Source: a virus. Taken from it: 64,000 nt of DNA. Below are positions 1-64,000 of the stretch, one piece after another. The notes under the pieces are model-generated. The model saw nothing but the letters and a program-made list of their open reading frames with translations, searched no databases and was not told the DNA's origin. Where the stretch lies: positions 1 to 64,000 of the IMG/VR virus record IMGVR_UViG_3300028840_001302; one strand, 5' to 3'. Both the position numbers and the translations under genes were made by a program. How positions within the stretch are numbered: the first letter of the stretch is position 1; each line of letters starts with the position of its first letter.

Positions 1-4
1 TCTA

Positions 5-1141
5 ATGTCACGAATCGTGGTCAACACGCGGAAGAATCGTAACAGGGAAAAGTATTCTTTCGCAAACATTAACCTGCTCGGTAAATGCAACGTGAATTGT
101 TTTTTCTGTCTCGGTAAAGACCTTGAAGCGGAATTTAAAGGTCTGAATCATACCAACGCGCATTACTCGGAATGGGAACGCTTCGAGATGTTCCTTGCTA
201 CTTGCAGAATGTACGGCATCGAAAAAATATATATCACGGGACAAAACACCGATGCGCTTGTGTACGGTTACTTCAGGGAACTCGTGGCGTATCTACAGAC
301 GGAGGGATTCAAAGTCGGTTGTAGGACCAATGGGTATAAAGCGGCTGAGATGGTCGGAGCTATGAATCAATGTAACTTAAGCTCCGGACTTTCGATTCAC
401 ACGCTAAACCCCGTGACGAATAAAATGATTATGGGTCGCTCGGATATACCCGATTGGGAGTTCATTATCCCGCAGCTTAAACGGCCTAGAGTCTCTATCG
501 TTTTGAACCGTTGTAATCGGCACGAGTTCTTCGATTTGTTGAAGTATATTGCGAAGTTCCAGAATGTCCGATACATCCAAGTCCGGAGAGTGTCAACTGA
601 CACGAGAACGAAACTTCTGATGGCTGATATGATTGCATACGAAGAAGTTTATTCGCGGGTCCGGGAAGTATTCGATATCCGTGAAAGGCTTTGGGAGGAT
701 GCGGAGGTTTTCGATATTTATGGTAAAGATGTGGTTTTTTGGAGAACTATCAAAACATCCGTAAACTCTATGAACTATTTTACCGATGGAACTATCTCGG
801 ACGTTTACTTCGTGGTCGAAGGTTATCAAAAGTACAAAGAGAACCTGAAGTGGAAAAAAAGTCTCGTGCTGGATGAAGTCGTGAGTTCAAGAGTACAGGT
901 GATGGAAGCTGATAACGCTTTTCTACTCGAAGCCCCGACCAAAGGAATTTTCTATCGCCTTCTCGGAGCCATCCAACATTTTATCGAATCGAATAAAATG
1001 CGCGTGGATGAAAAGAAACGACAAATCGTTCTAATCGGAATCGACCAAGTGCAGAAATTAAAGGAGGCATACGCACCCTTTATAACCGCTAAGAAGGAGC
1101 GTTATCCTGATGAAAGTTCGGTATCTGACGGACAGGCGTAA
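5..1141 (+). CDS. Radical SAM domain protein
   Basis: 378-residue protein with the radical SAM iron-sulfur signature CNVNCFFC (Cys28, Cys32, Cys35; CX3CX2C), preceded by a typical first strand (FANINLLGKC). A TGQNTDA segment near residue 79 sits where the GGE-type S-adenosylmethionine (SAM)-contact loop lies in the family. Such enzymes bind a 4Fe-4S cluster and cleave SAM to make a radical. The substrate cannot be read from the sequence. No second Cys-rich SPASM domain is evident. The C-terminal 180 residues are unrecognised. The ATG at 5 is the first in frame, but the frame is open to the window edge, so the start could lie further upstream. It overlaps the next gene by 32 nt. Role in nucleotide or DNA modification is only an inference from the neighbours. 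Confidence 0.8.
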   Translation: MSRIVVNTRKNRNREKYSFANINLLGKCNVNCFFCLGKDLEAEFKGLNHTNAHYSEWERFEMFLATCRMYGIEKIYITGQNTDALVYGYFRELVAYLQTEGFKVGCRTNGYKAAEMVGAMNQCNLSSGLSIHTLNPVTNKMIMGRSDIPDWEFIIPQLKRPRVSIVLNRCNRHEFFDLLKYIAKFQNVRYIQVRRVSTDTRTKLLMADMIAYEEVYSRVREVFDIRERLWEDAEVFDIYGKDVVFWRTIKTSVNSMNYFTDGTISDVYFVVEGYQKYKENLKWKKSLVLDEVVSSRVQVMEADNAFLLEAPTKGIFYRLLGAIQHFIESNKMRVDEKKRQIVLIGIDQVQKLKEAYAPFITAKKERYPDESSVSDGQA

Positions 1142-1544
1142 AGGCCAACTGGAAACATGGGCGAAGAAACACTCCCCGAAAGAATTGAGGAAGGTTCTTA
1201 AAGACTTCAATTTCAGAGACGGGATGGCGGCACTCGTCCATGACCAGCTTATTGAAGATAGTTATGTGAACCGTGTTTTGGCAAAGGCAAATCATATCGT
1301 TGAGATATACCTTTCCAAAAGTAACGCAAAACTTTTTGAACAAAAAATAAAGAAAGGTACGCAACACAAAGCTATTAGCGCGATACATAAAATGGTCAGC
1401 GCACTTGTGAATGTCGAAACCGGGGAGAAGATTCCGGATTTATGCCTTATAACTTTTAAAATCATCTACGCTGGTGATAACCGGAAGAAGGCTCTACGCA
1501 GAGTTCTTAAGTGGGTGAAAGATGTACTCGGAGAGGAGGATTGA
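1110..1544 (+). CDS. Hypothetical protein
   Basis: 144 residues, basic and helix-rich, no motif I recognise. The start ATG lies inside the end of the radical SAM gene, and an AAGGAG SD motif precedes it. The stop TGA overlaps the next ATG (TGATG), so translation is probably coupled. Member of the left + strand operon; function unknown. Confidence 0.75.
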   Translation: MKVRYLTDRRKGQLETWAKKHSPKELRKVLKDFNFRDGMAALVHDQLIEDSYVNRVLAKANHIVEIYLSKSNAKLFEQKIKKGTQHKAISAIHKMVSALVNVETGEKIPDLCLITFKIIYAGDNRKKALRRVLKWVKDVLGEED

Positions 1545-2173
1545 TGTCAACATTCTCTGGAATGATTTCCATTATGGATGCAGACGAAAACGAAGTCCTG
1601 ATGAAAGTGATGGTTGTGCGTAGCGGGGTTTACATGGAAGACCTTGCGAAAGAAATAGTGCTGGAAAAGGATTCTAACCCCGACAGTATTTTGAAACGCG
1701 CACTACAAAAATTCGGAGAGGATACCAAACTTACGATTCTCTACCGGACGGAAGAAGTGGTTGCCGGGGAAGAAGAGTTTGATGTTCTCTCTATTGACGA
1801 CCATGCCGAACTCGATGATTTCACCGAAGAAGATTACGAAGATTTTAACGACCCCCGCGATTGCCCGATGCTTTCAGAGAAAGGAAAGCTAGGCCACTTT
1901 TTCACAATCGCGGTAGAGGGAGAAGATGAAATTTTCATTCTCCGTGACAGGGAAGGGGAGATGGTTTTATCCTCAAATGAATGTGAGGATGAAGAGGACG
2001 ATGATGATGAGGAAGACGAAGGTTATCTCTCATCTCTTCTCACGAAAATCGAAAAACTGGAAGGCATCATAAAGGACAAGGACGAAGACATCGAACTCTT
2101 ACAGGCAGAGAACCGTGGACTTCGTAGGCTTAATAAAGAACTCCGGGAAGAAAGAGATTCGCTAAAAAAGTGA
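1544..2173 (+). CDS. Acidic hypothetical protein with C-terminal coiled coil
   Basis: 209 residues. I chose ATG 1544 over the GTG at 1511 because a strong GAGAGGAGGA SD precedes it and it overlaps the previous stop. The body is strongly acidic: an Asp/Glu run lies near residues 147-159 (EDEEDDDDEEDE), followed by a heptad-like coiled coil to the C terminus. The N-terminal 60 residues look like a small alpha/beta fold. No recognised family; an acidic, coiled-coil phage protein could be a DNA mimic or an oligomeric adaptor, but nothing here proves that. Last gene before a promoter-like gap. Confidence 0.75.
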   Translation: MSTFSGMISIMDADENEVLMKVMVVRSGVYMEDLAKEIVLEKDSNPDSILKRALQKFGEDTKLTILYRTEEVVAGEEEFDVLSIDDHAELDDFTEEDYEDFNDPRDCPMLSEKGKLGHFFTIAVEGEDEIFILRDREGEMVLSSNECEDEEDDDDEEDEGYLSSLLTKIEKLEGIIKDKDEDIELLQAENRGLRRLNKELREERDSLKK

Positions 2174-2207
2174 CCCGGAAAAAAATTGATAGTTTGGGAC
2201 AATTATT

Positions 2208-2248
2208 TTAGTCAAATTCCGTTTCATTCCGGTTATAATAAAGTAACG
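2208..2248 (+). promoter_or_regulatory. Promoter-like -10 element before the HAD gene
   Basis: A perfect TATAAT at 2234-2239 lies in the 102-nt gap before the HAD gene. No good -35 hexamer is present at 16-18 nt. The context TTCCGGTTATAAT resembles TTCCCGGTTATAAT upstream of the ribonucleotide reductase. The bases just downstream (GTAACGTG) match those just after the promoter at 53868. Confidence 0.45.
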
Positions 2249-2275
2249 TGTACTTTATAATAATCGGAGGGGATT

Positions 2276-2692
2276 ATGGGAAAGAACGGATACCTTGACA
2301 ACGAACATACACCAACCGCTTGCGTGGACCTTGACGGGACCATTGCGAGTTACAAAGATGGATGGCAGAGTGAAGAACACTACGGGGAACCGATACCGGG
2401 AGTACAGGAAGCTCTTCAACGCCTGAAGGATAACGGATGGCGTATTATAATCTTCACGACTCGCGGCGATAACAAGCGCACATCTGCTTATCTAAAAAAA
2501 CATAATATCCCCTTCGATTACATTAACGAAAATCCGGACCAACCCCCCGGTACTTCCGACAAGCTGATTGCTGATGTCTATATTGACGACAGAGGTATTC
2601 GGTTTAATGGGGATTGGGCGAAGACCATTGATGAGGTTCTCGCCTTCTCCCCGTGGGAAAAGAAAGAGGGGGAGTTGGGATGGAGCAACTAG
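2276..2692 (+). CDS. HAD-superfamily phosphatase-like protein
   Basis: 138 residues with the haloacid dehalogenase core. Motif I DLDGT carries the nucleophile Asp18 and acid/base Asp20. Motif II is Thr61 in FTTRG, motif III is probably Lys96, and motif IV is the Asp104-Asp105 pair in YIDDRG. Small HAD proteins of this size are common in phages and act on phosphomonoesters such as nucleotides or DNA/RNA ends. No cap domain is evident. The substrate is unknown. The ATG has a GGAGGGG SD, and a TATAAT element lies about 40 nt upstream, so it probably heads a transcript. The end overlaps the next gene by 13 nt. Confidence 0.82.
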   Translation: MGKNGYLDNEHTPTACVDLDGTIASYKDGWQSEEHYGEPIPGVQEALQRLKDNGWRIIIFTTRGDNKRTSAYLKKHNIPFDYINENPDQPPGTSDKLIADVYIDDRGIRFNGDWAKTIDEVLAFSPWEKKEGELGWSN

Positions 2693-3183
2693 GTAACGGC
2701 GAACTTAATGAACTCGCCCGTAAACTAGAGAAGTTCTTTGAACCAGAAAAACCAATGACCGTCAATGAGGTCGCTGAACTCCGGAAAGAATTGCAGGGTT
2801 TTCAGGAGCGGTATCCGGAACAGATTTCGTTATGCGAAAAATGTTTTGAACGAATTAAAAAACGGATACCTCCGATGAGGCAATACGATAAGACTCATGC
2901 GGATGCAATCTCCTTCGACCTTGCGATTGCAGGAGTTCAAATCTTTTCTACATTGACGGACCTAGAGCAATGCTTCATGTGTCAATCGAAACCATGTGAG
3001 CATTGCCAAAGCACACAGGGATTCAGATTTTCTTGCCCCCGATGTGAGAGAATCGGATGCTACGAATGTATGCCTGAAGGATTAGGAATCCTCTGCCCGG
3101 AGTGCATAAAGGAGATTAGTGATGGGTCAGGAAAAACAGGAACAAGGGGTCGATTGCCCGGAGTACCCAACGACACTGAATGA
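2680..3183 (+). CDS. Zinc-binding protein of unknown function
   Basis: 167 residues. ATG 2680 has an AGGGGGAG-type SD; the longer GTG frame from 2653 is less likely. The N-terminal half is helical. The C-terminal half carries clustered cysteines in CxxC pairs: LCEKC; CFMC with CEHC; CPRC with CYEC; CPEC. That is enough to bind two or more zinc ions. The pattern resembles B-box/RING-like or ribbon modules, but no family is certain. The last 20 residues are encoded in a region shared with the next gene (about 62 nt overlap). Confidence 0.72.
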   Translation: MEQLGNGELNELARKLEKFFEPEKPMTVNEVAELRKELQGFQERYPEQISLCEKCFERIKKRIPPMRQYDKTHADAISFDLAIAGVQIFSTLTDLEQCFMCQSKPCEHCQSTQGFRFSCPRCERIGCYECMPEGLGILCPECIKEISDGSGKTGTRGRLPGVPNDTE

Positions 3184-3532
3184 GATTTTCAGTTTCATTG
3201 CGGATTTGAAATTTGACCGAGCGGTAATCGAACAGCAAGTCAGAAGCGACCCGAAAGTTTTTGACCACTGGAAGCGGGGTGCTTATTCCGGATATCCGCT
3301 TTCTCCATATCAGATGTATCTGCTTAACGATTTTCTCGCGGATTCGTGTGAACAGGCAGGGACATCTACGCAAGCGGCTACGATATGGGTGATAGAAGTG
3401 TTGAAGATTTTGAAGACCGCGAATGAATCTGAGAGAATGAGTGTGGTACTCGGTTTTTGGGAGGAAGAGGACGACAAAGCCTCACCGTTTATTGTACGGA
3501 GAGAATTGCCGCCGATGCCCGAAGGGAGATAA
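3122..3532 (+). CDS. Hypothetical protein
   Basis: 136 residues, no recognised motif, mostly helical. The ATG at 3122 is preceded by AAAGGAGA with suitable spacing; a GTG at 3119 is an alternative. It overlaps the preceding zinc-binding gene by about 62 nt in another frame and ends two bases before the GTG start of the membrane gene. Confidence 0.7.
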   Translation: MGQEKQEQGVDCPEYPTTLNEIFSFIADLKFDRAVIEQQVRSDPKVFDHWKRGAYSGYPLSPYQMYLLNDFLADSCEQAGTSTQAATIWVIEVLKILKTANESERMSVVLGFWEEEDDKASPFIVRRELPPMPEGR

Positions 3533-3533
3533 C

Positions 3534-3824
3534 GTGCCGCTCTGGTTTCATATATTTTCATGGATTGTTGCATTTTTCGCTTTTATTGGCGTTGAGTTGA
3601 ATATAAAGAAGAATAAGTTTTGTTTTGTTATTTGGACTTTTACTAATGCTTCGTGGTGCGCCGTAGATTTTTATATGGGTATATACGCGCAGAGCGCACT
3701 ATTTTTTGTTTTCTTTTTACAAGCCCTCAAGGGTCTTTATCGTTGGCATCAGGACGATAAGACCCTTGACCCCCCTCTCGATGAAGAGGAGAAAGATATA
3801 GGGGTACGAGTCAGTGACAGATAA
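3534..3824 (+). CDS. PnuC-like small membrane protein
   Basis: 96 residues from a GTG start, chosen because GAAGGGAGAT precedes it; the longer frame from 3441 lies inside the upstream gene. It has about three transmembrane helices. The conserved-looking pieces KKNKFCFVIWTFTN, a Trp/Asp pair and GIYAQSALFFVFF followed by GLYRW resemble the second half of PnuC nicotinamide-riboside transporters. It is less than half the length of a full PnuC, so it may work as an oligomer. A phage role in NAD precursor uptake is inference. The C-terminal tail is charged and cytoplasmic-looking. Confidence 0.6.
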   Translation: MPLWFHIFSWIVAFFAFIGVELNIKKNKFCFVIWTFTNASWCAVDFYMGIYAQSALFFVFFLQALKGLYRWHQDDKTLDPPLDEEEKDIGVRVSDR

Positions 3825-4032
3825 AATGTTTTGGATTATAGAGAGCATTAAAGTGGTGGGTTTTCTTTTCACGCTACTCGGATTATTCTGTTACATAAAA
3901 GGTGACGGTTCCCATGACCGGGATGATTTTTTCAAAGGTACGCGATACGCGAAAATATTTGTCGGTATCGCCATCTTCTTTTATCTATGCGGATGGGTGT
4001 TTATTACACTGGAACAATTTGGAGGAAAATAA
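3814..4032 (+). CDS. Small membrane protein, two predicted helices
   Basis: 72 residues from GTG 3814 (SD TAGGGGT); an in-frame ATG lies four codons later. Two hydrophobic segments (about residues 10-28 and 47-65) flank a polar Asp/His-rich loop. It overlaps the PnuC-like gene by 11 nt, so the two are probably made together and may interact. No family recognised. Confidence 0.65.
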   Translation: MTDKMFWIIESIKVVGFLFTLLGLFCYIKGDGSHDRDDFFKGTRYAKIFVGIAIFFYLCGWVFITLEQFGGK

Positions 4033-4034
4033 CA

Positions 4035-4427
4035 ATGGAATTCACACTCGTAGCGAAAATCGGACAGGGCAGCGAGTACATGCGCGAGACCACGAAGAAA
4101 ATTCTTTCCGGCTTTTATGAAGTCATGGAGGGACAAATCAAAGGTCTTATCGGTGACGAACCCTACGACCTTCTTCATGCAGTAGTCTCGCATTACCCCA
4201 AGCTCGAAGGTTTCATGTTGCAAGGCGAAGACCCGGAACAGCCGGGAATTCCCGAAGACGTGAAAAAAGTTCTGGTAAGTCTTCAGACCGCAAAGGAAGA
4301 ACTCTTCACAAAGACCGCGAAGACCTATGACCAGTGGATACAATATCTCATCGACTCAGTGGGAAGATTCGAGCCTGAACTTTTCACCCTCTATCTGGAA
4401 AATCTAAAAGAAAAACTCGGAGTGTAG
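4035..4427 (+). CDS. Hypothetical protein
   Basis: 130 residues. ATG 4035 follows GGAGGAAAATAACA, which fixes the start over the longer frame from 3987. Predominantly helical, mildly acidic, no signature motif. Same operon. Confidence 0.7.
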   Translation: MEFTLVAKIGQGSEYMRETTKKILSGFYEVMEGQIKGLIGDEPYDLLHAVVSHYPKLEGFMLQGEDPEQPGIPEDVKKVLVSLQTAKEELFTKTAKTYDQWIQYLIDSVGRFEPELFTLYLENLKEKLGV

Positions 4428-4428
4428 C

Positions 4429-4686
4429 GTGGTCGAGAGAACGTGCGAATACTGCGGTCACACATTCGATTGCGGGAAAGGGTTCCCGGAAGCGGAGCAT
4501 GTTGACCCTATCTGTCCTGAATGCGGCAAGAGGTCAACCGATGTGCCTCTTACCGATAAGCAGGAGGATTTACTTAAACGTAAATCTAATATGAGCGCAT
4601 TGGAAATCCAAAAGCTCACTAAACGGGAAGCATCAAAAATCATCGACCAAATCTCAGAGGAAGAAGGTTGGTATGACAGTAATTGA
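4429..4686 (+). CDS. Zinc-ribbon protein with TK-EAS helical motif
   Basis: 85 residues from a GTG start directly after the previous stop. The N terminus has a zinc ribbon: CEYC near residue 6 and CPEC near residue 29. The C terminus has LTKREASKIIDQI, a short helical motif common at the ends of phage recombination and single-strand-DNA proteins. A nucleic-acid-binding role is inferred. It overlaps the next ATG. Confidence 0.7.
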   Translation: MVERTCEYCGHTFDCGKGFPEAEHVDPICPECGKRSTDVPLTDKQEDLLKRKSNMSALEIQKLTKREASKIIDQISEEEGWYDSN

Positions 4687-4924
4687 CAAGCAAGCCTTCA
4701 AAAAGTTAGAGCAAGGAATTTTCCGAAAGACACTCCGGGATTTAAAGCCCGTGCATCGAGTCCGGATAGCTGAAATCCATGAGGACCATTCTCAAACGCT
4801 GGTGCTGATTCAAGAGGATAACTCCGAGACTAATTTGCGTGTCGATGGTTTTATTGCGAAGAAACTAAATTTACAGTACGCAAAGGCCAACGATGAATTT
4901 GTAATCGTGGAACCAGAGGAGTAA
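4673..4924 (+). CDS. Hypothetical protein
   Basis: 83 residues, possibly a small beta-rich fold (predicted strands VRIAEIHE, LVLIQE, EFVIVE). ATG 4673 with GAGGAAGAAGG upstream; it overlaps the zinc-ribbon gene by 14 nt. No family recognised. Confidence 0.65.
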   Translation: MTVIDKQAFKKLEQGIFRKTLRDLKPVHRVRIAEIHEDHSQTLVLIQEDNSETNLRVDGFIAKKLNLQYAKANDEFVIVEPEE

Positions 4925-4927
4925 ACC

Positions 4928-5500
4928 ATGAGTCAGTTCCTTGAGAAATATGTAGAGGGAGCGGTCAACACTGAGAGCAGGGACTTCCAAGCTATCGGCG
5001 CGAGACTCGCTGACCCTAAAACTTTCACACTTTTCGCAGAGCTTCTTTCCCAAATAGTCGTGTTCGCAAACAGGGTTGATGCTCTGAAGAAACATGCGTT
5101 CTACGGGAAGGATGCAAGCGCGGTAATTCACGGTGTCCGAAATTTTGATTTGGATACTTTGGACCGTGCGACCCAACCTTATATGTTGAGATTGCTTCAC
5201 GGGATGTTCGGCATGTTCACCGAAGCGGGAGAAATTGCGGAGCATCTCAAAGCGGTAATTTTCAACGGCGAAAAAATCGACCCTGTGAATCTTTCTGAGG
5301 AGCAGGGAGACGGGATGTGGTATCATGCGATTTTTGCTGACGTTCTCCGGGATATTTCTGATATTGATTTTACAGAGTGTCTTACTCGTAATCATGATAA
5401 ACTCGCGGCGAGATACCCGGACAAATTTACAACCGAACACGCGCTCAATCGAGACCTTGATAAAGAGCGAGAAATTCTCGAAGGGGGAGGGGATGAATAG
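4928..5500 (+). CDS. MazG-like nucleotide pyrophosphohydrolase
   Basis: 190 residues. The central region has the all-alpha NTP pyrophosphatase (MazG-like) pattern: a helix with EAGEIAEH near residues 99-106, then EEQGDGMWY near residues 124-132, supplying the EXXE and EXXD metal ligands. The tail KLAARYPDKFTTEHA and an ER-containing helix are typical of phage MazG-like proteins. The family hydrolyses nucleoside triphosphates to monophosphates, cleaning the nucleotide pool or lowering alarmones. In this operon it fits with nucleotide metabolism. The end overlaps the nuclease start by 8 nt. Confidence 0.8.
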   Translation: MSQFLEKYVEGAVNTESRDFQAIGARLADPKTFTLFAELLSQIVVFANRVDALKKHAFYGKDASAVIHGVRNFDLDTLDRATQPYMLRLLHGMFGMFTEAGEIAEHLKAVIFNGEKIDPVNLSEEQGDGMWYHAIFADVLRDISDIDFTECLTRNHDKLAARYPDKFTTEHALNRDLDKEREILEGGGDE

Positions 5501-5921
5501 CGTGATAACTTTTCCTGAAGAATTAACCAAACCTTTTGAAACTCCGTGGCGGCAAGCCTCCGTTGTGCATATTGTTGACGGGGATACCTTCGACCTGATG
5601 GTTGATTTGGGTTTCGATGTTCACATTCATGCGCGGATACGTTTGCTTCACGGCGATACATTCAACCGCGAAGACAAACTTAATGTCGGTATTGATACGC
5701 CGGAAATTCGCGGGGAGGAAAAGGTTCTCGGATTCAAAGCCAAAGACCGTGTTGAAGAACTCATCGGCGGTAAAGAGGTCCGGATTTTTTCAAGGCGCGG
5801 GGGTTCTCGCGGGAAGTACGGACGTTGGCTTGCCGCAGTTGTTTTCCGGATGGAAGACCGTTGGGTTGACTTGGGAAGCTTTCTGGTCGAAGAAGGTCAT
5901 GCCGAAGTGAAAATGTACTAA
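5493..5921 (+). CDS. Staphylococcal nuclease-like (thermonuclease) protein
   Basis: 142 residues from ATG 5493 (GGGGGAGGGG SD), overlapping the MazG stop; the longer frame from 5325 is rejected. SNase fold motifs are present: DGDTF (calcium Asp), RIRLL (active-site Arg), GIDTPEIRG (Asp/Glu), and KYGRW containing the second catalytic Arg. There is an insertion of roughly 10 residues between the RLL strand and GIDTPE. No signal peptide is seen, so it should act in the cytoplasm or virion. Likely role: calcium-dependent cleavage of host DNA or RNA. Confidence 0.85.
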   Translation: MNSVITFPEELTKPFETPWRQASVVHIVDGDTFDLMVDLGFDVHIHARIRLLHGDTFNREDKLNVGIDTPEIRGEEKVLGFKAKDRVEELIGGKEVRIFSRRGGSRGKYGRWLAAVVFRMEDRWVDLGSFLVEEGHAEVKMY

Positions 5922-6793
5922 TGAGCAAAACACTTAAACGTAAGAAAAAAATCAGAGCGGTGTTGAGAGGAAAGAGAAAGAAAGCTCTCTTCCTCTCACC
6001 CGCTTTAAAAGTTCTCAAGCTTATTCCGGATGAATCCGTTGACCTCATCTATATTGACCCGCCTTTCAATACCGGAAAATTTCAGGAACGTCTTCGTATA
6101 AAAACGGATGCAGACGAAGATGGAGACCGCACGGGATTCGGCGGGAAAAGATATAAAACCGAATTTCTTGAGAGTTTCGGATTTAAAGATTCTTTCGATA
6201 ATTACCATGATTTCTTAATCGAACATCTCGCACAAGCTTATCGAATCCTTAAAAAGACGGGTTCGCTTTTCCTGCATCTCGATTGGAACGAAGTTCATTA
6301 CGCAAAGGTCTGGTTGGATGGAATCTTCGGCAGGAAAAATTTTATCAACGAAATAATTTGGGCGTATGATTTCGGTGGTCGTCCTAAAAATAAGTGGCCT
6401 AGAAAACATGACACGATTCTCTGGTACGCAAAGACGCATACCAAATACACATTCAACTTCGATGCGATAGATAGAATACCTTACATGGCTCCGAATCTCG
6501 TTGGACCTAAAAAAGCGAAGCAAGGGAAGACACCCACGGATGTTTGGTGGCATACTATCGTACCTACAAACGGAAAAGAAAAGACGGGCTATGCAACGCA
6601 GAAACCTCTCGGAATTCTTCGGAGGCTTATACTCGTGCATTCAAATCCCGGAGATGTTTGCCTAGACTTCTTTGCAGGGAGTGGGACTACCGGGGAAGCT
6701 TGTCTCGAAAATAAAAGGCGCGTGATGCTGGTGGATGAAAGTAAGGAAGCGTTTAAAATTATAAAGCGGAGAATGAAAAATGTCGGAACTTAA
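5921..6793 (+). CDS. DNA methyltransferase, N4/N6 (DPPF type)
   Basis: 290 residues. The order is DPPFNTG (motif IV, catalytic) near residue 47, a target-recognition region in the middle, and DFFAGSGTT (motif I, SAM binding) near residue 250. This is the beta-class arrangement used by type III and solitary adenine/cytosine-N4 methylases. HLDWNEVHY and TQKPLGILRRLI are typical supporting motifs. The N terminus is a short Lys/Arg-rich tail. No cognate restriction gene is adjacent, so it probably protects phage DNA or is an orphan. Start ATG overlaps the nuclease stop (TAATG). Confidence 0.88.
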   Translation: MSKTLKRKKKIRAVLRGKRKKALFLSPALKVLKLIPDESVDLIYIDPPFNTGKFQERLRIKTDADEDGDRTGFGGKRYKTEFLESFGFKDSFDNYHDFLIEHLAQAYRILKKTGSLFLHLDWNEVHYAKVWLDGIFGRKNFINEIIWAYDFGGRPKNKWPRKHDTILWYAKTHTKYTFNFDAIDRIPYMAPNLVGPKKAKQGKTPTDVWWHTIVPTNGKEKTGYATQKPLGILRRLILVHSNPGDVCLDFFAGSGTTGEACLENKRRVMLVDESKEAFKIIKRRMKNVGT

Positions 6794-7202
6794 GATTCCA
6801 GATAGTGCGGAAAAGTGTATCCCTTCTCAAGTTATATTCCTGAAGACGTGGCCTGATTTTTTGGCCTTGATGGAGAGCGGGAAAAAAAGATTCGACCATA
6901 GACCGCGAGAACTTAAAATTGTTCCCGGCGATATAGTAGTTTTTCAAAGCTACGACCCGGATGAAGGGTGTTGGCTCCCTGATTATATAGTTACGATAGT
7001 TGGTCTTCCCATTTACGGAAAAGATGCACCGGATGTATTCGGTATCGGGGACCGGACTATTTTTGATTTTACGATTCTCCATGATTGGGGAAAATATCTT
7101 CACCATGATATTATTGTGAAAATTATAAACGGCCTTATGGCAAATGTGGATGGTGGAGTCACGGATGAGCCTTTCTTCGCTGAAGATGAGGATAACGGGT
7201 AA
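6780..7202 (+). CDS. DUF3850/ASCH-like (PUA-fold) protein
   Basis: 140 residues. The segment LKTWPDFLALMESGKKRFDHR followed by ...VPGDIVVFQSYDP matches the DUF3850 pattern: a Lys/Arg ligand-contact helix, then a GD turn and strand. DUF3850 belongs to the ASCH/PUA-like superfamily, thought to bind RNA or modified nucleobases. The acidic C terminus (FFAEDEDNG) is atypical. It overlaps the methyltransferase by 14 nt; next to a DNA methylase, recognition of modified nucleotides is a reasonable but unproven idea. Confidence 0.7.
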   Translation: MSELKIPDSAEKCIPSQVIFLKTWPDFLALMESGKKRFDHRPRELKIVPGDIVVFQSYDPDEGCWLPDYIVTIVGLPIYGKDAPDVFGIGDRTIFDFTILHDWGKYLHHDIIVKIINGLMANVDGGVTDEPFFAEDEDNG

Positions 7203-7227
7203 AGCTCGTTGGACTAGCAGAGTAAAT

Positions 7228-7407
7228 ATGGTCGAAATCCGATGCTCCTGTGGAGCGCGATTCGAGCATCGGGCAGACCGGAGTTATGTGCGGTGTCCTA
7301 ATTGTAGTCGGCGGGATTTTCTTTGGGATATGCGTACACGGTATTACAAAGAAAAGCTGACAGAGAGATGGCTTAAAAAGTGGCGGGATAAACGTGGAAA
7401 AAGCTGA
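7228..7407 (+). CDS. Small zinc-ribbon protein
   Basis: 59 residues. CSCG and CPNC pairs form one zinc ribbon, followed by a basic helical tail ending in RGKS. ATG 7228 is chosen although its SD (AGCAGAG) is weak; an upstream in-frame ATG at 7186 would overlap the previous gene. The end overlaps the next GTG start. Probably nucleic-acid binding. Confidence 0.6.
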   Translation: MVEIRCSCGARFEHRADRSYVRCPNCSRRDFLWDMRTRYYKEKLTERWLKKWRDKRGKS

Positions 7408-8035
7408 AAAATTCTTCACCGGGATAGGTAGCCGAGAAACGCCACAGGAGGCTCTCAGAGTCCTTCACCGTTTAAGCGCGTATTTGGTCAAAAAAGGATT
7501 TAAATTGCGTTCTGGACATGCGTATGGGGCTGACAGGGCATGTGAGGAGGGTGCAGACGGTTCGGCGGTGATTTATCTGCCGTGGAAGGGGTTCGGTCAG
7601 AAACCATACAAGGAAGACCCCGGCGCGAGAGTCGTTGGATTGTGGGTCGTGCCTCCACTTCTCAGGCTCCCGAAAGACTATTTGAACGTGATTAAATGGG
7701 TCTGTGAGGAACGCGGTTCCAGTTACGATGATATGTCTCAAGGGATACAGAAATTATTATATAGAAACGTCTGTCAGGTGTTGGGTCATGGACCGGAATT
7801 CCATCCATCTGAAGTCGTTATCTGCTACCATGAGGATACAGGCGGCACGATGTACGCCGTGGATATCGCAATACTTTACAACGTGCCTGTCCTGAATGTT
7901 CGCGGTCTCGATTATTATGAGGCCAAGAAAAAGCTTAAGTATATTCTGAAGAACAAAGGAGCTTCCGGTGGGAAAAAACGGAAGAGGAAAGTACAAAAGA
8001 AAAAAAGGAAAAAAGTACGGAAGAAAAAAGGGTAA
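7394..8035 (+). CDS. SLOG-superfamily (DprA/LOG-like) nucleotide-binding protein
   Basis: 213 residues from GTG 7394. FTGIGSRETP at the N terminus, SGHAYGADRACEEGAD, and a late GGTMYAVDIAI segment are the Rossmann-like SLOG pattern seen in many phage proteins that bind nucleotides or nucleotide-derived ligands. Residues 1-190 form the domain. The last 20 or so are almost all Lys/Arg (from about residue 193), likely a nucleic-acid contact. The coding sequence of that tail is shared with the start of the HNH gene (68 nt overlap), where the other frame is also Lys-rich. Exact ligand unknown. Confidence 0.72.
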   Translation: MEKAEKFFTGIGSRETPQEALRVLHRLSAYLVKKGFKLRSGHAYGADRACEEGADGSAVIYLPWKGFGQKPYKEDPGARVVGLWVVPPLLRLPKDYLNVIKWVCEERGSSYDDMSQGIQKLLYRNVCQVLGHGPEFHPSEVVICYHEDTGGTMYAVDIAILYNVPVLNVRGLDYYEAKKKLKYILKNKGASGGKKRKRKVQKKKRKKVRKKKG

Positions 8036-8630
8036 GGCGATTAAGAAGAAGTGCGCGAACCCGAAATGCCGTAATACTTTTGAAGTCCCGTCCCGCTATG
8101 CTGGTCGTGCAGGAGCGAGAAAGTTTTGCAGTACGACTTGCTCCAATCGCGGGAATGCGAGAGTTTTAAAAGACCTCAAAACTCGATTTAAAGAAAAACT
8201 TAAGAAAAAGGGTAAGTGTCTTCTTTGGACCGGAGGTACAAACGGTTCCAAAGATGTCACCCATCGTTACGGTATTTTTAAAATTGGCAAGCAAAGAATT
8301 CTCGCCCATCGTTTTGCATATCAACTTGCGACAGGGAAAAAAGTTCCTAAGAATAAAATTCTCATACACACATGCCGTAATACTCTCTGCTGTAATCCGA
8401 AACATCTTAAGCTCGGAACGCATTCGGACTTCTCAGAAAAATCGAGACAGAAAGGCGCGAAGCATTGGAAGACTGACCTCACCGCTAAAGATGTTCGGTA
8501 TATGCGGAAGCGTTACAAAGATTCCGGAAATGATAGAGCGGAATGTGAAGCTTTGGCAGAAGAATACGGACTCAAATCTAACACGGTCTATTCTATTGTC
8601 CGTGGTTACTCGTGGAAATCAGTTAAGTAG
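7968..8630 (+). CDS. HNH endonuclease with N-terminal zinc finger
   Basis: 220 residues from GTG 7968 (AAAGGAG SD). Order: a Lys/Arg-rich start; a zinc finger CANPKC...KFCSTTC (about residues 29-58); an HNH_3-type nuclease core with LLWTGG, HRYGIFKIG, AHRFAYQLATG, IHTCRNTLCCNPKHLKLGT (about 84-150); and a C-terminal helix-turn-helix/NUMOD-like segment (LTAKDVRYMRKRY ... SNTVYSIVRGYSW). Homing-type phage HNH enzymes use this plan to recognise and cut DNA. It sits inside the operon without disrupting a neighbour, so it is a free-standing nuclease gene. Confidence 0.85.
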   Translation: MGKNGRGKYKRKKGKKYGRKKGKAIKKKCANPKCRNTFEVPSRYAGRAGARKFCSTTCSNRGNARVLKDLKTRFKEKLKKKGKCLLWTGGTNGSKDVTHRYGIFKIGKQRILAHRFAYQLATGKKVPKNKILIHTCRNTLCCNPKHLKLGTHSDFSEKSRQKGAKHWKTDLTAKDVRYMRKRYKDSGNDRAECEALAEEYGLKSNTVYSIVRGYSWKSVK

Positions 8631-8641
8631 GAGGGCTACTT

Positions 8642-9421
8642 GTGGAAGGATTATTTCCTGTTCATTTGACCGCAGAAAATCTCGATGATGCTTGGCATCA
8701 GACAGTTCGTTTGGCTTTAATGTTCGGCTATCGTTATAAAGTTGATAAAGGTTCTTACGAAGGTCAAGACCGCTATGAGTTCGATATGTTTACCGCGAGA
8801 ATTAAAAAACCATGCGGTCCTCCTCCGGCGTACTCGAACCTAGTTCCAATTATGCCCGAAGGCTCCGGACTTGAACCCCCGACCTCTATTGAATACGTCC
8901 GTGATACTTACTTCCCGGAATTTCTTTATATGGACTACAAAACCGAGAAGGAAGATTACCGATACGGGCAGAGGATTCTTGAATTCAATCAGGTCGAAGA
9001 AGTCGTTAAAAAATTCGCTCTTTATGGAGAGGGTAATAATCAGGGTACGATTGAAATTGGCAAGCCTGAAGATATCGTAAAGGTTGACCCTCCATGTTTA
9101 CGTTTAATTGATTGTCGGGTTCGTTATGGAAAATTACATTTTATCGTTTACTTCCGCTCATGGGATTTGTATGCTGGATTCCCGGCGAACTTAGGTGGTC
9201 TTGAACTTCTAAAACAAATGATGGTCGGAATGATTCGAGATTACCCCGGCAGCTTGCTACCGAATTTGGAGAACGGGGAAATCATAGCTGTGAGTAAAGG
9301 ACTTCACATTTATGAACAATACCTTGAATACGCCGAAGCCAGATGGAAAAGAACCAGAGAAGAACTCCGGGAAGAAGGTATCGAAAAAGCAAAAGAAATC
9401 CCCGGAATCCTCATCGGATAA
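8642..9421 (+). CDS. Thymidylate synthase-like enzyme
   Basis: 259 residues from GTG 8642. The ThyA core is visible: catalytic Cys152 in DPPC, phosphate Arg172 in FRSWD, the dUMP-binding Asn183 in GFPANLGG, and His222/Tyr224 in LHIY. These align with E. coli residues 146, 166, 177, 207 and 209. Keeping Asn rather than Asp at 183 points to dUMP rather than dCMP as substrate. The N-terminal half is short and divergent, close to archaeal-type or phage members. It makes dTMP, or possibly 5-hydroxymethyl-dUMP. Its SD is the extended TAGGAGGGCTAC at 8628-8639, repeated at two other genes (see findings). Confidence 0.8.
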   Translation: MEGLFPVHLTAENLDDAWHQTVRLALMFGYRYKVDKGSYEGQDRYEFDMFTARIKKPCGPPPAYSNLVPIMPEGSGLEPPTSIEYVRDTYFPEFLYMDYKTEKEDYRYGQRILEFNQVEEVVKKFALYGEGNNQGTIEIGKPEDIVKVDPPCLRLIDCRVRYGKLHFIVYFRSWDLYAGFPANLGGLELLKQMMVGMIRDYPGSLLPNLENGEIIAVSKGLHIYEQYLEYAEARWKRTREELREEGIEKAKEIPGILIG

Positions 9422-9644
9422 AGTCGAATTCACGGTCTGGACTTGCCTCACATTTAAAGAACTCCAACGGGAGAAGAATGATTCTCTCGAATTTCTTTGC
9501 GATAAATGGCGAAGGGATAGATGTGTAGCGGAGCAGAAGTGTTTTATCCCGTGGCATGGTCGGACCAAACCAGACTTTCGACAATGCAGAGAAATACCAC
9601 TTATTATGAAAGTGCCGAAGATTCAGCTTGAAAATCCGGATTAG
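9312..9644 (+). CDS. Cys-rich hypothetical protein overlapping the ThyA-like gene
   Basis: 110 residues. The ATG at 9312 lies 110 nt inside the ThyA-like gene and has AAAGGA ten bases upstream. The first 37 residues, in the overlap, are Lys/Ser/Pro-rich and probably disordered. The unique part has four cysteines, Trp/Arg-rich pieces (FLCDKWRRDRC, CFIPWHG) and could bind a metal. No in-frame start exists just after the overlap, which supports the long version. Last gene of the left operon before a strong terminator. Confidence 0.6.
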   Translation: MNNTLNTPKPDGKEPEKNSGKKVSKKQKKSPESSSDKVEFTVWTCLTFKELQREKNDSLEFLCDKWRRDRCVAEQKCFIPWHGRTKPDFRQCREIPLIMKVPKIQLENPD

Positions 9645-9671
9645 AGGTGTTAAAGTAAAATTAACCCAACG

Positions 9672-9689
9672 CTAGGGTAGCCCTCCTAG
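9672..9689 (+). promoter_or_regulatory. 3'-UTR hairpin with anti-Shine-Dalgarno loop
   Basis: CTAGG (9672-9676) and CCTAG (9685-9689) enclose the 8-nt loop GTAGCCCT. The stretch GTAGCCCTCCTA (9677-9688 region) is the exact complement of the ThyA-like gene's RBS TAGGAGGGCTAC about 1 kb upstream in the same operon. It lies directly before the operon terminator. Confidence 0.5.
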
Positions 9690-9696
9690 TCGGGAG

Positions 9697-9735
9697 CCGT
9701 GAATCCGGATTATTTCGGGTTCACGGTTTTATTTT
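9697..9735 (+). terminator. Rho-independent terminator of the left operon
   Basis: Stem CCGTGAATCCG (9697-9707) pairs with CGGGTTCACGG (9716-9726), 11 bp with one G-U, followed by TTTTATTTT. It closes the metabolic operon. Confidence 0.85.
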
Positions 9736-9750
9736 GTACGAAAGGAAAAT

Positions 9751-9936
9751 ATGGGTAAGAATATTAGAGTCACCCATACGAAGACCAATTATAGACGGAC
9801 ATGCGGGAGGTCCAAACTGTTCATCCGTTATTTCATTTGGGTAGATGGTAAGCTACATGGAGAGACCACAAATATAGACCATGCTAAGAAATTCGTGGAG
9901 GAAAACGGAGCAAAGTGGGAAGATGTTTTCAAGTAA
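9751..9936 (+). CDS. Small basic hypothetical protein
   Basis: 61 residues, ATG 9751 with GAAAGGAAAAT upstream. It reads as two to three beta strands plus a helix (FIRYFIWVDGK, then HAKKFVEENG), which could be a tiny nucleic-acid-binding fold. It lies alone between a terminator and a promoter; it may be translated from read-through. No family recognised. Confidence 0.6.
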   Translation: MGKNIRVTHTKTNYRRTCGRSKLFIRYFIWVDGKLHGETTNIDHAKKFVEENGAKWEDVFK

Positions 9937-9963
9937 AAAATACAAAAAATTTGAAATTGAGGC

Positions 9964-9991
9964 TTGTTAGAGATAGCCGCTCCTGTATAAT
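9964..9991 (+). promoter_or_regulatory. Sigma70-type promoter of the fibre cassette
   Basis: TTGTTA (9964-9969), 16 nt, TATAAT (9986-9991, in context CCTGTATAAT). It lies 34 nt before the SD and ATG of the fibre gene. Confidence 0.75.
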
Positions 9992-10024
9992 ACTGTAAAG
10001 GAACTCTAATACAGGAGAGGGCTT

Positions 10025-12652
10025 ATGAGTCAGCTAGGAGACCGGACCCAAGTAATTTTGGATACTGTACGGAATTTCGTGCAGGAATTGAACCGTGCCT
10101 GTCCGACTCTTAATCGAGCGAAGCTCGGTAATATGCTTTTTGTGGCGCAGGATGAGTTGGATAATGTCGCGCTTTTCTGGACAGACCCCGTTATAAGCCA
10201 AGCCTTAACTACTCCCCCTATCGAACCTCAAAATGAAGACCGCTACCTTCTTTCAAGTCCCGGAGATGCGGATACAGCTTGGGAAGGTCAAGTCAACGTC
10301 ATAGCAGAATGGCGGGTCTCAGGAAAAGACCAAACTCGCTCTGAGTGGAGATTTTGGCCTGTTCAACGTAGTAGTCTTATGTGGGTTAATGATGAAAGTC
10401 TTTTCTACGGTTACAACGGGGCAACATATTTCTCGCTCCAAACAACAGGAGCAAACGGGAATGTTTGGCAACAGCCAGTAATTACGGACGATGTTCTCGA
10501 CCCAACTCCACTTACACCTTCTGCCGGGGACCGTTATCTTATCAATGGAGTCGGTGCTGGTGCATGGGTTGGCAAGGATAACAATATCGCTGAGTGGGAC
10601 GGTACTGTTTGGCTCTATACTCCCCCGATTGAAGGTATGGTCACTTACGTTAAAGAAGATGCGCTTTTCTATTTCTACGATGGCGCGGCATGGGGGAATC
10701 TTTTCGATACAATAGTTACTTGGGTTCCTCCTGTAATTACAAAAAGTATTCTTGACCCGACTCCACTTACGCCATCGGCGGGGGACCGTTATTTGATTGA
10801 CGGGGTTGGTGCTGGCGCGTGGACGGGACATGACGATGAAATCGCGGAATGGGACGGAGATAATTGGGAGTACACCGCTCCGAGAAACGGGATGGTTACT
10901 TATGTAGATGATGAAGACCTTTTTTATATTTACGATGGTATGTGGCTCCAATGGCCTATCGCACCTCACGCTGTCACTCACGAAAATGGTGGGACTGATG
11001 AGATAGATGTCGCGGGTCTTTCCGGGCAACTCGCAGACCCGCAGATTCCACTTCCTCACGCTCCGACACATGAAAAAGATGGAACGGATGAAATCGAAAC
11101 CATGCTGGTTGATGAAGAGCCTATGGGATTCCCCGATTCATCTGATAATTATACGACTATTTCATGGAATGATGGTACTCAAGAATTTACTATTGCTCCT
11201 GTAGGTGCTGATTTTGATATTTGGGTAAAAAGTAAAAAATTTACTAAAAATGCTCCTGAAGTAGTTGATATTTCCGGGGTAATAGCAGAGGGGGTATGGT
11301 TCTTTTATTATGACGATACCGGAACTTTGATTGGCTCTCAGACCCCGTGGGACTTAACTCAACATGCCCCTGTTTCCTACATCCAATGGGACTCGACTAA
11401 TTCTATAGCCATATTTTTTGCAGATGAGCGGCATGGTTTGGTTATGGATTATGAAACGCATAAATATCTGCATTTTGGTTTTGGGACTCAGTGGAGAAGC
11501 GGTCTAACACTCACACCGAAAACTACACCTATTCCGGGCAGCGGTAATCTCGATGCTGACGCTGAAGTTGAACTTGAAGATGGGTATATTCTCGATGAAG
11601 ATTTAGAAATTAATATCCGTGATTCCGGTTCCGGGAGCTTCGTGCAGGATATAAGACCGATTGCCCAACTTCCAGTATATTATCGTGATGGCGCGGCGGG
11701 TAATTGGAGGAAGAAACCAGCAAATAATTTCCCGCTTATAGAAGCGGCTTATGTAGGGACAGGAACCCGTATTCATTGGAATGACCCGGATGGTGGTGGT
11801 ATAGGTATATGGGATTTCACGGAACTTCCTAATGGCGATTATATGAATCTTTGGCTCATTGGTACTAATGATATTTTTGAGCCTTTGGTTATTATTTGCG
11901 GTCAGGCTGATTACAATACATTACTTGGGGCAGAATTAGCTGATATAAGTGAAATAGCGTGGGGGCAAATTCCGTTTCAAGAAATTAAAATCCTTTACAA
12001 GCTGATTTTTGAAACGGCTAATGGTTTCAGTAATTCGCCAAAAGCAAGATTAGTAGAGGTAATTGATTACAGAGAAATACAGACGGGAGGTACTACGGGA
12101 GGTACTTCGCCAACGGTACACAACTCACTTTCAGGACGCGCCGACACAGGAGCGCACCCCGCAGCCGCAGTAGCCCCGGATGTAACTAACTTCAATAATC
12201 GCTTAACTGCAACCGAAGATGATGTTCAAAAAGCTCTCGATGTTCTCGATGATTACCCCTTCGGATTAAATTTACAACAGGCATCGAGTGATGCTTTAAG
12301 TACGCATACAGGTGATACTAATTACCAAACTAAAGTAAGCATTACGACACCCGTAATCCCGGCAGGGACTTACCGTGTCAATTACTATTTTGAGTGGACA
12401 CATTCAGATGAAGCGGCGGGGAAAGAGATGAAGGCGAGAGTACGACAAGATGCAGGGGGTACGCCCGTTGACCTTGCCGAAGTTATTTTATTACCGAGAC
12501 GTGCAAATGTGGGTTTCTATCCTGCTTCCGGATTTGCGTATGTTACCTTAACAAATGCCGCGCACACATTTGACCTTGATTATGGAGTCAATGATGCCGG
12601 GGAAACCGCGAGTATTAGACGTGCAAGACTCGAACTATGGAGGGTTGGCTAA
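10025..12652 (+). CDS. Tail fibre / receptor-binding protein with DUF2793-like repeats
   Basis: 875 residues. After a helical start there are three tandem repeats (about residues 50-305) resembling DUF2793: each has DRYL, a Gly/Ala turn, AEW, a WLY/WEY strand and an LFYxYxGxxW end. Two HAxTHxxxGTDEI motifs follow (near 318 and 344), a repeat common in phage fibres. The middle is beta-rich. The last 120 residues (from about 755) form a beta-sandwich-like tip with PAGTYRVNYYFEW. The position, with its own promoter and far from the tail module, suggests a fibre cassette. The ATG has an AGGAGAGGGCTT SD. Confidence 0.75.
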   Translation: MSQLGDRTQVILDTVRNFVQELNRACPTLNRAKLGNMLFVAQDELDNVALFWTDPVISQALTTPPIEPQNEDRYLLSSPGDADTAWEGQVNVIAEWRVSGKDQTRSEWRFWPVQRSSLMWVNDESLFYGYNGATYFSLQTTGANGNVWQQPVITDDVLDPTPLTPSAGDRYLINGVGAGAWVGKDNNIAEWDGTVWLYTPPIEGMVTYVKEDALFYFYDGAAWGNLFDTIVTWVPPVITKSILDPTPLTPSAGDRYLIDGVGAGAWTGHDDEIAEWDGDNWEYTAPRNGMVTYVDDEDLFYIYDGMWLQWPIAPHAVTHENGGTDEIDVAGLSGQLADPQIPLPHAPTHEKDGTDEIETMLVDEEPMGFPDSSDNYTTISWNDGTQEFTIAPVGADFDIWVKSKKFTKNAPEVVDISGVIAEGVWFFYYDDTGTLIGSQTPWDLTQHAPVSYIQWDSTNSIAIFFADERHGLVMDYETHKYLHFGFGTQWRSGLTLTPKTTPIPGSGNLDADAEVELEDGYILDEDLEINIRDSGSGSFVQDIRPIAQLPVYYRDGAAGNWRKKPANNFPLIEAAYVGTGTRIHWNDPDGGGIGIWDFTELPNGDYMNLWLIGTNDIFEPLVIICGQADYNTLLGAELADISEIAWGQIPFQEIKILYKLIFETANGFSNSPKARLVEVIDYREIQTGGTTGGTSPTVHNSLSGRADTGAHPAAAVAPDVTNFNNRLTATEDDVQKALDVLDDYPFGLNLQQASSDALSTHTGDTNYQTKVSITTPVIPAGTYRVNYYFEWTHSDEAAGKEMKARVRQDAGGTPVDLAEVILLPRRANVGFYPASGFAYVTLTNAAHTFDLDYGVNDAGETASIRRARLELWRVG
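10175..10950 (+). repeat. Three tandem DUF2793-like coding repeats
   Basis: Units begin near 10175, 10470 and 10725. The second and third are clearly similar at DNA level, for example CCACTTAC and GGGGACCGTTAT around 10505-10530 and 10757-10785. The first is more diverged. Confidence 0.6.
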
Positions 12653-13497
12653 TGCCTATTACTAAATACACGAAAGATATTGAAAACACAGAACATTTTA
12701 AAAATGGGAGAGTTAATACTTCCAAGCTTCGCAATGAAATACATTCGGGGAATAGTGGCATTAATATTCAACTCTCTCATATAACAACCGTGGGGACGGT
12801 CTTGGATGCGTACTTTAAAGATGCTCTTCCCGCTGAAGAGGAAGCGGCTTTTCATGCAGTATGTTTAGCGCATGACGGGGAACCTGATTCAGATGCCTCA
12901 ATTCAACTTGTACGTCTCGTGCATGAGGATTCCCTTGACCCCTCTACAACGAATACACGACTTGAGGGTTTCGAGATAACGATTCCCGCAGGGGAAACGG
13001 GACACTTAGATATATCCTTCCCGTATCCCGTTGATTTAGAAAGCGGGGAAGGATTCGTACCAGCGGCAAAGGCCGGGGATGTAATGGATTTTTATGTTGC
13101 CCCGGATTCACCTATAGGAGTTCTGACCGCAAACGCGGATGCGGGACAAAATAAAATCATGCTTCCAGTTGAATCCCTTCCGTACATTAAACCGGGATTC
13201 GATTTAAGAATAGGCACTCCCACGGATACCCTGCATGAAGTTGCGGAAGTGAATTACGTTACCGGGGAAGTGACCCTCCGTTCTAATCTCGCAACGGCAA
13301 AGTCAGCCGGGGATGCGGCACTTCGCACAGTTGTTTACGCCCGGAACATTCTTCTCGAAGCAAATGAAGTCCTTTCAATTGGAGGACAGATTTTCGGTTC
13401 CGCGAGTATTCCTCCAAATACTACTTTGCGTGTCGTGTATGTAAACAATGACTCTCAACAAAAGACTATTCGATTCAGACTTGTTTATAAATACTAA
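12652..13497 (+). CDS. Virion-associated hypothetical protein (fibre accessory)
   Basis: 281 residues. ATG 12652 overlaps the fibre stop (TAATG), and GGAGGG precedes it. Rich in beta strands, with Ile/Val-Thr-Gly turns. The C-terminal segment (RNILLEANEVLSIGG ... NTTLRVVYVNN) has the alternating pattern of phage structural proteins. Translational coupling to the fibre gene suggests it attaches to, caps or folds that fibre. No named family. Confidence 0.6.
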   Translation: MPITKYTKDIENTEHFKNGRVNTSKLRNEIHSGNSGINIQLSHITTVGTVLDAYFKDALPAEEEAAFHAVCLAHDGEPDSDASIQLVRLVHEDSLDPSTTNTRLEGFEITIPAGETGHLDISFPYPVDLESGEGFVPAAKAGDVMDFYVAPDSPIGVLTANADAGQNKIMLPVESLPYIKPGFDLRIGTPTDTLHEVAEVNYVTGEVTLRSNLATAKSAGDAALRTVVYARNILLEANEVLSIGGQIFGSASIPPNTTLRVVYVNNDSQQKTIRFRLVYKY

Positions 13498-14048
13498 TGG
13501 CACTCCAACGAGACATTACCGGAGCTATCGGTCTCTCCATGACGAAATCAAATGGGTTGTGGGGATATTTCGGGAAGGCCGTTAGATTTTTTACAGGGGG
13601 TCCGTGGAATCACGCTTTTGTTGTAGCCAATGTGAATTCTTTTTTCGGAGCTACAATAATCGAAGCGAGTGAACGCGGAACAGGAATATCAGTTCTTTCA
13701 AAGTATTTTTCCAGTGAGTATGATTTCCAACTTTGGATGCCGCAGACTGATAAAGCTACCCGACTCTCCGCGCTCGAATACACAAAAATATTAATAGGTA
13801 AGAAATATGGGTATCTCCAATGCGTAGGATTTATCCCGATGTGGCTCATTAAAAAAATCACTTTGCAAAATGTGAACAATCCTTTCGGGTCTGGAGTTAT
13901 TTGCAGCGAATTAGTATTAAAATACATCCAAGCTCTCGCCCTAAATCCCGCATACAATAAACTCGACAGGAATTCTTTCTCACCCAATGATTTGTATAGA
14001 TTAATGAAATACTCCACGGACTTCAAACCAATCACTCCTGTAATTTAA
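13497..14048 (+). CDS. YiiX/YebB-like permuted papain-fold hydrolase
   Basis: 183 residues. PWNHAFVV supplies a catalytic His and SGVICSELV the Cys, in the circularly permuted order (His before Cys) of the YiiX/YebB branch of NlpC/P60-type enzymes. An IIEAS segment lies between. These enzymes act on amide or ester bonds in cell-wall peptides or lipids. In this cassette it could help local cell-envelope entry or be a lysis enzyme; neither is proven. Start ATG overlaps the previous stop (TAATG). Confidence 0.65.
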   Translation: MALQRDITGAIGLSMTKSNGLWGYFGKAVRFFTGGPWNHAFVVANVNSFFGATIIEASERGTGISVLSKYFSSEYDFQLWMPQTDKATRLSALEYTKILIGKKYGYLQCVGFIPMWLIKKITLQNVNNPFGSGVICSELVLKYIQALALNPAYNKLDRNSFSPNDLYRLMKYSTDFKPITPVI

Positions 14049-14083
14049 TTTCTTTTCTCAACTTTATCTTGATTTTTCCCGGT

Positions 14084-14089
14084 TATAAT
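14084..14089 (+). promoter_or_regulatory. Promoter-like TATAAT before the ribonucleotide reductase
   Basis: Perfect TATAAT in context TTCCCGGTTATAAT, about 46 nt before the gene, with no good -35. The same context occurs at 2225-2239. No cobalamin riboswitch is visible in the 86-nt leader. Confidence 0.4.
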
Positions 14090-14134
14090 TATAAGACAAG
14101 AAATCTTTAAACGAAAATTGTACGGGAGGGTTAC

Positions 14135-16489
14135 ATGGTATATTCACCTCAAGCTTTGTTCATCCATGAGCTACATTATCAGGCGAGAGATAATAAATCG
14201 CAGTTAGTAGAAAAATCTCCGTCCGATGTTTTTAACCGAATAGGTAATGCTTATCTCAAACACGGCGTACCGAAAAAAATAATTAAATCATTCAAGGAAC
14301 TTTCTGCCGACCAGATAGCCGTTCTCTCTTCACCCATCTATTATAATCTCGGTATCACAGAAAATCCGATTCTCGCGGCTTGCTTCGTTTCGGATTTAAA
14401 AGATAGCATGGTAGATATCGGAAAGACATGGGCGACCTGTCTTTTGATTTTTAAAGCGGGTGCGGGAGTTGGTATTCCTATATGGCACTTGCGTCCCGAA
14501 GGCGCGAGTCTCGGTGACGGAGGTTTGGAAATAGCAGGACCGTCCGGTTCTTCCGGACCGAATAGTTTTATGACCGCTTATCATAACGCCGGGGATATCG
14601 TAATGGCGGCGGGAAAAAGACGTGCAGCCATTCTTTGCTCGATGATGTGTTGGCATCCGGACGTGGAAAAGTTCATTTCCATTAAAGCTCCGGGTCCGAA
14701 CAGGGACAAATACACTAATATGAATCTTTCCGTTTTATGTACGGATGAGTTCATGCGAAAAGTTAGAGAGAAAGCGGAGTGGAATCTTGCATGGGAAGAT
14801 AAGATTTGGAGTACGACTCGTGCAGACCTCCTACTTAAAAAAATGGCGCATCATGCGTGGCAAACCGGAGACCCCGGAATACTTTTTTATGACCGTATTA
14901 ATATGGATAACTTTGCCCCGCAACTTGGACCGATGGACACGACCAATCCATGCGGGGAGCAACCGCAGAATCCAAACACGTCCTGCAATCTGGTCGCAAA
15001 TAATCTCTACGCAATGTTTAAGAAATATGAAATCCGAAAAGAAGCACATCGGAAAGAAGCGATAAGGAAACGAGTCAACGAAAGCGTGAAAGTATTAATG
15101 CCTCTCGCTAATGCGAATGTTGACCTCTCACATTATCCGACACCGGAGTTCACGGAAAATTCTCGTTATATGCGTAACACTGGTGTCGGCCTTCTCGGTT
15201 TCGCGGAGGGGTTGGCTCATCTCGGAATTCCTTACGCTTCGGAAAAGGGTCGTGATATCGCAATGGCGGTCATGGAAGAAATTACACTCGCGGCTTATGA
15301 ATGGAGTCTTGAGGAATCGAAGAAGTCCGGACCCGCTCCGTGCTTTGAAGATATTCAAGGTCAGGATGCCTTTCAAAAAATTATGAATCGTTATCTCGAA
15401 CATGCGAAGGAACAAAACAAACGTACCGCTGGTCAGATTGGTCACGTTGAAAGATGGGAAGCGATTATCAAGGAAGCGGAGAAAGGACACTACCCCCGGA
15501 ATGCAAGTGTCTCTACTATTGCACCGAATGGAAATACAGGAGTCGCTTTCGATGCGTGGACCGGGGGAGCGGAACCGATTTACGCTCTCCATTACGAGCG
15601 CAGTATTCGTGAGAGAGAATTAAACCAAACGAAGAAAATAGTTCTGACCGACCCTGAATTTCTCGCGGCATTAAAAGAACGCGGAATAAATTTACCTATA
15701 GAGACAATCGTGGAAGCGAAGGGACGTGCCGGAGGACTTCCGATACCGGAAGATTTAAAAGAAATTTTCGCTACCTCACATGAGATTCATTGGAAGGACC
15801 GTGTGAACATGCAAGCGGCCTTCCAACTTTTCTGCACCTCCGGTATTTCTGGAACTGTGAATTGTCCGGAGGAAACCACGGAAGAAGACGTGATGCAGAT
15901 TTATCAATACGCTCACGAAAAAGGTTGTAAGGGAATCACAATCTTTCGTGACAATTGTATGGTGCGCGGAATTCTCGATGCAGCCGGGAGGAGACAGGAA
16001 CTTCCTAAATACAAACGCCCACCTATTCTTCATGGCATGACATTGAAAGCAAAACTTTACGGGGAAGCGGGACACCGTAATGCTTACATCACTATTAATA
16101 GTGACTCCTATGGTCGGCCTGTCGAAGCTTTTATTCAGGTCGGTAATTCCGGTAGCACAGAAAATGCGGCGAATCAAGCAACCGGAAGAATGATATCCGG
16201 TGGTCTTCAGATGGGAGTCCCGGTTGAGAATGTAATTAAATCGCATCTAGGTATCCGTAGCGCGGAGAACGGAAGGGTGATGCTTGATAACACGGATAAA
16301 AAACCAGTTGCGGTATCGTCTATGCAGGATTTGATAGCGCAATTTTTAAGAAGGCAATTTGTTGATAAAGTGGAAATCACTCTCGAAGACGGGGGTATGG
16401 AATGCCCGATGTGTAAACACCTTACCTTGATTGATAGAGGTGACGGTTGCCCTGAATGTAGCCATTGTGATTTTAAGAGTTGCTTGTAA
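14135..16489 (+). CDS. nrdJ: Class II (adenosylcobalamin-type) ribonucleotide reductase
   Basis: 784 residues. Converts ribonucleotides to deoxyribonucleotides for phage DNA synthesis. Signatures: NPILAACFV with the first redox Cys; GAGVGIPIWHLRP; NPCGEQPQ carrying the thiyl-radical Cys and Glu; NASVSTIAPNGNTG; and FCTSGISGTVNCPEETTEEDV. The C terminus has paired cysteines (CPMC ... CPECSHCDFKSC) acting as redox shuttle and zinc site. There is no N-terminal ATP-cone, so allosteric activity control may be reduced. No small-subunit or activase gene is adjacent, in line with class II, which uses coenzyme B12 from the host. Own TATAAT-containing leader and GGGAGGG SD. Confidence 0.88.
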   Translation: MVYSPQALFIHELHYQARDNKSQLVEKSPSDVFNRIGNAYLKHGVPKKIIKSFKELSADQIAVLSSPIYYNLGITENPILAACFVSDLKDSMVDIGKTWATCLLIFKAGAGVGIPIWHLRPEGASLGDGGLEIAGPSGSSGPNSFMTAYHNAGDIVMAAGKRRAAILCSMMCWHPDVEKFISIKAPGPNRDKYTNMNLSVLCTDEFMRKVREKAEWNLAWEDKIWSTTRADLLLKKMAHHAWQTGDPGILFYDRINMDNFAPQLGPMDTTNPCGEQPQNPNTSCNLVANNLYAMFKKYEIRKEAHRKEAIRKRVNESVKVLMPLANANVDLSHYPTPEFTENSRYMRNTGVGLLGFAEGLAHLGIPYASEKGRDIAMAVMEEITLAAYEWSLEESKKSGPAPCFEDIQGQDAFQKIMNRYLEHAKEQNKRTAGQIGHVERWEAIIKEAEKGHYPRNASVSTIAPNGNTGVAFDAWTGGAEPIYALHYERSIRERELNQTKKIVLTDPEFLAALKERGINLPIETIVEAKGRAGGLPIPEDLKEIFATSHEIHWKDRVNMQAAFQLFCTSGISGTVNCPEETTEEDVMQIYQYAHEKGCKGITIFRDNCMVRGILDAAGRRQELPKYKRPPILHGMTLKAKLYGEAGHRNAYITINSDSYGRPVEAFIQVGNSGSTENAANQATGRMISGGLQMGVPVENVIKSHLGIRSAENGRVMLDNTDKKPVAVSSMQDLIAQFLRRQFVDKVEITLEDGGMECPMCKHLTLIDRGDGCPECSHCDFKSCL

Positions 16490-16511
16490 ATTATTTCGTT
16501 CAAAATATGTC

Positions 16512-16540
16512 TTGATATACTGAACGTCACATGATAAACT
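16512..16540 (+). promoter_or_regulatory. Possible promoter of the packaging operon
   Basis: TTGATA (16512-16517), 17 nt, TAAACT (16535-16540; four of six). It lies just before the SD of the first packaging-region gene, in the only gap here. Confidence 0.45.
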
Positions 16541-16559
16541 CAAATCGGAGGATAAAAAT

Positions 16560-16877
16560 ATGATTCCTTTCGCTTTTATGAAAACGAAAGTTTTTAGTGC
16601 CGACAACCCTGATGTATTGGAACAGGCATTGAATAAATTCTTTAAAGAGAACCCCGCGCACGGGTTCCTGTCTTTCAATACCCTTCCGAATTTTTTTCAG
16701 GTCGGTAACGTAGCGGAGTCGAAATACTGCGGTATCCTCTGCTATAGCGAAGGAGGTTTTGAGGAAGCACCGGACGAAATCGAAGATGAGGATGAAGAGG
16801 GAAGCGAAGAGTATGAAGCAGAAGAGGAAGAATACGAAGGTGAAGAACAAGCGAAAGGAGGTGGGACCGATGGCTAG
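16560..16877 (+). CDS. Hypothetical protein with acidic tail
   Basis: 105 residues. Residues 1-68 form a small domain. From about residue 69 it is nearly all Glu/Asp/Gly (EEAPDEIEDEDEEG onward). First gene of the packaging operon, preceded by GGAGG. Acidic tails in this position can bind basic partners; no family recognised. Confidence 0.65.
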   Translation: MIPFAFMKTKVFSADNPDVLEQALNKFFKENPAHGFLSFNTLPNFFQVGNVAESKYCGILCYSEGGFEEAPDEIEDEDEEGSEEYEAEEEEYEGEEQAKGGGTDG

Positions 16878-17451
16878 AGGTAGGCCAGTGAGAGGTCACG
16901 CATATAACAAACAGGATAAAAACAGGTTCGCGGAACTTGAAAATCTTGGATGTTATAAAAAGTACGGTTTTGGGAACGGATATTTCCGGGATGAGGATGA
17001 GAGGGAGAAGAAAGATATGCTTCCTTCCCCTTGTGCCAAATGTCCTAAAAATGCGAAATGTTATAAAAAGACGGAACAGGCCGCGAATCCTTCCGACCCG
17101 AAGGAAATGCTCGTGGTACTCGGTCTTAATGAAATCGAAGGCACAACCGCGAGAGTTATGAGTGACATTCGGGCAGATGTAGAGGAACTTCCTCCCGTTG
17201 CCGGGATGAGAGATATGCAGGAGTTTTATAAAATATCTCCGTGTAAAGGTAAGTATGGTTTCGGGACCGGATACTGGTTCTCAGATGAAGTACCAATATG
17301 CGGGATTTGTGGTCTTCAAAAAAGTTGTTATGCTGAATTCCAGAAACAGCTTATCGAAGGTATCCCGCTTATCGAAAATTATGTGAAGAATATGTTGGAT
17401 GGAGCGCAAGCAAGAAACGATGGCGAAGTCTTCACAAAAGAAACAAGTTAG
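16870..17451 (+). CDS. Zinc-binding protein with duplicated Cys module, next to terminase
   Basis: 193 residues. ATG 16870 has an excellent AAAGGAGGTGG SD and overlaps the previous stop. It contains two related modules: KYGFGNGYF followed by PCAKCPKNAKCY (about 37-75), and KYGFGTGYWF followed by ICGICGLQKSCY (about 130-160). Each can bind zinc and both share the order KYGFGxGY, CxxC, CY. The position just before the large terminase is where a small terminase subunit is usually found, but no standard small-subunit fold is visible; this is a candidate DNA-recognition partner only. Confidence 0.6.
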   Translation: MARGRPVRGHAYNKQDKNRFAELENLGCYKKYGFGNGYFRDEDEREKKDMLPSPCAKCPKNAKCYKKTEQAANPSDPKEMLVVLGLNEIEGTTARVMSDIRADVEELPPVAGMRDMQEFYKISPCKGKYGFGTGYWFSDEVPICGICGLQKSCYAEFQKQLIEGIPLIENYVKNMLDGAQARNDGEVFTKETS

Positions 17452-19801
17452 AAAAAAATGTCTGTGCGGATGTGGTAAACTTGTCCCAAAGGCAAAATCT
17501 GGAATGAAGCAACCTTCATTCTGCCGGGGACACCATCCGATGCAGAGATTGAATAAAACCAAAAAAGAGAAAATTAAAAAGAGAAAAAAGAAGAAACCGG
17601 ATGCGAAGAGACGCAACCCTAAAAATCCGCAAGAGCAAGTTGATAAAAGTAGAATATGTATATATAAAAAACCAGATGGCTCTCCCTGCAAAGCGATTGC
17701 ATTAAAAGGGAAAGATTACTGTACTTTCCACTCCCCCGCAAACATGAAACAGAAAAGCCCTGTCCTTAAAAAGGGAGAGTATTTAGGCTCCCCTCTGAAG
17801 TCCGTAGATGATGTAATGAAGGACGGTAAACCGTTTGAGCTTCGCTGGTTTGAGAAGCACTATATGAAGCGGATTTATGAGTCGGTTTCCCCATACTTCG
17901 CAGCAATTAAATCCGCGCAAGTTGGTATATCTGAATATGAGTTAATGAAAATAATATGGTTCATCCGTAAATATGGAATGACCGCACGGCGTAGGGTCAT
18001 GCTCACTCTTCCAACCGCCACGGATGCAAAAGACTTTTCTAAGGACCGCATTGATTCTATTCTTTGGGAGAACCGTAAATTATTCGGACACGAAAAAGAA
18101 AAAAGGAAGAAGTGGACCGATAATGTCTCTATGAAAGAAGTTGCAAATTCCTTAATATTCATACGCGGTACTAAAGGTAAAGCACGGCATACTTCGACTC
18201 CTTCTGATATGAATATCCATGATGAAGTTAATTTCTCCGATGCTGTCACGATGAGTAAATTTGCTTCGCGTCTAGGAGCTTCAGAATTTCAATGGGTCAA
18301 TTGGATTTCCACTCCTACTTTTCCGGGCGAAGGTATTGACGAAAAATTCCAAGACGGATGCCAATTTCATTTCCACGTCCCCTGCACGGATTGTGATAAT
18401 TGGGTAAAGCTTTGTTGTGAACCTCTCGAACACATGGACCACGAGAATGATATTTGGGCTTGTGAAAAATGCGGAGGGGAACTTGATAGAGCGGCAGGAA
18501 GATGGATTGCAGAGAGGCCCGAACTCATTGGAGAAAAAGAAAGCTTTCATATTACGAATCCGATGCGTCTTAATGAGACACCCTCCTCTATAATGGCGAA
18601 AAAAGATGATTATAAGCGTGAGGCCGATTGGTACAATTTCGTTCTCGGATTAACATTTGAGTCAACAGGCAATCGTATAGCACCTCTCGCTTTGGAAGCA
18701 TGTACGAATGCCGCATATAAATTACATCTGCGTGATGATAGACCTTGCACGATGGGCGTTGACCAATCTTCCAAATGGCATCACATCCATATTTCTTCGT
18801 GGGATGCTAAAGCTCGTAGGCAAACCGTATGGGTAGAGAAAGTTGATACGGAAGAATCATTTGATTCAACTCTCGATTTACTTATGCGGCAGTTTAATAT
18901 TGTGATAGCCGTTATTGACGGTTCTCCGAATTTAAACTCCGCGAAAAAATTTGCTAAGAAACATAAAGGTCGTGTCTTCGTACACTTTCATAATGATAAA
19001 ATGTTTGATGATGTCCAATGGGACGAAAAAGAACATAAAGTCGTTACAAATAAAACGCAGATGATGGATAAGCTCTCTGAGGAAGTTAAACGTCTCGAAT
19101 GGATTTGTCCGGACCATCCGCGTACACGGGAACTTAAAAAGCATATTAAAAATATGCGGAGACGTGCCGGGGATGAAGAGGAAGAAAAAGATGCACGTTG
19201 GGTGAACGTGGGAGAGGACCACTTCAATGATGCGTGGATGTTTGATTTTATTGCCAAGATTCGTGCAAAGGAATTTTACGAACCCCAAGTAAGAATCTCC
19301 ACCATAGGTCCGGATGTGGACCAAAAAGAGTCCGAAGATATCGTAATGGAGCTAATCAAGGTCGATGATGTTGAGCAGATTTTTTCGTATTTTATTCAAA
19401 AAAATCGTGGAATGTTCGTTGCCGACATGGTATTATCTCCATCAGCGAAGGAAGTTTTCATAAATCTCGAAAAATCCTTCGGAGTCAAAAAAATATTGGA
19501 GGTATCAAAACCCTCACCTCATAACGCAAAATTTCTATCAGAGTTGATGGAGTCTCAAAACCATGCGGAAGAAGAAGACGCAAACAGGGACTCGGACGGG
19601 GAAGAAGAAATCCCGGACTACGACCCGAACCCCCACGAAGTCTTTGAAGACGAAAAACACAACGAAAGCTTCAAAAAAAGCTCCTCCAAAAAGGCCGCGA
19701 AAAAGAAAGCGAAGAAAAAGTCCAAACGTGGAAATACTCCCGGTGTCGCAAGGGATACCACCACAGGGGTTGCAATCACCGCAATCACCAATGATAAGTA
19801 G
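17420..19801 (+). CDS. terL: Terminase large subunit (GpA-type) with N-terminal zinc fingers
   Basis: About 793 residues. It packages DNA: ATPase plus nuclease. Near 165-172 is SAQVGISE, a GpA-type Walker A variant; NIHDEVNF is Walker B. The nuclease half has GVDQSS, VIAVIDGSP and FNDAWMFD acidic residues. A CxxC pair (CTDC, CEKC) sits between the halves. Unusually, the first 110 residues carry two extra cysteine clusters (CLCGCG...FC.GHH and CIYKKPDGSPC...YCTFH). The tail from about residue 715 is acidic, then Lys-rich. Start ATG 17420 versus 17399 is uncertain; neither has a strong SD. Confidence 0.85.
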   Translation: MAKSSQKKQVRKKCLCGCGKLVPKAKSGMKQPSFCRGHHPMQRLNKTKKEKIKKRKKKKPDAKRRNPKNPQEQVDKSRICIYKKPDGSPCKAIALKGKDYCTFHSPANMKQKSPVLKKGEYLGSPLKSVDDVMKDGKPFELRWFEKHYMKRIYESVSPYFAAIKSAQVGISEYELMKIIWFIRKYGMTARRRVMLTLPTATDAKDFSKDRIDSILWENRKLFGHEKEKRKKWTDNVSMKEVANSLIFIRGTKGKARHTSTPSDMNIHDEVNFSDAVTMSKFASRLGASEFQWVNWISTPTFPGEGIDEKFQDGCQFHFHVPCTDCDNWVKLCCEPLEHMDHENDIWACEKCGGELDRAAGRWIAERPELIGEKESFHITNPMRLNETPSSIMAKKDDYKREADWYNFVLGLTFESTGNRIAPLALEACTNAAYKLHLRDDRPCTMGVDQSSKWHHIHISSWDAKARRQTVWVEKVDTEESFDSTLDLLMRQFNIVIAVIDGSPNLNSAKKFAKKHKGRVFVHFHNDKMFDDVQWDEKEHKVVTNKTQMMDKLSEEVKRLEWICPDHPRTRELKKHIKNMRRRAGDEEEEKDARWVNVGEDHFNDAWMFDFIAKIRAKEFYEPQVRISTIGPDVDQKESEDIVMELIKVDDVEQIFSYFIQKNRGMFVADMVLSPSAKEVFINLEKSFGVKKILEVSKPSPHNAKFLSELMESQNHAEEEDANRDSDGEEEIPDYDPNPHEVFEDEKHNESFKKSSSKKAAKKKAKKKSKRGNTPGVARDTTTGVAITAITNDK

Positions 19802-22619
19802 CCCCTTCGTACCAACTCTTAGAGAGATGGTCGAAAACATAACCCTTCAAAAAGCGGAACTCGCAAAAAATATTGCTGAAGGTGAACGGCGCGGAAAAAT
19901 AACTTCCGGACGCGGAGGTTATTATCAGCAAAGAGTCGAAGTCGCCATTCAGGATATGTACCTTGCGCTTTACCGAAAACATCCGTGGGTAAAAACTGCG
20001 GTTAACCAAATCGCACGAGCGGTACTCGGTACACACTTCCAGATAGTCCCTTCTCGATATGTAAAAGAGACGCAAGCAAACCCCGACCCCGACCAGAAAA
20101 AAGTTTTGATGGATTTGATTTATCATCCGAATCCGGACGAGACACAATCCTTCTTAATCTTTTGGGGTCTAGCCCGTCTTAAAATTTGCGGCGAAGTTTT
20201 TTACGAAGTCGAACCTGATGGAATGAATAATCCGAGAAACGTCTATACATTGCAAGGCCGTGTACTGGTTAACGTGGACCCATTCACCGGAGAGTTTAAA
20301 GACCCGAAGTACATACAATACCTTAATCGTACTGGCGCAATGTACGGGACTCCTTTTGAAGATGAAGAAGTCATTCACATAATTGACCCGAATCCTATAG
20401 GCGGTATTCGTGGTCACTCTGATATGGAAGCTTTAGAGCTTTCCTTAATAACCGATATTTTCGCGCAACAGTTTAATAAGAATATTTTCGTAAACGCCGG
20501 GAAACGAACTCTGATATTCCAACTCCAAAAAGGATTAAGCCATACCGAAGCGGAACGTAACAGACATGAAATCCGGCAGCATTATCAAGGTGCGGTCAAA
20601 GCGCATTCGCCTTGCCTGATAATCGAAGGTGAAGTGGACATTAAAGACTTGCAAGAAAAACTGCAAGATATCGAATTTATAAAAGGCCGCGAACAGGTGC
20701 GACAGGAAGTTCTCTCTACCTTCGGAGTTCCTCCGACAAAAGTAGGTCTCGAACAGAAAAATGTCGATGCCACGGAAGCGGATACTCAGTTCTCGAAAGA
20801 TACCATTCGTCCAGTAGTTGTAACTTTACAGGACGGGTTAAATCATTTCTTCGCAACAAAATATGGTATCACGGATTGGGAACTGAAACTCAACTACGTT
20901 GAAACGAAAGATGAAAGAAGGCTCGCCCGACTTCTCGAAGTTATCGGGAAACGCGGATATGCCACGATTAATGAGGCAAGAGAATATCTCGGTCTTGCAA
21001 GACTTCCGGATGGAGATGTTATCCGTGTATATAGTCAGAAGACCGGGACTTTTATAGACCCATTAGACCCTCCCGAACCAATAAGGCCGGATGTACCAGC
21101 GCAACAACAACCTCCGGGGGAGGGTGATACCGAAGCTCAAGATGCTTTGCGGGACTTGCTTGACGATGGCGGTTCTCTCGAAGACATCATGCAACTCTTA
21201 GGTGATATGTTTACAGAGGATGAGCTTCGGGAGGTAGCTCCTGATTTTTTTACGAGCAAGGACGTTCAACAGATTGGGACTGACTACGCTAAAGAATTAG
21301 CGGAGGAAATAAGTAAAATACAATCAGGAGTAATGAAGAAGTTTGAAAATCTCTCAAAAGATGTAAAGTTAGATGATGGCATAGATTTCGAGTTCCCTGA
21401 AATTCAAATAGATATGTTCCCAAGTGGCAGCTTCCGTGTCTCTACAGTCGGCGCGTTAAGACGTGGGTATATGGAAGGCCAAAGGGAACTAGCTCGGAAA
21501 TTGGGACAGAAAGTAAAGTGGTCTCTCGTTCCGAAGTCCGAGTTCAAGATGATGAAGTCCCGTGCGAACAGAATTGCTCGGAGATTGCAACGAGACCTAT
21601 TCGCAGGGGAACCGAAATCAGGAAGACTCGGAGTAAAACGTGCGTTGTTAAGAGCGGAAAAAGAAGGTTGGTCAATGGACAAACTTCGGACTACGCTCGA
21701 AAGATATTTTGAAGAGAGTAAGAGTTGGAAAGCTCTACAAATAGCCCGGACTGAAATCATGCGCTCTTACTATATGGGTATGGCAAGAGCGGCAAAGAAA
21801 ATGAAATACGGTTTCGCTTATATTCAGTTGGGAGCGAAACCCTGTTCATTCTGTTCTGCGGCGGCGGCAAATTTGGGCGTGAATAAGCTCGAAGTAATTT
21901 TAGATTTCTTCGCAGGACATCACCCGAATATTGATTGTATGATGGTGGTCGTGAAAAAAGCAGGGAAGGATACACCACCTTTAAAGAAAGTTCCGGAAGG
22001 TTTCAAACCTATGGCAAATATGTGGACCGCGAATCTAGGGTATGCCGTTGATGATGAAGGTTGGGGTAGCGTGGCACTCGCGGAAGAACATACTGAAGTC
22101 TGGAAACGTATCGGGGATATTGAAAAAAATCTTCACTATCTCACACGTTTCGATTTTATGGAAAAAAGCGATATTCCGGAACTCGCTAAAGCATTGGAAA
22201 AGCTTCCGGATTGTCTCGTATCGAGAGGTGTATTCGAGCTTATAAATTTTGTCGAATTTCATAACTCGCTTCCCGGAAAAATGGCAGGGAAATATTTACC
22301 GGATGCGAGATACTTCCAACTTTCGCGTTACAGGTCGAAAGATTGGGGTGCTGTCTGGACGGAACTCGTTGGGAGGTTGATGCACGATGTATTGAATTTC
22401 ACGGACCGTGAAGTTCGTATTGACGAAATTTTATCTTCAACATACGATGATGAGATACTCGAACATCTTAGAGCGAAGTACAACATGATAGGAAGAATGA
22501 CCGCGAGTGAATTTGCGAAAAGCTTCAGGCTTTTCTTCGAGTCACCGACTCTTCTTTCTCAAGAGTCGCCTGATATATACGATTTGGTTTCCCGGCTTGC
22601 AAGTCCGATGATGGAGTAA
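19563..22619 (+). CDS. Portal protein fused to MuF head-morphogenesis domain
   Basis: 1018 residues if started at ATG 19563 (GGAG ten bases upstream); 942 if started at ATG 19791, which lacks a nearby SD. The portal domain covers about residues 85-490 (HPWVKTAVNQIARAVLG; GIRGHSDMEALE; FGVPPTKVG). A MuF-type minor-head domain follows (about 640-800), with ARTEIMRSYYMG and PCSFC ... HHPNIDC. The last 200 residues contain TELVGRLMHDVLN and ASEFAKSFRLFFESP, which look like a zincin metallopeptidase that lost the HE of HEXXH. The portal forms the DNA channel; MuF proteins enter the capsid. The long start overlaps terL by 239 nt and gives a very basic N terminus. Confidence 0.82.
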   Translation: MRKKKTQTGTRTGKKKSRTTTRTPTKSLKTKNTTKASKKAPPKRPRKRKRRKSPNVEILPVSQGIPPQGLQSPQSPMISSPFVPTLREMVENITLQKAELAKNIAEGERRGKITSGRGGYYQQRVEVAIQDMYLALYRKHPWVKTAVNQIARAVLGTHFQIVPSRYVKETQANPDPDQKKVLMDLIYHPNPDETQSFLIFWGLARLKICGEVFYEVEPDGMNNPRNVYTLQGRVLVNVDPFTGEFKDPKYIQYLNRTGAMYGTPFEDEEVIHIIDPNPIGGIRGHSDMEALELSLITDIFAQQFNKNIFVNAGKRTLIFQLQKGLSHTEAERNRHEIRQHYQGAVKAHSPCLIIEGEVDIKDLQEKLQDIEFIKGREQVRQEVLSTFGVPPTKVGLEQKNVDATEADTQFSKDTIRPVVVTLQDGLNHFFATKYGITDWELKLNYVETKDERRLARLLEVIGKRGYATINEAREYLGLARLPDGDVIRVYSQKTGTFIDPLDPPEPIRPDVPAQQQPPGEGDTEAQDALRDLLDDGGSLEDIMQLLGDMFTEDELREVAPDFFTSKDVQQIGTDYAKELAEEISKIQSGVMKKFENLSKDVKLDDGIDFEFPEIQIDMFPSGSFRVSTVGALRRGYMEGQRELARKLGQKVKWSLVPKSEFKMMKSRANRIARRLQRDLFAGEPKSGRLGVKRALLRAEKEGWSMDKLRTTLERYFEESKSWKALQIARTEIMRSYYMGMARAAKKMKYGFAYIQLGAKPCSFCSAAAANLGVNKLEVILDFFAGHHPNIDCMMVVVKKAGKDTPPLKKVPEGFKPMANMWTANLGYAVDDEGWGSVALAEEHTEVWKRIGDIEKNLHYLTRFDFMEKSDIPELAKALEKLPDCLVSRGVFELINFVEFHNSLPGKMAGKYLPDARYFQLSRYRSKDWGAVWTELVGRLMHDVLNFTDREVRIDEILSSTYDDEILEHLRAKYNMIGRMTASEFAKSFRLFFESPTLLSQESPDIYDLVSRLASPMME

Positions 22620-22623
22620 AGCC

Positions 22624-24213
22624 ATGCTGATTAATCTGCAAACGCAATTTGAAAAAACTGTAGTTGATTACACTGATGCCGAACTCTCCGGAATGTGGAG
22701 TGAGCTTTCAGAGCGTTGGGATAAGCTTATGAAAGCGGGTGTCAGTGAAGGTGAAGAATGGACGGAAGTTTCCGAGCAGGGTAGAGTCGTGCTTTCGGAA
22801 ATAGTGCGTAGAAAAAAACAAACCTTCGAGACCATGACCTACAAAAATGACGCGCTTCTCCCGTGGCAACTCGGAGGGATTGCTGATGAGTCCCTCCTTC
22901 TCACAGATTTGAGAATGCGGCAGCTTCTTAATAAAGAGATAAAATATCTCGTGCTGGTCAGTCCCACTCCGTTCACTGGATTTTTTAAGGCGGTCACGAC
23001 TGATTCGGAAATGGGTTTTATTCGCTTCGGTTTCACCGAAGATAATGTACTCCCTGATAAAGAACTTAAGGATTACAAATTCGATGATGTTTATATGCGT
23101 GTTGAAATCGGAGAATTAGAAAAATACTCCAAGTTCCACGGTCTTTCGGATGAAGAGGTAGAGAAACTTAAAGACGGTGGAGTGCAGTATGTATATATGT
23201 ATCCGGTCCGGGAGGTATTGCAGCTAGACAATCCTTATGATTATGGTGAGTCCGTAGCAACGGCGAATTTTTTAGAGCGTGAACGCATGGGCTTTGATGT
23301 CCGATTGAAGAACTCGCCAGTAGTTGTTTACGGGTCTTTCTATTTCATCTTACCTCAATTGGCGCGAATGTTGGACATGGTTCCTCACAATCGTTTCGTT
23401 GAGGTATTCTCCGGACCGGGAGATTTTAGCCTTGAGAAAAAGCCTGTCGATGAAAACATTATGAATGATATAGACAGTGAAGTTCTCATGCTGTTTAAGC
23501 TTCTCAAGGATATTTCTATAAAAGAGATTTTGACTCTGCGGAAAAAGGAGTGGAGGAGAAACAAAGATGTCTGGAAAAAACTCCGAGCATCCAAACCCAC
23601 TGAGCCAATCGAAAAACTTTACCGCTATTTCTATCTCGCCCGTTGCGGAGACATTCTCGGTAAATCCCCTGCCTCAGTGGATAAACGATATTTTTCAAAA
23701 TTCAATACCGGAGTCCCGAAAGACGATGCCGAACACGGCTTTGGTAAAAAGGTCCGTGCTGAGAGACTTATTGAGCAAGCGATAGTATCCAATGCGAAAT
23801 TGCAGAGGATAACTTTCTCGAATCAGGATTGCATGAAAATAGTGGAGGAGTTTAAAGACGACCCGGATGCTTTATTTTTCTGCGACCCTCCATATCTTGA
23901 TGTGACTTTCGGGTTTGGTTACAAAACGGATGCGAAGAATATTGACTTCCCGAAGTTTGCAAAACTGTTGCAATCGGTTAAAGGGAAGTGGGTCTTTTTA
24001 CATAACGCACATGCGACTATAATGAAACTTTTCAAAGATAACCACCTTGTTAAGTTTCTCGGAGTCAAGAGACCTCCGTTCTTCGGAAAGAAAAAGAAAA
24101 AAGAAAAAGCGGAACGTGCGCTTTATTATATGTTCGCTAACTTCGATATAGGAAAACTGATGAAACTCACGGACAGAGGTTTCACCTCTGGTCCTACGAC
24201 CATTTGCGTCTAG
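22624..24213 (+). CDS. Dam-like (D12 class) adenine methyltransferase with extra N-terminal domain
   Basis: 529 residues. The methyltransferase part runs from about 230. VFSGPGDFSLEK (261-272) stands for the SAM-binding FxGxG motif, NDID (281-284) is the ribose-binding acidic site, and CDPPYL (420-425) is the catalytic DPPY. With DPPY intact it may be active on adenine N6. Residues 106-200 hold a separate domain (IRFGFT ... YVYMYPVRE) that recurs in the next, giant protein. The placement between portal and capsid genes suggests head association. SD GGAG, 4-nt gap after the portal. Confidence 0.75.
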   Translation: MLINLQTQFEKTVVDYTDAELSGMWSELSERWDKLMKAGVSEGEEWTEVSEQGRVVLSEIVRRKKQTFETMTYKNDALLPWQLGGIADESLLLTDLRMRQLLNKEIKYLVLVSPTPFTGFFKAVTTDSEMGFIRFGFTEDNVLPDKELKDYKFDDVYMRVEIGELEKYSKFHGLSDEEVEKLKDGGVQYVYMYPVREVLQLDNPYDYGESVATANFLERERMGFDVRLKNSPVVVYGSFYFILPQLARMLDMVPHNRFVEVFSGPGDFSLEKKPVDENIMNDIDSEVLMLFKLLKDISIKEILTLRKKEWRRNKDVWKKLRASKPTEPIEKLYRYFYLARCGDILGKSPASVDKRYFSKFNTGVPKDDAEHGFGKKVRAERLIEQAIVSNAKLQRITFSNQDCMKIVEEFKDDPDALFFCDPPYLDVTFGFGYKTDAKNIDFPKFAKLLQSVKGKWVFLHNAHATIMKLFKDNHLVKFLGVKRPPFFGKKKKKEKAERALYYMFANFDIGKLMKLTDRGFTSGPTTICV

Positions 24214-24222
24214 GGGAAAACC

Positions 24223-27200
24223 ATGTTTACGATACAATTTTTAGGAACTCGTGGACTCGTTCCTCAAAGCTCGGAACTTCACAAACAGTTCTCCGCTATG
24301 ATAATCGAGTGGAAGAAACAAGCGGTCCTTTTTAATTTCGGGCTGACTTGGAAAGATGCCCCTCTTCCTGAAGTGGATGCAATCTATCTCTCACACGGTC
24401 ATATAGACGACATCGGAGGCTTGCAGGACCGCACGGTTGATATTCCGATTTACTGTTCCGAAGCAACGAAAGAACTTTTACCAAAAAGTTTGAAGGCATC
24501 GGATATCCGCATCGTTCCCCGTGACGGAAAAATCGAACTCTTGGATTGGGAGGTGGAATGCTTCCCTGTCAAACATGCGACTTACGCACCAGTGACAGGA
24601 CTTGCGCTCTACATCGACAACAAAAAAGTTGTTGTACCTTTCGATGTTCTCGAAATACCGGAGCTTGATATTCTTTTTGATACGGACGTTTTTATCGCGG
24701 ATGGCGACCAACTCGAACAGGATACTCGCAGGAGAGACGAAGATTCCGGTGAGATGCACGGACACGGTTCACTTCAGAAACAACTCCGCTGGTGTAACTC
24801 ATTTAAAATTCCTGTGATGCTTATTCATCATTTCGGCAAAGACGCTATCAAAATGAGTCCGGAAGATTTACTTGATTGGCTTAATGAATCTTCCAAGAGG
24901 ATTGCTCCGAGAACCCTTGCGATTCCAACATGGGACGGGAAGACAGTTCAGGTTGAAGGGAATAATGTTCTTTGGGAACGGATGAACGGCGAAGTCGTGA
25001 AACAGAAAATGCCGAAACCCGTTGACCCGGAGAAGCCCGGAGAATTTTTTATCCCGCATCCACAAAGACTTTCAAAAAATTTACTCGAAGAAGCGAGAGC
25101 GGTGTCAACGCAATTGCTTTCTTCAGGTCGTGATAACATGGTTCTTTACGAACCGAAACTACGGTATCTTCCATATATCTACACGAAGGCCGGAAAAAAT
25201 ATCGCGGCCTTAAGTGATGGAATGTTCAAACAGATTAAGCCGATGGTATTGTCTTACCCGGATTGCCTCACCAACACCGAAGAAGTGAATCGTCTCGCAA
25301 AGGAATTCGATTTCGCCACGGAAGATTTTCCTCTTATACTGGCTTTTCTGAAGAGATGTAAAGTTGTGAAGGCGAGTTCTTTTCTCCGCAACTTCAATGC
25401 AGAAAGATTAAGTGATTACATCGTGCTATCCACTTCGGAAGAATTGAAGTGGCCTTCCAGTATGGAACATATCCAATTGGCAAAAATGGAAGTCTCCGAA
25501 GAAGTTCTTATGAAGAGACCGCTTCCAATCGGAGGAGGCCGGGGATTCATGCTCGATGTTCTCAGTCAGTTTGAAGACTTCAGTAAATATGATAAATATG
25601 TTGAGCCTTTCGCTGGCGGGGCTACATTATTCTTCCACAACATCGAAAAACTTAAAGGTAAGACGGTAGTGTTGAATGACACTGACCCTCTCGTTGTAGC
25701 GTGGTTACGTTTCCTCCGTGATGGAACGGATGAGCAACTTGAAAAGCTTCGCGGTTTCGATTGGAGACCGAAGAAGGAAACTTTCAAGAGGCTGAAGAAC
25801 ACCGCAGCGACAACGATGCTCGAAAAAGTTTACAAACTTATATACACAACGATATATTCGTGGCAGGGATTGAGAGACTCTTTCTCTGCCGACAGGGAAG
25901 AACGTATCCATAATCTTCTTTCGGACAAAAAAATAAACAGGTTCCGTGAAGCAATGAAAGCAATTAATCCGACCATCACTCAAGAGGATGGTTTGGATGT
26001 AATGAAAGAGTACGACAGTCCGAGAACATTCTTTTATCTTGACCCGCCGACAAAACTTAATTTTTCAAAGGCATTCAAGACGGAAGAATTTCAGAATGCG
26101 GAAAATCTTGAGAAGTTCTTCAACTTACTCGCGCATGTCGAAGGTGATTTCTTCTGGACCACTAATCCGACTGACCGTTATAAAAAACTTCTCACGAGAA
26201 AATTCCTTGCGAATGGTCGTCACCTTTATACTTTGACACGGAAGGGGAAAGATTCGTACCCGGAAATAATTGTATCGAGCATGGAACTCCCTTTCAAAGA
26301 CACACGGAGATGGAAAGTCGGAACGGCTTTGAAAGATGTTCGGTGGAGAGCAGACCTTAATGCGCTCATGTATAATAATCATAAATACCGGGAAGATATT
26401 TTCCTTAACATCCCCAAAGTAGAGCTTCGTTCCGGGTTGGCTGAATTGTCCACGGATGATACATGGCTCTTCGGTGTGAGCAACATCCCGATAGAAAAAA
26501 TAGACCCGGATTGGTTGCACAGTCTTGATGTAACCGAACTGATGATGATTCACGCAAGACTCCATGCACTTTATTACCAATGGAAAAAAGAAGGCAAGAC
26601 GATTGAGCCTCTCGTGAACGCACACCAATTTGTTGCGAATGAAATCCGGGGACGTGGACTCGAACACCGTATCTCTACGGACATTGACCGTCTATCTAAA
26701 AATCAGAAGAACGCATCGGACTTTGATATAGAAAAGGAAATGCAGGACTTTTTAACGATGCGTCCTTATGCTTACATCGTGGGTTCTATCGTTGTGAACG
26801 GTTTCGGGAGAGATGTGGATATTTTAACTCGTGATACACGGTATAACGAAACCTTCAGCGATAACGTGCAGACATATTTAAAGCACATGGGAGTCCCGGT
26901 ACACATTTTCCCGGACCCGATAGGACCATTCACGTCATACAAGCCTCTCGTGTCGATGGGTTACTTCCGTGAAGTAAATAAGAAAGCGGTTCCGGAGGAG
27001 CTTTCACAATATTGGTACGAAGATGAAGACAGATTTTGCTATCTCTCGGATGTCGTGGAAAAACTTCCGGAGTTTTACGAGAGTAAGCCTTGCGTTTTTT
27101 ACTCAGTAGATAAGGATACTTACGTCCTGCATCTGCTCTCCGATGAAAACACGGATATTAAAGCACTTAAATTCCGTTTATCGTGGCAACTTAATGAGGT

Positions 27201-29811
27201 TAAGCATCGTTTTGAGGAAGTAACCGAAGCTCCGGAGGGAGCCAAGCCACTTTTCACTCGCGGTTGGGTTCCCGAAGATGCCGGGGAAATCATAACGATG
27301 AGTGATGCAGAGAAAAAGGATATCCAAAAAGCGGAAAAAGACGAGACTGAAGATGTCTCTAATGGGAAAGTTAGTGCCATTGTCGTTAATTCTCAGGAAA
27401 CTAAGACCGATGGTGTTTATTTATACGATTGCGCTTTGGAATTCGGTGAATTTAAACCGACACCTTCCGCACTTGTTACCGTTGAGGGAAGAAACTACGC
27501 TAATGTAGGAAGATTCGCTTCAGTTATAAAATTAAATAAAGGTGATATTATCGAATTAAGCTACAGGACTCTCGATTTCGTGAGATTCCCGAATGATTTT
27601 TCAAAAATCACGCTCCGTAAACTTCAATTCGAGAATAAGTCCGATGTGATTGACACATTCGCTTCCGCTCTGAAGAAAGCGGAGTCCTTCGATACGCTTT
27701 CAAAGCAAAAATTGAAGGCGGGAGAGAATAACCTTGAGACTTTTACGCAGCAAGACCTAGTTAAAAGCATTGAGAAGTACGACCCGTCTGAAGTAGCGGA
27801 TGATGTACTATCCGATGATTGGAAAATCGTGAATGCGTGGTTTTCTACGGTTCGGCAGGGCAAACAATTTAAATATGATGCCTCTACCGTCCTAAGTGTA
27901 GGTAAAAAAATATTCCGTGAGTTAGTCCGGAGGGAGAAAGTAACATTTCGTCCGGAAAATCTCTCCCGGAATTCACTCGAATTCCTGCAAAGAATTCTCT
28001 CAGAGGAAATCGACAGGGGTATGGTGTTACCAGACTCGCAAGCAGAGAGGATTATGAAAGGTGAAAAGAAGGCCGTAGTAAAGTCAAGGCCATTTGATGT
28101 ACCCACTTTCATACTACTTACTGGTTCAGACGGAAAAGTTTATGGTTGGCTCCGCTTTGGCTTTACTCGGCTTAATACCCCGAAGCAATTGCAGGGGAAG
28201 GTCAAGGAAGGTGAGACATTTGCGAAAATAACGAAGGAAGAGTTTGAGGCACTCCGGGATATCCATAATATTACGGACGATGAGAAAGAAAAATGGTGGC
28301 CCGGAAGCAACGACCTTTATATTTATCCAATCAGAGAATTCGTTAAAATAGAAACGAAGAATCTGATTCATCTTCCGAAGGATAATGAAGGTTTCATCAA
28401 GGGTGTCTTCATAGAAGACCAAGTTGGTTCTAAAATCGAGAATTTTCTTCCCGAAGAACGGACAGCCGTGGAACTTCAGGAATCCAAACTCGTAATTCCT
28501 CAGACAGTGAGGAACGAAATTAATAAGTGGAGAAATATTACACGGAAAGAAGTTGCCAAGAGAAGTCCATCGAGTTTCCCTGAATACTTCTTTGTGATTG
28601 AGAATCATTTCCGTGGAAAATCTTCACATCTCGACCTGAGAATCATGCAGCCGGGGAAAGAATACCTTAATGGGTTCACGGTTCTCTCCGAAGTTCCGGA
28701 CACGATAAAGAAACCCGTGCTGACATTGAAAGAGGCCGCGAAATTCTCGGACCTTGATAATCGCAAACTTTGGAAATTCCATCCCGACATGGACCCCAAT
28801 AAGCATGTGCGTGTTGAGATGAAAGAGAAACAACCTCCTGAATGGTTAAAGATGGTCCGGAAAGTTATACCGCCGGGAGGTCCGGGCGCAACGAAGGAAT
28901 TCCCCGGTGTATTTTGGGGAGTTGATTGGGGCATCCTGTATCCGGGAGTCACGGACAAAGGCAGATTCAATTTGCATAAGCCGTGGTTCCAAGAATTCTT
29001 TTTGTACGGAAAAAAATTCAAGGGACGTTTGGTTCTCAGGTATATCTCCGGCGATTCTCCGCATTGGGAAGCATGGATGGCGAAGGACCAGACACCGTAC
29101 CTTATGACTTCGGGAGCGAGAAAGAAAAAAGATTACATTCCACCTAAAGATGTCTCCGGATTATCTCCGGATTTTGAAGCTTTGATTCCAACTGAATTGA
29201 AGTGGTGGGGTCCGGATGCGCCGGATAATAAAGATGAAATCTTTAAGCGGATGGAGCAAGCTCGTCTTCTTCTCCGGGACAAAGGTGTTTTGAAAGAAGC
29301 GGAGAACAAAGATAATGTCGTAGGTCTCGCTAAAGATGCAGAATTCACTGTTCACTATCTCTGGTCGAAGGGTCCAGATGTGGTCCGTAAACTTCGACAG
29401 GAAGATTTCATTATAAGAGTCCGTGAGGGGAATGAAGTCACTACATGGAATTTGGGTAAGGATTCACCTTTCTGGATTAAGAGAGGTCAGGCTTACAACG
29501 TACAAAATGAAGTGACGAAAAATTCTCCTCCCGACAAACATTCACCCGTGGATTGGATGGATTGGGAAGGTGAACTTCCACCGAGTCACCCGCTTAATCC
29601 AAACAAGGAACTTCCTCTCAACGTGGAGGTTCTCGATGCAGGGGATGTGGATATAATCTCGGAAACGTCAGAATCCCTCCATTATCGCTTCAATGGCAAG
29701 AAATTAAAAGGGGACTTCATTTTTGTGCGGGAAGACGCTAATACCCCCAATTGGAGGTTCCAGAAGGGAAAATTGCCAAAAAAAGCAGAATCGACAGTAA
29801 GTAGTTTCTAA
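24223..29811 (+). CDS. Giant multi-domain DNA-enzyme protein (MBL, Dam-like, NTase-like, OB-like, LigD-PE-like)
   Basis: 1862 residues, one uninterrupted frame. Domains in order: metallo-beta-lactamase fold 1-210 (SHGHIDDIGG at 57-66, Asp160, His180/182, His202/203); Dam-like methyltransferase 432-690 (EPFAGGA 461-467, NDTDP 485-489, DPPT at 607-610 in place of DPPY); nucleotidyltransferase-like 849-920 (GS 854-855, DVDIL 864-868); OB-like beta domain about 1049-1136; the domain shared with the preceding gene 1293-1375 (LRFGFT, YIYPIRE); and two parts resembling the LigD 3'-phosphoesterase domain, 1453-1610 (HFRGKSSHLDLR, GKKFKGRLVLR) and 1700-1845 (GKKLKGDFIFVR). Lying between portal and scaffold, it may be a capsid-internal protein delivered with DNA; that is inference. 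Confidence 0.75.
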   Translation: MFTIQFLGTRGLVPQSSELHKQFSAMIIEWKKQAVLFNFGLTWKDAPLPEVDAIYLSHGHIDDIGGLQDRTVDIPIYCSEATKELLPKSLKASDIRIVPRDGKIELLDWEVECFPVKHATYAPVTGLALYIDNKKVVVPFDVLEIPELDILFDTDVFIADGDQLEQDTRRRDEDSGEMHGHGSLQKQLRWCNSFKIPVMLIHHFGKDAIKMSPEDLLDWLNESSKRIAPRTLAIPTWDGKTVQVEGNNVLWERMNGEVVKQKMPKPVDPEKPGEFFIPHPQRLSKNLLEEARAVSTQLLSSGRDNMVLYEPKLRYLPYIYTKAGKNIAALSDGMFKQIKPMVLSYPDCLTNTEEVNRLAKEFDFATEDFPLILAFLKRCKVVKASSFLRNFNAERLSDYIVLSTSEELKWPSSMEHIQLAKMEVSEEVLMKRPLPIGGGRGFMLDVLSQFEDFSKYDKYVEPFAGGATLFFHNIEKLKGKTVVLNDTDPLVVAWLRFLRDGTDEQLEKLRGFDWRPKKETFKRLKNTAATTMLEKVYKLIYTTIYSWQGLRDSFSADREERIHNLLSDKKINRFREAMKAINPTITQEDGLDVMKEYDSPRTFFYLDPPTKLNFSKAFKTEEFQNAENLEKFFNLLAHVEGDFFWTTNPTDRYKKLLTRKFLANGRHLYTLTRKGKDSYPEIIVSSMELPFKDTRRWKVGTALKDVRWRADLNALMYNNHKYREDIFLNIPKVELRSGLAELSTDDTWLFGVSNIPIEKIDPDWLHSLDVTELMMIHARLHALYYQWKKEGKTIEPLVNAHQFVANEIRGRGLEHRISTDIDRLSKNQKNASDFDIEKEMQDFLTMRPYAYIVGSIVVNGFGRDVDILTRDTRYNETFSDNVQTYLKHMGVPVHIFPDPIGPFTSYKPLVSMGYFREVNKKAVPEELSQYWYEDEDRFCYLSDVVEKLPEFYESKPCVFYSVDKDTYVLHLLSDENTDIKALKFRLSWQLNEVKHRFEEVTEAPEGAKPLFTRGWVPEDAGEIITMSDAEKKDIQKAEKDETEDVSNGKVSAIVVNSQETKTDGVYLYDCALEFGEFKPTPSALVTVEGRNYANVGRFASVIKLNKGDIIELSYRTLDFVRFPNDFSKITLRKLQFENKSDVIDTFASALKKAESFDTLSKQKLKAGENNLETFTQQDLVKSIEKYDPSEVADDVLSDDWKIVNAWFSTVRQGKQFKYDASTVLSVGKKIFRELVRREKVTFRPENLSRNSLEFLQRILSEEIDRGMVLPDSQAERIMKGEKKAVVKSRPFDVPTFILLTGSDGKVYGWLRFGFTRLNTPKQLQGKVKEGETFAKITKEEFEALRDIHNITDDEKEKWWPGSNDLYIYPIREFVKIETKNLIHLPKDNEGFIKGVFIEDQVGSKIENFLPEERTAVELQESKLVIPQTVRNEINKWRNITRKEVAKRSPSSFPEYFFVIENHFRGKSSHLDLRIMQPGKEYLNGFTVLSEVPDTIKKPVLTLKEAAKFSDLDNRKLWKFHPDMDPNKHVRVEMKEKQPPEWLKMVRKVIPPGGPGATKEFPGVFWGVDWGILYPGVTDKGRFNLHKPWFQEFFLYGKKFKGRLVLRYISGDSPHWEAWMAKDQTPYLMTSGARKKKDYIPPKDVSGLSPDFEALIPTELKWWGPDAPDNKDEIFKRMEQARLLLRDKGVLKEAENKDNVVGLAKDAEFTVHYLWSKGPDVVRKLRQEDFIIRVREGNEVTTWNLGKDSPFWIKRGQAYNVQNEVTKNSPPDKHSPVDWMDWEGELPPSHPLNPNKELPLNVEVLDAGDVDIISETSESLHYRFNGKKLKGDFIFVREDANTPNWRFQKGKLPKKAESTVSSF

Positions 29812-29841
29812 AAAATAATTTGAAAAAAATTATTTAATAGG

Positions 29842-29869
29842 TTGACAGGTTTTTTCGTACCTGTATAAT
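29842..29869 (+). promoter_or_regulatory. Strong promoter with overlapping inverted repeat
   Basis: TTGACA (29842-29847), 16 nt, TATAAT (29864-29869). ACAGGT (29845-29850) and ACCTGT (29859-29864) form an inverted repeat with an 8-nt centre that covers the -35 and touches the -10: a possible operator. It should drive the capsid operon through a ~125-nt leader. Confidence 0.85.
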
Positions 29870-29924
29870 TCTATTGAGTAATGTAAATATCCGTCTTTTA
29901 CATACTTCTGCAAAATCTCGAAAA

Positions 29925-29945
29925 AAGCGACTTTTACAGTCGCTT
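29925..29945 (-). terminator. Hairpin in capsid-operon leader, terminator-like on the - strand
   Basis: AAGCGACT and AGTCGCTT form a perfect 8-bp stem with a 5-nt loop. On the - strand a run of T follows, on the + strand it does not. No - strand gene ends here, so in the + leader it may instead be an RNA structure. Confidence 0.4.
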
Positions 29946-29980
29946 AATTAAGGTTTATATATGCGACTTTTAAGGTTTAT
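29943..29980 (+). repeat. Two copies of TTAAGGTTTAT in the capsid-operon leader
   Basis: Copies at 29948-29958 and 29970-29980; the first is extended as CTTAATTAAGGTTTATA. The same pair, including the 17-nt extended form, occurs at 51653-51722. Confidence 0.7.
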
Positions 29981-29998
29981 GTAGAGGGGCTTAAACGC

Positions 29999-31555
29999 AT
30001 GAGAGACATTCAAATCCTTGACAAGCGAATGCGCGTAGAACCTAGAGTCAGAATTCCGGATGTCACCTTGTTAAAGGTTGGACGTTGGAACGGAAATCGC
30101 TATGTCCGGGAAGAAGTAAAACCTGTCGCAGCCTATCTCATCCGCATTTTCAAGCATGGACCAAAAACACCGGAAGAGTACAACGCTCTTTCGGTTTTTG
30201 TTGGAGCGTCAAAAGACCACGAAGACAGTTCCGGAACTTGGGTCGGAAGGATTCGTGAGCCTTATTGGGACGAGCGTGAAGAAGCTCTCAAAGCTCGTTG
30301 GATGGAAATAGTTGACCAGAAAACCAGTGAAGACATTGCCTACCAAAAACAAAGAGACGGATACTCTTCATACGGAATGTCTCCACGTCTGGAAGTCAGA
30401 CGTGATGGGGATGTATGCCGCGATATCCTCTATCGCACATCAGGCATCGTAATCAACCCTGCTGGTGGGGAAGAATTGTTTCTATCTTACGGCGAAGAAG
30501 ACCATGAGGTTTATGATGAGAGAGACGGGGCTGAACTGGTCAGGGATTTATTCTTTAAAACAGATACGAAAGGTGAACTCGAAATCGTAGAACTTAATCG
30601 GAAAGGAGTTACTACTATGTTCACGCTCGAACAGCTTGGCGAGAAGTACAAAGAGCTTAACGAAAAGCTCGACAAAATCCTTGAGGCGAAGGAGGCCGCC
30701 AAAGGGAAAGGGAAAGAAGACGAAGAAATGTCCTCCGAAGACGCGGGTGTAATCCGCAACGAAATTGCATCTCTTAAAAAGATGATGCTCGAACAGAAAG
30801 AGGCCGAAGAAGAGAAGGCCAAACTCGAAGAGGAAGAAAAGCAGAAGAAACTCGAAGAGGAACACGCGCTTATGACCGCGCACCTCAACGGGGACCACAA
30901 AGAGCTTGACTCCTCATGCCCCGCCTGTTTGAAAGAGCAGGAAGATGCGAAGTGCAAAGACGGGGACGACAAACTTCAGGATGAAGAGGAAGAGGAAGAC
31001 CCGGAAAAGAAAAAGGAAAAGGAAGACGAAGAGGATATGGCGAAAGGTAAGAAAGGAAAAGACGAAACTTTCTACCCCGCATTTTCTCGCGGCAAAGCTC
31101 TCGCGGTTGTGCCAATCGCTCCCCGTTCCTTCGAGTTCGACAAGCTCGACCAGAAGGGTCTCCAACGCTTCACTGAAGACCTTCTCGAAGTTCTCAAACC
31201 GCTTCTCGAAGCAGAGACACTCAAACCGGAAGACCTTGCTACCGTTGTAAACGGCATCGAAGGTCAACTGCTCACGATTCCGTGCGCGGGTCCGGACCCG
31301 GAGTACATCAAAGGTCTCGAAAAGCAGGAAGCGAAACTCTCGAAAGAGAAAGAGAAGGAAATCGAAGAGGAAGTCAAAAAGCGTCTTGAACGCGAAAAGT
31401 TAACCTTGTCGAAGCCGAAAGGCCGCAAGGGTGGAACAGTTCCGGTTATTTCAACGGAAGAGAAGACTGACAAAGAAGAATTTGTCTCTCCTCACGACCG
31501 TCTCGGAGCTTGCCTGTCCAATCTCGCAGGACTTACAGGACAGGAAGGCGAGTAG
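29999..31555 (+). CDS. Prohead protease-scaffold fusion
   Basis: 518 residues. The N-terminal 200 residues read as a caudoviral prohead serine protease: SKDHEDSSGTWVG supplies the His and YSSYGMSPRLE the Ser, ending in a beta-rich ILYRTSGIVINPAGG. The rest is a highly charged, Lys/Glu-rich coiled-coil scaffold, with a Cys pair (CPACLKEQEDAKC) in the middle and a compact C-terminal end that could bind the capsid protein. It directs capsid assembly and is then degraded. The ATG follows GTAGAGGGGC; a 125-nt leader precedes it. Confidence 0.75.
   Translation: MRDIQILDKRMRVEPRVRIPDVTLLKVGRWNGNRYVREEVKPVAAYLIRIFKHGPKTPEEYNALSVFVGASKDHEDSSGTWVGRIREPYWDEREEALKARWMEIVDQKTSEDIAYQKQRDGYSSYGMSPRLEVRRDGDVCRDILYRTSGIVINPAGGEELFLSYGEEDHEVYDERDGAELVRDLFFKTDTKGELEIVELNRKGVTTMFTLEQLGEKYKELNEKLDKILEAKEAAKGKGKEDEEMSSEDAGVIRNEIASLKKMMLEQKEAEEEKAKLEEEEKQKKLEEEHALMTAHLNGDHKELDSSCPACLKEQEDAKCKDGDDKLQDEEEEEDPEKKKEKEDEEDMAKGKKGKDETFYPAFSRGKALAVVPIAPRSFEFDKLDQKGLQRFTEDLLEVLKPLLEAETLKPEDLATVVNGIEGQLLTIPCAGPDPEYIKGLEKQEAKLSKEKEKEIEEEVKKRLEREKLTLSKPKGRKGGTVPVISTEEKTDKEEFVSPHDRLGACLSNLAGLTGQEGE
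30617..31555 (+). CDS. Nested in-frame scaffold protein (internal start)
   Basis: An ATG at codon 207 of the protease-scaffold gene has AAAGGAG (30602-30608) eight bases upstream, as good as any gene start here. Translation from it gives a 312-residue scaffold without the protease, beginning MFTLEQLGEKYKEL. Lambda uses the same plan (C and Nu3), making excess scaffold relative to protease. Confidence 0.7.
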   Translation: MFTLEQLGEKYKELNEKLDKILEAKEAAKGKGKEDEEMSSEDAGVIRNEIASLKKMMLEQKEAEEEKAKLEEEEKQKKLEEEHALMTAHLNGDHKELDSSCPACLKEQEDAKCKDGDDKLQDEEEEEDPEKKKEKEDEEDMAKGKKGKDETFYPAFSRGKALAVVPIAPRSFEFDKLDQKGLQRFTEDLLEVLKPLLEAETLKPEDLATVVNGIEGQLLTIPCAGPDPEYIKGLEKQEAKLSKEKEKEIEEEVKKRLEREKLTLSKPKGRKGGTVPVISTEEKTDKEEFVSPHDRLGACLSNLAGLTGQEGE

Positions 31556-31617
31556 TACGGTAAACCGGGAAAATAAGTAAAGGCCAACATTTCATAGGAA
31601 CCGAAAGGAGCAAAAAA

Positions 31618-32961
31618 ATGTTTGATTGGTCAAAACTGCTTCCGGGCATGGGGAAGACAAGAGAAGAGCTTCTACTTGCTCTGGATACGAACACGGGCGA
31701 CCCGCTAATTCCAGAAGACCTTGAGAAGATTCTGGTTGACCTTGTGAAGTGGAATGCGCCGTTCACCAGAACGGTTGAAGTCATTCGTGCGAATGGCCTC
31801 ATTCACCAGTTCAACCAAATCACCGGGATTCCGACCTCACAGTTTGAGGGCGAGAATGCCGAAACCGTTATCACCAACTCCGGTTACAACCGGGACGGTG
31901 TAACGCTCAAGGTTATCCGTACCAAAGGTCGGGTAACGGGTCTCCTTCAGGCCGCTTCCGCGAAGTACATCAACGCATGGAAGCAAGAACTCATCAACTC
32001 AACGAAGTCGATGGGTCGTACAATCGAGTTCGCAATGCTGTGGGGTAACGCAACGGCTGACGGTTATCAGTACGATGGTGCTGACACCGCAATCCAAAGT
32101 TACCGCTACGACATCAACGCGGTTGCCGACCTTGCCGACCTTGACATGGCTCTGGACGGGGCATACAACGAAGGCGCACAGATGGACCCCTACGTTTTCG
32201 TAATGTCCCCGAACATGGTAAGCCGCATGTCAACCCTCCAAACGGAAATTCGTAAGAGCGTTCCGCTCGATACCATCGAGTTTCCGGGCGGGTTCCGCAT
32301 GACCACTTACCGTGATGTCCCGATGCTTCCGTCAAGCTTCTGTCGTCCGACTTCGCAGATGGGAACGCTTGCTCTCACTTCTGCCGCGAACACTGGTGGT
32401 CTTATGACCCCCGGTGAAGTGTACCGCTATCGCGTGTCGGCTGTGACTTACTTCGGGGAGCAATGCGCTTCCGCGAGTGCATCTCCCGTCACGATTCTTG
32501 CAACCCACAACTCCGTGGAAATCGACTTCACGGCTGTCGCAAACGCGCAGCTTTATAAAGTCTATCGTTCCCCGGATGCTGGTGGTGTGGACACGGAAGT
32601 TCTTCTTTCGACATGGGCGGCAAAGACCTACGATGCCGATGGAACCGTCACGGGTGCGATAACTCAGATTATCGACCTTCTGGACGACAGTTCTCTTGGC
32701 ACGGATTATCCGATGAACCCGGAAGTCGCGGGAACCCGTGGTGTTGACGAGACGATTTTCCTCATCAACATTTCCCCGCAGCAATCGCTGGTTATCGCTG
32801 GTCTTATCAACCCGCAGGGTGAAAAGGTTAACAACCTTGTCCAGCATATCCCGCTTGCCGTGACTCGTGACGCAATGGAGTTTCTCCTGACTTCTTACCA
32901 TGCCCCGGCATGGAAGGGTGAGAAGTTCTCCGCTGTCCTGAGACGCGCACGGACCTACTAA
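31618..32961 (+). CDS. Major capsid protein with Fn3/Ig-like insertion
   Basis: 447 residues. Its position after the scaffold, the SMGRTIEFAMLWGNA helix, PYVFVMSPNMVSRM and the C-terminal LTSYHAPAWKGEKFSAVLRR fit an HK97-fold capsid protein. Residues about 250-360 interrupt the core with a fibronectin-III-like beta sandwich (YRYRVSAVTYFGE ... AQLYKVYRSPD). Surface Ig/Fn3 insertions are known in phage capsids and decorate the shell. Codon use is noticeably richer in C/G-ending codons than its neighbours, as expected for a highly expressed gene. SD GAAAGGAG. Confidence 0.85.
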   Translation: MFDWSKLLPGMGKTREELLLALDTNTGDPLIPEDLEKILVDLVKWNAPFTRTVEVIRANGLIHQFNQITGIPTSQFEGENAETVITNSGYNRDGVTLKVIRTKGRVTGLLQAASAKYINAWKQELINSTKSMGRTIEFAMLWGNATADGYQYDGADTAIQSYRYDINAVADLADLDMALDGAYNEGAQMDPYVFVMSPNMVSRMSTLQTEIRKSVPLDTIEFPGGFRMTTYRDVPMLPSSFCRPTSQMGTLALTSAANTGGLMTPGEVYRYRVSAVTYFGEQCASASASPVTILATHNSVEIDFTAVANAQLYKVYRSPDAGGVDTEVLLSTWAAKTYDADGTVTGAITQIIDLLDDSSLGTDYPMNPEVAGTRGVDETIFLINISPQQSLVIAGLINPQGEKVNNLVQHIPLAVTRDAMEFLLTSYHAPAWKGEKFSAVLRRARTY

Positions 32962-32986
32962 GCGGTCCTGACTTGAATGGAATAGT

Positions 32987-33031
32987 GGTAGGGGTTGACG
33001 CACTCTCACAATATAAGTCGTCACCCCTACC
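32987..33031 (+). other. Strong hairpin after the capsid gene
   Basis: GGTAGGGGTTGACG (32987-33000) pairs with CGTCACCCCTACC (33019-33031): 13 bp with one bulged T and an 18-nt loop. No U-run follows directly, so it may protect or process the capsid mRNA, or pause transcription, rather than terminate it. Confidence 0.6.
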
Positions 33032-33078
33032 TTCATAACCCCAAAAACCTTTTGAATAAAATAAAAAAGGAGTCACTC

Positions 33079-33321
33079 GTGGCAAAGGACAAGGGCAAGA
33101 AAAAGGAAGAGGAAGCTCCAAAGGAAGCTCCGAAGGAAGAAGCTCCGAAGGAAGCCCCCAAGAAAGAGAAAAGAACCGTAAAGTTCAAGTTCCTCCCGAA
33201 TCCCGAAGGTGACGGTACATACGGAGACCATAAAATCAAAAAGGGTATCCTTGAAGTACCCCCGGCGGTTGCTTCGGAAATCATCCGGAACAAAGACCCA
33301 CGGTTCAAGAAAATCAAGTAA
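33079..33321 (+). CDS. Small protein with APKE repeats
   Basis: 80 residues from GTG 33079 (AAAAAAGGAG SD). Residues 10-30 repeat Ala-Pro-Lys-Glu, encoded by short DNA repeats (GAAGCTCC units). The C-terminal 45 residues (VKFKFLPNPEGDGTYG onward) form a compact beta-rich piece. Between capsid and connector it could be a head decoration or connector accessory; no family recognised. Confidence 0.6.
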   Translation: MAKDKGKKKEEEAPKEAPKEEAPKEAPKKEKRTVKFKFLPNPEGDGTYGDHKIKKGILEVPPAVASEIIRNKDPRFKKIK

Positions 33322-33336
33322 GAGAGGGGTAGATGC

Positions 33337-34023
33337 GTGGCACTTTGGGTAACAGTAGATTCGGTCAAAGCTCTAATGACCCGCATCGGTCTCGATATTA
33401 CGACATGGACCGATGCGGATGTAGAGTATTTAATAGAGCTTGCTCAAGCAACCTTCGAGCATAAATGCCAAAGGGAATTTGAGTATCGTGAAAACGAACA
33501 AATCGAAATTGATGGGAGTGGAACTCCCGCTCTCGTGTTACCCGGATTTCCAATCGCCGCTCTCAACGCTATAACGATTTTAACTTCCCCCAACATCCCT
33601 AGTCAAAGTATAACGACAGGGGATGTTGTGGTTGACGATACGCGGGGTATATTATTCTTCAACCGTCAGTCGATGTTTTCATACACATGGTATCCGACAT
33701 CGGGGATGGTAGGATATAATACTTGGCCTATCGGCAACCGCAACATTCGCGTCAATTATAACTTCGGTTATCATCCGGGGCCAAGCCCCGCCAACAACTT
33801 TCCCATCACATTGCTTGACGCAATCCGGAAAATGGCGGCTCTCCAAGCCATTGTCCAATCGCCCTCAGAGGCACAAAAAAGAGACTTGACGAGAATTAAA
33901 ATTATGGATTACATGGAAGAGTTCGGTAAAAAAGGAATCTATGAACAGACGATTAAGAGTTGGGAAGATACTATAGCAGAAGTCGTTTTAGATTTTAAAC
34001 GGGTGTTCATGGGAACACCGTAG
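33337..34023 (+). CDS. Head-tail connector (adaptor)-like protein
   Basis: 228 residues from GTG 33337 (AGAGAGGGG SD). Early helices (TWTDADVEYLIELAQATFEHKCQR) followed by a strand region and late helices (LLDAIRKMAALQAIV) fit the adaptor proteins (HK97 gp6/SPP1 gp15 type) that extend the portal. Identification rests on pattern and position after the capsid gene. Confidence 0.6.
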   Translation: MALWVTVDSVKALMTRIGLDITTWTDADVEYLIELAQATFEHKCQREFEYRENEQIEIDGSGTPALVLPGFPIAALNAITILTSPNIPSQSITTGDVVVDDTRGILFFNRQSMFSYTWYPTSGMVGYNTWPIGNRNIRVNYNFGYHPGPSPANNFPITLLDAIRKMAALQAIVQSPSEAQKRDLTRIKIMDYMEEFGKKGIYEQTIKSWEDTIAEVVLDFKRVFMGTP

Positions 34024-34036
34024 AGGTGAGAAAAAT

Positions 34037-34429
34037 ATGAGCGGAGAAGGAACGTATGAGGTTCCCATACCTCTTGCGTATTTGCCATTAAGGGCAAACG
34101 TAACAAGGATGGTGGACCAAGAATCAGAACAGTTCCAGATTATATACCCCGAAGTTCCTTGCAGACGTGGTAAGGAAGGCGGCGGTTTACTTTTAAACCG
34201 GGACCAAGTTTCCGGAGCGCAGGATATTGAGGATTTTGTTTTCCCGTTTCTTTTCAATGGTGTTCCGTTAGAAATTTTACCGGAAGATAGACTCGATGTT
34301 TGGGATGTGAAGTATCCGGACCTTCGCGGTGAGTACAGGGTGACGCAAGTGAATCATACGGAATCCGCTCGTCACCATTTTACTTTGAGTACGGAACATT
34401 GGGATTCGGCAATTGAGGACTACGAGTAG
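34037..34429 (+). CDS. Head-closure (stopper)-like protein
   Basis: 130 residues, beta-rich: FQIIYPEV, LEILPEDRLDVWDVKYPD, GEYRVTQV. The RLDVWD and GEYRV turns resemble phage head-closure/stopper proteins, which seal the portal channel. Position between adaptor and gpG-like gene supports this; sequence evidence alone is modest. Its stop overlaps the next GTG (TAGTG). Confidence 0.5.
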   Translation: MSGEGTYEVPIPLAYLPLRANVTRMVDQESEQFQIIYPEVPCRRGKEGGGLLLNRDQVSGAQDIEDFVFPFLFNGVPLEILPEDRLDVWDVKYPDLRGEYRVTQVNHTESARHHFTLSTEHWDSAIEDYE

Positions 34430-35196
34430 TGGCAAAAGGCCGTTCATGGGAGGTTATATCTAGCGGTGGATTCGTTCAAGTCGAACTCGACAAAAACGAA
34501 TTAAAGCAACTACTCGAATTCCATAAAAAGCTCCTTGAAAATGTGCGGTGGATACCTTCTAAAAATAATCCGTACCAACGGATTCAGAAGTATATGTATA
34601 TTTCTACCAAACAGAAGTTTAAACAGGAAGGTATCTCTCCATCCGGGAAAACAAAATGGTGGGGGAAGTGGACCGAGAAATACAGAGATTTTCGCGTCCG
34701 TATTATGAAACAACCTTCACCTATTTTGCAGTTGGACGGAACATACCGGAGTAAGAGTGGACAGGTTTACGTTTATAACCGAAGACTGATTAAATCGATT
34801 AAGAAGACCGCTCCGAATGCCGGGATGGTGATGCTCGAATCCAATACACCTTACTCTTGGATTCACCAGAAAGGTTCGGAAGGCGGTCCCTCAAGATGGG
34901 GTCGTGGTAAGATTCGCGGGAAAGAAAGAAAGTCCGGATTGCGGGATGATAATAAAAAATCTCCACGCAGAATAAAGAACAGGGGAGGAAAAAAGGGTTA
35001 TAAACGGGGAGCCAAGAGCAGGAGAAAAGGGATACCGCGCAGACCGTATTTTATCTGGATTAAAAGCGACATAACTTATGTCCATGCCGTTTTTAATCTT
35101 TTCTGGATTTCTCATTGGCAAGCTACAGGATTAAACTTTGACATGCAGCTAACGAATATTGGTGGAGGAGGAATCCAATTAGCCGGGATGATGTAA
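34429..35196 (+). CDS. Mu gpG-like virion morphogenesis / tail-completion protein
   Basis: 255 residues from GTG 34429. The family pattern is visible: ISPSGKTKWWGKWTEKYR, then ILQLDGTYRS (leucine/glycine strand), NTPYSWIHQKG and a late RRPYFIWI. It matches the Mu gpG/virion-morphogenesis group that joins tails to heads. A Lys/Arg-rich insertion (about 160-205) is longer than usual, and the C terminus ends in a hydrophobic Gly-rich tail. Confidence 0.72.
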   Translation: MAKGRSWEVISSGGFVQVELDKNELKQLLEFHKKLLENVRWIPSKNNPYQRIQKYMYISTKQKFKQEGISPSGKTKWWGKWTEKYRDFRVRIMKQPSPILQLDGTYRSKSGQVYVYNRRLIKSIKKTAPNAGMVMLESNTPYSWIHQKGSEGGPSRWGRGKIRGKERKSGLRDDNKKSPRRIKNRGGKKGYKRGAKSRRKGIPRRPYFIWIKSDITYVHAVFNLFWISHWQATGLNFDMQLTNIGGGGIQLAGMM

Positions 35197-35216
35197 GCAA
35201 CCTATAGGAAAACAGG

Positions 35217-35723
35217 ATGGCAGTTGAAACCAAATTTTCAATCATAAGTAAGATTATCACGGAGCTTCGTGATAATGGGAAATTGGATGCCGCTATCGCT
35301 ACAATTAATGCACAGATAGGCGGTCCGGTTTTACCATCTCCGCAATTTTATCATTTCGGGGACCGAGTGCTTGAGAAGAAACTGAAGAGGGGGCAATGGG
35401 TTCTCTGCGTTCTTTACGATAATACGACAACGGCGCAAGATGAGCGTAGATTCCGTTTAGAGGATTGGGCTTTTGCTTTGGTCGGCGTTATGCACGAAGG
35501 TAAGCAAGTTCTTTTGAACAAAAAAATAATCAAGGCCGAAGAAGCTTTGATACTCGCGGTTGATACAGAATTGACGCAGCAATTCCCTTTCCAATTTGAT
35601 GTAGAGACCGTGAAGGATATCGAGAAAACCGATTCGGGTTTGTCCACTTTAGATTATGTGGGAAACTCGTATTTTATGGAATGTTCACTTTCATTACGAA
35701 TTCGTACTGCGGTATGTAGATAA
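35217..35723 (+). CDS. Tail terminator-like protein
   Basis: 168 residues, mixed alpha/beta (helix FSIISKIITELRDNG, strands GQWVLCVLYD, FALVGVMHE). Size and place, just before tail tube genes, fit a tail-terminator protein that stops tube growth. No diagnostic motif. SD is a weak AGGAAA. Confidence 0.5.
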   Translation: MAVETKFSIISKIITELRDNGKLDAAIATINAQIGGPVLPSPQFYHFGDRVLEKKLKRGQWVLCVLYDNTTTAQDERRFRLEDWAFALVGVMHEGKQVLLNKKIIKAEEALILAVDTELTQQFPFQFDVETVKDIEKTDSGLSTLDYVGNSYFMECSLSLRIRTAVCR

Positions 35724-35738
35724 AAAAAGGAGGAGGCT

Positions 35739-36035
35739 ATGCCTTACAAAGTTCAGTTCAACGGGAAGGAAGGACAGAAGTTCAGTTTTCCGAACCCGGA
35801 TAACCCCTCAGAAAAGGTTAGCCTTGCAGCGGGGGAGTCACGGGAATTCGAGAAAGAACCGGAAATCGGAGAGCATCCTTACGTCAAGGTCAGTGGCAAG
35901 GGAAAACCGATTCCTGCACCAGAACCGGAGACCGAAGAGATGAGTGAAGAGGCTCCGAAGGAGGAGAAACCGAAAAAGAAAAAAGGCAAAAAGAAAAAGA
36001 AAGACAAGTCAATTGGAGAAGACCGAATCGGTTAA
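35739..36035 (+). CDS. Small structural protein with Lys-rich tail
   Basis: 98 residues. Beta-rich start (MPYKVQFNGKEGQ...), then a disordered tail rich in Pro/Glu and Lys (EEAPKEEKPKKKKG) ending SIGEDRIG. Similar in layout to the APKE-repeat protein at 33079. SD AAGGAGGAGG. Function unknown. Confidence 0.6.
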   Translation: MPYKVQFNGKEGQKFSFPNPDNPSEKVSLAAGESREFEKEPEIGEHPYVKVSGKGKPIPAPEPETEEMSEEAPKEEKPKKKKGKKKKKDKSIGEDRIG

Positions 36036-36061
36036 TCCATAAATCATAAGGAGGATTGAAA

Positions 36062-36841
36062 ATGTCATTGATTGCTCAAGGCGACCTCCAAAATCTAATC
36101 GACTCGATGGCGCAACAAGTAATTGAAGCGTTAGCGAAGTTCGACAATGATGGGAGTCTCGCTAATTCCATGACGCTAGGAGCGAAAAACAACCAAGACC
36201 GTTGTGTGGCTCTTGGGGATGCGGAACAGGAAGCGGATTTAATTCAGTCTGCTATCAACGCATTCAACTACTCGAAGGCTTACCCGCTTCTGTATGACCG
36301 GAGTAAAACACTCATTAATGCTTTGAATGTTCACATCCGGAAATACAATCTCGAAGGTATCAACGGATATCTCGGTTCGGCGGGTTTCCGTGCAGCCCCG
36401 GAGTTCACGGACATTCATCTCGCATCTGTTGGGACTTACCTGACTCCCGCGAATGTATGGCCTCCACTTTCTCCCACGAATGACGCACCTTACGGGATGG
36501 CTAAATTCGTAGGTTCCGGTCCGGGTGCGGGAACTTTTAATGCGGGTAACGTAATCGACTCGACCAAGTACGGCGGCGGTAATCTCGTTATTGAGAACAC
36601 GGGTGTCGGCGCACTTTCAGGTACGGTTGATTTCGATATCGACCTTGTTAAAGCAGACGGTACTACCGAGACCAAAAACGTAGTTGCCGACTCACTCGCT
36701 ATCGGAGCCACGTTGCCAATAGGTACGCCGGGAACGGACCAGTATGTTGAGGTAACGGATATCCGTATGAACAATGGCGCGGCTAACGACACTATTACCG
36801 TAAAGACAACGGCAGACCGCGATATCTCTGGTTCGCTGTAA
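36062..36841 (+). CDS. Tail protein with C-terminal Ig-like domain
   Basis: 259 residues from ATG 36062 (AAGGAGGATTGAAA). The N-terminal 130 residues are helical with a pattern of Ala/Asn, the C-terminal 115 form an Ig-like beta sandwich (NLVIENTGVGALSG, VDFDIDLVKADG, DTITVKTTADRDISG). Such C-terminal domains decorate tail or head surfaces. Could be a decoration or minor tail protein; the tail tube itself is more likely the next gene. Confidence 0.6.
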   Translation: MSLIAQGDLQNLIDSMAQQVIEALAKFDNDGSLANSMTLGAKNNQDRCVALGDAEQEADLIQSAINAFNYSKAYPLLYDRSKTLINALNVHIRKYNLEGINGYLGSAGFRAAPEFTDIHLASVGTYLTPANVWPPLSPTNDAPYGMAKFVGSGPGAGTFNAGNVIDSTKYGGGNLVIENTGVGALSGTVDFDIDLVKADGTTETKNVVADSLAIGATLPIGTPGTDQYVEVTDIRMNNGAANDTITVKTTADRDISGSL

Positions 36842-36897
36842 CCTAGAAAAAGTTTTGAACGAAAACTTTTCGATAACGTCCTGAAAGGAGAAACAAA

Positions 36898-37407
36898 ATG
36901 ACCGTGAATTGCCAAAACGTCCTAGTCGGCATCGGGGAATTCATTCTCGATGGTAACGACTTGGGAGCGACCAGTGGCGGGGTCAATGTCGAAAAGACGG
37001 TTGATATCTTTGAGAAGGAAGTGGACCAGTTGCTTGATGCTTGCGGTCTGGTTCCTACCAAATGGACTGTCACCGTAACGACCAACCTTGCCGAAGCGAC
37101 TCTTGCGAATTTAAAAATCGCATGGAATGAACCCGGAGCTATCAGCTTCCCAACCGCGAACACGAGACGCTTGCCTGTCGGATACACACAACAACTTCCG
37201 GAACATACTCTGGAATTTCGTGGTGTGAGTCCGGAAGGTTACGACAGAGCGGCACACTTCAGACGTGCCATTCAGTCAGCGGCATCCGCATGGATGGTCG
37301 GGAAAGGTGAAATGACGATGTTTCCGGTTTCCTTCCGGTGCTTGCCCGATGAGGCATTTGCACTCGAAGAAATCTACGGGGAAATCATCGACTATACCGC
37401 TCCGTAA
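36898..37407 (+). CDS. Major tail tube protein
   Basis: 169 residues. GEFILDGNDLGATSGGVNVEK near the N terminus is the usual start of siphovirus tail-tube subunits (strand, turn, LG-T-GGV), followed by VDQLLDACG and alternating beta strands. It polymerises around the tape measure to form the tail. SD GAAAGGAG. Codon use resembles that of the capsid gene, suggesting high expression. Confidence 0.75.
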   Translation: MTVNCQNVLVGIGEFILDGNDLGATSGGVNVEKTVDIFEKEVDQLLDACGLVPTKWTVTVTTNLAEATLANLKIAWNEPGAISFPTANTRRLPVGYTQQLPEHTLEFRGVSPEGYDRAAHFRRAIQSAASAWMVGKGEMTMFPVSFRCLPDEAFALEEIYGEIIDYTAP

Positions 37408-37446
37408 CCGAAGTAAAACACGAGACCTGTCAGAGAGGAGTCTGTT

Positions 37447-37959
37447 ATGGACGAAGTAAAAACAACAGATGAAAAAACGCCAGAGGCAAGTGCCGATGTA
37501 ACACCGGAGGAATTACCTGAAATTACGACTCCGGAAAAAAGCGGAGAGTTATCTTCGCGTGAAGAGCTTAAAGTATTGAGTAAAAAACCGTTCACCTTCG
37601 AGATGGAAGGACGCGAAATTACTTTGCGTCCTATCCGTCTCGAAGATTTGGACGATGTTCTCGATTCGTTTGTTGAACTCTTTTCGAGTATAGCAAACAG
37701 AGAAAGTGACGGGAAAATTCTCGATATTAAAAAGGGAATAGACCCTTCCGCTCTATTGCTTCTCGGTTCAGCGAGAAAAGCCGTGAGTGAAATTCTCGGA
37801 ATACTCACTGATACCGATTCTGATTTCATCTCAGGTTTATCATTGGTGGATGTGAGTATTCTCATCCGCGCATTCGTTGAGATGAATCAGTTGGAGTTCA
37901 TCATCGAAAATTTTTCGGCAGTAGCCTCAAGGTTGAACGAACTGATGTCGAAGGTATAG
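37447..37959 (+). CDS. Tail assembly chaperone (G-type, zero frame)
   Basis: 170 residues: a disordered acidic start, then a helical core (FTFEMEGREITLRPIRLEDL ..., SILIRAFVEMNQ). Position between tail tube and tape measure is the usual place of the G/GT chaperones. A -1 slippery heptamer at 37908-37914 lies at codons 155-156. The -1 frame is open from 37881 to 38435, so ribosomes can make a 329-residue fusion. SD AGAGAGGAG. Confidence 0.72.
   Translation: MDEVKTTDEKTPEASADVTPEELPEITTPEKSGELSSREELKVLSKKPFTFEMEGREITLRPIRLEDLDDVLDSFVELFSSIANRESDGKILDIKKGIDPSALLLLGSARKAVSEILGILTDTDSDFISGLSLVDVSILIRAFVEMNQLEFIIENFSAVASRLNELMSKV
37908..37914 (+). promoter_or_regulatory. Programmed -1 frameshift site AAATTTT
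   Basis: Read A AAT TTT in the zero frame, fitting X XXY YYZ. The next stop in the zero frame is 43 nt downstream, and the -1 frame continues to the T part. No start codon with an SD precedes the T part, as expected for a G-GT fusion. Confidence 0.7.
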
Positions 37960-38435
37960 AATTAAAAGAAGGTGGGGATGGAACTCCTTCGGGAAAAAAA
38001 GACCTTGAATTCGTTGGAGAAGAATCCGCACGTTCTATAACTTGGGGTGAAATTTACGAGACCTTCGCAAGCGCATACGGTTGGAGTCCGGAACAAGTCG
38101 GACGTTTGACTCTAGCTCAATGTCTGATTTATATGGACCATCGAGTGAAGCGTATAGGTCGATATTGGGATACCGCCGAAAAAATCGTGTCTAGCTTTTT
38201 TGGCTCTTCCGATAAGAACTCTCCGAACATACCAGTACCAAAAGGAACTTTTCAGGATATCGAAAGTATCCAATTGTCGCCCGAAGTAATGCGCGAAGCG
38301 GCAGAAAAGATGAAAGCGAAAAGACCTGACGGAAGTTTTAAAGACGGGTATGTGAATCATAAGATTGTAAAAAAAGTTGCCCCGTGGAAGAAGGGTAAAA
38401 AGAATGCCGGAAACGACACTAACACTAAGGCTTAA
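37914..38435 (+). CDS. Tail assembly chaperone, T part (-1 frame)
   Basis: About 173 residues read after frameshifting. Between the slip site and the first ATG (38106) lies ITWGEIYETFASAYGWSPEQVGRLTLAQC, typical of chaperone T domains that bind the tape measure. The C-terminal third is Lys-rich. It overlaps the tape measure start by 32 nt. Calling a separate gene from ATG 38106 would lose the conserved part. Confidence 0.7.
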   Translation, partial: FGSSLKVERTDVEGIELKEGGDGTPSGKKDLEFVGEESARSITWGEIYETFASAYGWSPEQVGRLTLAQCLIYMDHRVKRIGRYWDTAEKIVSSFFGSSDKNSPNIPVPKGTFQDIESIQLSPEVMREAAEKMKAKRPDGSFKDGYVNHKIVKKVAPWKKGKKNAGNDTNTKA

Positions 38436-41400
38436 AGCTAAGACTCAGGACATCGAGAAAAAAGTCCGTAAGACTCAGGGAGTCTTTAAAGGTTTTAGCG
38501 ATAAAGTGAATAAGAGTCTAGGTCGTATTGTAATGACCTTCGGAAATGTTATGGGAGGTCTTCGTGCATTAGGTCGCGCTTTCAGTAATGTCGTGATGGC
38601 AGGAGTGGATTTTGAATACCAGATGGCGAAGGTATCCACGATGTTGTATGGACAAATGGATGCCCTTGACGGTCTGGAACAAGGCGTACTCGACCTCTCA
38701 ATTCAATTCGGTGAAACAACAGAGAACTTAACTAACGGACTCTATCAAATTCTTTCTGCACAGGTAGCCGCGAAGGATTCTTTGGAAGTCCTTCGTGTCG
38801 CAACCAAACTGGCAATCGGCGGTTTCACGGATGCAACGGCGGCAGCACAAACTATTGTGCAAGTATTAAAAGCATATCAGTTAGAGGCCGACCAAGCGGC
38901 GGCGGTAGCGGAAGTTTTGGCAAGGATTCAGTGGAAAGGTATTACCACTGTTAATCAATTAACGCAATCGTTGGGTCAGGTACTTACCAACTCGAAACAG
39001 GCCGGGATTTCTTTTGAGGAACTCGGTGCGGCGATTACAACGGCTACTCGTGCTGGTCTTCCTACTGCCGAAGCAATCACCGCGATAAACAAAGCCATGC
39101 TTGCTCTCGCGGGTCCGACTGAAAGACAAACCGAACTCTTCAAAGAACTCGGTATCGAAGCGGATGCCAACGGTGCGAAATTTAAAGACTTCGGACATCT
39201 GCTTGAAATGATAACCAATAATTCTGAAGTAACCAACCGAGCAATTAAAGAAATCTTCGGTATCCGTGGTCAACGTGCAATCAACGCAATGCGAACCGCA
39301 GCGAAAGAATTTGCTAAAGACCTTAAGGTAATGCGCGGAGAAATTGCGGGGAATGTCAGTATCCTCCAATTTATGTTTGAGCGCATGGAGACTACAACGT
39401 GGATGGCGATTCGGAGATTTAAAGCATCTATCAGAGCCTTTATCATTAAAGGTATGAAGGATGCTCTACCAACATTAAAAGCGGCGTTCAATTATCTTAC
39501 TACCATGTTCAAACAACTAGACCCTAAAGGTATAGGAAGTTTCATGGAAGGGATAATCATATTAGGTGTCAAAATTCTAAATATATTAGAAAAAATAATA
39601 TTTTATGTAAACTACATCGTAAGAACGCTTGCAATTAAATTTAAAGTAGTCGGACAATTATTCGCGGAAGGTAAATGGATGGATGCTCTCGCATCGTTAT
39701 TCGGGAGTACGGAAGATGCCATCGAGAGACTCTATCAATATGGTCAGAAAAAAGGCAAGAAAGCATTATGGAATGCCGCCGTTGCCATGATGCAAGCCCA
39801 ACAATCATTAAGAAATAATCTCAATCGGGGATTAAGTCAAGCCGAAAAAAGATGGCAGGATTTTATCTCCGGGAATCTTGAGCATCTTGACAGAGCGGAA
39901 CAGGATGTCTATAAAAAGATTGATTATGGTCCGATTCCTCTTGCAAAAAAACGTCTCAGTGAAGCAAAGCAATCTGCAAAGGAATTAAAAGTCGAAGTTG
40001 AAAATGCGATTGCGAAATTAAAATTAAGCGGCATGACTCAATTCGAGATTATGGCGAAGTCCATAGCAACATATAAAGAATTTCTAAAGTTGCTTAAGGA
40101 GGAGTATCCCGCTTCGATAAAAATTCAAACGGAGGTTATGAAGAAACTCGCGGCACTTCAATTGAAATTCACATTGACCCGTGAACGTGAAGCAAAAAAA
40201 GCATTCAATAATGAGATGCGAAGAATCAAGATGTTGACCGATGATGAAGAAAAATTAACAATGTTAAAAATCGCATCCATTCGGAAGTGGATAAAAGAAT
40301 TCAAACATGGCGGCGAACAATATAAATTGATGTATGCCGAGCTTATGAAGCTCGAAAAAGACCTTGCCATCATTCGCCGTGAAGGTCAGATAAAACAGAT
40401 GGAAGACCAACTCGCATGGCTTGAAGTTATAGACGCGCATGAAATCGAGAAGGCCAAAACGCGGGTATCTTACTATAAAAAGATGATGGACAAGTTTAAA
40501 CATAGTGAAGAAGAGTTCCGTAAATATTATTTCAAAGCAAAAAAAGCGGAACTCGAATTGGATAAACTTATCGCGGAACAGAAAAAGAAAATTCTTGAGC
40601 AACACCAGACCGAGAAGATGAAAAAACTTAAGGAAGATATCGAAGCATACAAAGCACGGGCGAGACTCCTTATCGGTGACGAAAAGAAATATCAGAGGAT
40701 TATGGGTGATGTCCGGAAGGGTGAAGCGCAGTTAGCGAAAGCACAATTGCGTCAAGCAATTAATACCTCCAAACGGATGAAGGGAATGTCCGATGAGGAG
40801 CATTACCGAAATCTTGAACGCGCAAAAATACAAGCTGAAGATGTAATGAAGAATGCAAAATTAACTAAAAAGGAAAAAGCGGCTGTTAAAAAATTCATGG
40901 ACAAAATGGATAAGGAGCGCGAAGAACTTCTTAAAAAACAATCGAAGGAAGAGCAAGAGCGTTGGAAAGATGATGAGCAACTCGCGGATGAGATGCGCGA
41001 GATGGACCTTTCCGAAACCGAAAAGCGTTGGCAGGAAAATGAAAAGCTCCGGCAACAACAGGAAGGCATACTCGAAGAAATCGCAAAGAAGATGGCAGAC
41101 GTTAAAGGGCGTATGGTTAGTATGTGGGAAGAGTTAATGACAAAGATGTACGAGAAGGGAAGCGGGTTCGTTGATAAAATGAAGGAGAAACTTGGGGAAC
41201 TCGGCAAAGCTCTCGGTCTTCCTGAAGGCGGCATCGGTGAATGGATGAAAACAGCGGGGGAAATGGCGAAGAAGTTGGGCGAAGGTCCGAAGGGAAAAAC
41301 TCCGGAAGAAGACGTAGCCAAAAAATTAAAGGACGCGGAACAAAGAAATCTCGAACTCTCGGATGAAATACAGGCGAAAGGTATAGAACTTGCACAATTA

Positions 41401-41730
41401 CGCAAAAAAATTGAAGAACTAAAAGCAATATGGAGAAAAAAAGGTACTCCTGAAGATATGCTCGAAGCGTCCGTGATAGATATTATAACCGCGAAAAGGG
41501 AAGAAAAGAAACTCCAAGCGGAGTTAACCAAACTTCAGCAGGAAGCGCAAACGAGAAAACAACAACTTGAGGATATCAAAAAACTTCTCGCGGATAAACA
41601 AGGTGATATAAACCTCAAGATTGATAAAATTATTATCGAGAGAATTGACGATGCTCTCGAAGCAAGGGAAACCGCAAGAGATGTCGCGGGTTATGTCGTA
41701 GATGAAATTCAGCAAAGGATGAGAACCTAA
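38404..41730 (+). CDS. Tail tape measure protein
   Basis: 1108 residues from ATG 38404. Residues about 70-310 match the TP901-type core (DFEYQMAKVSTMLYGQ; VLDLSIQFGETTENL; GISFEELGAAITTATRAGL; FKDFGHLLEMI; GIRGQRAINAM). A hydrophobic stretch follows near 380-420 (IIILGVKILNILEKIIFYVNYIV), then long charged coiled coils. It sets tail length; at roughly 0.15 nm per residue a tail of about 160 nm would be expected. No lysozyme or peptidase domain is evident. Confidence 0.88.
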   Translation: MPETTLTLRLKAKTQDIEKKVRKTQGVFKGFSDKVNKSLGRIVMTFGNVMGGLRALGRAFSNVVMAGVDFEYQMAKVSTMLYGQMDALDGLEQGVLDLSIQFGETTENLTNGLYQILSAQVAAKDSLEVLRVATKLAIGGFTDATAAAQTIVQVLKAYQLEADQAAAVAEVLARIQWKGITTVNQLTQSLGQVLTNSKQAGISFEELGAAITTATRAGLPTAEAITAINKAMLALAGPTERQTELFKELGIEADANGAKFKDFGHLLEMITNNSEVTNRAIKEIFGIRGQRAINAMRTAAKEFAKDLKVMRGEIAGNVSILQFMFERMETTTWMAIRRFKASIRAFIIKGMKDALPTLKAAFNYLTTMFKQLDPKGIGSFMEGIIILGVKILNILEKIIFYVNYIVRTLAIKFKVVGQLFAEGKWMDALASLFGSTEDAIERLYQYGQKKGKKALWNAAVAMMQAQQSLRNNLNRGLSQAEKRWQDFISGNLEHLDRAEQDVYKKIDYGPIPLAKKRLSEAKQSAKELKVEVENAIAKLKLSGMTQFEIMAKSIATYKEFLKLLKEEYPASIKIQTEVMKKLAALQLKFTLTREREAKKAFNNEMRRIKMLTDDEEKLTMLKIASIRKWIKEFKHGGEQYKLMYAELMKLEKDLAIIRREGQIKQMEDQLAWLEVIDAHEIEKAKTRVSYYKKMMDKFKHSEEEFRKYYFKAKKAELELDKLIAEQKKKILEQHQTEKMKKLKEDIEAYKARARLLIGDEKKYQRIMGDVRKGEAQLAKAQLRQAINTSKRMKGMSDEEHYRNLERAKIQAEDVMKNAKLTKKEKAAVKKFMDKMDKEREELLKKQSKEEQERWKDDEQLADEMREMDLSETEKRWQENEKLRQQQEGILEEIAKKMADVKGRMVSMWEELMTKMYEKGSGFVDKMKEKLGELGKALGLPEGGIGEWMKTAGEMAKKLGEGPKGKTPEEDVAKKLKDAEQRNLELSDEIQAKGIELAQLRKKIEELKAIWRKKGTPEDMLEASVIDIITAKREEKKLQAELTKLQQEAQTRKQQLEDIKKLLADKQGDINLKIDKIIIERIDDALEARETARDVAGYVVDEIQQRMRT

Positions 41731-43548
41731 ATGGGTCGGCATATTCAATTAGACGGTCCAACATCCGGAAGTCCGGGAGGCAACCCACCTCAGCCGAAAG
41801 GTGGAGAAGTCCCGAAAAGTTGTAAGCAACTTCCTGATTGGTCTATCTATATGGATTTCACTCCCGAAGAACTTGCAAAGATGAAAGAGAATAACTCAAG
41901 TCCGACCAAATATTTTGCTCCGGGTGCTGGTCCATTCAACCTATATGTTTATCCCTCTTTTGAAGGTGAACCGATAAATTATTCTGAAGGTGGTCAACCT
42001 GAAGGTGAGAGTGGGCCTCCCTCCGGAAAGCTTCAAGAGCAGGGGGACCAGAAAGAACGTGTGCGTGGAGAAATGGACCCCGGATGGAATCGTGCGGCGG
42101 GTCCGGGATTCGTAACTCGTGGTACGAATGAATTAAAGGGTCCGGTTACTGAAAGCGAAGTAAAAATAAGAGACCCTAAAAAAGATTCTCTTCGTAAAAA
42201 AATTAAAAAGAAAATCGAAGATACTCCGTTGGATGAAGCGGTCCATGATATCGTTTCAGAAAACATCCCCGGTATAAATACATATTATATCGAAGATTTC
42301 AGTACGATTATTGTTGAGGATATGACATTCCAAGAAACATTTGTCAGCACCGCGCTTAATCGTCTCTCACTTTTAGGTCAAGCGGATTGGATGATTCTCG
42401 GAGATGAATTTTGGTTTTTCAGACCTGAAGACCATTTTAATACGGAAGACCTTACCACTCAAGCAGGACACGGCAGCACATTACATTCTTTCGCTCCGGG
42501 TTATGGACCATCCGTACCCGGACCAAGTTTTCCTCCACCTCCTCCCGGAACCCCTACCATTCAAAGAGGAACGGCGAAGCGCACGGATGATACCAGTGAA
42601 CAAAAAAATGTAGTGCAGGTTTTTAATCCGAAAAAGAAAACGCCGAGACAGGAAACACCTCTTTATTATGATGATGAGGCTCACATTTCCTATCCTCCTG
42701 CACCGGAGGAGGGTTTTGATGTTTATTATTTCCATGACGGGGAGATTCCCTACTTGGAACAGATTCCGGTTTTTGAACATTGGATAGACGATACGGATGT
42801 TGCCCCATATTCTGCACCGCAAATTTCCGGACCGACTTTCTCCGTAGGGACTCATACATGCGTTGCATGGTTGGATATGTCGAATTGTGGTCCGTGTTCA
42901 AGAATTTTTAGATTAACTACGAGTGAAGACCCCCCTGTTAGATTTACAATGCCCCCTCCGTGGATAGGACCACCTACTGATTCTTTGTTCGTAGATTATT
43001 ATTACGAACAAACTGAATTTTACACCGTGAGCGACCCTGAAAGTATTGCCGAATATGGTGAATTAATGTTCCGTATAGTTACACCAGCGGGACATTCTTC
43101 GCAGGAAATGAGAGCATTAGCGGAGGCAATTCTTCGGGAATATTCACAACCTAGAACCCATTTCCAATGTTGCGTTTTCGCTCCGAGATATGAACTTGGA
43201 GATTCGGTTAATGTGAATGTTCCAGAACTCGATTTAAACAATCAAGTAATGCCGATATGGAAAACGGTATTACGTTTTGATATGAAAAACAAAGACCGCT
43301 ATTTCCCCGGTATCCAAGAACTGCATCTCGGAAAAAAACCGATGGAGATTGGAGATTTTTTAGGTCAATATTTAGAAGACCGTATAGCGGGATTGGAAGA
43401 ACCATATTATCGTACACGACCTCCTCTCCGTGACGTTGTTGTTTATCGTGAAGAGATTACTTTATATGAACAGTATAGATTTGAGTATAGTGAACCGGGA
43501 GAAGGTATAGGAACATCAGTAATCGGAACTGGAACGATAGGACCATAA
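41731..43548 (+). CDS. Tail tip / hub protein
   Basis: 605 residues. Middle segment (about 180-255) and the last 180 residues carry the beta structure; SIAEYGELMFRIVTPAG, ALAEAILREYSQPR and ELGDSVNVNVPEL resemble the C-terminal domain of phage hub proteins of the gp27/Tal superfamily. Long Pro/Gly-rich linkers (SFPPPPPGTPTI) separate them. Three Cys near CVAWLDMSNCGPC could bind metal. The end repeats IG units (GTSVIGTGTIGP). Start ATG follows the tape measure stop directly. Confidence 0.6.
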   Translation: MGRHIQLDGPTSGSPGGNPPQPKGGEVPKSCKQLPDWSIYMDFTPEELAKMKENNSSPTKYFAPGAGPFNLYVYPSFEGEPINYSEGGQPEGESGPPSGKLQEQGDQKERVRGEMDPGWNRAAGPGFVTRGTNELKGPVTESEVKIRDPKKDSLRKKIKKKIEDTPLDEAVHDIVSENIPGINTYYIEDFSTIIVEDMTFQETFVSTALNRLSLLGQADWMILGDEFWFFRPEDHFNTEDLTTQAGHGSTLHSFAPGYGPSVPGPSFPPPPPGTPTIQRGTAKRTDDTSEQKNVVQVFNPKKKTPRQETPLYYDDEAHISYPPAPEEGFDVYYFHDGEIPYLEQIPVFEHWIDDTDVAPYSAPQISGPTFSVGTHTCVAWLDMSNCGPCSRIFRLTTSEDPPVRFTMPPPWIGPPTDSLFVDYYYEQTEFYTVSDPESIAEYGELMFRIVTPAGHSSQEMRALAEAILREYSQPRTHFQCCVFAPRYELGDSVNVNVPELDLNNQVMPIWKTVLRFDMKNKDRYFPGIQELHLGKKPMEIGDFLGQYLEDRIAGLEEPYYRTRPPLRDVVVYREEITLYEQYRFEYSEPGEGIGTSVIGTGTIGP

Positions 43549-43549
43549 A

Positions 43550-44017
43550 ATGCTTACGAACAAAGGAAGATTACTGTTCGCAAAAATGCTTGCCGGGAAT
43601 CTCCCGACAGGCGACCCATATTGTGAACTTGGAACAGATGATACCCCTCCGGATAGAACCGATGAAGATTTATATGCAGGATACTTTCGGAAGGTTGCTT
43701 CCGTTTCTTACGAACATAATATTCTGTATTTTGAATGTCAGTTTGATGGAAGTGAGGGTACACCTCCCTCCGGAGAAATCCAAGAGGTCGCATTCTTTTG
43801 GGATAACGCCGATGGAACTCTTGGGACCGGAGAAATGTTTGCCCGGATGCTTGTGATTCCGGGAAGACCAAAACCAGCGGGAAGTATTTTCGTGGTGAAG
43901 TGGCAAGCTTACATTGGTCAATGTGAATTCCTTGAAACTCCGGTTGTGCCTCCTGTACCCCCAACGGGCGAAAACAGAATAGGTGAGGCAAGAATCGGTG
44001 AAGGTGAAATAGAGTAG
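43550..44017 (+). CDS. Minor tail protein
   Basis: 155 residues, ATG one base after the preceding stop. Beta-rich (ILYFECQFDG, EVAFFWDN, FVVKWQAYIG), with LTNKGRLLFAKMLAG at the N terminus, a start typical of small baseplate/fibre-base proteins. The C terminus ends in RIGEARIGEGEIE, echoing the ends of two other structural proteins. Probable fibre-attachment or tip component. Confidence 0.55.
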   Translation: MLTNKGRLLFAKMLAGNLPTGDPYCELGTDDTPPDRTDEDLYAGYFRKVASVSYEHNILYFECQFDGSEGTPPSGEIQEVAFFWDNADGTLGTGEMFARMLVIPGRPKPAGSIFVVKWQAYIGQCEFLETPVVPPVPPTGENRIGEARIGEGEIE

Positions 44018-44027
44018 GGAGCATAAC

Positions 44028-46670
44028 ATGGGATATCCGTGGGAGACAGGTGATAAAATTATAAAAGAGAGAGCCAATGGTTTTCTCGCCATGCCTGATT
44101 TTGTTGAAAGCGGGTTGGACCTTAGTGTTAATGTCGCGGATATAGATGTTGCGGCGGGTTGGGCTTTTGTCGGAGCAAACAGAGTCGAAGTATCAAGTCC
44201 CGTTACTGTCCCTATCATTGACAATAATCTTAATTATATCTATCTTGAAATCACACAAGTATTCGTTTCGGGGAAATTAAATTCCGTTACAATTAATGGA
44301 ATATCGGCCTATTCTTCTCCGCAGACTTATGTAGCACCTCAGTATGGAATACTCATCGGGACGGTACAGAAAACCGGAGGCTCAATAGTTACCGATAGCA
44401 TTCAGGAAACGAATCGTGGTGTACCCATTAATAAAGGTCAGGACGTTTCCGATAATGTTTATACCGTGGCTCCGAGAGGTGGTGACTTTGAAAGTTTGGA
44501 ACGGGCGATTATTGATGTTCCTGCGGATTCAACTTTGCTTCTCTACGAAGGAGCAAATTATATATTAACACAACAAATGACTATATCTAAAAATTTGAAT
44601 ATAATAGGAATGATGCCCGTTGACCCCCGGCAATGGTTCAATCATTTTCATGCTGTTAATATAACAGTATCCTCCGGGGTCTCAATGCCATTATTCACTA
44701 TAAATTCTGGTGTCGAAGTTTATTTTAAATCTCTTGATATTAAATGCGATTTGGGACAGATGTTTGATATATCCGGAGGTTGTAAAGTTGTTTTCGACCA
44801 TTGCTCCCTTCGCGGCACGGATGTAGGTGCTGGTGTTTTTATGATTGATTGCCAAGACTCCACTTTTGATTTTCTGGAATCTGTTTTGCTTCCCGATGGA
44901 ACGGACCCGTGTTCGGGAATGTATTTCTCCGGGACCACTTTTGCACATCTTAGAGAGGCTACCATTTTCACTGATGGCATAGGTAATATCGGTGTGCTTA
45001 CTGACTGTCTTGATTTCCGTTCATTACGTTCCGAAATTTTTGCGTTGGGACCAACGAATGCTTCTGTTGCTCTCCAACAGGACGGGGGAACTTGCACGGT
45101 ATTCTTTTCAGTGATGTGGAATAATGGTTCGGTGAACCATGCCGTGCAACTAAATAGCGGAGGTTTTTTCTCGTACAAAAATACTTATACTTCCGCAGCC
45201 GGGAATCCGAAGATAATTCAAAATCCGGGACATACTTTCGGAACGGATAATCTTAGCACTTTTGTAAATGATGGTGCTAATATAATGAATGGTATTATAC
45301 AATATCTCCGTAATCCTAGTGACGATTTTGAACCTATACGTTTACTCGATTTAAAATCTCATGTGAAACATGATGTATCTAGTTATAAAACCGTTGGACC
45401 GTCCCCGTATGACGACTTTAATGATTTTGAAACGGCGATTCTTCTAGCGAGTGATGGGGATACACTTTTATGTTTTCCGGGAGCGACATACAATCTTCCT
45501 AATCCTTTAACCATTACAAAGAAACTTTATATCGTTGCAGGAAACACTTATGACCCGCGAGATATAGAAACACCTATTGCAACTTTTCCGTTGGAAATCT
45601 CCGTATCGTGTTCTCTCGGTGCGCCGGGAAATATCTTCACTATCGGAGCGGGAGGTGCGCTTTATTTTAAAGGGTTCTTTTTTAGTGTGGGCGCACCCCC
45701 AACATCTTATTTTGCGGAACTAAATGACCCGGATGCAATGCTCGTGCTAGACCATAGTTTTATAGCAACAGGAATCGGTAACGGTGGAGTTTTAGGAACT
45801 CTCGGAAAGCTAAAACTTTATGAAAGTCGTATGTACGATGATGGTCCGGAAGGTTGTATTAATGGAATCGTTCTCGACCTATATATGCTTGAATCTGTTG
45901 TGGAGGCCGTTGGTGCTTCTTCTACGGCTATCGTGATGGCTGATGGGGATGCAGAGATTCATAACAGTCATATCAAGGGTGAAATTGGATACACCCGTGT
46001 TGGTTTGGGTGACGATAGTTTCCATAACTCTCATGTGGAGGGTACGGCACTCGTAGCTTACGGTCTTAACTTTGCGGGTGCATCGGCTTACTTTTATAGC
46101 GGAACTTTTCAAGGTACACCGGACGCAGTTCAAATCGCGGCGGGTACGATTTATTGGGGTGATGCTCACATGATACAAGGAGGACTTTCCCTGTTAGGTG
46201 GAATAGTTCTTCCGTTAAGAACCGAACTAGAAGATTTTGAGTTCGAGCGTGTCGGTGGAGTAACCAGACAAGTTTTCCATACGGTTGCGGAGGCAAGTGG
46301 AAATATTGGAGCTTTTCCACGCAAAAATATCGCATCTGGTCAAACCGCTTCGATGTCCGATATTGCACCGTGGGACTTTGGCAGTATTGCAGCTATTGAG
46401 ATTATCGTTATTCCTAACAATACTAATGCAACCTTTGATTATTCCGTTGATATAGATTTTGCCGCAGATGGACAGGCTTATAATGCAAACTCCAATTCTT
46501 CCGGGACTGTGAATTTTAATGCGGTTGCAAACCAGAAACAAGCGATTGATATTACCAGTTTATTTGCTGGTTTAGCGGCGGGAGATACATACGGAGTCAA
46601 GATTACCAATCAGGAAGGAATTGACTTACTCGATGTACTCGGTATAAGATTCCGTTGGAAGAAAAAATAA
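44028..46670 (+). CDS. Tail spike with two beta-helix modules
   Basis: 880 residues. The N-terminal anchor (about 1-140; IIKERANGFLAMPDFVESGLD) is shared with the next gene. Two right-handed beta-helix (pectate-lyase-like) modules start near residues 148 (VAPRGGDFESLERAI) and 462 (VGPSPYDDFNDFETAI). Each has Asp-Gly-Asp turns and the DPR motif. The C-terminal about 130 residues (APWDFGSIAAIEI ... GIRFRWKKK) form a shared beta sandwich. Spikes of this kind bind or cleave host surface glycans; catalytic residues cannot be assigned. Confidence 0.78.
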   Translation: MGYPWETGDKIIKERANGFLAMPDFVESGLDLSVNVADIDVAAGWAFVGANRVEVSSPVTVPIIDNNLNYIYLEITQVFVSGKLNSVTINGISAYSSPQTYVAPQYGILIGTVQKTGGSIVTDSIQETNRGVPINKGQDVSDNVYTVAPRGGDFESLERAIIDVPADSTLLLYEGANYILTQQMTISKNLNIIGMMPVDPRQWFNHFHAVNITVSSGVSMPLFTINSGVEVYFKSLDIKCDLGQMFDISGGCKVVFDHCSLRGTDVGAGVFMIDCQDSTFDFLESVLLPDGTDPCSGMYFSGTTFAHLREATIFTDGIGNIGVLTDCLDFRSLRSEIFALGPTNASVALQQDGGTCTVFFSVMWNNGSVNHAVQLNSGGFFSYKNTYTSAAGNPKIIQNPGHTFGTDNLSTFVNDGANIMNGIIQYLRNPSDDFEPIRLLDLKSHVKHDVSSYKTVGPSPYDDFNDFETAILLASDGDTLLCFPGATYNLPNPLTITKKLYIVAGNTYDPRDIETPIATFPLEISVSCSLGAPGNIFTIGAGGALYFKGFFFSVGAPPTSYFAELNDPDAMLVLDHSFIATGIGNGGVLGTLGKLKLYESRMYDDGPEGCINGIVLDLYMLESVVEAVGASSTAIVMADGDAEIHNSHIKGEIGYTRVGLGDDSFHNSHVEGTALVAYGLNFAGASAYFYSGTFQGTPDAVQIAAGTIYWGDAHMIQGGLSLLGGIVLPLRTELEDFEFERVGGVTRQVFHTVAEASGNIGAFPRKNIASGQTASMSDIAPWDFGSIAAIEIIVIPNNTNATFDYSVDIDFAADGQAYNANSNSSGTVNFNAVANQKQAIDITSLFAGLAAGDTYGVKITNQEGIDLLDVLGIRFRWKKK

Positions 46671-46695
46671 AACCTGAGATTAAGGGAGAAATAAA

Positions 46696-49600
46696 ATGGG
46701 TAATGGACACGCATGGATTACAGGCGACACAATTATCAAGGAACGTGCAAACGGTTTCCTTGCTATGCCCGATTTCGTTGAGAGTGGATTGGATTTCTCT
46801 CAAAACGGAGATGATATAGATGTCGCTAATGGTATTGCGTATGTCGGAGGTCTTCGTGTTCAATACGATACCGGACCAGCGACCATCGTAATCCCGGATG
46901 CTCAAACTACGTTCATCTATCTTGAAGTTCAAGCAATTTTAGCTTCAGGAAAACTTACAGGAGTTAATATTACCGGAATCAATGGGTACGCTTCCGAACA
47001 AAGTTTTGTCGCTCCGAATTATGGAATACTTCTCGGAACAGTTCGGAAGGCATCAGGCACACTCATCAGCGAGAGCATCGAAGAAACGAATCGCGGTGTT
47101 CCAGTTGGAAAAGGTTCGGACTTAGGCTCAACACTTCGCACCGTTGGAGAAACCGGAGCGGATTATGAATATCTTGAACGTGCGATTCTCGAAGCGAATG
47201 ATGGCGACACAATTTTGGTTCGGGAAGGTGCGAATTTAATCATAACACAAAATATAGTTCTTACGGATAAATCTTTATTCATTGTCGGGGAAAAACCGAT
47301 TGACCCCCGCCAATGGCAAACTTATATAGCGGGACCAACTATCACCGCTCCGAATGTAACAGGAGTTTTATTTAATCTTCAAGGAAGTACAAAACTTTAC
47401 GTTAAAAATCTGAGCATTGATTATGATGGTCAGCATTTTCTAAACGGAGTAACGAATGGAGTAATAGATACACATTTGATTCTTGACCATGTGCGTCTCG
47501 ATGCAAATGATATCGGTGTTGGAAATTACATTATTTCTTGTGCGGGAAGTGCCGATATTATGGAAAGTTTTATTTCCGCGAATTTTACGTCTGTAGGCGG
47601 GAGTGGTATTGAAGTTAATGACGCATCTTACGCGGAAGTACATATCCGGGAGAGTACCGTTTATGCACGGGGTTTAGGTGCTTATGCCCTGCGTGTTGTC
47701 AATACCCCGGCGACCAGAGTGGTACGTTCAGAATTATACATGGATAGTACGGATGATACCAGCGCAGCAATGAGAATGGATAACGGGGGTATGTTCGGAT
47801 TCCAAAGTGTTTTTTGGGGGGCTAGTGGAAGGTGTATATATCAGACAGGCGGGAGTATCGGTGCTATGGATTTATGTATCCTGTACTCAAGTGATATTTG
47901 CATCGAACAAATAGCCGGGAGTATAGGTGTAACCGCTCACAATTCACTAATCGGTAATAACAATCCGAATACTATAGGAGGCACTCTCACCGAACTCCGT
48001 ATTCCCGTGGATTCGTGGGAAGGCGCGAGAATAGCCGATGCAGGAGGTGGGGGAGGTCCGACTTCAAGCAATACGATTATCGTTGCCCCTTCAGGCGGGG
48101 ACTTCCCGGATTTATACTCCGCGATAGTTGCGGCATCTAATTTCGATACAATCGTTTGTTATCGTGGCGCAGACCTTTTAATACCGACAACGGTATTACT
48201 CGATACTATAAATATACGCATAGTTACGGAACGCCAACCTCACGACCCGCGAAATCAATTACTACCGTCCGGCACTCCGATGATTATTACATACGGTGGT
48301 ACTCCGGGAACAAATATGTTCGAGTTCCGGAATGGAGGTGGAGTAGAATTTAATGATTTCAGATTCACTTATGATTTCGGTCCTACTTGTATGTGTACCG
48401 GAGGTGGTCTTGCGAAATTTCACCATTGCCAATTTTATATTGACAACGGAGGTGCGCCACTTGCGGCTGTAATAGAAAGTGTCGCAACTTTCAGCACGGA
48501 TATAAACTATTTCGAGTTCATTGACTGTGATGTGCAACTCGTAGCGGGTGTCGAAAGATTTATGCGTACAAATGCTCCGAGTTCGGATACGAATATCGGA
48601 GTGGTTAATACACAGATGTATATGCCCGACTTCACCACGCTTGCAATAGGGTTTGAATTATGGGGTGGTGGTCGGTGTCGTTTTGATGGATTGAGTATTC
48701 TTTCATTCGGCGGCGGTATTTCGATACAAGACCCCGACAATCCATTAACTATCGAGTTTACAAAAGATAACTACATCTATGGGGAAAGCTTATTCGCGCT
48801 AGATGCACAAGCTTTTACTAATCCGGTTAATATCGGCGCGTTTGGGCTTATTTGCTATTCTCCCGGAGGTGTCGATATAAATGCAAACGGTCCCACTGTG
48901 AATTTCAGTTGGGGTGAAGTGCATTGTCTAGGAACCGGATATTCTATTTCAAATCTTTCCAGACTCAGAAGCCCAATACAGGATGAAGAATACGCCACGA
49001 TGGGTTCGATTGCCGCGAAGATTCCTGAAAGCGGTCAAGCTCAACAAGTAATTAAAGTAGGACCGACTCCCACGGCATTTGATTTTACGGACCTAGATAC
49101 GGCATTGCTTATAGCATCCGGTAGTCCGGGTGATTGGACCATTCTTTGTTGGCCCGGAGCGGATTATAATATTTACTCGAATCACTCTTGGAGCAACAAG
49201 AAAATAGAAATCGTATCTGCACATCAAACGGTTGACGGTAGAGAACAGCGAAATATCTTCTTCAGCGATATAGCAATTACCTCTTCCGTTTTGGTTGACA
49301 CACCTTTGTTTACCGTTGACGGAAACGGCACAGATGCGGGATTGCATCTGAGAGGAGTGCAAGTAACACATAATCTAGGACCGCTTTTCTATTCAACAGG
49401 TGGAGCGGGTCTGATGATTGATAACTGCAAGATACTCTGCACTTATGGCGGCGGTTCACCTCCTACTTATTTCCAGACGGATAATACCGGGACAACCGAT
49501 ATTACGACAATTCAAGTTTACAATACATTTATGATTCTTACTAACGTAGGGAGATTGGTACACGCTCCATTATCATTGCTCAATGCTGTCAGATGTACTT

Positions 49601-51384
49601 TCTATGATAGCTTTATTTTCTGTACGCCGACTTCGCCTATTACTATGTTTGAATCGCAGCACCCGCAATTTGAACTTTTCTCTTTTGCATCTCTGTTTGC
49701 GTCTGATAATACCAGTTCCATTTTCCTCTTGCTCGATGATGGGCTTGTCAACATGAGTGCTGGTAGTTATGTTGATGTTGATGGCGGCGGTATATTTCAA
49801 ACTGGTGGTACGGTTGAAGCAAGAAGTTTGGATATATGGTCCGTTCTGCCTCAAGATGCTCTACAAATCACCGGAGGAGTTTTTAATTGGGGAGAAGTTA
49901 ACGTACTCGGAGGTGGTATCACCGATTTCGGAGTGATTCAAAGATACCGGGAAACAACACAAACCTATGAGTTTGCCACAATACAGAGAGCGCAAGGTTA
50001 CAGCCCGTTTAGGAATATGGGGCTTCAGACTGTAACAGTAGGTCCAAATCCTAACGCTTTTGATTATACATCTCTCGGACAAGCTTTAATAAACGTAATA
50101 GCGTTCCCCGGTGATTGGGATATCCTCTGCTTCCCTGAAGCGGATTATACTCTTGATTATTTGACATGGGGACAATTCATACTCTCTAGTAAGCGGGTTC
50201 GGATTATTAATGCAACCGGGGCAATAGAGCCTAGAACTTTTCTACCGACAACCTACATGCCGATACAAATAACTTGCTCGAACTTTCCGGGAGGAGCGTT
50301 AGGTTTTGTATTCGGACTCAGCCTTGACGGTATTCTGGAAATGCACGGGTTTTATTTTGATGAACAATCCGCTTTGTCCGATTATTATGCTTTCGAGCTT
50401 ACCGCTTCTACCGCTAGACTTCACTTTGACAGATGCTTTGTGCAGGGGCATAGTGGGTTGGGGGGTCTTATTCATATTGCTTCTCCGGGGGGAGGAAGGG
50501 TGAGAATCTCTCACTCACAACTCTCGGACTTAGATGCTCCTGTGGCAACCGCTATTCATGCGGAAGAAGGAAGTATTCTTATAGAGGATTCCAAAATATT
50601 TGCGCTTGAATACTGCGTACTCGCCAATGGTTCCGAACTCACTCATTTTGAGCTTCTCCGTAGCCATGCGGAATCAGATTCAACCGGGACTTCTGTTTTG
50701 GAAATCCTTCAGGGAGTCACTTACGATGCAAGGATAGAATACTCTTATGTCAGAGGTAATGGTGCGGGTTGCACAGCACTTTTCGCAAATGGACCGGGAG
50801 ACTTCAGGCTCCTATCTTCAAAATTCTATGCCCTCACCGCAGCAATCTTCAACAATGCAAATAATATCTATATTGACCAAGCAAGCGAAATGATTAATGG
50901 GACCATCGTTGGTCCCGCTCCGCTCAGATGGAGAACACCTTCCCAAGATTGGGAAACGGTTTCGCATCAGGAAGTTACCAAGCATCATTTCGAGCCAGTA
51001 GTTGACCCGGACGGTCAGACCGGAAAACATACTCGTAAAAATCTCCCGGCAACCACGGGGGTAGGATATGTTGAAGGTTTTGCTCCGTGGGATTTGGGTA
51101 GCGCAACCATAATCGAAGCTGTTATAATTGCTCAAGCTACCAACTTGAACTTCGACTATGATGCGAATTTGGAGTATGCCGGAGATGGACAACTTTATAA
51201 TCTTAATGCGGTAACTCTTGGCGGGTCTGTTTATAGTACGACACTAAATAATATACATTATCTTGACGTTACCCCGATGTTTGCAGGAATCGCAGCCGAT
51301 GAGATGTATGGTTTCGAGTTCCTAAATATTGATGCAACGGACGCAGTTTACTTTGTAGGTCTGCGTTTCAGGTATAGACAATAA
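46696..51384 (+). CDS. Large tail spike with four beta-helix modules
   Basis: 1562 residues, a paralogue of the preceding spike. The same anchor is present (IIKERANGFLAMPDFVESGLD, DIDVANGIAYVGG), then four beta-helix modules starting near residues 149, 460, 785 and 1112, each opening with TVG/VAP, an aromatic, SL/DL and an AxxGDxxxLxxxGAD pattern. The C-terminal beta sandwich is shared (APWDLGSATIIEAVII; GLRFRYRQ). Module number doubled relative to the neighbour. GGGAGAA SD 7 nt before the ATG. Confidence 0.78.
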   Translation: MGNGHAWITGDTIIKERANGFLAMPDFVESGLDFSQNGDDIDVANGIAYVGGLRVQYDTGPATIVIPDAQTTFIYLEVQAILASGKLTGVNITGINGYASEQSFVAPNYGILLGTVRKASGTLISESIEETNRGVPVGKGSDLGSTLRTVGETGADYEYLERAILEANDGDTILVREGANLIITQNIVLTDKSLFIVGEKPIDPRQWQTYIAGPTITAPNVTGVLFNLQGSTKLYVKNLSIDYDGQHFLNGVTNGVIDTHLILDHVRLDANDIGVGNYIISCAGSADIMESFISANFTSVGGSGIEVNDASYAEVHIRESTVYARGLGAYALRVVNTPATRVVRSELYMDSTDDTSAAMRMDNGGMFGFQSVFWGASGRCIYQTGGSIGAMDLCILYSSDICIEQIAGSIGVTAHNSLIGNNNPNTIGGTLTELRIPVDSWEGARIADAGGGGGPTSSNTIIVAPSGGDFPDLYSAIVAASNFDTIVCYRGADLLIPTTVLLDTINIRIVTERQPHDPRNQLLPSGTPMIITYGGTPGTNMFEFRNGGGVEFNDFRFTYDFGPTCMCTGGGLAKFHHCQFYIDNGGAPLAAVIESVATFSTDINYFEFIDCDVQLVAGVERFMRTNAPSSDTNIGVVNTQMYMPDFTTLAIGFELWGGGRCRFDGLSILSFGGGISIQDPDNPLTIEFTKDNYIYGESLFALDAQAFTNPVNIGAFGLICYSPGGVDINANGPTVNFSWGEVHCLGTGYSISNLSRLRSPIQDEEYATMGSIAAKIPESGQAQQVIKVGPTPTAFDFTDLDTALLIASGSPGDWTILCWPGADYNIYSNHSWSNKKIEIVSAHQTVDGREQRNIFFSDIAITSSVLVDTPLFTVDGNGTDAGLHLRGVQVTHNLGPLFYSTGGAGLMIDNCKILCTYGGGSPPTYFQTDNTGTTDITTIQVYNTFMILTNVGRLVHAPLSLLNAVRCTFYDSFIFCTPTSPITMFESQHPQFELFSFASLFASDNTSSIFLLLDDGLVNMSAGSYVDVDGGGIFQTGGTVEARSLDIWSVLPQDALQITGGVFNWGEVNVLGGGITDFGVIQRYRETTQTYEFATIQRAQGYSPFRNMGLQTVTVGPNPNAFDYTSLGQALINVIAFPGDWDILCFPEADYTLDYLTWGQFILSSKRVRIINATGAIEPRTFLPTTYMPIQITCSNFPGGALGFVFGLSLDGILEMHGFYFDEQSALSDYYAFELTASTARLHFDRCFVQGHSGLGGLIHIASPGGGRVRISHSQLSDLDAPVATAIHAEEGSILIEDSKIFALEYCVLANGSELTHFELLRSHAESDSTGTSVLEILQGVTYDARIEYSYVRGNGAGCTALFANGPGDFRLLSSKFYALTAAIFNNANNIYIDQASEMINGTIVGPAPLRWRTPSQDWETVSHQEVTKHHFEPVVDPDGQTGKHTRKNLPATTGVGYVEGFAPWDLGSATIIEAVIIAQATNLNFDYDANLEYAGDGQLYNLNAVTLGGSVYSTTLNNIHYLDVTPMFAGIAADEMYGFEFLNIDATDAVYFVGLRFRYRQ

Positions 51385-51420
51385 CTGTAACCCAAAAAAT
51401 CTTTTGAAAGGAGAAAAATC

Positions 51421-51657
51421 ATGGGTGCATACGATGAATTAACTGAAACCGAAGTAACCAAACATGCGGCACAGCTTCGTAACGCGAGACAAAAGGTTCT
51501 CGAAGCGAAGGCGGCAATAGTTCGTTTGGAAAATCACCGCACAAATATGGCTGATACCGATATTTTCGGTGACGACCAGACAGCGGTTGATGCAGAGGTC
51601 GCAAAGTTCGCGGCTATCAAGACCGCAATCGAGTCAAATGAACCTACAACTTCTTAA
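51421..51657 (+). CDS. Small helical protein
   Basis: 78 residues, two helices (HAAQLRNARQKVLEAKAAIVRLENHR, then AEVAKFAAIKTAIES), no motif recognised. GAAAGGAG SD. The leader sequence before it (AACCCAAAAAATCTTTTGAA) resembles that before the gene at 33079. Could be a tail-end or lysis-module accessory. Confidence 0.6.
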   Translation: MGAYDELTETEVTKHAAQLRNARQKVLEAKAAIVRLENHRTNMADTDIFGDDQTAVDAEVAKFAAIKTAIESNEPTTS

Positions 51658-51722
51658 TTAAGGTTTATACGGCAAATCGTATATGCGTTAATCGGAACAC
51701 TTTTGAGGTTATTAAGGTTTAT
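51653..51722 (+). repeat. Second pair of TTAAGGTTTAT repeats with hairpin
   Basis: Copies at 51658-51668 and 51712-51722. The first carries the 17-nt CTTAATTAAGGTTTATA found also at 29943-29959. Between them TATACG-GCAAAT-CGTATA forms a 6-bp hairpin. The 103-nt gap precedes the lysis-type genes. Confidence 0.7.
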
Positions 51723-51760
51723 TTGCCTATTCTTAAAGACACCTTTAGGGGAGTAGCCAG

Positions 51761-52054
51761 ATGGATTTTGTTACAATCTTCAAAACTTTCGGGCCTTCCG
51801 TTGGTTTCCTTATTGTCACTCTGATTATACTTAATCAGTTGTGGAAATATTTTCAAAAAAGGGAGGATAAACACACCGAAGCTCTGAAGGAACAGGAAGT
51901 GAGATATCAAACAGCAATAGACCGTCTGGTGGATGAGAAAAAGGAACTGGAAAAAGAGAACCGCGAACTCTACCAGAAAAATATCGACATTGCTCTGAAA
52001 TCTCAGGAAGCACTCGGCAAAGTATTACCCTATCTCAGAGACAGGGAGAATTAA
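51761..52054 (+). CDS. Holin-like single-TM coiled-coil protein
   Basis: 97 residues. One N-terminal transmembrane helix (SVGFLIVTLIILNQLW), then a charged coiled coil, ending in LPYLRDREN. This layout matches BhlA-type phage holins/accessory holins. AGGGGAGTAGCC SD. It opens the probable lysis cluster. Confidence 0.65.
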   Translation: MDFVTIFKTFGPSVGFLIVTLIILNQLWKYFQKREDKHTEALKEQEVRYQTAIDRLVDEKKELEKENRELYQKNIDIALKSQEALGKVLPYLRDREN

Positions 52055-52055
52055 A

Positions 52056-52538
52056 ATGCTACCGAAAGAAAAACATCCTAATCCGGAACTGAAGGAAAAA
52101 GCGGAACAGGCAATGCGCGAACTCGATTTAACCCAAAGCTTGATTTCAGATGAAATCGAGAAGAAGGAAAAAACGGGTAAGCGATTTTGTCTTCCGAAAC
52201 GACCCGTGATTCTCTTCATCGAAGACGAAGCTTTCAGGAAACAGATAGCCAGTTACTTCGTTGAAAATGAATTTGATGTTACGGAGGTCGAAAATCCCGG
52301 CGCGGTTCAGGACATGCTTATGAAAATTGGTGAATCATCTCCATTGGTTCTCGATTTTCGCAGCTTCCAAGAGTACGAGCCAACGATGAACGGACATACG
52401 CGCTCATGCGTGTTATTCTCTAAAGAGGAAGCGGAGAACACGGAGAATCTTCTTCGTGTAAAAAACAAAAGCCTGTTTTTCTTCGCATCACCTTTGGATG
52501 TTCGTGCGCTTGTTACTCTCGTGAAGTGCGCGTTGTAA
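52056..52538 (+). CDS. Receiver-domain-like protein (degenerate response regulator)
   Basis: 160 residues. After a helical start (1-45) the sequence follows a CheY-like fold: RPVILFIEDE (48-57) gives an acidic pair, PLVLDF places Asp100 at the phosphoacceptor position, VLFS gives Ser122 for the usual Thr/Ser, and Lys138 stands before the last strand. No output domain follows. It might read a host phosphorelay or be an inactive mimic. ATG one base after the holin-like stop. Confidence 0.6.
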   Translation: MLPKEKHPNPELKEKAEQAMRELDLTQSLISDEIEKKEKTGKRFCLPKRPVILFIEDEAFRKQIASYFVENEFDVTEVENPGAVQDMLMKIGESSPLVLDFRSFQEYEPTMNGHTRSCVLFSKEEAENTENLLRVKNKSLFFFASPLDVRALVTLVKCAL

Positions 52539-52611
52539 AATCACGAGACCGTTCTGAAGGACGAGTCACAAAATATTTCTAACGAGACCCTATTTTCGGA
52601 AGGAGCGTAAC

Positions 52612-53082
52612 ATGAAAAATCTTTTTATCGCATTGATTTCGGCGTTACTCTTATTCGGACTGACGGGATGCAAAGTTCCCGGAAGTGTAATCACAGGCAT
52701 TGATAATCTTGCGACCAAAGCGGAGTCCGGGGAAACCCAACTGAAGGAAATCGAACAGGTCGTGAGACCTCTACTCGCGGCAACCATGCAGGAGAGTCAG
52801 GCACAAATTAAGACACTCGATGAGCAGATTGCCAAAGAGGAAGACCCTATTAAAAAGAAAGGGCTAGAATCAACTAAATCGGACTTCGAGAAGATTGTGA
52901 AAAATTGTACGAAGGCCGGGGAATATCTCGATAAGCTCTTGAAGGATATACCTAAAATTACCCGAAATTTGAAGCAAGCGTCCAAAACGCTAAAAGCGTT
53001 TAACGGCCTCTCAGACGCATTGAAACCAGAAGAGCAACCGGAAACACCAAAACCCGGAGAAAACGTCTCTGAGACCCCTTAA
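52612..53082 (+). CDS. Phage lipoprotein (o-spanin-like or exclusion lipoprotein)
   Basis: 156 residues with a lipoprotein signal: KNLFIALISALLLFGLTGC, lipobox LTGC with Cys20. The mature part is a long helix/coiled coil with a Pro-rich end. In a lysis cluster this fits an outer-membrane spanin, although it is long for Rz1, or a lipoprotein that blocks superinfection. GGAAGGAGCG SD. Confidence 0.65.
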   Translation: MKNLFIALISALLLFGLTGCKVPGSVITGIDNLATKAESGETQLKEIEQVVRPLLAATMQESQAQIKTLDEQIAKEEDPIKKKGLESTKSDFEKIVKNCTKAGEYLDKLLKDIPKITRNLKQASKTLKAFNGLSDALKPEEQPETPKPGENVSETP

Positions 53083-53114
53083 ATCGTCCAGAACAGGCCA
53101 TTATGAGGTGATGT

Positions 53115-53381
53115 ATGAGCGAAAAACTCGATGAGGTGAAAACCCTAGCAAATACCCTCCGGAAAAACCTGTCAAAACGACAGAGGGAGGCTCTTGCGGA
53201 TTACTTCAAGAGCTTCGTTACATCCGAGTCCAGTGATGAGATTGACGAGAACCTAGACCCTCTTGATAAGGATTATCTCGCAATGAAGCGGGATGAAGAC
53301 GCGCTCCGGAAACGGAACGAAGCGGTCAAGGTACTTAAGCAATTAGGTGAGAAAGCATTACTCTTGGCACTCAAGATATAA
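53115..53381 (+). CDS. Small helical hypothetical protein
   Basis: 88 residues, cytoplasmic-looking, helical and charged (KLDEVKTLANTLRKNLSKRQREALADY). GAGGTGATGT SD. Lies between the lipoprotein and the TM protein. Function unknown. Confidence 0.65.
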   Translation: MSEKLDEVKTLANTLRKNLSKRQREALADYFKSFVTSESSDEIDENLDPLDKDYLAMKRDEDALRKRNEAVKVLKQLGEKALLLALKI

Positions 53382-53392
53382 TGGAGGGAGCT

Positions 53393-53797
53393 ATGGAACT
53401 GTTACAAACTTATTGGCCTCACATTGCGCTTGTAATCGTGGTTGCCTTTTTCGTTGCCGTGACTTTCATCCGGCGCAAAGGAGAGAAGGACAACAACGAT
53501 ACTCTGAAAAAATTCGCGGATGGTATGACTAGCATCATGCGAAGTGTTTCAGATAAGGATGCAGTATTGAGGCAGACCTTCCGGAACGTGGAGGAGCTTA
53601 AGAAAAAACTCCAACCGCTGATTGACGGAGGGGAACTTCCAAAGGTCGGAGAATTTTTCAAAGGACTTAATGAAGAAGTCGGTATGGAAGATTTAATCCG
53701 CGACCACTACATTGATTCGATAGGTCCGGAAATCGGATTGAAGAAAAACGATGATGGCGATACCGTCTTCATCGAAGTTCCGGAACCCGAAGAATAA
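53393..53797 (+). CDS. Single-TM coiled-coil protein (i-spanin-like)
   Basis: 134 residues from ATG 53393 (GGAGGG SD); an ATG four codons earlier is an alternative. One N-terminal TM helix (IALVIVVAFFVAVTFI), then a helical body (SVSDKDAVLRQTFRNVEELKKKLQ) and an acidic end. With the lipoprotein it could form a two-part spanin, although the gene order is the reverse of Rz/Rz1. Confidence 0.55.
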   Translation: MELLQTYWPHIALVIVVAFFVAVTFIRRKGEKDNNDTLKKFADGMTSIMRSVSDKDAVLRQTFRNVEELKKKLQPLIDGGELPKVGEFFKGLNEEVGMEDLIRDHYIDSIGPEIGLKKNDDGDTVFIEVPEPEE

Positions 53798-53828
53798 AGG
53801 CACTCGCTTTCGGGCGGGGTCTCGTGAG

Positions 53829-53863
53829 GGGACGGTTTTCATTTGAGGACCGTCCCTTTTTTT
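53829..53863 (+). terminator. Rho-independent terminator of the late operon
   Basis: GGGACGGT (53829-53836) pairs with ACCGTCCC (53849-53856), then seven T. It ends the + strand late genes. Confidence 0.88.
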
Positions 53864-53867
53864 ATTC

Positions 53868-53895
53868 TTGACAATTGATGTTCACGTTGTATAAT
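53868..53895 (+). promoter_or_regulatory. Consensus sigma70 promoter of a small RNA
   Basis: TTGACA (53868-53873), 16 nt, TATAAT (53890-53895), immediately after the late terminator, with no ORF downstream before the next terminator. Confidence 0.88.
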
Positions 53896-53901
53896 AATAG
53901 T

Positions 53902-53977
53902 GTAACGTGCCTTTACAGGTTTTACCTCCTGTAGTTTGAGAGCGGTTGTTTTCGGTTTCAACCGCTCTCTTTTTATT
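53902..53977 (+). ncRNA. Candidate small RNA with anti-SD hairpin
   Basis: About 76 nt between a consensus promoter and a strong terminator, without an ORF. Hairpin 1: TACAGG (53914-53919) and CCTGTA (53928-53933) around loop TTTTACCT. The loop and 3' arm contain TTACCTCCT, complementary to AGGAGGTAA in the RBS of the - strand gene that starts at 57021. Hairpin 2 is the terminator. The layout is that of a base-pairing regulatory RNA. Confidence 0.65.
53938..53977 (+). terminator. Terminator of the + strand small RNA
   Basis: GAGAGCGGTTG (53938-53948) pairs with CAACCGCTCTC (53959-53969), 11 bp, followed by TTTTTATTT. Confidence 0.9.
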
Positions 53978-53979
53978 TA

Positions 53980-54147
53980 AATAAAAAAGCCGGGAGGATT
54001 AATCCCGGCTGTCCTGAGAGACAGGATTCTTTGCCTAATTGTCAAAGAACCCATATCAAAATCTGAATTGTCCGTTCTGGAAATCTGTCGGGTTTAGTCA
54101 CCGACTACCGCATGATTCACCTCCTCTTATTCGAGTAGAAAAATCAT
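53980..54147 (-). ncRNA. Candidate structured RNA, - strand
   Basis: About 165 nt from the promoter at 54154-54182 to a terminator. Successive predicted hairpins: ATGATT/AATCAT around a CTACTC/GAGGAG inner stem that hides an SD-like AGAGGAGG; GTCGG/CCGAC; TTCTTTG/CAAAGAA; CTGTC/GACAG; and the terminator GCCGGGA/TCCCGGC. After the SD-like site comes ATG CGG TAG, a two-codon ORF. No convincing protein is encoded, and it is not a tRNA. Confidence 0.6.
53983..54009 (-). terminator. Terminator on the - strand, back to back with the sRNA terminator
   Basis: GCCGGGA/TCCCGGC, 7-bp stem with 7-nt loop, then TTTTTTATTT on the - strand. It ends transcription from the - strand early region or from the ncRNA promoter. 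Confidence 0.85.
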
Positions 54148-54153
54148 AGTGCG

Positions 54154-54182
54154 ATTATATATTTTGCCGAAGAATTAATCAA
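54154..54182 (-). promoter_or_regulatory. Sigma70-type promoter, - strand
   Basis: On the - strand: TTGATT (54182-54177), 17 nt, TATAAT (54159-54154). The -35 overlaps the stop of the gene at 54179-54649. It points into the gene-free region. Confidence 0.7.
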
Positions 54183-54649
54183 TCATATTCGTACTCATCT
54201 CCGTACCAACGCATCGGCTTTTGCGTCTCCGGATTTCTGCTCCGGGGTTTTCTCGTGAGAGGATAAGCAAGCTCCGGGTGAAACTTTTTCAGACAGGCGT
54301 TACAAAAGATATCACCGTTGATTTCTACCGGAGTTTTTCGCTTCGGATTTACCATCGTCTTGCAAAAAGAACAGGGCTTACGTCTATTCGCTTTCTGTTT
54401 CGGAGTAGCCCTCTGACCTTGCGGCCTAGTTGAACCGTGTTCCTTTTTCAACCGTTCCCTGTATGCCGCATCTCTCGCAAGTTTCTTTTTCCAAAGCTCC
54501 GGGTCGTTTTTGATTTTTTCATAACCCCGTTGTGCAGCTTTCTTCGATGTCTCTTTCATTAATTTTAAACGGCAAAGGTCGGAGCAAGTATGTCCCGCTC
54601 CTTTCTCATCGTACTCCGTCCCGCAGATTCTACATGGTTTCATTACCAT
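54179..54649 (-). CDS. Zinc-finger protein, HNH-like Cys pattern
   Basis: 156 residues. N-terminal CRICGTEYDEKG...CSDLC finger (residues 6-27), a basic helical middle (WKKKLARDAAYRERLKK), then CSFC ... CNACLKKFH (about 93-122). Two zinc sites and strong positive charge suggest DNA binding. No catalytic HNH can be assigned. Last gene of the - strand set; its stop overlaps the ncRNA promoter. Confidence 0.7.
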   Translation of the reverse strand: MVMKPCRICGTEYDEKGAGHTCSDLCRLKLMKETSKKAAQRGYEKIKNDPELWKKKLARDAAYRERLKKEHGSTRPQGQRATPKQKANRRKPCSFCKTMVNPKRKTPVEINGDIFCNACLKKFHPELAYPLTRKPRSRNPETQKPMRWYGDEYEYD

Positions 54650-54671
54650 AATTTTGTTTCCTACGAATAAA

Positions 54672-55289
54672 TTATGCGGTTACGGCTTTATAGACATACG
54701 GAGGTGTTCCGATTTGTCCTTTGATACGTTTCCGCTGAGTACGTTCCAGCTTGCCTTGTTTATAAAGAGTGAAGGCTACATGCTGAACGTAGAACTCGAT
54801 TTTGAAATTTTTAGCAATCCGTTTATTCTGAAATCTTTTTATAACCGCTTGAGGAGTGAGACCCCTTTTCGTGGTCATAAAAGCTTTCTCGATTGCGTCC
54901 CATAGTTTTTGAGACTCCGGGGTTCTTCTCCGATTCCCGGAAGCTCTCCGGACGGACCCGTTGCCGCCTTTGGTTTTTACTCCGAGAAGTTCATTGAGTT
55001 CGTGGAGCTTGGATTCTATCGCCGCCTTTTTCTTTTCATACTTCGACAGCTTTTTTTCGACCCGCTCACGTTCACCCTCAAGAATTTTTCGTTGGCTCTT
55101 GATGGTAACAATGGCTTTGTCGAGTTCGGAATCCTGACTCCCGTTACGACTCTTTTTCTTTTTCTTCCTTCCCCTCCCCAACGTATCGCGGATACGTTTG
55201 TATGTGTCCCTGCATTCTTCTTTACAGGTCCGGCGATTTCCGTTTGTTTGAAACTCGCTCTGACATACGATGCACTTTCTGTTTTTCAT
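54672..55289 (-). CDS. DNA-binding-like protein: zinc finger, coiled coil, winged-helix-like end
   Basis: 205 residues. Residues 1-27 hold a CIVC...CKEEC zinc finger like the one in the next gene. A Lys-rich linker follows, a coiled coil (about 55-105, KSQRKILEGERERVEKKLSK), and a C-terminal domain (about 125-205) with LTPQAVIKRF and VAFTLYKQGKLERT resembling a winged helix. Probable early regulator or DNA-binding factor. SD AAAGGAGGTCC. Confidence 0.68.
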   Translation of the reverse strand: MKNRKCIVCQSEFQTNGNRRTCKEECRDTYKRIRDTLGRGRKKKKKSRNGSQDSELDKAIVTIKSQRKILEGERERVEKKLSKYEKKKAAIESKLHELNELLGVKTKGGNGSVRRASGNRRRTPESQKLWDAIEKAFMTTKRGLTPQAVIKRFQNKRIAKNFKIEFYVQHVAFTLYKQGKLERTQRKRIKGQIGTPPYVYKAVTA

Positions 55290-55316
55290 TGTGGACCTCC
55301 TTTGTCCGGTAGAAAG

Positions 55317-55637
55317 TTACGCCTTGTATTTATTGCGGATGAATTTATACATCTCTTCGTGACCGTTAAGTTTTTCTTCGCGCATTGCCTTAAGTATCTC
55401 GTTGTGTTTTAAACGTGCGTCTTCCATGAACTCGCTGAGTTGCACTCCGAGTTTTTCGAGTATATGGATGATGAAGTGATTATAAAAAGTATCGGTGCTG
55501 AAAGTAACTTCAACACGTTTATGCCTGTCCACTTCTTCCAGTATCAAAACGAATTCCGCACCCGCTCCAATTTCAAAGTCACGAACTTTTTTGAGTTCGA
55601 TGCTGTCAATACCGTTGAGATTAATTTCAATACTCAT
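55317..55637 (-). CDS. Hypothetical protein
   Basis: 106 residues from ATG 55637 (GGGAGGAAG SD), overlapping the upstream stop (TAATG). The longer frame from 55760 is rejected. Mixed beta then helices, ending in Lys-rich MYKFIRNKYKA. No family recognised. Confidence 0.65.
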   Translation of the reverse strand: MSIEINLNGIDSIELKKVRDFEIGAGAEFVLILEEVDRHKRVEVTFSTDTFYNHFIIHILEKLGVQLSEFMEDARLKHNEILKAMREEKLNGHEEMYKFIRNKYKA

Positions 55638-55843
55638 TATTTTTTCTTCCTCCCACATATAGGACAGATAACTTTCTCCGGTGCGTTTCTCGGTTTGAAT
55701 GGAACCATCATCATATACTCTCGGAACGGAGGTATGGCTATGGATTTGAAGTGACCGCATTCGAGCGTTAGGAAATAATACCTACCTCCCCGTGTACCTT
55801 CGCAAATTTTTATGTGTGTTACTTTCTTCCAGTTCAGAGCCAT
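55637..55843 (-). CDS. Small zinc-binding protein
   Basis: 68 residues. Beta strands YYFLTLECGH and a C-terminal CPICGRKKK with earlier Cys/His (ICEG, CGHF) could form a small zinc ribbon. Common type of phage small protein. Overlaps the next start. Confidence 0.65.
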   Translation of the reverse strand: MALNWKKVTHIKICEGTRGGRYYFLTLECGHFKSIAIPPFREYMMMVPFKPRNAPEKVICPICGRKKK

Positions 55844-56217
55844 TAATAGCTCCTCTCGAAAACTATCTCACCTTCTTTACGACTGATACGAATTACAAAA
55901 CGATGTTCAATATACCCACTCTGCCAGCGTGGATTGAAAAACGAATCGTAAAAAGTTTGAAAGTAAAGCGGTTTGATTTCTTCATCAGTATCTTTCATTA
56001 CTTCGATACCTTTTTTATAACGGTAAAGTAACACCCTACAATTTTCGCAACCGAAATGAAACTCCTTCGCGGCCTCAAAAACTTCGTGAGGGGAAGACAA
56101 TTTATTTTCCATAAGATGTTTAACCAGTTCGTCAATCTGGTAGCCATTACACCCTACGACCATTTTAATTTGGACTCCACGTTTCGTGCAGATAACGAGC
56201 ATTCCTTGTGTTGCCAT
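55843..56217 (-). CDS. Hypothetical protein
   Basis: 124 residues from ATG 56217; GGGAGGAGATT lies upstream. Contains HFGCENCRVLLYRY, a single CxxC, and a beta-rich C terminus. The start overlaps the previous stop (TAATG). Function unknown. Confidence 0.62.
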   Translation of the reverse strand: MATQGMLVICTKRGVQIKMVVGCNGYQIDELVKHLMENKLSSPHEVFEAAKEFHFGCENCRVLLYRYKKGIEVMKDTDEEIKPLYFQTFYDSFFNPRWQSGYIEHRFVIRISRKEGEIVFERSY

Positions 56218-56591
56218 TAGTACCAATCTCCTCCCTGTGCGGAGTCAAGTCTTCCGGGAGTCGGAAGATAATAAAGCTCTTCGCACTTCTGACCTTTTGG
56301 GAGTGTGCCTTCAAAAACAGCAAACCCGTCAAAATAGATATGGAGCCAGATGGTACTCCAATTAGTAGAGATATTATTTTCTTCCTTTTCAATTTTGAAT
56401 TTGCATCCGGCTTTAAGCAAAGCCCAACATTGACCGACCTTCGTTTGCGAAGAGGCAGAGTCACGATTATGCCAATTCTCTTCAGCGACAATCGCTCTTT
56501 CACAGATTTCGATTAGTTCCTCTCGCGTATAATCGGTCTTGACATCCGATTTATTTACGCACTTTTTTTCTGGTTTTTTTCTTTCGTCCAT
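56217..56591 (-). CDS. Hypothetical protein
   Basis: 124 residues from ATG 56591 (GGAAGGAAG SD). A helical Lys-rich start, a middle helix ELIEICERAIVAEENW, and a beta-rich remainder. Overlaps the preceding gene by 41 nt. No family recognised. Confidence 0.62.
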   Translation of the reverse strand: MDERKKPEKKCVNKSDVKTDYTREELIEICERAIVAEENWHNRDSASSQTKVGQCWALLKAGCKFKIEKEENNISTNWSTIWLHIYFDGFAVFEGTLPKGQKCEELYYLPTPGRLDSAQGGDWY

Positions 56592-57021
56592 TTGTCTTCC
56601 TTCCTTTGCAATCCGGGCATCCGTTGACATACCACTTGTAAGCGTTCCAATCGTATTTCATCGTGAACCCGTTTTTCTTAAACGGACTTTCGCTGTTATG
56701 GGTTTTTTTCATGTCCGGAATTTTTGAAGGTTCATGTTGAGCCTTACACTTTTTGCATGGAATCGAAACGGTTACTTCAGGATACAAAACCTCTTCACCG
56801 TGCAATTTGAAATGGAGTAGTGCAAGCATCGTAGCCATGTGCTTTGCGAGACACTCCGGGCAGAGTGCGCTACCACCTCCGTACTTCCCGGTTATTACCA
56901 GTGTCTTCGGGTGTAATCTGCACCAATCAACGTCAAGGTGGTCGTGGGTCTCGAAGACTTCTTCAAACATATAATCTTTGAAAAGTTTACCGCAACTTCG
57001 ACATTCGTGTGCCTTCGCCAT
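56551..57021 (-). CDS. Zinc-ribbon protein with three CxxC sites
   Basis: 156 residues. CRSC (7-10), CPEC, CKKC and CPDC could bind two zincs. The end is Lys/Arg-rich (RKKKTRKKVRK). Its SD, AGGAGGTAA, is the best match to the anti-SD segment of the candidate sRNA at 53902. Function unknown; nucleic-acid binding is likely from charge. Confidence 0.68.
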   Translation of the reverse strand: MAKAHECRSCGKLFKDYMFEEVFETHDHLDVDWCRLHPKTLVITGKYGGGSALCPECLAKHMATMLALLHFKLHGEEVLYPEVTVSIPCKKCKAQHEPSKIPDMKKTHNSESPFKKNGFTMKYDWNAYKWYVNGCPDCKGRKTNGRKKKTRKKVRK

Positions 57022-57269
57022 TAGTTACCTCCTCTCAGAAGGAAGAGTATATTTTTAGTAAGCTCCTCTTTCTTTCGCGTGTACGCCGTGGAGTCTTTCG
57101 GGTCTTTGCAATAAACCATCAACTTACTCGTGAGGAAAATCGCCGCTTCCTGAAATCCGTTTGCCCGGAGAGCCTTCGGAATAAATTCCGCGACATCGAA
57201 AAAGTTGTAACCCGAATAAGAATTGAGAAAAAGCTGTGCGATAATATCAAGATTTTTTAGCTTTAGCAT
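57021..57269 (-). CDS. Hypothetical protein
   Basis: 82 residues, all helical (LDIIAQLFLNSYSGYNFFDVAEFI), short GGAGGAAGA SD. No motif recognised. It overlaps the neighbouring gene by 23 nt. Confidence 0.6.
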   Translation of the reverse strand: MLKLKNLDIIAQLFLNSYSGYNFFDVAEFIPKALRANGFQEAAIFLTSKLMVYCKDPKDSTAYTRKKEELTKNILFLLRGGN

Positions 57270-57600
57270 TCTTCCTCCGTTTCTTTTTCTTTTTAGGGAA
57301 CGGATTTTTGACGTAGAGTTTATCGCGCCATGTGAGCTTCTTATAATTCTTCCGACACTTCGCGCAATTATGGTCCACGATTACAACCTCCGTTGCATCA
57401 TAAACGCTTCCGAGTTGGTCTCCGAGTTGCGCTCCACATCTCGCGCAATGGAAATAACCCCAACACGTTTCCTGAATCCGAGAGTGACCGATGAGAGAGC
57501 AAACCACGTTATTGCGTTTCGCTTTATCCATCGGACCGAGAGCCTTTAATTTTTCCATGAGTTCTTTCCGGGTCATGGGTTTTTCTTTTGCTTCCGGCAT
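57247..57600 (-). CDS. Zinc-ribbon protein
   Basis: 117 residues. FHCARCG (CxxC) with NCAKC about 28 residues later gives one zinc ribbon. A helical N terminus and a Lys/Arg tail (KKKKKRRKNAKAKKS) flank it. Probably nucleic-acid binding. Confidence 0.65.
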   Translation of the reverse strand: MPEAKEKPMTRKELMEKLKALGPMDKAKRNNVVCSLIGHSRIQETCWGYFHCARCGAQLGDQLGSVYDATEVVIVDHNCAKCRKNYKKLTWRDKLYVKNPFPKKKKKRRKNAKAKKS

Positions 57601-57824
57601 TACCGCACCAACCTTTCTACCAGATTAACCAGTTCGATTTTTTGTTTCCCTGAAATTCTTTCGTACAAATAAATTCCGTGGAGGAAACCGCACCACCATG
57701 TACCCCGTTCTTTGGTGAGTCCTTTATCACCCGCTTCGATTTCGATGCAGCCTTTCACATGGTCGAAGGGGACAATGGTTTCTTTTTTCCCTCCGAGTTT
57801 TATTGTTACAGTTTTCGGAGGCAT
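57600..57824 (-). CDS. Hypothetical protein
   Basis: 74 residues, beta-rich N terminus (TVTIKLGGKKETIVPF) and WWCGFLHGIYLYERI. ACAGGAGGAA SD. No family recognised. Confidence 0.62.
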   Translation of the reverse strand: MPPKTVTIKLGGKKETIVPFDHVKGCIEIEAGDKGLTKERGTWWCGFLHGIYLYERISGKQKIELVNLVERLVR

Positions 57825-58258
57825 TATTTTTTCCTCCTGTTCTTTTTCAATCGTGGATTGAAGGGGAGTTTTGCACGGAAATGTCTCTCCATATATCCAC
57901 TTGTATCATCATTACCTTTAAGTAATGCTTTCAGTTCTTTCTTTTCTTTCGCGGTGAGTTTCCGAGTCATATCATCGTCAGCGGCCTTCGAGTTCCCTCC
58001 GGCAGCTTCGAGAGCTTTCCGCAAAGAGACGAGCAATGTTAATTCAGCATCCTTCATTGCTTTCGCTTTTTTTCCGTACTTACCCCTCCATGCTTGCTCA
58101 TCATCCCCAAAAAGACTTACGCCTTTTTGAACGTAAAAATTTAGTTGTTGTTTATATCGGACGTAGAGAGTAGTTGCCCGATGTGCCGCTCTACCTTCCG
58201 GAGTAATTGCGAAGGGTTTACTTCTACTACGATTTAATTCAGCGAAGTTATGTTCCAC
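57824..58258 (-). CDS. Hypothetical basic helical protein
   Basis: 144 residues from GTG 58258, chosen because AAGGGAG lies six bases upstream; ATG 58264 abuts the SD and is unlikely. Helical (LTLLVSLRKALEAAGG; LTAKEKKELKALLKG), ending KKNRRKK. Function unknown. Confidence 0.6.
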   Translation of the reverse strand: MEHNFAELNRSRSKPFAITPEGRAAHRATTLYVRYKQQLNFYVQKGVSLFGDDEQAWRGKYGKKAKAMKDAELTLLVSLRKALEAAGGNSKAADDDMTRKLTAKEKKELKALLKGNDDTSGYMERHFRAKLPFNPRLKKNRRKK

Positions 58259-58439
58259 TCTCATCTCCCTTTTTACTCTTCCGGATGTAGTTGAGCATCC
58301 AGCGTAAAGTGAAATCCGCTTCCCGGCAAAGTTCTTCATCCGGGTCCGGACGCGAGTGTAAATCAGTGGTGACTTCCGCTAGGACTTCAGCCCACTCCAA
58401 TAAATCGTTCCGTTCAACTTTAACTTTTGTATCAGCCAT
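58248..58439 (-). CDS. Small acidic helical protein
   Basis: 63 residues; GGGAGGGTTA SD. Two helices around SRPDPDEELCREADFTLRWML. Its end overlaps the next gene's start. Function unknown. Confidence 0.62.
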   Translation of the reverse strand: MADTKVKVERNDLLEWAEVLAEVTTDLHSRPDPDEELCREADFTLRWMLNYIRKSKKGDESGT

Positions 58440-58756
58440 TAACCCTCCCGTTCCGGCATCTTCGTGAGATAAAAATTAAACCAATCTTCCCACGTCTTGC
58501 CGATGATAAATCCGAGTTCGATAAATTTTTGCCTCCGAGTTTCGTTTAATACGGAACAGCAACCGTGACCCATTGCCGGGGAAAATGGTTGCTCCAATTT
58601 TTTCTCTGCCGCGATAATCTCTTCATATTTCTCGCAGAGATTTTTTTCGGTGAGGTAAGCACATCGTTCTTTCGCATCGTCCCACTTACCGAAGGGACAG
58701 ACACCGCGAGTGCAACAGTAACCGCATTGTACGCAATCGAAGACCGGGAGTTTCAT
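58439..58756 (-). CDS. YkgJ-like Cys-cluster protein
   Basis: 105 residues. CVQCGYCC near the N terminus, then GVCPFG, CAYL, LCEKYEEI and GHGCCS follow the CxxCxxCC layout of the YkgJ-type zinc/iron-chelating family. Such proteins are found in phages and bacteria; the biochemical role is not settled. Overlaps the preceding 39-residue gene (TAATG). Confidence 0.7.
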   Translation of the reverse strand: MKLPVFDCVQCGYCCTRGVCPFGKWDDAKERCAYLTEKNLCEKYEEIIAAEKKLEQPFSPAMGHGCCSVLNETRRQKFIELGFIIGKTWEDWFNFYLTKMPEREG

Positions 58757-58875
58757 TACAACCTCTTCTTACCGAGACAGACTTCCAATGTGTAAAGACA
58801 AACGGCGAGAACCGCCATCATAATTATCTTTACGATTTCAGCACAAGCATTGAGAACGCCTATAAAAATTTTCAT
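58756..58875 (-). CDS. 39-residue membrane peptide
   Basis: Short gene easy to miss. ATG 58875 has a strong TAAGGAGGATAA SD, and TAA at 58758-58756 overlaps the next ATG. The peptide MKIFIGVLNAC... has one long hydrophobic helix (IVKIIMMAVLAVCLYTL) and a basic end (LGKKRL), so it should insert in the inner membrane. Function unknown. Confidence 0.65.
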   Translation of the reverse strand: MKIFIGVLNACAEIVKIIMMAVLAVCLYTLEVCLGKKRL

Positions 58876-58884
58876 TTATCCTCC

Positions 58885-59139
58885 TTAGTGTTCGCAATCG
58901 CAACGGGAGTAAGTCCCCCCGGCAACCGACTTCCCTTCCCATATTTGGGCAGGACTTGAATCACAACAATCAATACACACGGGTTCGATATGCGCCGTGA
59001 CAAACGGGAGGTCTATCGTTGCCGTGTTACAACATACAGGTCTATAGTTACCGCACACGATACACTTTGCGTTCCCGTCCATCTCTGGAATCAGGACCGG
59101 AGTGTTTCCGTACAGGTAAAGATTCCGGTTGTTTATCAT
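58885..59139 (-). CDS. Cys-rich metal-binding protein
   Basis: 84 residues with ten cysteines (CIVCG, VCC, CIDCC, CDCEH). A duplicated or irregular zinc site is likely. The GAGGT SD lies within a 109-nt gap that also holds the hairpin at 59202-59238. Function unknown. Confidence 0.65.
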   Translation of the reverse strand: MINNRNLYLYGNTPVLIPEMDGNAKCIVCGNYRPVCCNTATIDLPFVTAHIEPVCIDCCDSSPAQIWEGKSVAGGTYSRCDCEH

Positions 59140-59201
59140 CGTAACCTCAACTTTCTTTCTAACATAATAATAAAGTGGTTACGCAAACTTTTAAACACAG
59201 C

Positions 59202-59238
59202 GGGGAGAACCGTCAAGGAGGGCTAGACGATTCTCCCC
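59202..59238 (-). promoter_or_regulatory. 13-bp hairpin with anti-SD loop after the MoxR operon pair
   Basis: On the - strand GGGGAGAATCGTC pairs with GACGGTTCTCCCC (one G-U) around the 11-nt loop TAGCCCTCCTT, the exact complement of AAGGAGGGCTA in the RBS of the MoxR-like gene at the head of the same operon. It lies 10 nt after the preceding stop. No U-run follows. Confidence 0.6.
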
Positions 59239-59248
59239 ACACTACCCG

Positions 59249-60337
59249 CTACTTTTTCTTTTTCTTCTTTTTCTTCGAGTCCTTTTTCTTGGTCGATTTC
59301 TTTTTCTTATCGGATTTCTTCTTTGAAGACTTCTTCGACTTTTTGGACTTCTTCTTCTTTTCCTTTTTCTCTTCCGCTCTGCGCTCACGGGCCTTTTCTT
59401 TCCTCCGTTCCCGTTGCGCTTCCTTCGTTTCAACATCCCTCTCGATGCCTTTGTCAATCAGTTTCTTGACTTTCTTTTCGAGCATCGTGATTGCTTTTAT
59501 CGAGTCCTTTGCTTTGTACTTCAGCAAGTCTTGATAAGCACTCACCTTTGTACGCAGTTTATTGAACTCATCGAGTTTTTTCTGCATTGCGGAAGTATGG
59601 TAACGGTTCTCCGCGACCTTCGCCAGTTCTTCATGGAACCGGACGATTTCGGCCTCCATCTGTTCCGCGAAACTTTTCTTGACTTCGACCCGTGCCTGTT
59701 TCGTGTCGGCAACCGGGAGAGTATAAAAGTGACTGTTGTTTCCGAGACGGTCCAGAAATACTTTGAGTCTCGCAATCTCTCCGATGAAAGTATTCGGAAC
59801 GAAGTAAATGCCGCCGTGGTCCCGGACGCTATGTGCCTGACATTTTTCGTTCAGGTAATCAATCACGATGCGCCGGATATCCGTATGGTTATGGTACTCG
59901 CGGTTTTCCTTGTAAAGCTTTTTGAAAACATCCGTGAGGAAAACGCCGCGAATATCGAGACTTCCGGTTTGCTTATCGAGAAGTATGGTAGTCTCGTGCG
60001 CGTAATTGATTTTGTCGTTATCCTTCTCGGAATCGTCACGAGCGACCAGAGCGACCTTCGCGGTGTCGGCATCATCTTCAAACAGGTCTGCGAATCCTTC
60101 CCCTGCGGTTGCGCGTTCAAACTGACGGGTTGCGCGTCTGAAAGCTTGCCACGGCTGTACGGGTTTGATTTCATAACCGGACGGGAGACCCGATGCCGCA
60201 AATGCTTTCTGAAAAGCCGTGTGTAGAACCCTACCCGAAAGATTGTACCAGACGAGATAGCCGACTAGCGGGGCGTTACTCGCCTTGAGTTCTTTCGCGT
60301 ATTCCTTTACCGTGAATCGTTTCGGTTTCGTTTTCAT
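59249..60337 (-). CDS. MoxR-associated protein (DUF6744-like)
   Basis: 362 residues. N-terminal APLVGYLVWYNLSGRVLHTAFQ and AFRRATRQFERA resemble proteins encoded next to MoxR ATPases in phages (DUF6744-like; from memory, not verified). The middle (110-230) is alpha/beta. A coiled coil follows (EQMEAEIVRFHEELAKV), then a 60-residue nearly pure Lys/Arg/Glu/Ser tail. No VWA domain is apparent. It is probably the client or adaptor of the ATPase upstream. AAAGGAG SD. Confidence 0.6.
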   Translation of the reverse strand: MKTKPKRFTVKEYAKELKASNAPLVGYLVWYNLSGRVLHTAFQKAFAASGLPSGYEIKPVQPWQAFRRATRQFERATAGEGFADLFEDDADTAKVALVARDDSEKDNDKINYAHETTILLDKQTGSLDIRGVFLTDVFKKLYKENREYHNHTDIRRIVIDYLNEKCQAHSVRDHGGIYFVPNTFIGEIARLKVFLDRLGNNSHFYTLPVADTKQARVEVKKSFAEQMEAEIVRFHEELAKVAENRYHTSAMQKKLDEFNKLRTKVSAYQDLLKYKAKDSIKAITMLEKKVKKLIDKGIERDVETKEAQRERRKEKARERRAEEKKEKKKKSKKSKKSSKKKSDKKKKSTKKKDSKKKKKKKK

Positions 60338-60369
60338 AATGTATTGCTCCTTTATCGAATCAGGATTGA

Positions 60370-61539
60370 TTATCCGAGTTTCTCACGGACGATTTCTTCG
60401 CGGTAGCCCTGTACGACCTTCAGAGCTTTCTTCGCCCTACCGTGAATACGTTTCTTACGGGGATGGTCGATTATATCCTCAAGTTCCTGTTCCCCCTGTT
60501 TCAGTTTTTCAACCGCCTGAAAAACGGTTTCCATTGAGGAAGAACTTGCCATTGCATCGTGGTGAAGGCTTTTGGAGTTTTCGATGATAGTATCAACCTT
60601 CATAGCATCCGGATTGCTCATCTTTTTGATGATAACCGAAATTTTATCACGCTCCTCAATCGTGTGCCAGAAGCAATGTTCGAGAACCATGAGGTCGTCT
60701 TCGTTGACTTCAGTACGACCATTCAAAAGCGCGTGTGCCTTCAGGATGTTCGGTCTCATGTCACCATTGCGGTCCCGGTTCGCACAGGTCCGGTAAAGAA
60801 CACGGTCACTGAGCCAAATGCCTTCCTCCCGAAGTTTGTCCTGAATTTTCAGGATGGTCTTTATAATATCGTCCGGAACTTCAACCTCTTTGCAGGACGC
60901 GACCAACGTATCAAGTTCCTTGAGAGTTATCGAAGCTTTACGAGTCGAAGCGGTGTTACCGGAGAGAAGTTCAATCCGGTTTACTCTTTCGTTGATGCTC
61001 ACGACTTCGAGCTTCACAACGTAACGGTCAAAGAGTGCCTCCATCTCTTCGCCTTCAAAAAATTCGTTTGAGGCACTTACCAGAGAGCGAAGCGGAACGT
61101 CTTGCGGTGTCCTGCCGTTATGAAATTTCTTTTCGTTGATAAGAGTGAGCAACGTGTTCAGGATACTCGAAGAAGCTTTCCCCGGTTCATCGAGAAACGC
61201 GAAGGTTGCTTCCGGAAGTTTGTCTTCAGTATTGCGAGAGAAGTTTTGTTCGTTCATGTATTTGTCAAGGTCAACCGGACCGAAGAGTTCTTCCGGCACA
61301 GTTGTTTTTGACATGAGCCACTCGAAGTAGGACGCGCCTTTAATGCGTCCGAAGTATTCCCGGCACATCATTGATTTGGCAGTTCCGGGTTTGCCGATAA
61401 AGAAGACGTTTTCGCCGGAGAGAAGAGCGCAAGTAAACGTATCAACGTGGTCCTCACGTTCAAGCAATGCCGACTTCATTTCCGCTACAACCGACTGTAG
61501 CTTTTTCAATTCTTTCGTGTGTCCGTTTTTCTTTGCCAT
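60370..61539 (-). CDS. MoxR/RavA-type AAA+ ATPase
   Basis: 389 residues. GKPGTAKS is Walker A (about 49-56), FAFLDEPGKA Walker B, SASNEFF sensor 1, and a DRYV segment the arginine-finger region. MoxR AAA+ proteins remodel or insert cofactors in partner complexes, usually with a VWA-domain protein. Here the partner gene downstream is the DUF6744-like one. A consensus promoter lies 60 nt upstream, and the RBS is the extended AAGGAGGGCTACC. It may remodel a host or phage complex during infection. Confidence 0.85.
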   Translation of the reverse strand: MAKKNGHTKELKKLQSVVAEMKSALLEREDHVDTFTCALLSGENVFFIGKPGTAKSMMCREYFGRIKGASYFEWLMSKTTVPEELFGPVDLDKYMNEQNFSRNTEDKLPEATFAFLDEPGKASSSILNTLLTLINEKKFHNGRTPQDVPLRSLVSASNEFFEGEEMEALFDRYVVKLEVVSINERVNRIELLSGNTASTRKASITLKELDTLVASCKEVEVPDDIIKTILKIQDKLREEGIWLSDRVLYRTCANRDRNGDMRPNILKAHALLNGRTEVNEDDLMVLEHCFWHTIEERDKISVIIKKMSNPDAMKVDTIIENSKSLHHDAMASSSSMETVFQAVEKLKQGEQELEDIIDHPRKKRIHGRAKKALKVVQGYREEIVREKLG

Positions 61540-61598
61540 AATTGGTAGCCCTCCTTTTATGGTTTACTGAAAAGTAGTATCTCCACTAAAACTACCGT

Positions 61599-61627
61599 AT
61601 TATACCAAAATTCTATCTATTTGTCAA
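61599..61627 (-). promoter_or_regulatory. Consensus sigma70 promoter of the MoxR operon
   Basis: On the - strand TTGACA (61627-61622), 17 nt, TATAAT (61604-61599): a full consensus promoter. The leader to the MoxR ATG is about 50 nt and can form GTAGT/ACTAC. Confidence 0.9.
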
Positions 61628-61650
61628 CACCTTTTTTTATTTTCTTCAAA

Positions 61651-61833
61651 CTAATTTTTTGTGCATGAATCGCACAATTCAAGCACTTTTGCGATACCCT
61701 CATTGATACCGATTTGTTTACTCATCTGTTGCTTCACGGTATCAACCGCATCGGTCAAACTGTGTACCCATACGGCGAGAATACAAATGGCAATTATCAG
61801 GACCACGATAGTTATAATACATACGGTCAGCAT
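61651..61833 (-). CDS. Small single-TM protein
   Basis: 60 residues from ATG 61833 (GGGAGGT SD); the longer frame from 61899 is rejected. One TM helix (TVCIITIVVLIIAICILAVWV), then a short helix and CDSC near the end. Function unknown. Confidence 0.65.
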   Translation of the reverse strand: MLTVCIITIVVLIIAICILAVWVHSLTDAVDTVKQQMSKQIGINEGIAKVLELCDSCTKN

Positions 61834-61834
61834 T

Positions 61835-62149
61835 TTACCTCCCGATGATACCGCGAATATTTTCCGCGATAATCTGAGCCTCTTTTTTCCGGAGACCACG
61901 GATACCCATTGAGTTACCGCCGCGAGTTTCGATTACAACGGTGTCCCAAATCAAACCTCTGTTATGCGAGACCGAAGCTATCTCCGCTTTCGGAACGAAG
62001 TCGTGGATACGTTTCCACGGAAAATAAAATGCTTCGATTTCGTTCAGATGCACTCCGTCTTCTTCGAGTCTGAAAGACGGAGGGAAAATAAAATTGGTGA
62101 TGCTCCCATGAAAGAGAGAACACCAGCGAGATATTTTAACTCTGTTCAT
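61835..62149 (-). CDS. PH-like domain protein
   Basis: 104 residues. Strand pattern with YFPWKRIHDF, a GL turn and WDTVVIETRGG, ended by a helix (KEAQIIAENIRGII), resembles the bacterial PH-like (bPH) fold. Often membrane-linked; next to a small TM protein here. SD GAGGTGAAGGAAG. Confidence 0.55.
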   Translation of the reverse strand: MNRVKISRWCSLFHGSITNFIFPPSFRLEEDGVHLNEIEAFYFPWKRIHDFVPKAEIASVSHNRGLIWDTVVIETRGGNSMGIRGLRKKEAQIIAENIRGIIGR

Positions 62150-62681
62150 CTTCCTTCACCTCTTTCGCTTTTTCTAAAAGTTTACGAGCCATATCAACCG
62201 GAGACACTCCGGATTTTTTTAATTCTTTATATAGCTTCTCGAATAATTTTTCCGAATCTTTTTCGCGCATCTCCTCTTCAAAAGGTGTCTCGGTTCTTTG
62301 TAAAAATCCCGCCGCTGAAAGAATGCAAACAACGTCCGACATCTCCGGATACTTCCAACCGTGTTCACGGGGGAAGTTTGCAAGACCCTCACCGAGAGCT
62401 TTGAAAAGTTTCGTAACCGCTCCCTTACCGATGCCCTTGAAAGCGTCACGGTGGAAACGTACTTCGCAATCAAAGTAAGTCATACCTCCGGTGTTGAAGT
62501 GTTCATGTTCCTTCCAGATTATTGAGAAATCACAGTCCGGAAGATGAACGTATATCCGATGTTTTTTTTGCTCCAAAATAAAATAACGGTAACGCTTGTT
62601 GTAACACACTTCGCAATATTCCGCATCGGAGTCTATTGCGATTTTACAGTCTTTACAGTAGGATTCATTTGGCGGTCTCAT
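62136..62681 (-). CDS. Zinc-ribbon hypothetical protein
   Basis: 181 residues. N-terminal CKDC ... CEVC zinc ribbon (9-26). Middle beta strands with a long helix, and a C-terminal amphipathic helical region (VSPVDMARKLLEKAKEV). AGGAG SD. No known family. Confidence 0.62.
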   Translation of the reverse strand: MRPPNESYCKDCKIAIDSDAEYCEVCYNKRYRYFILEQKKHRIYVHLPDCDFSIIWKEHEHFNTGGMTYFDCEVRFHRDAFKGIGKGAVTKLFKALGEGLANFPREHGWKYPEMSDVVCILSAAGFLQRTETPFEEEMREKDSEKLFEKLYKELKKSGVSPVDMARKLLEKAKEVKEDEQS

Positions 62682-62689
62682 AGTAACTC

Positions 62690-63130
62690 CTACTCGTTCA
62701 CCAGCAGACGATTAATAATTTTGTTCAACCGTTTGAGAGTGTGAAGGTCCATAGCGTAACCTTCCCCGTCTTCCTCCTGTTCGCGCATACATTTCAGGAG
62801 GTACTTATCGTCTTCGGTCAGAGCGAGTTTATCAATGACTCCGGTTGCGAGCGCGAGAAGTGTTGACAGATTAATCGGACACTCATCGTTATGGTCCTCA
62901 TCCATCACGACAACCGTAAGCTCCTGATTGTTCTTATGGTAGTTACTGCCAAAAGCGTTATCGAGTTTGAGACCAGTAACGAGAGCGGTCACGCCGGAGT
63001 TATCCGGTTCATGCCATTGCTCATTGATGTCGAACTTCTCCATAAATTTAATCAGACGGTTATGGTCTTTGAGAAACATTTTCCGGGTACTCTCCCGGCG
63101 TTCATCGAAGGTTATTGTTTTTCTCGGCAC
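62690..63130 (-). CDS. Hypothetical protein
   Basis: 146 residues from GTG 63130 (GGGAGGTGAATA SD), overlapping the preceding stop (TAGTG). Mixed alpha/beta (LTVVVMDEDHNDECPINLSTL), with a helical end. Function unknown. Confidence 0.63.
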   Translation of the reverse strand: MPRKTITFDERRESTRKMFLKDHNRLIKFMEKFDINEQWHEPDNSGVTALVTGLKLDNAFGSNYHKNNQELTVVVMDEDHNDECPINLSTLLALATGVIDKLALTEDDKYLLKCMREQEEDGEGYAMDLHTLKRLNKIINRLLVNE

Positions 63131-63843
63131 TATTCACCTCCCGCGATTTCGAGAGCCTCTTCCAGTTTTGCGATAGCCGCCTTACGCATCTTACGAATCT
63201 TCCCCGGATTGATAATGTTCGCCGTGGTATCGGTTTCCTGTAATGCCGTAATCGCCGCTTCCATAGCTTTCTTCGCCTTACCGTTGAGATTGATTTCCGG
63301 TGCGGGTTTCGGTTTCACAGGTTCGTAATAACTTTTCGCGGATTTCTTCTTATCCGATTTTTTCTTCGTTCCCTTTTTCTTCGACTTCTTTTTGCCCTTT
63401 GTCTTTTCAGACTTTTTCGATTTTTTTGATTTTCCATTCATTGCCTTTACTTCCTCTCTTTCCTTCACGAGTCGCATTGCGGTTGCGAGTACCCGCTTCT
63501 TTTCAGCCGGGGTCGATTCCTCAAAGACCTGTTTCTCTGTTGCTTCCTTTTTATGGCGATATCTTTTCGGAAGTGGACCGGACTGAAAAATCGGTTTAAG
63601 TTTTCCGGCCTTGATTAACTTACGAGCCTCATCAGAACGGTTGCCTCCCTTTTTCGTTTCGGCAGCATAGAACCAGAGCGCAACGAGAGACATACGATAG
63701 TCCCGGTACTCAGGACTCTCAGCCTTCACGCGCTTAATATGGACGGGACGTTGCTTGCCAGCGTGGATAGCGAGATAGATTCCCTTTACCCGCTTCTTTT
63801 TGGGAGACTTCTTCTTTGAGGATTTCTTTTTCCTCTTTGACAT
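63130..63843 (-). CDS. Lys-rich hypothetical protein
   Basis: 237 residues. Lys tracts at both the N terminus (KRKKKSSKKKSPKKKR) and the middle (about 137-167) flank a compact domain (about 20-130, with YRDYRMSLVALWFYAAE). Resembles nucleic-acid-binding, histone-like tails. The RBS is GGAGGGCTACC, one of three such sites. Confidence 0.62.
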   Translation of the reverse strand: MSKRKKKSSKKKSPKKKRVKGIYLAIHAGKQRPVHIKRVKAESPEYRDYRMSLVALWFYAAETKKGGNRSDEARKLIKAGKLKPIFQSGPLPKRYRHKKEATEKQVFEESTPAEKKRVLATAMRLVKEREEVKAMNGKSKKSKKSEKTKGKKKSKKKGTKKKSDKKKSAKSYYEPVKPKPAPEINLNGKAKKAMEAAITALQETDTTANIINPGKIRKMRKAAIAKLEEALEIAGGE

Positions 63844-63867
63844 TTGGTAGCCCTCCGTCTCGAAATT

Positions 63868-64000
63868 TTAAGGACGGTGAACGATACGCTCCTTACGTCC
63901 ACGGTCAGCCTTATATCGAGTATTACAGTTCGTGCAGATGCGATACCCGCCGACACCTTTTTTATTATAGATGCTCTTGCAAGACGGGCAAACGTACTTA
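63868..64000 (-). CDS. Zinc-ribbon protein, partial (runs off window)
   Basis: The last 43 codons are visible, stop TAA at 63870-63868. CPSC and CTNC pairs make a zinc ribbon, followed by a basic tail ending VHRP. The start lies beyond 64000. Confidence 0.65.
   Translation of the reverse strand, partial: KYVCPSCKSIYNKKGVGGYRICTNCNTRYKADRGRKERIVHRP

What the first reader, a model, noticed from the sequence alone, without database searches (positions are those of the whole stretch)
17420..17770. Large terminase with its own N-terminal zinc fingers and no evident small subunit
Two Cys/His clusters (CLCGCG...FC.GHH and C...PC...YC.FH) precede the ATPase in one polypeptide. The second resembles the stand-alone finger proteins often found near small-terminase genes. 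No small terminase is visible here, so site recognition may be built into TerL or supplied by the Cys-module protein just upstream.
Basis: partly seen in the sequence, partly recalled or inferred. Interest (0 to 1): 0.5.

Follow-up and report, generated by a model that had tools for sequence, protein, structure and literature searches.

The report
Phage packaging motor with zinc fingers
A bacterial virus carries, fused to the front of its DNA-packaging motor protein, two small zinc-finger-like modules, one of them of a kind that other viruses keep in a separate gene just before the motor gene, where the helper that chooses the DNA usually lies; whether the fusion replaces that helper is not known.

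Summary
ORF 17399-19801 (+, 800 aa) is an intact-looking GpA-type large terminase (PF05876; phrog_675) whose first ~138 residues hold two Cys/His clusters: C21-x-C23-x-C25 ... C42-x2-H45/H46, and C87-x9-C97-x10-C108-x2-H111. Finger 2 belongs to a family of short C-x9-C-x10-C-x2-H modules: a profile built without the window finds it at 9.5e-14, once in this record. The nearest solved structure, by profile and by predicted fold, is the DNA-binding CCCH finger of eukaryotic Mcm10 (weak scores). In metagenomic phages the same finger begins proteins encoded immediately before TerL (4 of 21 groups), a TerL of another family (L219), and portal proteins (L216, L273, L275). It also occurs away from terminases. 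Finger 1 is a common phage CxCGCG...F..GH module. No fingers were found on the TerLs of 80 relatives fetched (two 5'-truncated). No small terminase was recognised in the 98-kb record, but several close relatives have a separate one, the record may be incomplete, and the slot before TerL is filled by a duplicated Cys-module protein of unknown family. So: a real domain fusion, not found in print in my searches; 'TerL does its own site recognition' is plausible, not shown.

The parts
17399..19801 (+). Large terminase (TerL), GpA type, 800 aa; alternative start at 17420
   Evidence: PF05876 54.3 bits over cut-off 25.6; phrog_675 2.2e-86; model resembles solved large terminases
17459..17536 (+). 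Finger 1, residues 21-46, CLCGCG...FCRGHH
   Evidence: sequence; profile of 93 phage CxCGCG..F..GH modules hits it, whole-sequence E 3.4e-4, best domain 0.0012
17555..17614 (+). Lys/Arg-rich linker, residues 53-72
   Evidence: sequence; partly helical in a low-confidence part of the model
17657..17731 (+). Finger 2, residues 87-111, C-x9-C-x10-C-x2-H
   Evidence: profile built without the window: 47 bits, 9.5e-14; MCM10 is the best PDB match by profile and by Foldseek
17909..17935 (+). Walker A-like motif KSAQVGISE, residues 171-179
   Evidence: K171, Q174, G176 invariant in 37 sequences
18221..18226 (+). Walker B / catalytic D275 E276
   Evidence: invariant in 37 sequences
18383..18472 (+). 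Internal zinc ribbon C329-x2-C332 ... C355-x2-C358, shared by the TerL family and distinct from the N-terminal fingers
   Evidence: C329, C332, C358 invariant, C355 nearly so in 37 sequences; invariant also with four named phages
18761..19219 (+). Acidic residues of the nuclease part, D455, D507, D607
   Evidence: invariant in 37 sequences; their role as nuclease ligands is inferred from established knowledge of terminases
19316..19798 (+). C-terminal extension, residues 640-800, ending acidic then Lys-rich
   Evidence: mostly low confidence in the model; the phrog_675 match ends at residue 636
16870..17451 (+). 193-aa protein with a duplicated KYGFGxGY ... C-x2-C-x5-C module, overlapping the TerL start: occupies the small-terminase slot
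   Evidence: sequence; no family match (Pfam only chance-level), no relative
19563..22619 (+). Portal protein with C-terminal head-morphogenesis-like part
   Evidence: PF04860 139.6 bits; phrog_2662, phrog_2468

Best explanation
The N-terminal ~138 residues of this TerL are an added DNA-contacting arm: two small zinc-binding modules joined by a Lys-rich linker. Finger 2 is a Mcm10-like CCCH finger of a family that some phages attach to packaging proteins: to the protein encoded just before TerL (small-terminase position), to the portal, and here and in L219 to TerL itself. Most likely mechanism (inferred): zinc-held fingers bind the phage DNA, probably with low sequence specificity, and keep it next to the ATPase and nuclease so that cutting and loading can start. 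In effect the DNA-binding half of a finger-type small subunit is supplied in cis. Shown: the ORF, the motifs, the domain family and its distribution in what was sampled. Inferred: zinc binding, DNA binding, role in packaging.
For: Clusters real and in frame. Finger 2 profile hit 9.5e-14, single copy in the record. The best three PDB matches of the finger profile are MCM10 chains, E 0.0025-0.024; Foldseek ranks 1-4 are all MCM10, best E 0.084, prob 0.96; Mcm10's finger is part of a DNA-binding surface without sequence preference (PMC5333062, passages). The carrier lies immediately upstream of a TerL in 17 of 186 open viral carriers, 4 of 21 sequence groups (TerL confirmed by families for six of them); also in L023, which was not picked for the finger, directly before a GpA-type TerL. 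Same finger at the N-terminus of L219, a TerL of another family, and of portals L216, L273, L275. phrog_10899, named 'terminase small subunit', matches the finger part of L118, L224, L254, L273 and L275, weakly (E 0.0004-0.05).
Against: No binding data. The whole arm has low confidence in the full-length model. MCM10 matches are weak (VIA Z 3.2 over 43 residues). PF09329 scored 17.7 bits, under its cut-off 28.8. Finger 2 also occurs away from TerL: a 140-member group where it is near the C-terminus and 0 of 140 are next to a recognised TerL; Thermus phage Cumys among replication genes; many bacterial chromosomal proteins. For most other groups no TerL was seen in the locus at all. Finger carriers were found with patterns modelled on the window, so their Cys/His spacing, and part of the profile score, is imposed by the search.
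Confidence: 0.5

Rival explanations
1. The phage has a normal but unrecognised small terminase, encoded elsewhere or in a missing part; the fingers only add affinity to TerL.
For: Five close relatives (ranks 2, 3, 4, 7 and 12; two identical) have related small proteins just upstream that account for the five phrog_6299 'terminase small subunit' matches (L015 is named there; the other four are inferred). Small terminases diverge fast, and that of phage E217 lies about 58 kb from TerL (PMC9611059, passages). The record may be a fragment. Only 37 of its proteins were scanned against PHROGs. L219 has an HTH-looking protein directly before its finger-bearing TerL (by eye).
Against: No match in the record to phrog_10899, PF03592, PF05119 or PF16677 at E 1, nor to a profile of the relatives' small terminases over six frames (best E 1.4).
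Confidence: 0.3
2. The duplicated Cys-module protein at 16870-17451 is the small-subunit equivalent and works with the TerL fingers.
For: It lies in the small-terminase position and overlaps the TerL start; 193 aa is about the usual size (15-21 kDa in passages of PMC9611059); two repeated Cys modules.
Against: No family or structure match and no relative found, so neither conservation nor co-occurrence with TerL could be tested; no fold was predicted for it.
Confidence: 0.3
3. The fingers are a mobile decoration with no packaging role, of the sort phages attach to many proteins.
For: Finger 1 is found mostly on proteins of about 180-300 aa (119 open carriers, median 263 aa, none carrying finger 2), which by eye look like endonucleases; finger 2 occurs outside packaging genes; several other proteins of this virus are Cys-rich.
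Against: In six of 21 viral groups finger 2 is fused to TerL or portal or encoded directly before TerL, and the same was seen in the unselected locus L023.
Confidence: 0.2

Closest known systems
GpA-type large terminases, PF05876 / phrog_675 (e.g. SPO1 gp2.11)
   Same: ATPase motifs, conserved acidic residues, internal zinc ribbon
   Different: None of the relatives fetched was seen to have the two N-terminal clusters; also a longer C-terminal tail
Mcm10 CCCH zinc finger (PDB 3ebe, 3h15, 7y01; Pfam zf-primase PF09329)
   Same: Cys/His order, near-identical spacing, best profile and fold match
   Different: Below the Pfam cut-off; no OB-fold seen beside it; phage context
Finger proteins of the DUF5763 (PF19067), phrog_3678 and phrog_10899 kind, including small-terminase-slot proteins of L139, L146, L214, L215, L224, L254, L023
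   Same: Same finger type, near the N-terminus
   Different: There it is on a separate small protein. Matches to these families are weak and below Pfam's cut-off, some carriers (L146, L215) match none, and DUF5763 was not reported for the window's own finger
L219 terminase
   Same: N-terminal finger 2 plus Lys/Pro-rich linker on a TerL
   Different: Another TerL family (best phrog_979), no finger 1, apparent intein in the Walker A motif
Herpesvirus terminase pUL28/pUL56
   Same: Zinc fingers in the packaging complex (PMC9611059, passages)
   Different: Fingers on the other subunit; analogy only, sequences not compared here

Membership tests
GpA-type large terminase | PF05876 above curated cut-off | tested here: met
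   54.3 vs 25.6 bits
GpA-type large terminase | Walker A-like, Walker B and nuclease acidic residues conserved | tested here: met
   K171/Q174/G176, D275/E276, D455/D507/D607 invariant in 37 sequences
Mcm10/zf-primase finger PF09329 | score above curated cut-off | tested here: not met
   17.7 vs 28.8 bits: called Mcm10-like, not filed as a member
Mcm10/zf-primase finger PF09329 | same fold | tested here: inconclusive
   Foldseek ranks 1-4 MCM10, E 0.084-0.57; VIA Z 3.2, rmsd 3.8, 43 aligned
Phage finger-2 family described here | profile match independent of the window | tested here: met
   9.5e-14 with a profile of 19 other fingers, members having been picked by a pattern modelled on the window; 3.0e-20 with a profile that includes the window
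CxCGCG...F..GH module (finger 1) | profile match | tested here: met
   E 3.4e-4 for the sequence, 0.0012 for the domain, over six frames of the record; moderate
DUF5763 PF19067 | score above curated cut-off | tested here: not met
   not reported for the arm at E up to 10
Single-subunit (small-terminase-free) terminase | no small subunit in the complete genome | tested here: inconclusive
   no profile match in 98,341 bp; completeness unknown
Single-subunit (small-terminase-free) terminase | TerL alone binds and cuts the packaging site | not testable with these tools
   needs biochemistry

The most novel reading that the evidence does not exclude
A single-polypeptide terminase: the DNA-recognition domain of a finger-type small subunit has moved into TerL, and the same Mcm10-like finger moves among small-subunit, TerL and portal, so phages can place DNA capture on any part of the packaging machine.
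Probability: 0.22. Interest if true: 0.75.

Novelty: new variant of a known kind. Interest (0 to 1): 0.5.

Why it matters
How a packaging motor chooses phage DNA is usually credited to a small subunit, often with an HTH, that is hard to recognise by sequence. A finger that recurs on small-terminase-slot proteins, on large subunits of two families and on portals would be a sequence handle for finding such recognition parts, and this TerL would be a compact protein in which recognition, cutting and pumping could be studied in one chain.

Tried and rejected
Rejected: two tblastn hits that seemed to cover the fingers (L087, L089, query 8-619) run through stop codons in front of their TerL and are coincidence. 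Rejected: fingers as a general GpA trait. Rejected as evidence: 'no small terminase near TerL' by itself, since the named phages with this TerL type whose neighbourhood I viewed also have none annotated there (two of these records begin at or near TerL).

Led nowhere: direct searches with TerL, the N-terminal arm or the Cys-module protein for close relatives (one search gave 4 chance-level matches); NCBIfam; PDB by sequence with the arm or whole TerL (one chance-level match each); full-length model for the arm. Finger-bearing small proteins L224 and L215 have no match in the phages collection. In one search (25 of 1,071 records listed) no listed match to the L219 terminase starts before query residue 74, so its finger is not seen on them. 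Paper searches for terminase with zinc fingers, DUF5763, fusions or zinc-binding extensions listed no title or abstract reporting such a TerL; of those papers I saw listings, and passages of one. Subscription papers and preprints are mostly not held.

PHROGs saw 37 of the record's proteins (7, 10 each). Alignment A3 used 36 of the 80 relatives, A2 67 upstream ORFs from 70 loci. Pattern matches without an open frame: 2 of 188, 3 of 125. Some of the 21 groups are single short frames (e.g. L130, L181, L191) that may be chance.

Full report
What is there. The window is bases 1-64000 of a 98,341-bp virus record. ORF 17399-19801 encodes an 800-aa large terminase: PF05876 at residues 168-363, phrog_675 at residues 151-636 with E 2.2e-86. 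Its best structural matches are solved large terminases (D6E, Sf6, T4, HK97, P74-26 among them). ATPase and nuclease residues are invariant among 37 aligned sequences, so the enzyme looks intact. The portal gene follows at 19563.

The arm. Residues 1-138 precede the conserved core and hold two Cys/His clusters with a Lys-rich linker. Permutation of the same residues never gave both clusters in 200,000 trials. These clusters are separate from the internal zinc ribbon (C329, C332, C355, C358), a general feature of this TerL family.

Relatives. tblastn found 455 phage records with similar TerLs; in the 60 listed, the match starts no earlier than query residue 85, and the ten phage TerLs read have no such arm. 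Of 80 viral-contig relatives, two are cut at the 5' end (L021, L046) and none of the others was seen to carry the clusters; profiles of both fingers over six frames of 90 TerL loci hit no TerL. The arm is therefore peculiar to this virus among what could be fetched; close relatives were not found, so how old it is cannot be told.

Finger 2. DNA patterns for its spacing were scanned in viral contigs and bacterial genomes. Of 188 viral loci examined (189 held), 186 have it in an open frame, falling into 21 groups by sequence outside the finger. The largest group (140; I call it marine, a guess that comes from no call) carries it near the C-terminus of small proteins; 0 of 140 are next to a recognised TerL, though 14 have one in the same locus. 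In four groups the carrier ends within 700 bp upstream of TerL or overlaps it: 12 of 22 in one group, 3 of 3 (L146, L214, L215), 1 of 2 (L139), and L217 alone, by eye a broken member of the L146 group; 17 of 186 in all. TerL identity was confirmed by PHROGs or Pfam for L139, L146, L214, L215, L224 and L254, the rest by tblastn to these. L219 is itself a TerL (phrog_979, 7.5e-28) with the finger at residues 8-32. L216, L273 and L275 are portal proteins (phrog_9232) with the finger at the N-terminus. In the remaining groups no TerL was recognised in the locus. In the unselected TerL set one GpA relative, L023, has a finger protein of 222 aa overlapping its TerL start, and Thermus phage Lalka27a has one about 8.6 kb upstream of TerL on the other strand, three genes before the portal.

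Against a packaging-only family: Cumys has such a protein among replication genes with no terminase within the 10 kb viewed; Montesquieu and ct4oC223 have one ending 1.6-2.3 kb before TerL, not adjacent; 60 of 62 bacterial stretches are open, mostly small proteins, whose neighbours were not scanned.

Is it a Mcm10-like finger? A profile of 20 fingers (window included) has MCM10 as its top three PDB matches, E 0.0025-0.024. The AlphaFold model of finger 2 has pLDDT of about 84-93 over its first 30 residues; Foldseek ranks four MCM10 chains first, with E-values of 0.084-0.57, and VIA-align gives Z 3.2. Mcm10's finger helps bind DNA without sequence preference (PMC5333062, passages). Each line is weak; they agree. 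The Cys/His spacing, a Gly and the residues around the last Cys were imposed by the patterns, so the 47-bit profile score (next best frame 5.4 bits) partly reflects the search itself; the MCM10 matches and L023 were not selected that way.

Finger 1. Many resemble phage endonucleases by eye; they were not scanned.

Small subunit. None was recognised in the record: 37 own proteins against PHROGs, four families over the record, and a profile of the relatives' small terminase. But 5 of 67 upstream ORFs of relatives match phrog_6299 'terminase small subunit'; these are L015, L016 (identical), L017, L020 and L025, ranks 2, 3, 4, 12 and 7 or so of the relatives. So the TerL family can use small subunits, and in this virus the slot holds the 193-aa Cys-module protein instead. 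Small terminases are diverse and can be far from TerL (PMC9611059, passages), so absence is not proven.

Verdict. An unusual domain fusion on an ordinary enzyme family, with a plausible function supported by where the same finger is found elsewhere, and one parallel case in another TerL family (L219).

Noticed in passing
L219:567-3356: A TerL with an N-terminal finger 2 and what looks like an intein splitting the Walker A motif (GGKG ... SGKS; weak LAGLIDADG_3 match below cut-off).
   Followed up: partly
L216:4972-6579, L273:922-2517, L275:2812-4377: Portal proteins that begin with the same zinc finger; the 100-kb record of L216 holds a second, weaker finger match at 82000-82113 (G001).
   Followed up: partly
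window 16870-17451: Protein with two copies of a YGFGxGY ... C-x2-C-x5-C module; no copy in 3.95 Mb of other loci read.
   Followed up: partly
window 24223-29811: 1862-aa ORF that by eye joins several enzyme-like parts (metallo-hydrolase-like start, methyltransferase-like part, a HLDLRI motif), just after the portal and a D12 methyltransferase gene; not scanned.
   Followed up: no
window 7968, 16759, 19563, 63130; L008 3388, 12792, 16080; L009 4502: Lys-rich N-termini: 8 of 96 gene calls of 100 aa or more have at least 12 Lys in the first 40 residues.
   Followed up: partly
L094-L213 (most): Large group of small phage proteins with finger 2 near the C-terminus, often followed by a protein of about 234 aa (phrog_399 'structural protein' in L099).
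   Followed up: partly
L283-L344: Bacterial genomes (Phycisphaerae, Zixibacteria, Acidobacteria and others by record title) encode small proteins with finger 2 and, by eye, a shared part resembling that of some phage small-terminase-slot proteins.
   Followed up: no

Follow-up and report, generated by a model that had tools for sequence, protein, structure and literature searches.

A giant protein encoded among viral head genes is apparently a ligase-less, expanded member of an undescribed portal-linked LigD-like family

The DNA analysed here, referred to below as the window, is a stretch of 64,000 nucleotides (positions 1 to 64,000) of the virus record IMGVR_UViG_3300028840_001302, which comprises 98,341 bases and may be incomplete. 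Among its head genes, the window encodes an 1862-residue multidomain protein, designated P0001, in the following setting:

17399..19801, + strand: terminase large subunit (TerL) with N- and C-terminal extensions (phrog_675, E 2e-86)
19563..22619, + strand: portal protein fused to a MuF-like C-terminal region (PF04860, E 1.7e-40; phrog_2662 portal)
22624..24213, + strand: P0002, 529 aa, a copy of the helical and ASCH modules followed by a Dam-like methyltransferase (PF02086, E 6.8e-15)
24223..29811, + strand: P0001, 1862-aa multidomain protein, a single open frame with a ribosome-binding-site (Shine-Dalgarno)-like AGGGGA ahead of its ATG start
29842..29869, + strand: perfect sigma-70-type promoter TTGACA-16-TATAAT, just behind the P0001 stop and before gene 29999
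31618..32961, + strand: major head protein (phrog_752, E 4e-9; phrog_212, E 7e-8)

The gene order therefore reads TerL, portal-MuF, P0002, P0001, gene 29999 and major head protein. The preliminary description of this DNA had placed P0001 inside the head operon after portal-MuF, which the family matches of the neighbouring genes bear out; its label 'scaffold' for 29999-31555 stands without confirmation, the protein having no family match. The portal-MuF protein also gave head morphogenesis matches (phrog_2468/1657) and carries the motif CSFC...HHPNIDC, and its true start may lie later than 19563, given the overlap with the TerL frame. The 1862 codons of P0001 run uninterrupted, as had been reported from the first reading, and GC content by codon position is even along the entire gene—with no internal frameshift visible. 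Three perfect sigma-70 sites occur in the window, against 0.03 expected. In the promoter at 29842-29869, an inverted repeat (ACAGGT-N8-ACCTGT) spans the spacer and is a possible operator controlling the capsid genes. Since bacterial-type genes serve replication (PolA, a primase-DnaB helicase, RecA, a 5'-3' exonuclease and an SMC/SbcC-like ATPase) and the sigma-70 promoters are perfect, the host is probably a bacterium. Two side observations concern other virus-encoded genes. A MoxR-type AAA ATPase (bpMoxR, E 4e-49) and a VWA-domain protein are found at 60370-61539 of the window and at 857-2308 of contig L005, and the DNA polymerase A encoded at L005 2887-5682 shows, in an N-terminal stretch, a weak similarity to uracil-DNA glycosylase (PF03167, E 5e-4).

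Along P0001 itself, the following domains and segments were delimited:

24223..24867, + strand: metallo-beta-lactamase-fold (MBL) domain, aa 1-215 (PF12706 Lactamase_B_2, E 5.2e-12, residues 46-204)
25567..26175, + strand: D12/Dam-like adenine methyltransferase, aa 449-651 (PF02086 MethyltransfD12, E 4.9e-12; phrog_56, E 2e-18)
26521..26691, + strand: helical module, aa 767-823 (BLASTP to the 1130-aa protein of L007, E 0.002 in a small set)
26740..26967, + strand: Pol-beta-type nucleotidyltransferase (NTase), aa 840-915 (21.4 bits with the relatives' profile, a score reached by 0/1000 shuffles)
26968..27354, + strand: position of the ligase adenylation domain in relatives, aa 916-1044 (no ligase signal in P0001)
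27355..27612, + strand: OB-fold domain, aa 1045-1130, with homology to the OB of the relatives' ligases (19.1 bits, 0/1000 shuffles)
27757..27999, + strand: second helical module, aa 1179-1259 (BLASTP in a small set, E 2e-12 to L025 and 2e-7 to L007)
28015..28377, + strand: ASCH-fold domain, aa about 1265-1385 (Foldseek on the AlphaFold model, best match 5Y6B)
28591..29142, + strand: first LigD-phosphoesterase-like (PE) domain, aa 1457-1640 (profile, fold and homology matches)
29335..29787, + strand: second LigD-phosphoesterase-like segment, aa 1705-1855 (supported by ANMV-1 and L007 homology and by a repeat test)

The two N-terminal domains are recognised above the Pfam cut-off, and both depart from the canonical form of their families. 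In the MBL domain, the metal motif is H58-G-H60-I-D62-D63, i.e., HxHxDD instead of HxHxDH. Comparison with the ligase-fused MBL of L024, in which the corresponding motif reads HAHEDA as opposed to HGHIDD, yielded 17 bits, a score that 0/1000 shuffles reached. The Dam-like domain retains the SAM motif EPFAGG and carries D607PPT610 at the catalytic position of DPPY. In the upstream protein P0002, the DPPY of the Dam-like methyltransferase is intact. Residues 15-202 of P0002 match 1190-1377 of P0001 and residues 228-470 match 429-657, which marks P0002 as a partial paralogue of P0001. The tandem Dam-like proteins, one with DPPY and one with DPPT, may act as a pair.

The central part of P0001 is marked by what it retains as well as by what it lacks. 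The NTase motif, GSIVVNGFGRDVD, occupies residues 854-866; D864 and D866 are kept, and in the alignment the third acid of most relatives is absent. No Pfam match to a primase-type (AEP) polymerase domain was obtained in P0001 at E values up to 1. Residues 916-1048 scored -2.5 bits with the relatives' ligase profile, and 506/1000 shuffles did equally well; PF01068 (ATP ligase) is absent from the entire 98-kb record, across which a separate ATP or NAD DNA ligase, an RNA ligase and Ku were also sought and none was found. Residues 950-1035 look to the eye like the C-terminal half of a ligase and were considered as a possible remnant, an idea that found no support in the shuffle test. By sequence comparison, P0001 appears to have lost the ligase domain that its relatives carry between NTase and OB. 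AlphaFold models of P0001 were of low confidence except for the ASCH and helical parts; those of NTase and OB were practically alignment-free, because MAFFT alignments of many fragments scattered these pieces. Weak or implausible matches to DnaJ and SNM1 in a PDB sequence search were set aside.

In the helices of aa 767-823, pLDDT was about 80; P0001 residues 756-835 yield no match with the profile built from the second helical module. That second module (aa 1179-1259) is common to P0001, P0002, L007 and L025. For the domain that follows it, the top Foldseek matches were ASCH structures (5Y6B: E 4.5e-4, probability 1.00), and homologous regions occur in L007, in L032 and at the C-terminal end of the L025 portal.

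The assignment of the first PE domain draws on several lines of evidence. A profile built from P0001, L007 and ANMV-1 retrieved, at E values up to 10, only two distinct PDB sequences, and both are LigD PE domains (3P4H, E 0.018; 3P43, E 0.049). The AlphaFold model, although poor (pLDDT 48), had as its two best PDB matches the PE domain of Pseudomonas aeruginosa LigD (3N9B, E 0.37), and a viral fold library returned no significant match for this low-confidence model. P0001 itself is not matched directly by PF13298, a family detected in the homologues L007 (E 4e-7, just below the cut-off) and L029 (E 4e-4). The profile and fold tests are each weak alone, and together they agree with the PF13298 matches in these homologues. 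A metal triad and an arginine are present as H1462, H1469, D1471 and R1473—with the H-H-D ligands invariant in all nine members compared and the arginine found in eight of the nine—and they correspond to His42, His48, Asp50 and Arg52 of the P. aeruginosa LigD PE (PMC8656161). In that enzyme, His84 and Tyr88 are also essential (PMC8656161); on alignment by eye, their equivalents are replaced across the family by E/Q/K and an invariant Trp, such that P0001 lacks the full LigD PE active site. The second segment is the weaker case, has no metal triad, and is homologous to ANMV-1 and to the repeats of L007. Most of these domains had been anticipated: the preliminary description named the HxHxDD MBL site, the Dam-like methyltransferase with DPPT, a GS...DVD nucleotidyltransferase motif, an OB-like domain and two LigD-phosphoesterase-like segments, and the profile, shuffle and homology results support each of them, the second PE segment more weakly. 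Overlooked in that first reading were the ASCH domain, the helical modules and, above all, the relatives of P0001.

When P0001 was compared with proteins of phage records, the sole match outside the Dam domain was AJP62006.1 of the archaeal virus ANMV-1 (KP703175), annotated as 'ATP-dependent DNA ligase' (residues 1448-1841, 27% identity, E 3e-15). Pairwise comparison places the NTase, OB and PE parts of both proteins in the same order, and in ANMV-1 an intact ATP ligase domain (PF01068, E 6e-17) lies between NTase and OB. A Phage_portal_3 gene directly precedes the ANMV-1 gene, which is followed by one whose C-terminus looks MuF-like. Pattern scanning of viral contigs from a single sequence, be it P0001, its C-terminus or TerL, recovered no relatives; further members emerged when the scans of viral contigs, and of contigs from metagenome-assembled genomes (MAGs), were based on alignments. 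The NTase-ligase-OB-PE cassette, whole or partial, recurs in the head blocks of viruses from about six divergent groups; nearly all of these proteins are encoded within the head genes, usually directly behind the portal gene. The ligase adenylation domain, with its KxDG lysine, is present in ANMV-1, L007, L026, L029, L032 and L033. In L007, next to the major head genes, one gene encodes ASCH, helical module, NTase, ligase and OB, and the next gene three PE-like segments; L026 encodes a complete 1225-aa NTase-ligase-OB-PE-PE protein, the counterpart of which is split into two genes in L025. Complete, split or contig-cut proteins are encoded behind portals in L025/L026/L033 and in L029/L031/L032—directly behind them in L029, L031, L032 and L033, the L031 portal being judged by its likeness to that of L029. 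An MBL-ligase fusion lies behind the portal in L024. In L009, L011 and L017, the interval from portal/TerL to maturation protease contains PE as a gene of its own, joined in L009 by a separate NTase gene. In L025 (4821-6482), the portal itself ends in an ASCH domain, i.e., a module of the family is fused directly to the portal.

Some members display further peculiarities. In L025, the ligase is split over two genes (6510-7775 and 9896-11902) with two unrelated, apparently structural genes between them; the ligase of L030 is apparently split at the same point, and those of L026 and L027 are unsplit. A gene insertion or trans-acting halves are possible explanations. The L026 protein (4924-8601) contains a PEGA domain (residues 119-186, E 8e-9) between helical module and NTase, and the portal-MuF fusion encoded at 3879-8204 of L009 is 1441 aa in length, its long extra C-terminal part giving a weak, metallopeptidase-like match (PF06167, E 0.03).

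The collinearity of its NTase, OB and PE parts, together with the head-block position, makes P0001 a member of this portal-linked family, within which it is a ligase-less, expanded form with MBL and Dam domains added; the family is apparently undescribed. It also occurs in viruses of methane-oxidising archaea, beside the probably bacterial virus of P0001: L029, L031, L032 and L033 are MAGs named Methanosarcinales and Methanophagales, names which may reflect the binning of viral contigs and are not proven hosts.

The repeated place behind the portal suggests action on DNA that passes the portal in either direction. The explanation that we favour, with a probability of roughly 0.45, is that P0001 is a portal-proximal protein of a LigD-like family acting on the ends or nicks of viral DNA at the portal, in which the ligase has been lost. 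The ground plan of this family would be NTase, ATP-dependent DNA ligase, OB and one or more phosphoesterases, often with ASCH and helical modules. In members bearing a ligase, PE could trim 3' ends in a metal-dependent manner and the NTase could tailor the ends before ligase and OB seal them. The most likely substrate would be DNA that enters a new cell along with the protein—which would imply that P0001 is packaged in the virion and injected—and the alternative would be DNA undergoing packaging. In P0001, the OB, ASCH and helical parts may bind DNA and the first PE possibly trims 3' ends, whereas sealing would be left to a host ligase; the added MBL may hydrolyse nucleic acid or nucleotides, and the added Dam-like domain may mark or protect viral DNA. 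For such an injected multidomain protein, the polyvalent proteins of portal-terminase phages, which include adenine methylases and NTases, provide the precedent (PMC5512222). A virion-associated role in DNA repair or modification had been proposed in the preliminary description; this idea is strengthened by the recurrence of the cassette in head blocks and by the ASCH domain fused to the L025 portal, while 'repair enzyme' may overstate P0001, with its altered catalytic motifs and without the ligase domain of its relatives. Bolder, and in our judgement doubtful, is the proposal that tailed viruses of bacteria and of methane-oxidising archaea carry in their capsids a portal-linked counterpart of LigD, its primase polymerase replaced by a Pol-beta-type transferase, that heals and seals the entering genome, and that P0001 is its ligase-less form for end processing and DNA marking.

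Catalysis by P0001 is uncertain because of DPPT, HxHxDD, the missing third NTase acid and the replacement of His84 and Tyr88 in the phosphoesterase. These same features, along with the missing ligase domain and a second PE devoid of the metal triad, would fit a catalytically degenerate DNA-binding scaffold—internal or portal-proximal, with OB, ASCH, helical and PE parts holding DNA ends and most of the enzymes inactive—and inactive enzyme domains do occur in virion proteins, e.g., the PBECR domain of the phage Mu MuF protein (PMC5512222). A mainly structural, DNA-end-binding role is thus a serious rival, albeit one that we think unlikely, in view of the EPFAGG motif, the PE triad and arginine and most MBL ligands that remain in P0001, and of 1862 codons kept free of stops and frameshifts. 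Distinctly unlikely is a repair role confined to the packaging stage, in which the family would mend nicks, gaps and blocked ends of concatemers at the terminase-portal complex and would not be injected. Nicked substrates are a recognised problem for packaging motors, and the gene shares its operon with TerL and portal, the L009 and L011 members being placed between TerL and maturation protease; however, a late position predicts only the timing of expression, and neither MBL nor Dam has an obvious packaging role. Counter-defence is improbable as the main function. Here, Dam and MBL would shield incoming DNA or destroy nucleotide signals, the LigD-like half serving as a tether to the DNA end or the portal. 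Adenine methylases and signal-degrading hydrolases do recur in polyvalent proteins (PMC5512222), and the adjacent upstream gene encodes another Dam protein, whose DPPY is intact, but the core conserved across lineages is NTase-ligase-OB-PE and not Dam or MBL, and DPPT argues against efficient methylation by P0001 itself. Finally, although the contig is metagenomic and the collections scanned yielded no close relative of P0001 itself, a chance fusion of neighbouring genes, a frameshift artefact or a chimeric contig is scarcely credible and was rejected on the continuous frame, the even codon-position GC, the domain order shared with ANMV-1 and the adjoining partial paralogue.

If the favoured reading of P0001 as a ligase-less member of a portal-proximal LigD-like family is correct, an end-repair machine sits beside the portal in tailed viruses that infect bacteria and archaea alike, and this would link genome ejection or packaging to DNA-end healing and provide a Ku-free LigD-like system for study. 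The giant P0001 and the unexplained 'DNA ligase' of ANMV-1 would then fall into one testable family with a defined domain order and clear losses.

The individual domains of P0001 are all known already, and it is their arrangement that invites comparison with known systems. A literature search that covered few subscription papers returned no paper joining phage, LigD, phosphoesterase and portal. The preliminary description knew of no comparable named phage protein. This holds for the exact combination, which was not found elsewhere, but not for the C-terminal half, to which ANMV-1 AJP62006 is homologous, nor for the overall design, of which polyvalent proteins are a named class. In ANMV-1, the protein of 866 aa (vs 1862 in P0001) is likewise encoded near the portal and has the collinear NTase, OB and two PE-like segments; it lacks the MBL, Dam and ASCH domains of P0001 and keeps the ligase adenylation domain. 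The ANMV-1 source paper (PMC4372165) does not mention the ligase or discuss its function, and the word 'ligase' does not occur in the ANME-1 virome paper. Polyvalent proteins of phages and conjugative elements (Iyer et al. 2017, PMC5512222) are, like P0001, large, composed of disparate enzyme domains—adenine methylases and NTases included—and encoded beside portal/MuF genes, and their injection, like that of P0001, is inferred. P0001 combines at least two unrelated enzyme domains (MBL and D12 above the Pfam cut-off, with NTase, ASCH and PE-like segments besides) and is encoded with portal-terminase genes (TerL and portal-MuF upstream, a capsid gene downstream), the traits by which polyvalent proteins are recognised, their genes lying with portal-terminase or T4SS genes. 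The text of that paper mentions neither LigD nor ASCH, and its passage on ligases concerns RNA ligases. With bacterial LigD (PE-POL-LIG) of non-homologous end joining, P0001 shares nucleotidyl transfer, a ligase-type OB and probably the 3'-phosphoesterase fold, and it keeps the His-His-Asp triad plus Arg of PE. It differs from LigD at His84/Tyr88, in having no ligase catalytic domain, in having a Pol-beta-type NTase where LigD has the primase-type POL, in the lack of Ku from the record and in being encoded among head genes. The DarB-type methylase of phage P1 is another large, head-associated N6-adenine methylase and protects DNA in cis (PMC5512222); DarB pairs its methylase with a SWI2/SNF2 helicase, whereas P0001 has no helicase and carries DPPT. 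Lastly, a stand-alone ligase DNA-binding domain of jumbo phages, proposed to recruit host ligase (PMC7824862), offers a parallel for a ligase part kept without the catalytic domain; in that case an alpha-helical domain stands alone, whereas P0001 keeps OB, PE and NTase within one giant protein.
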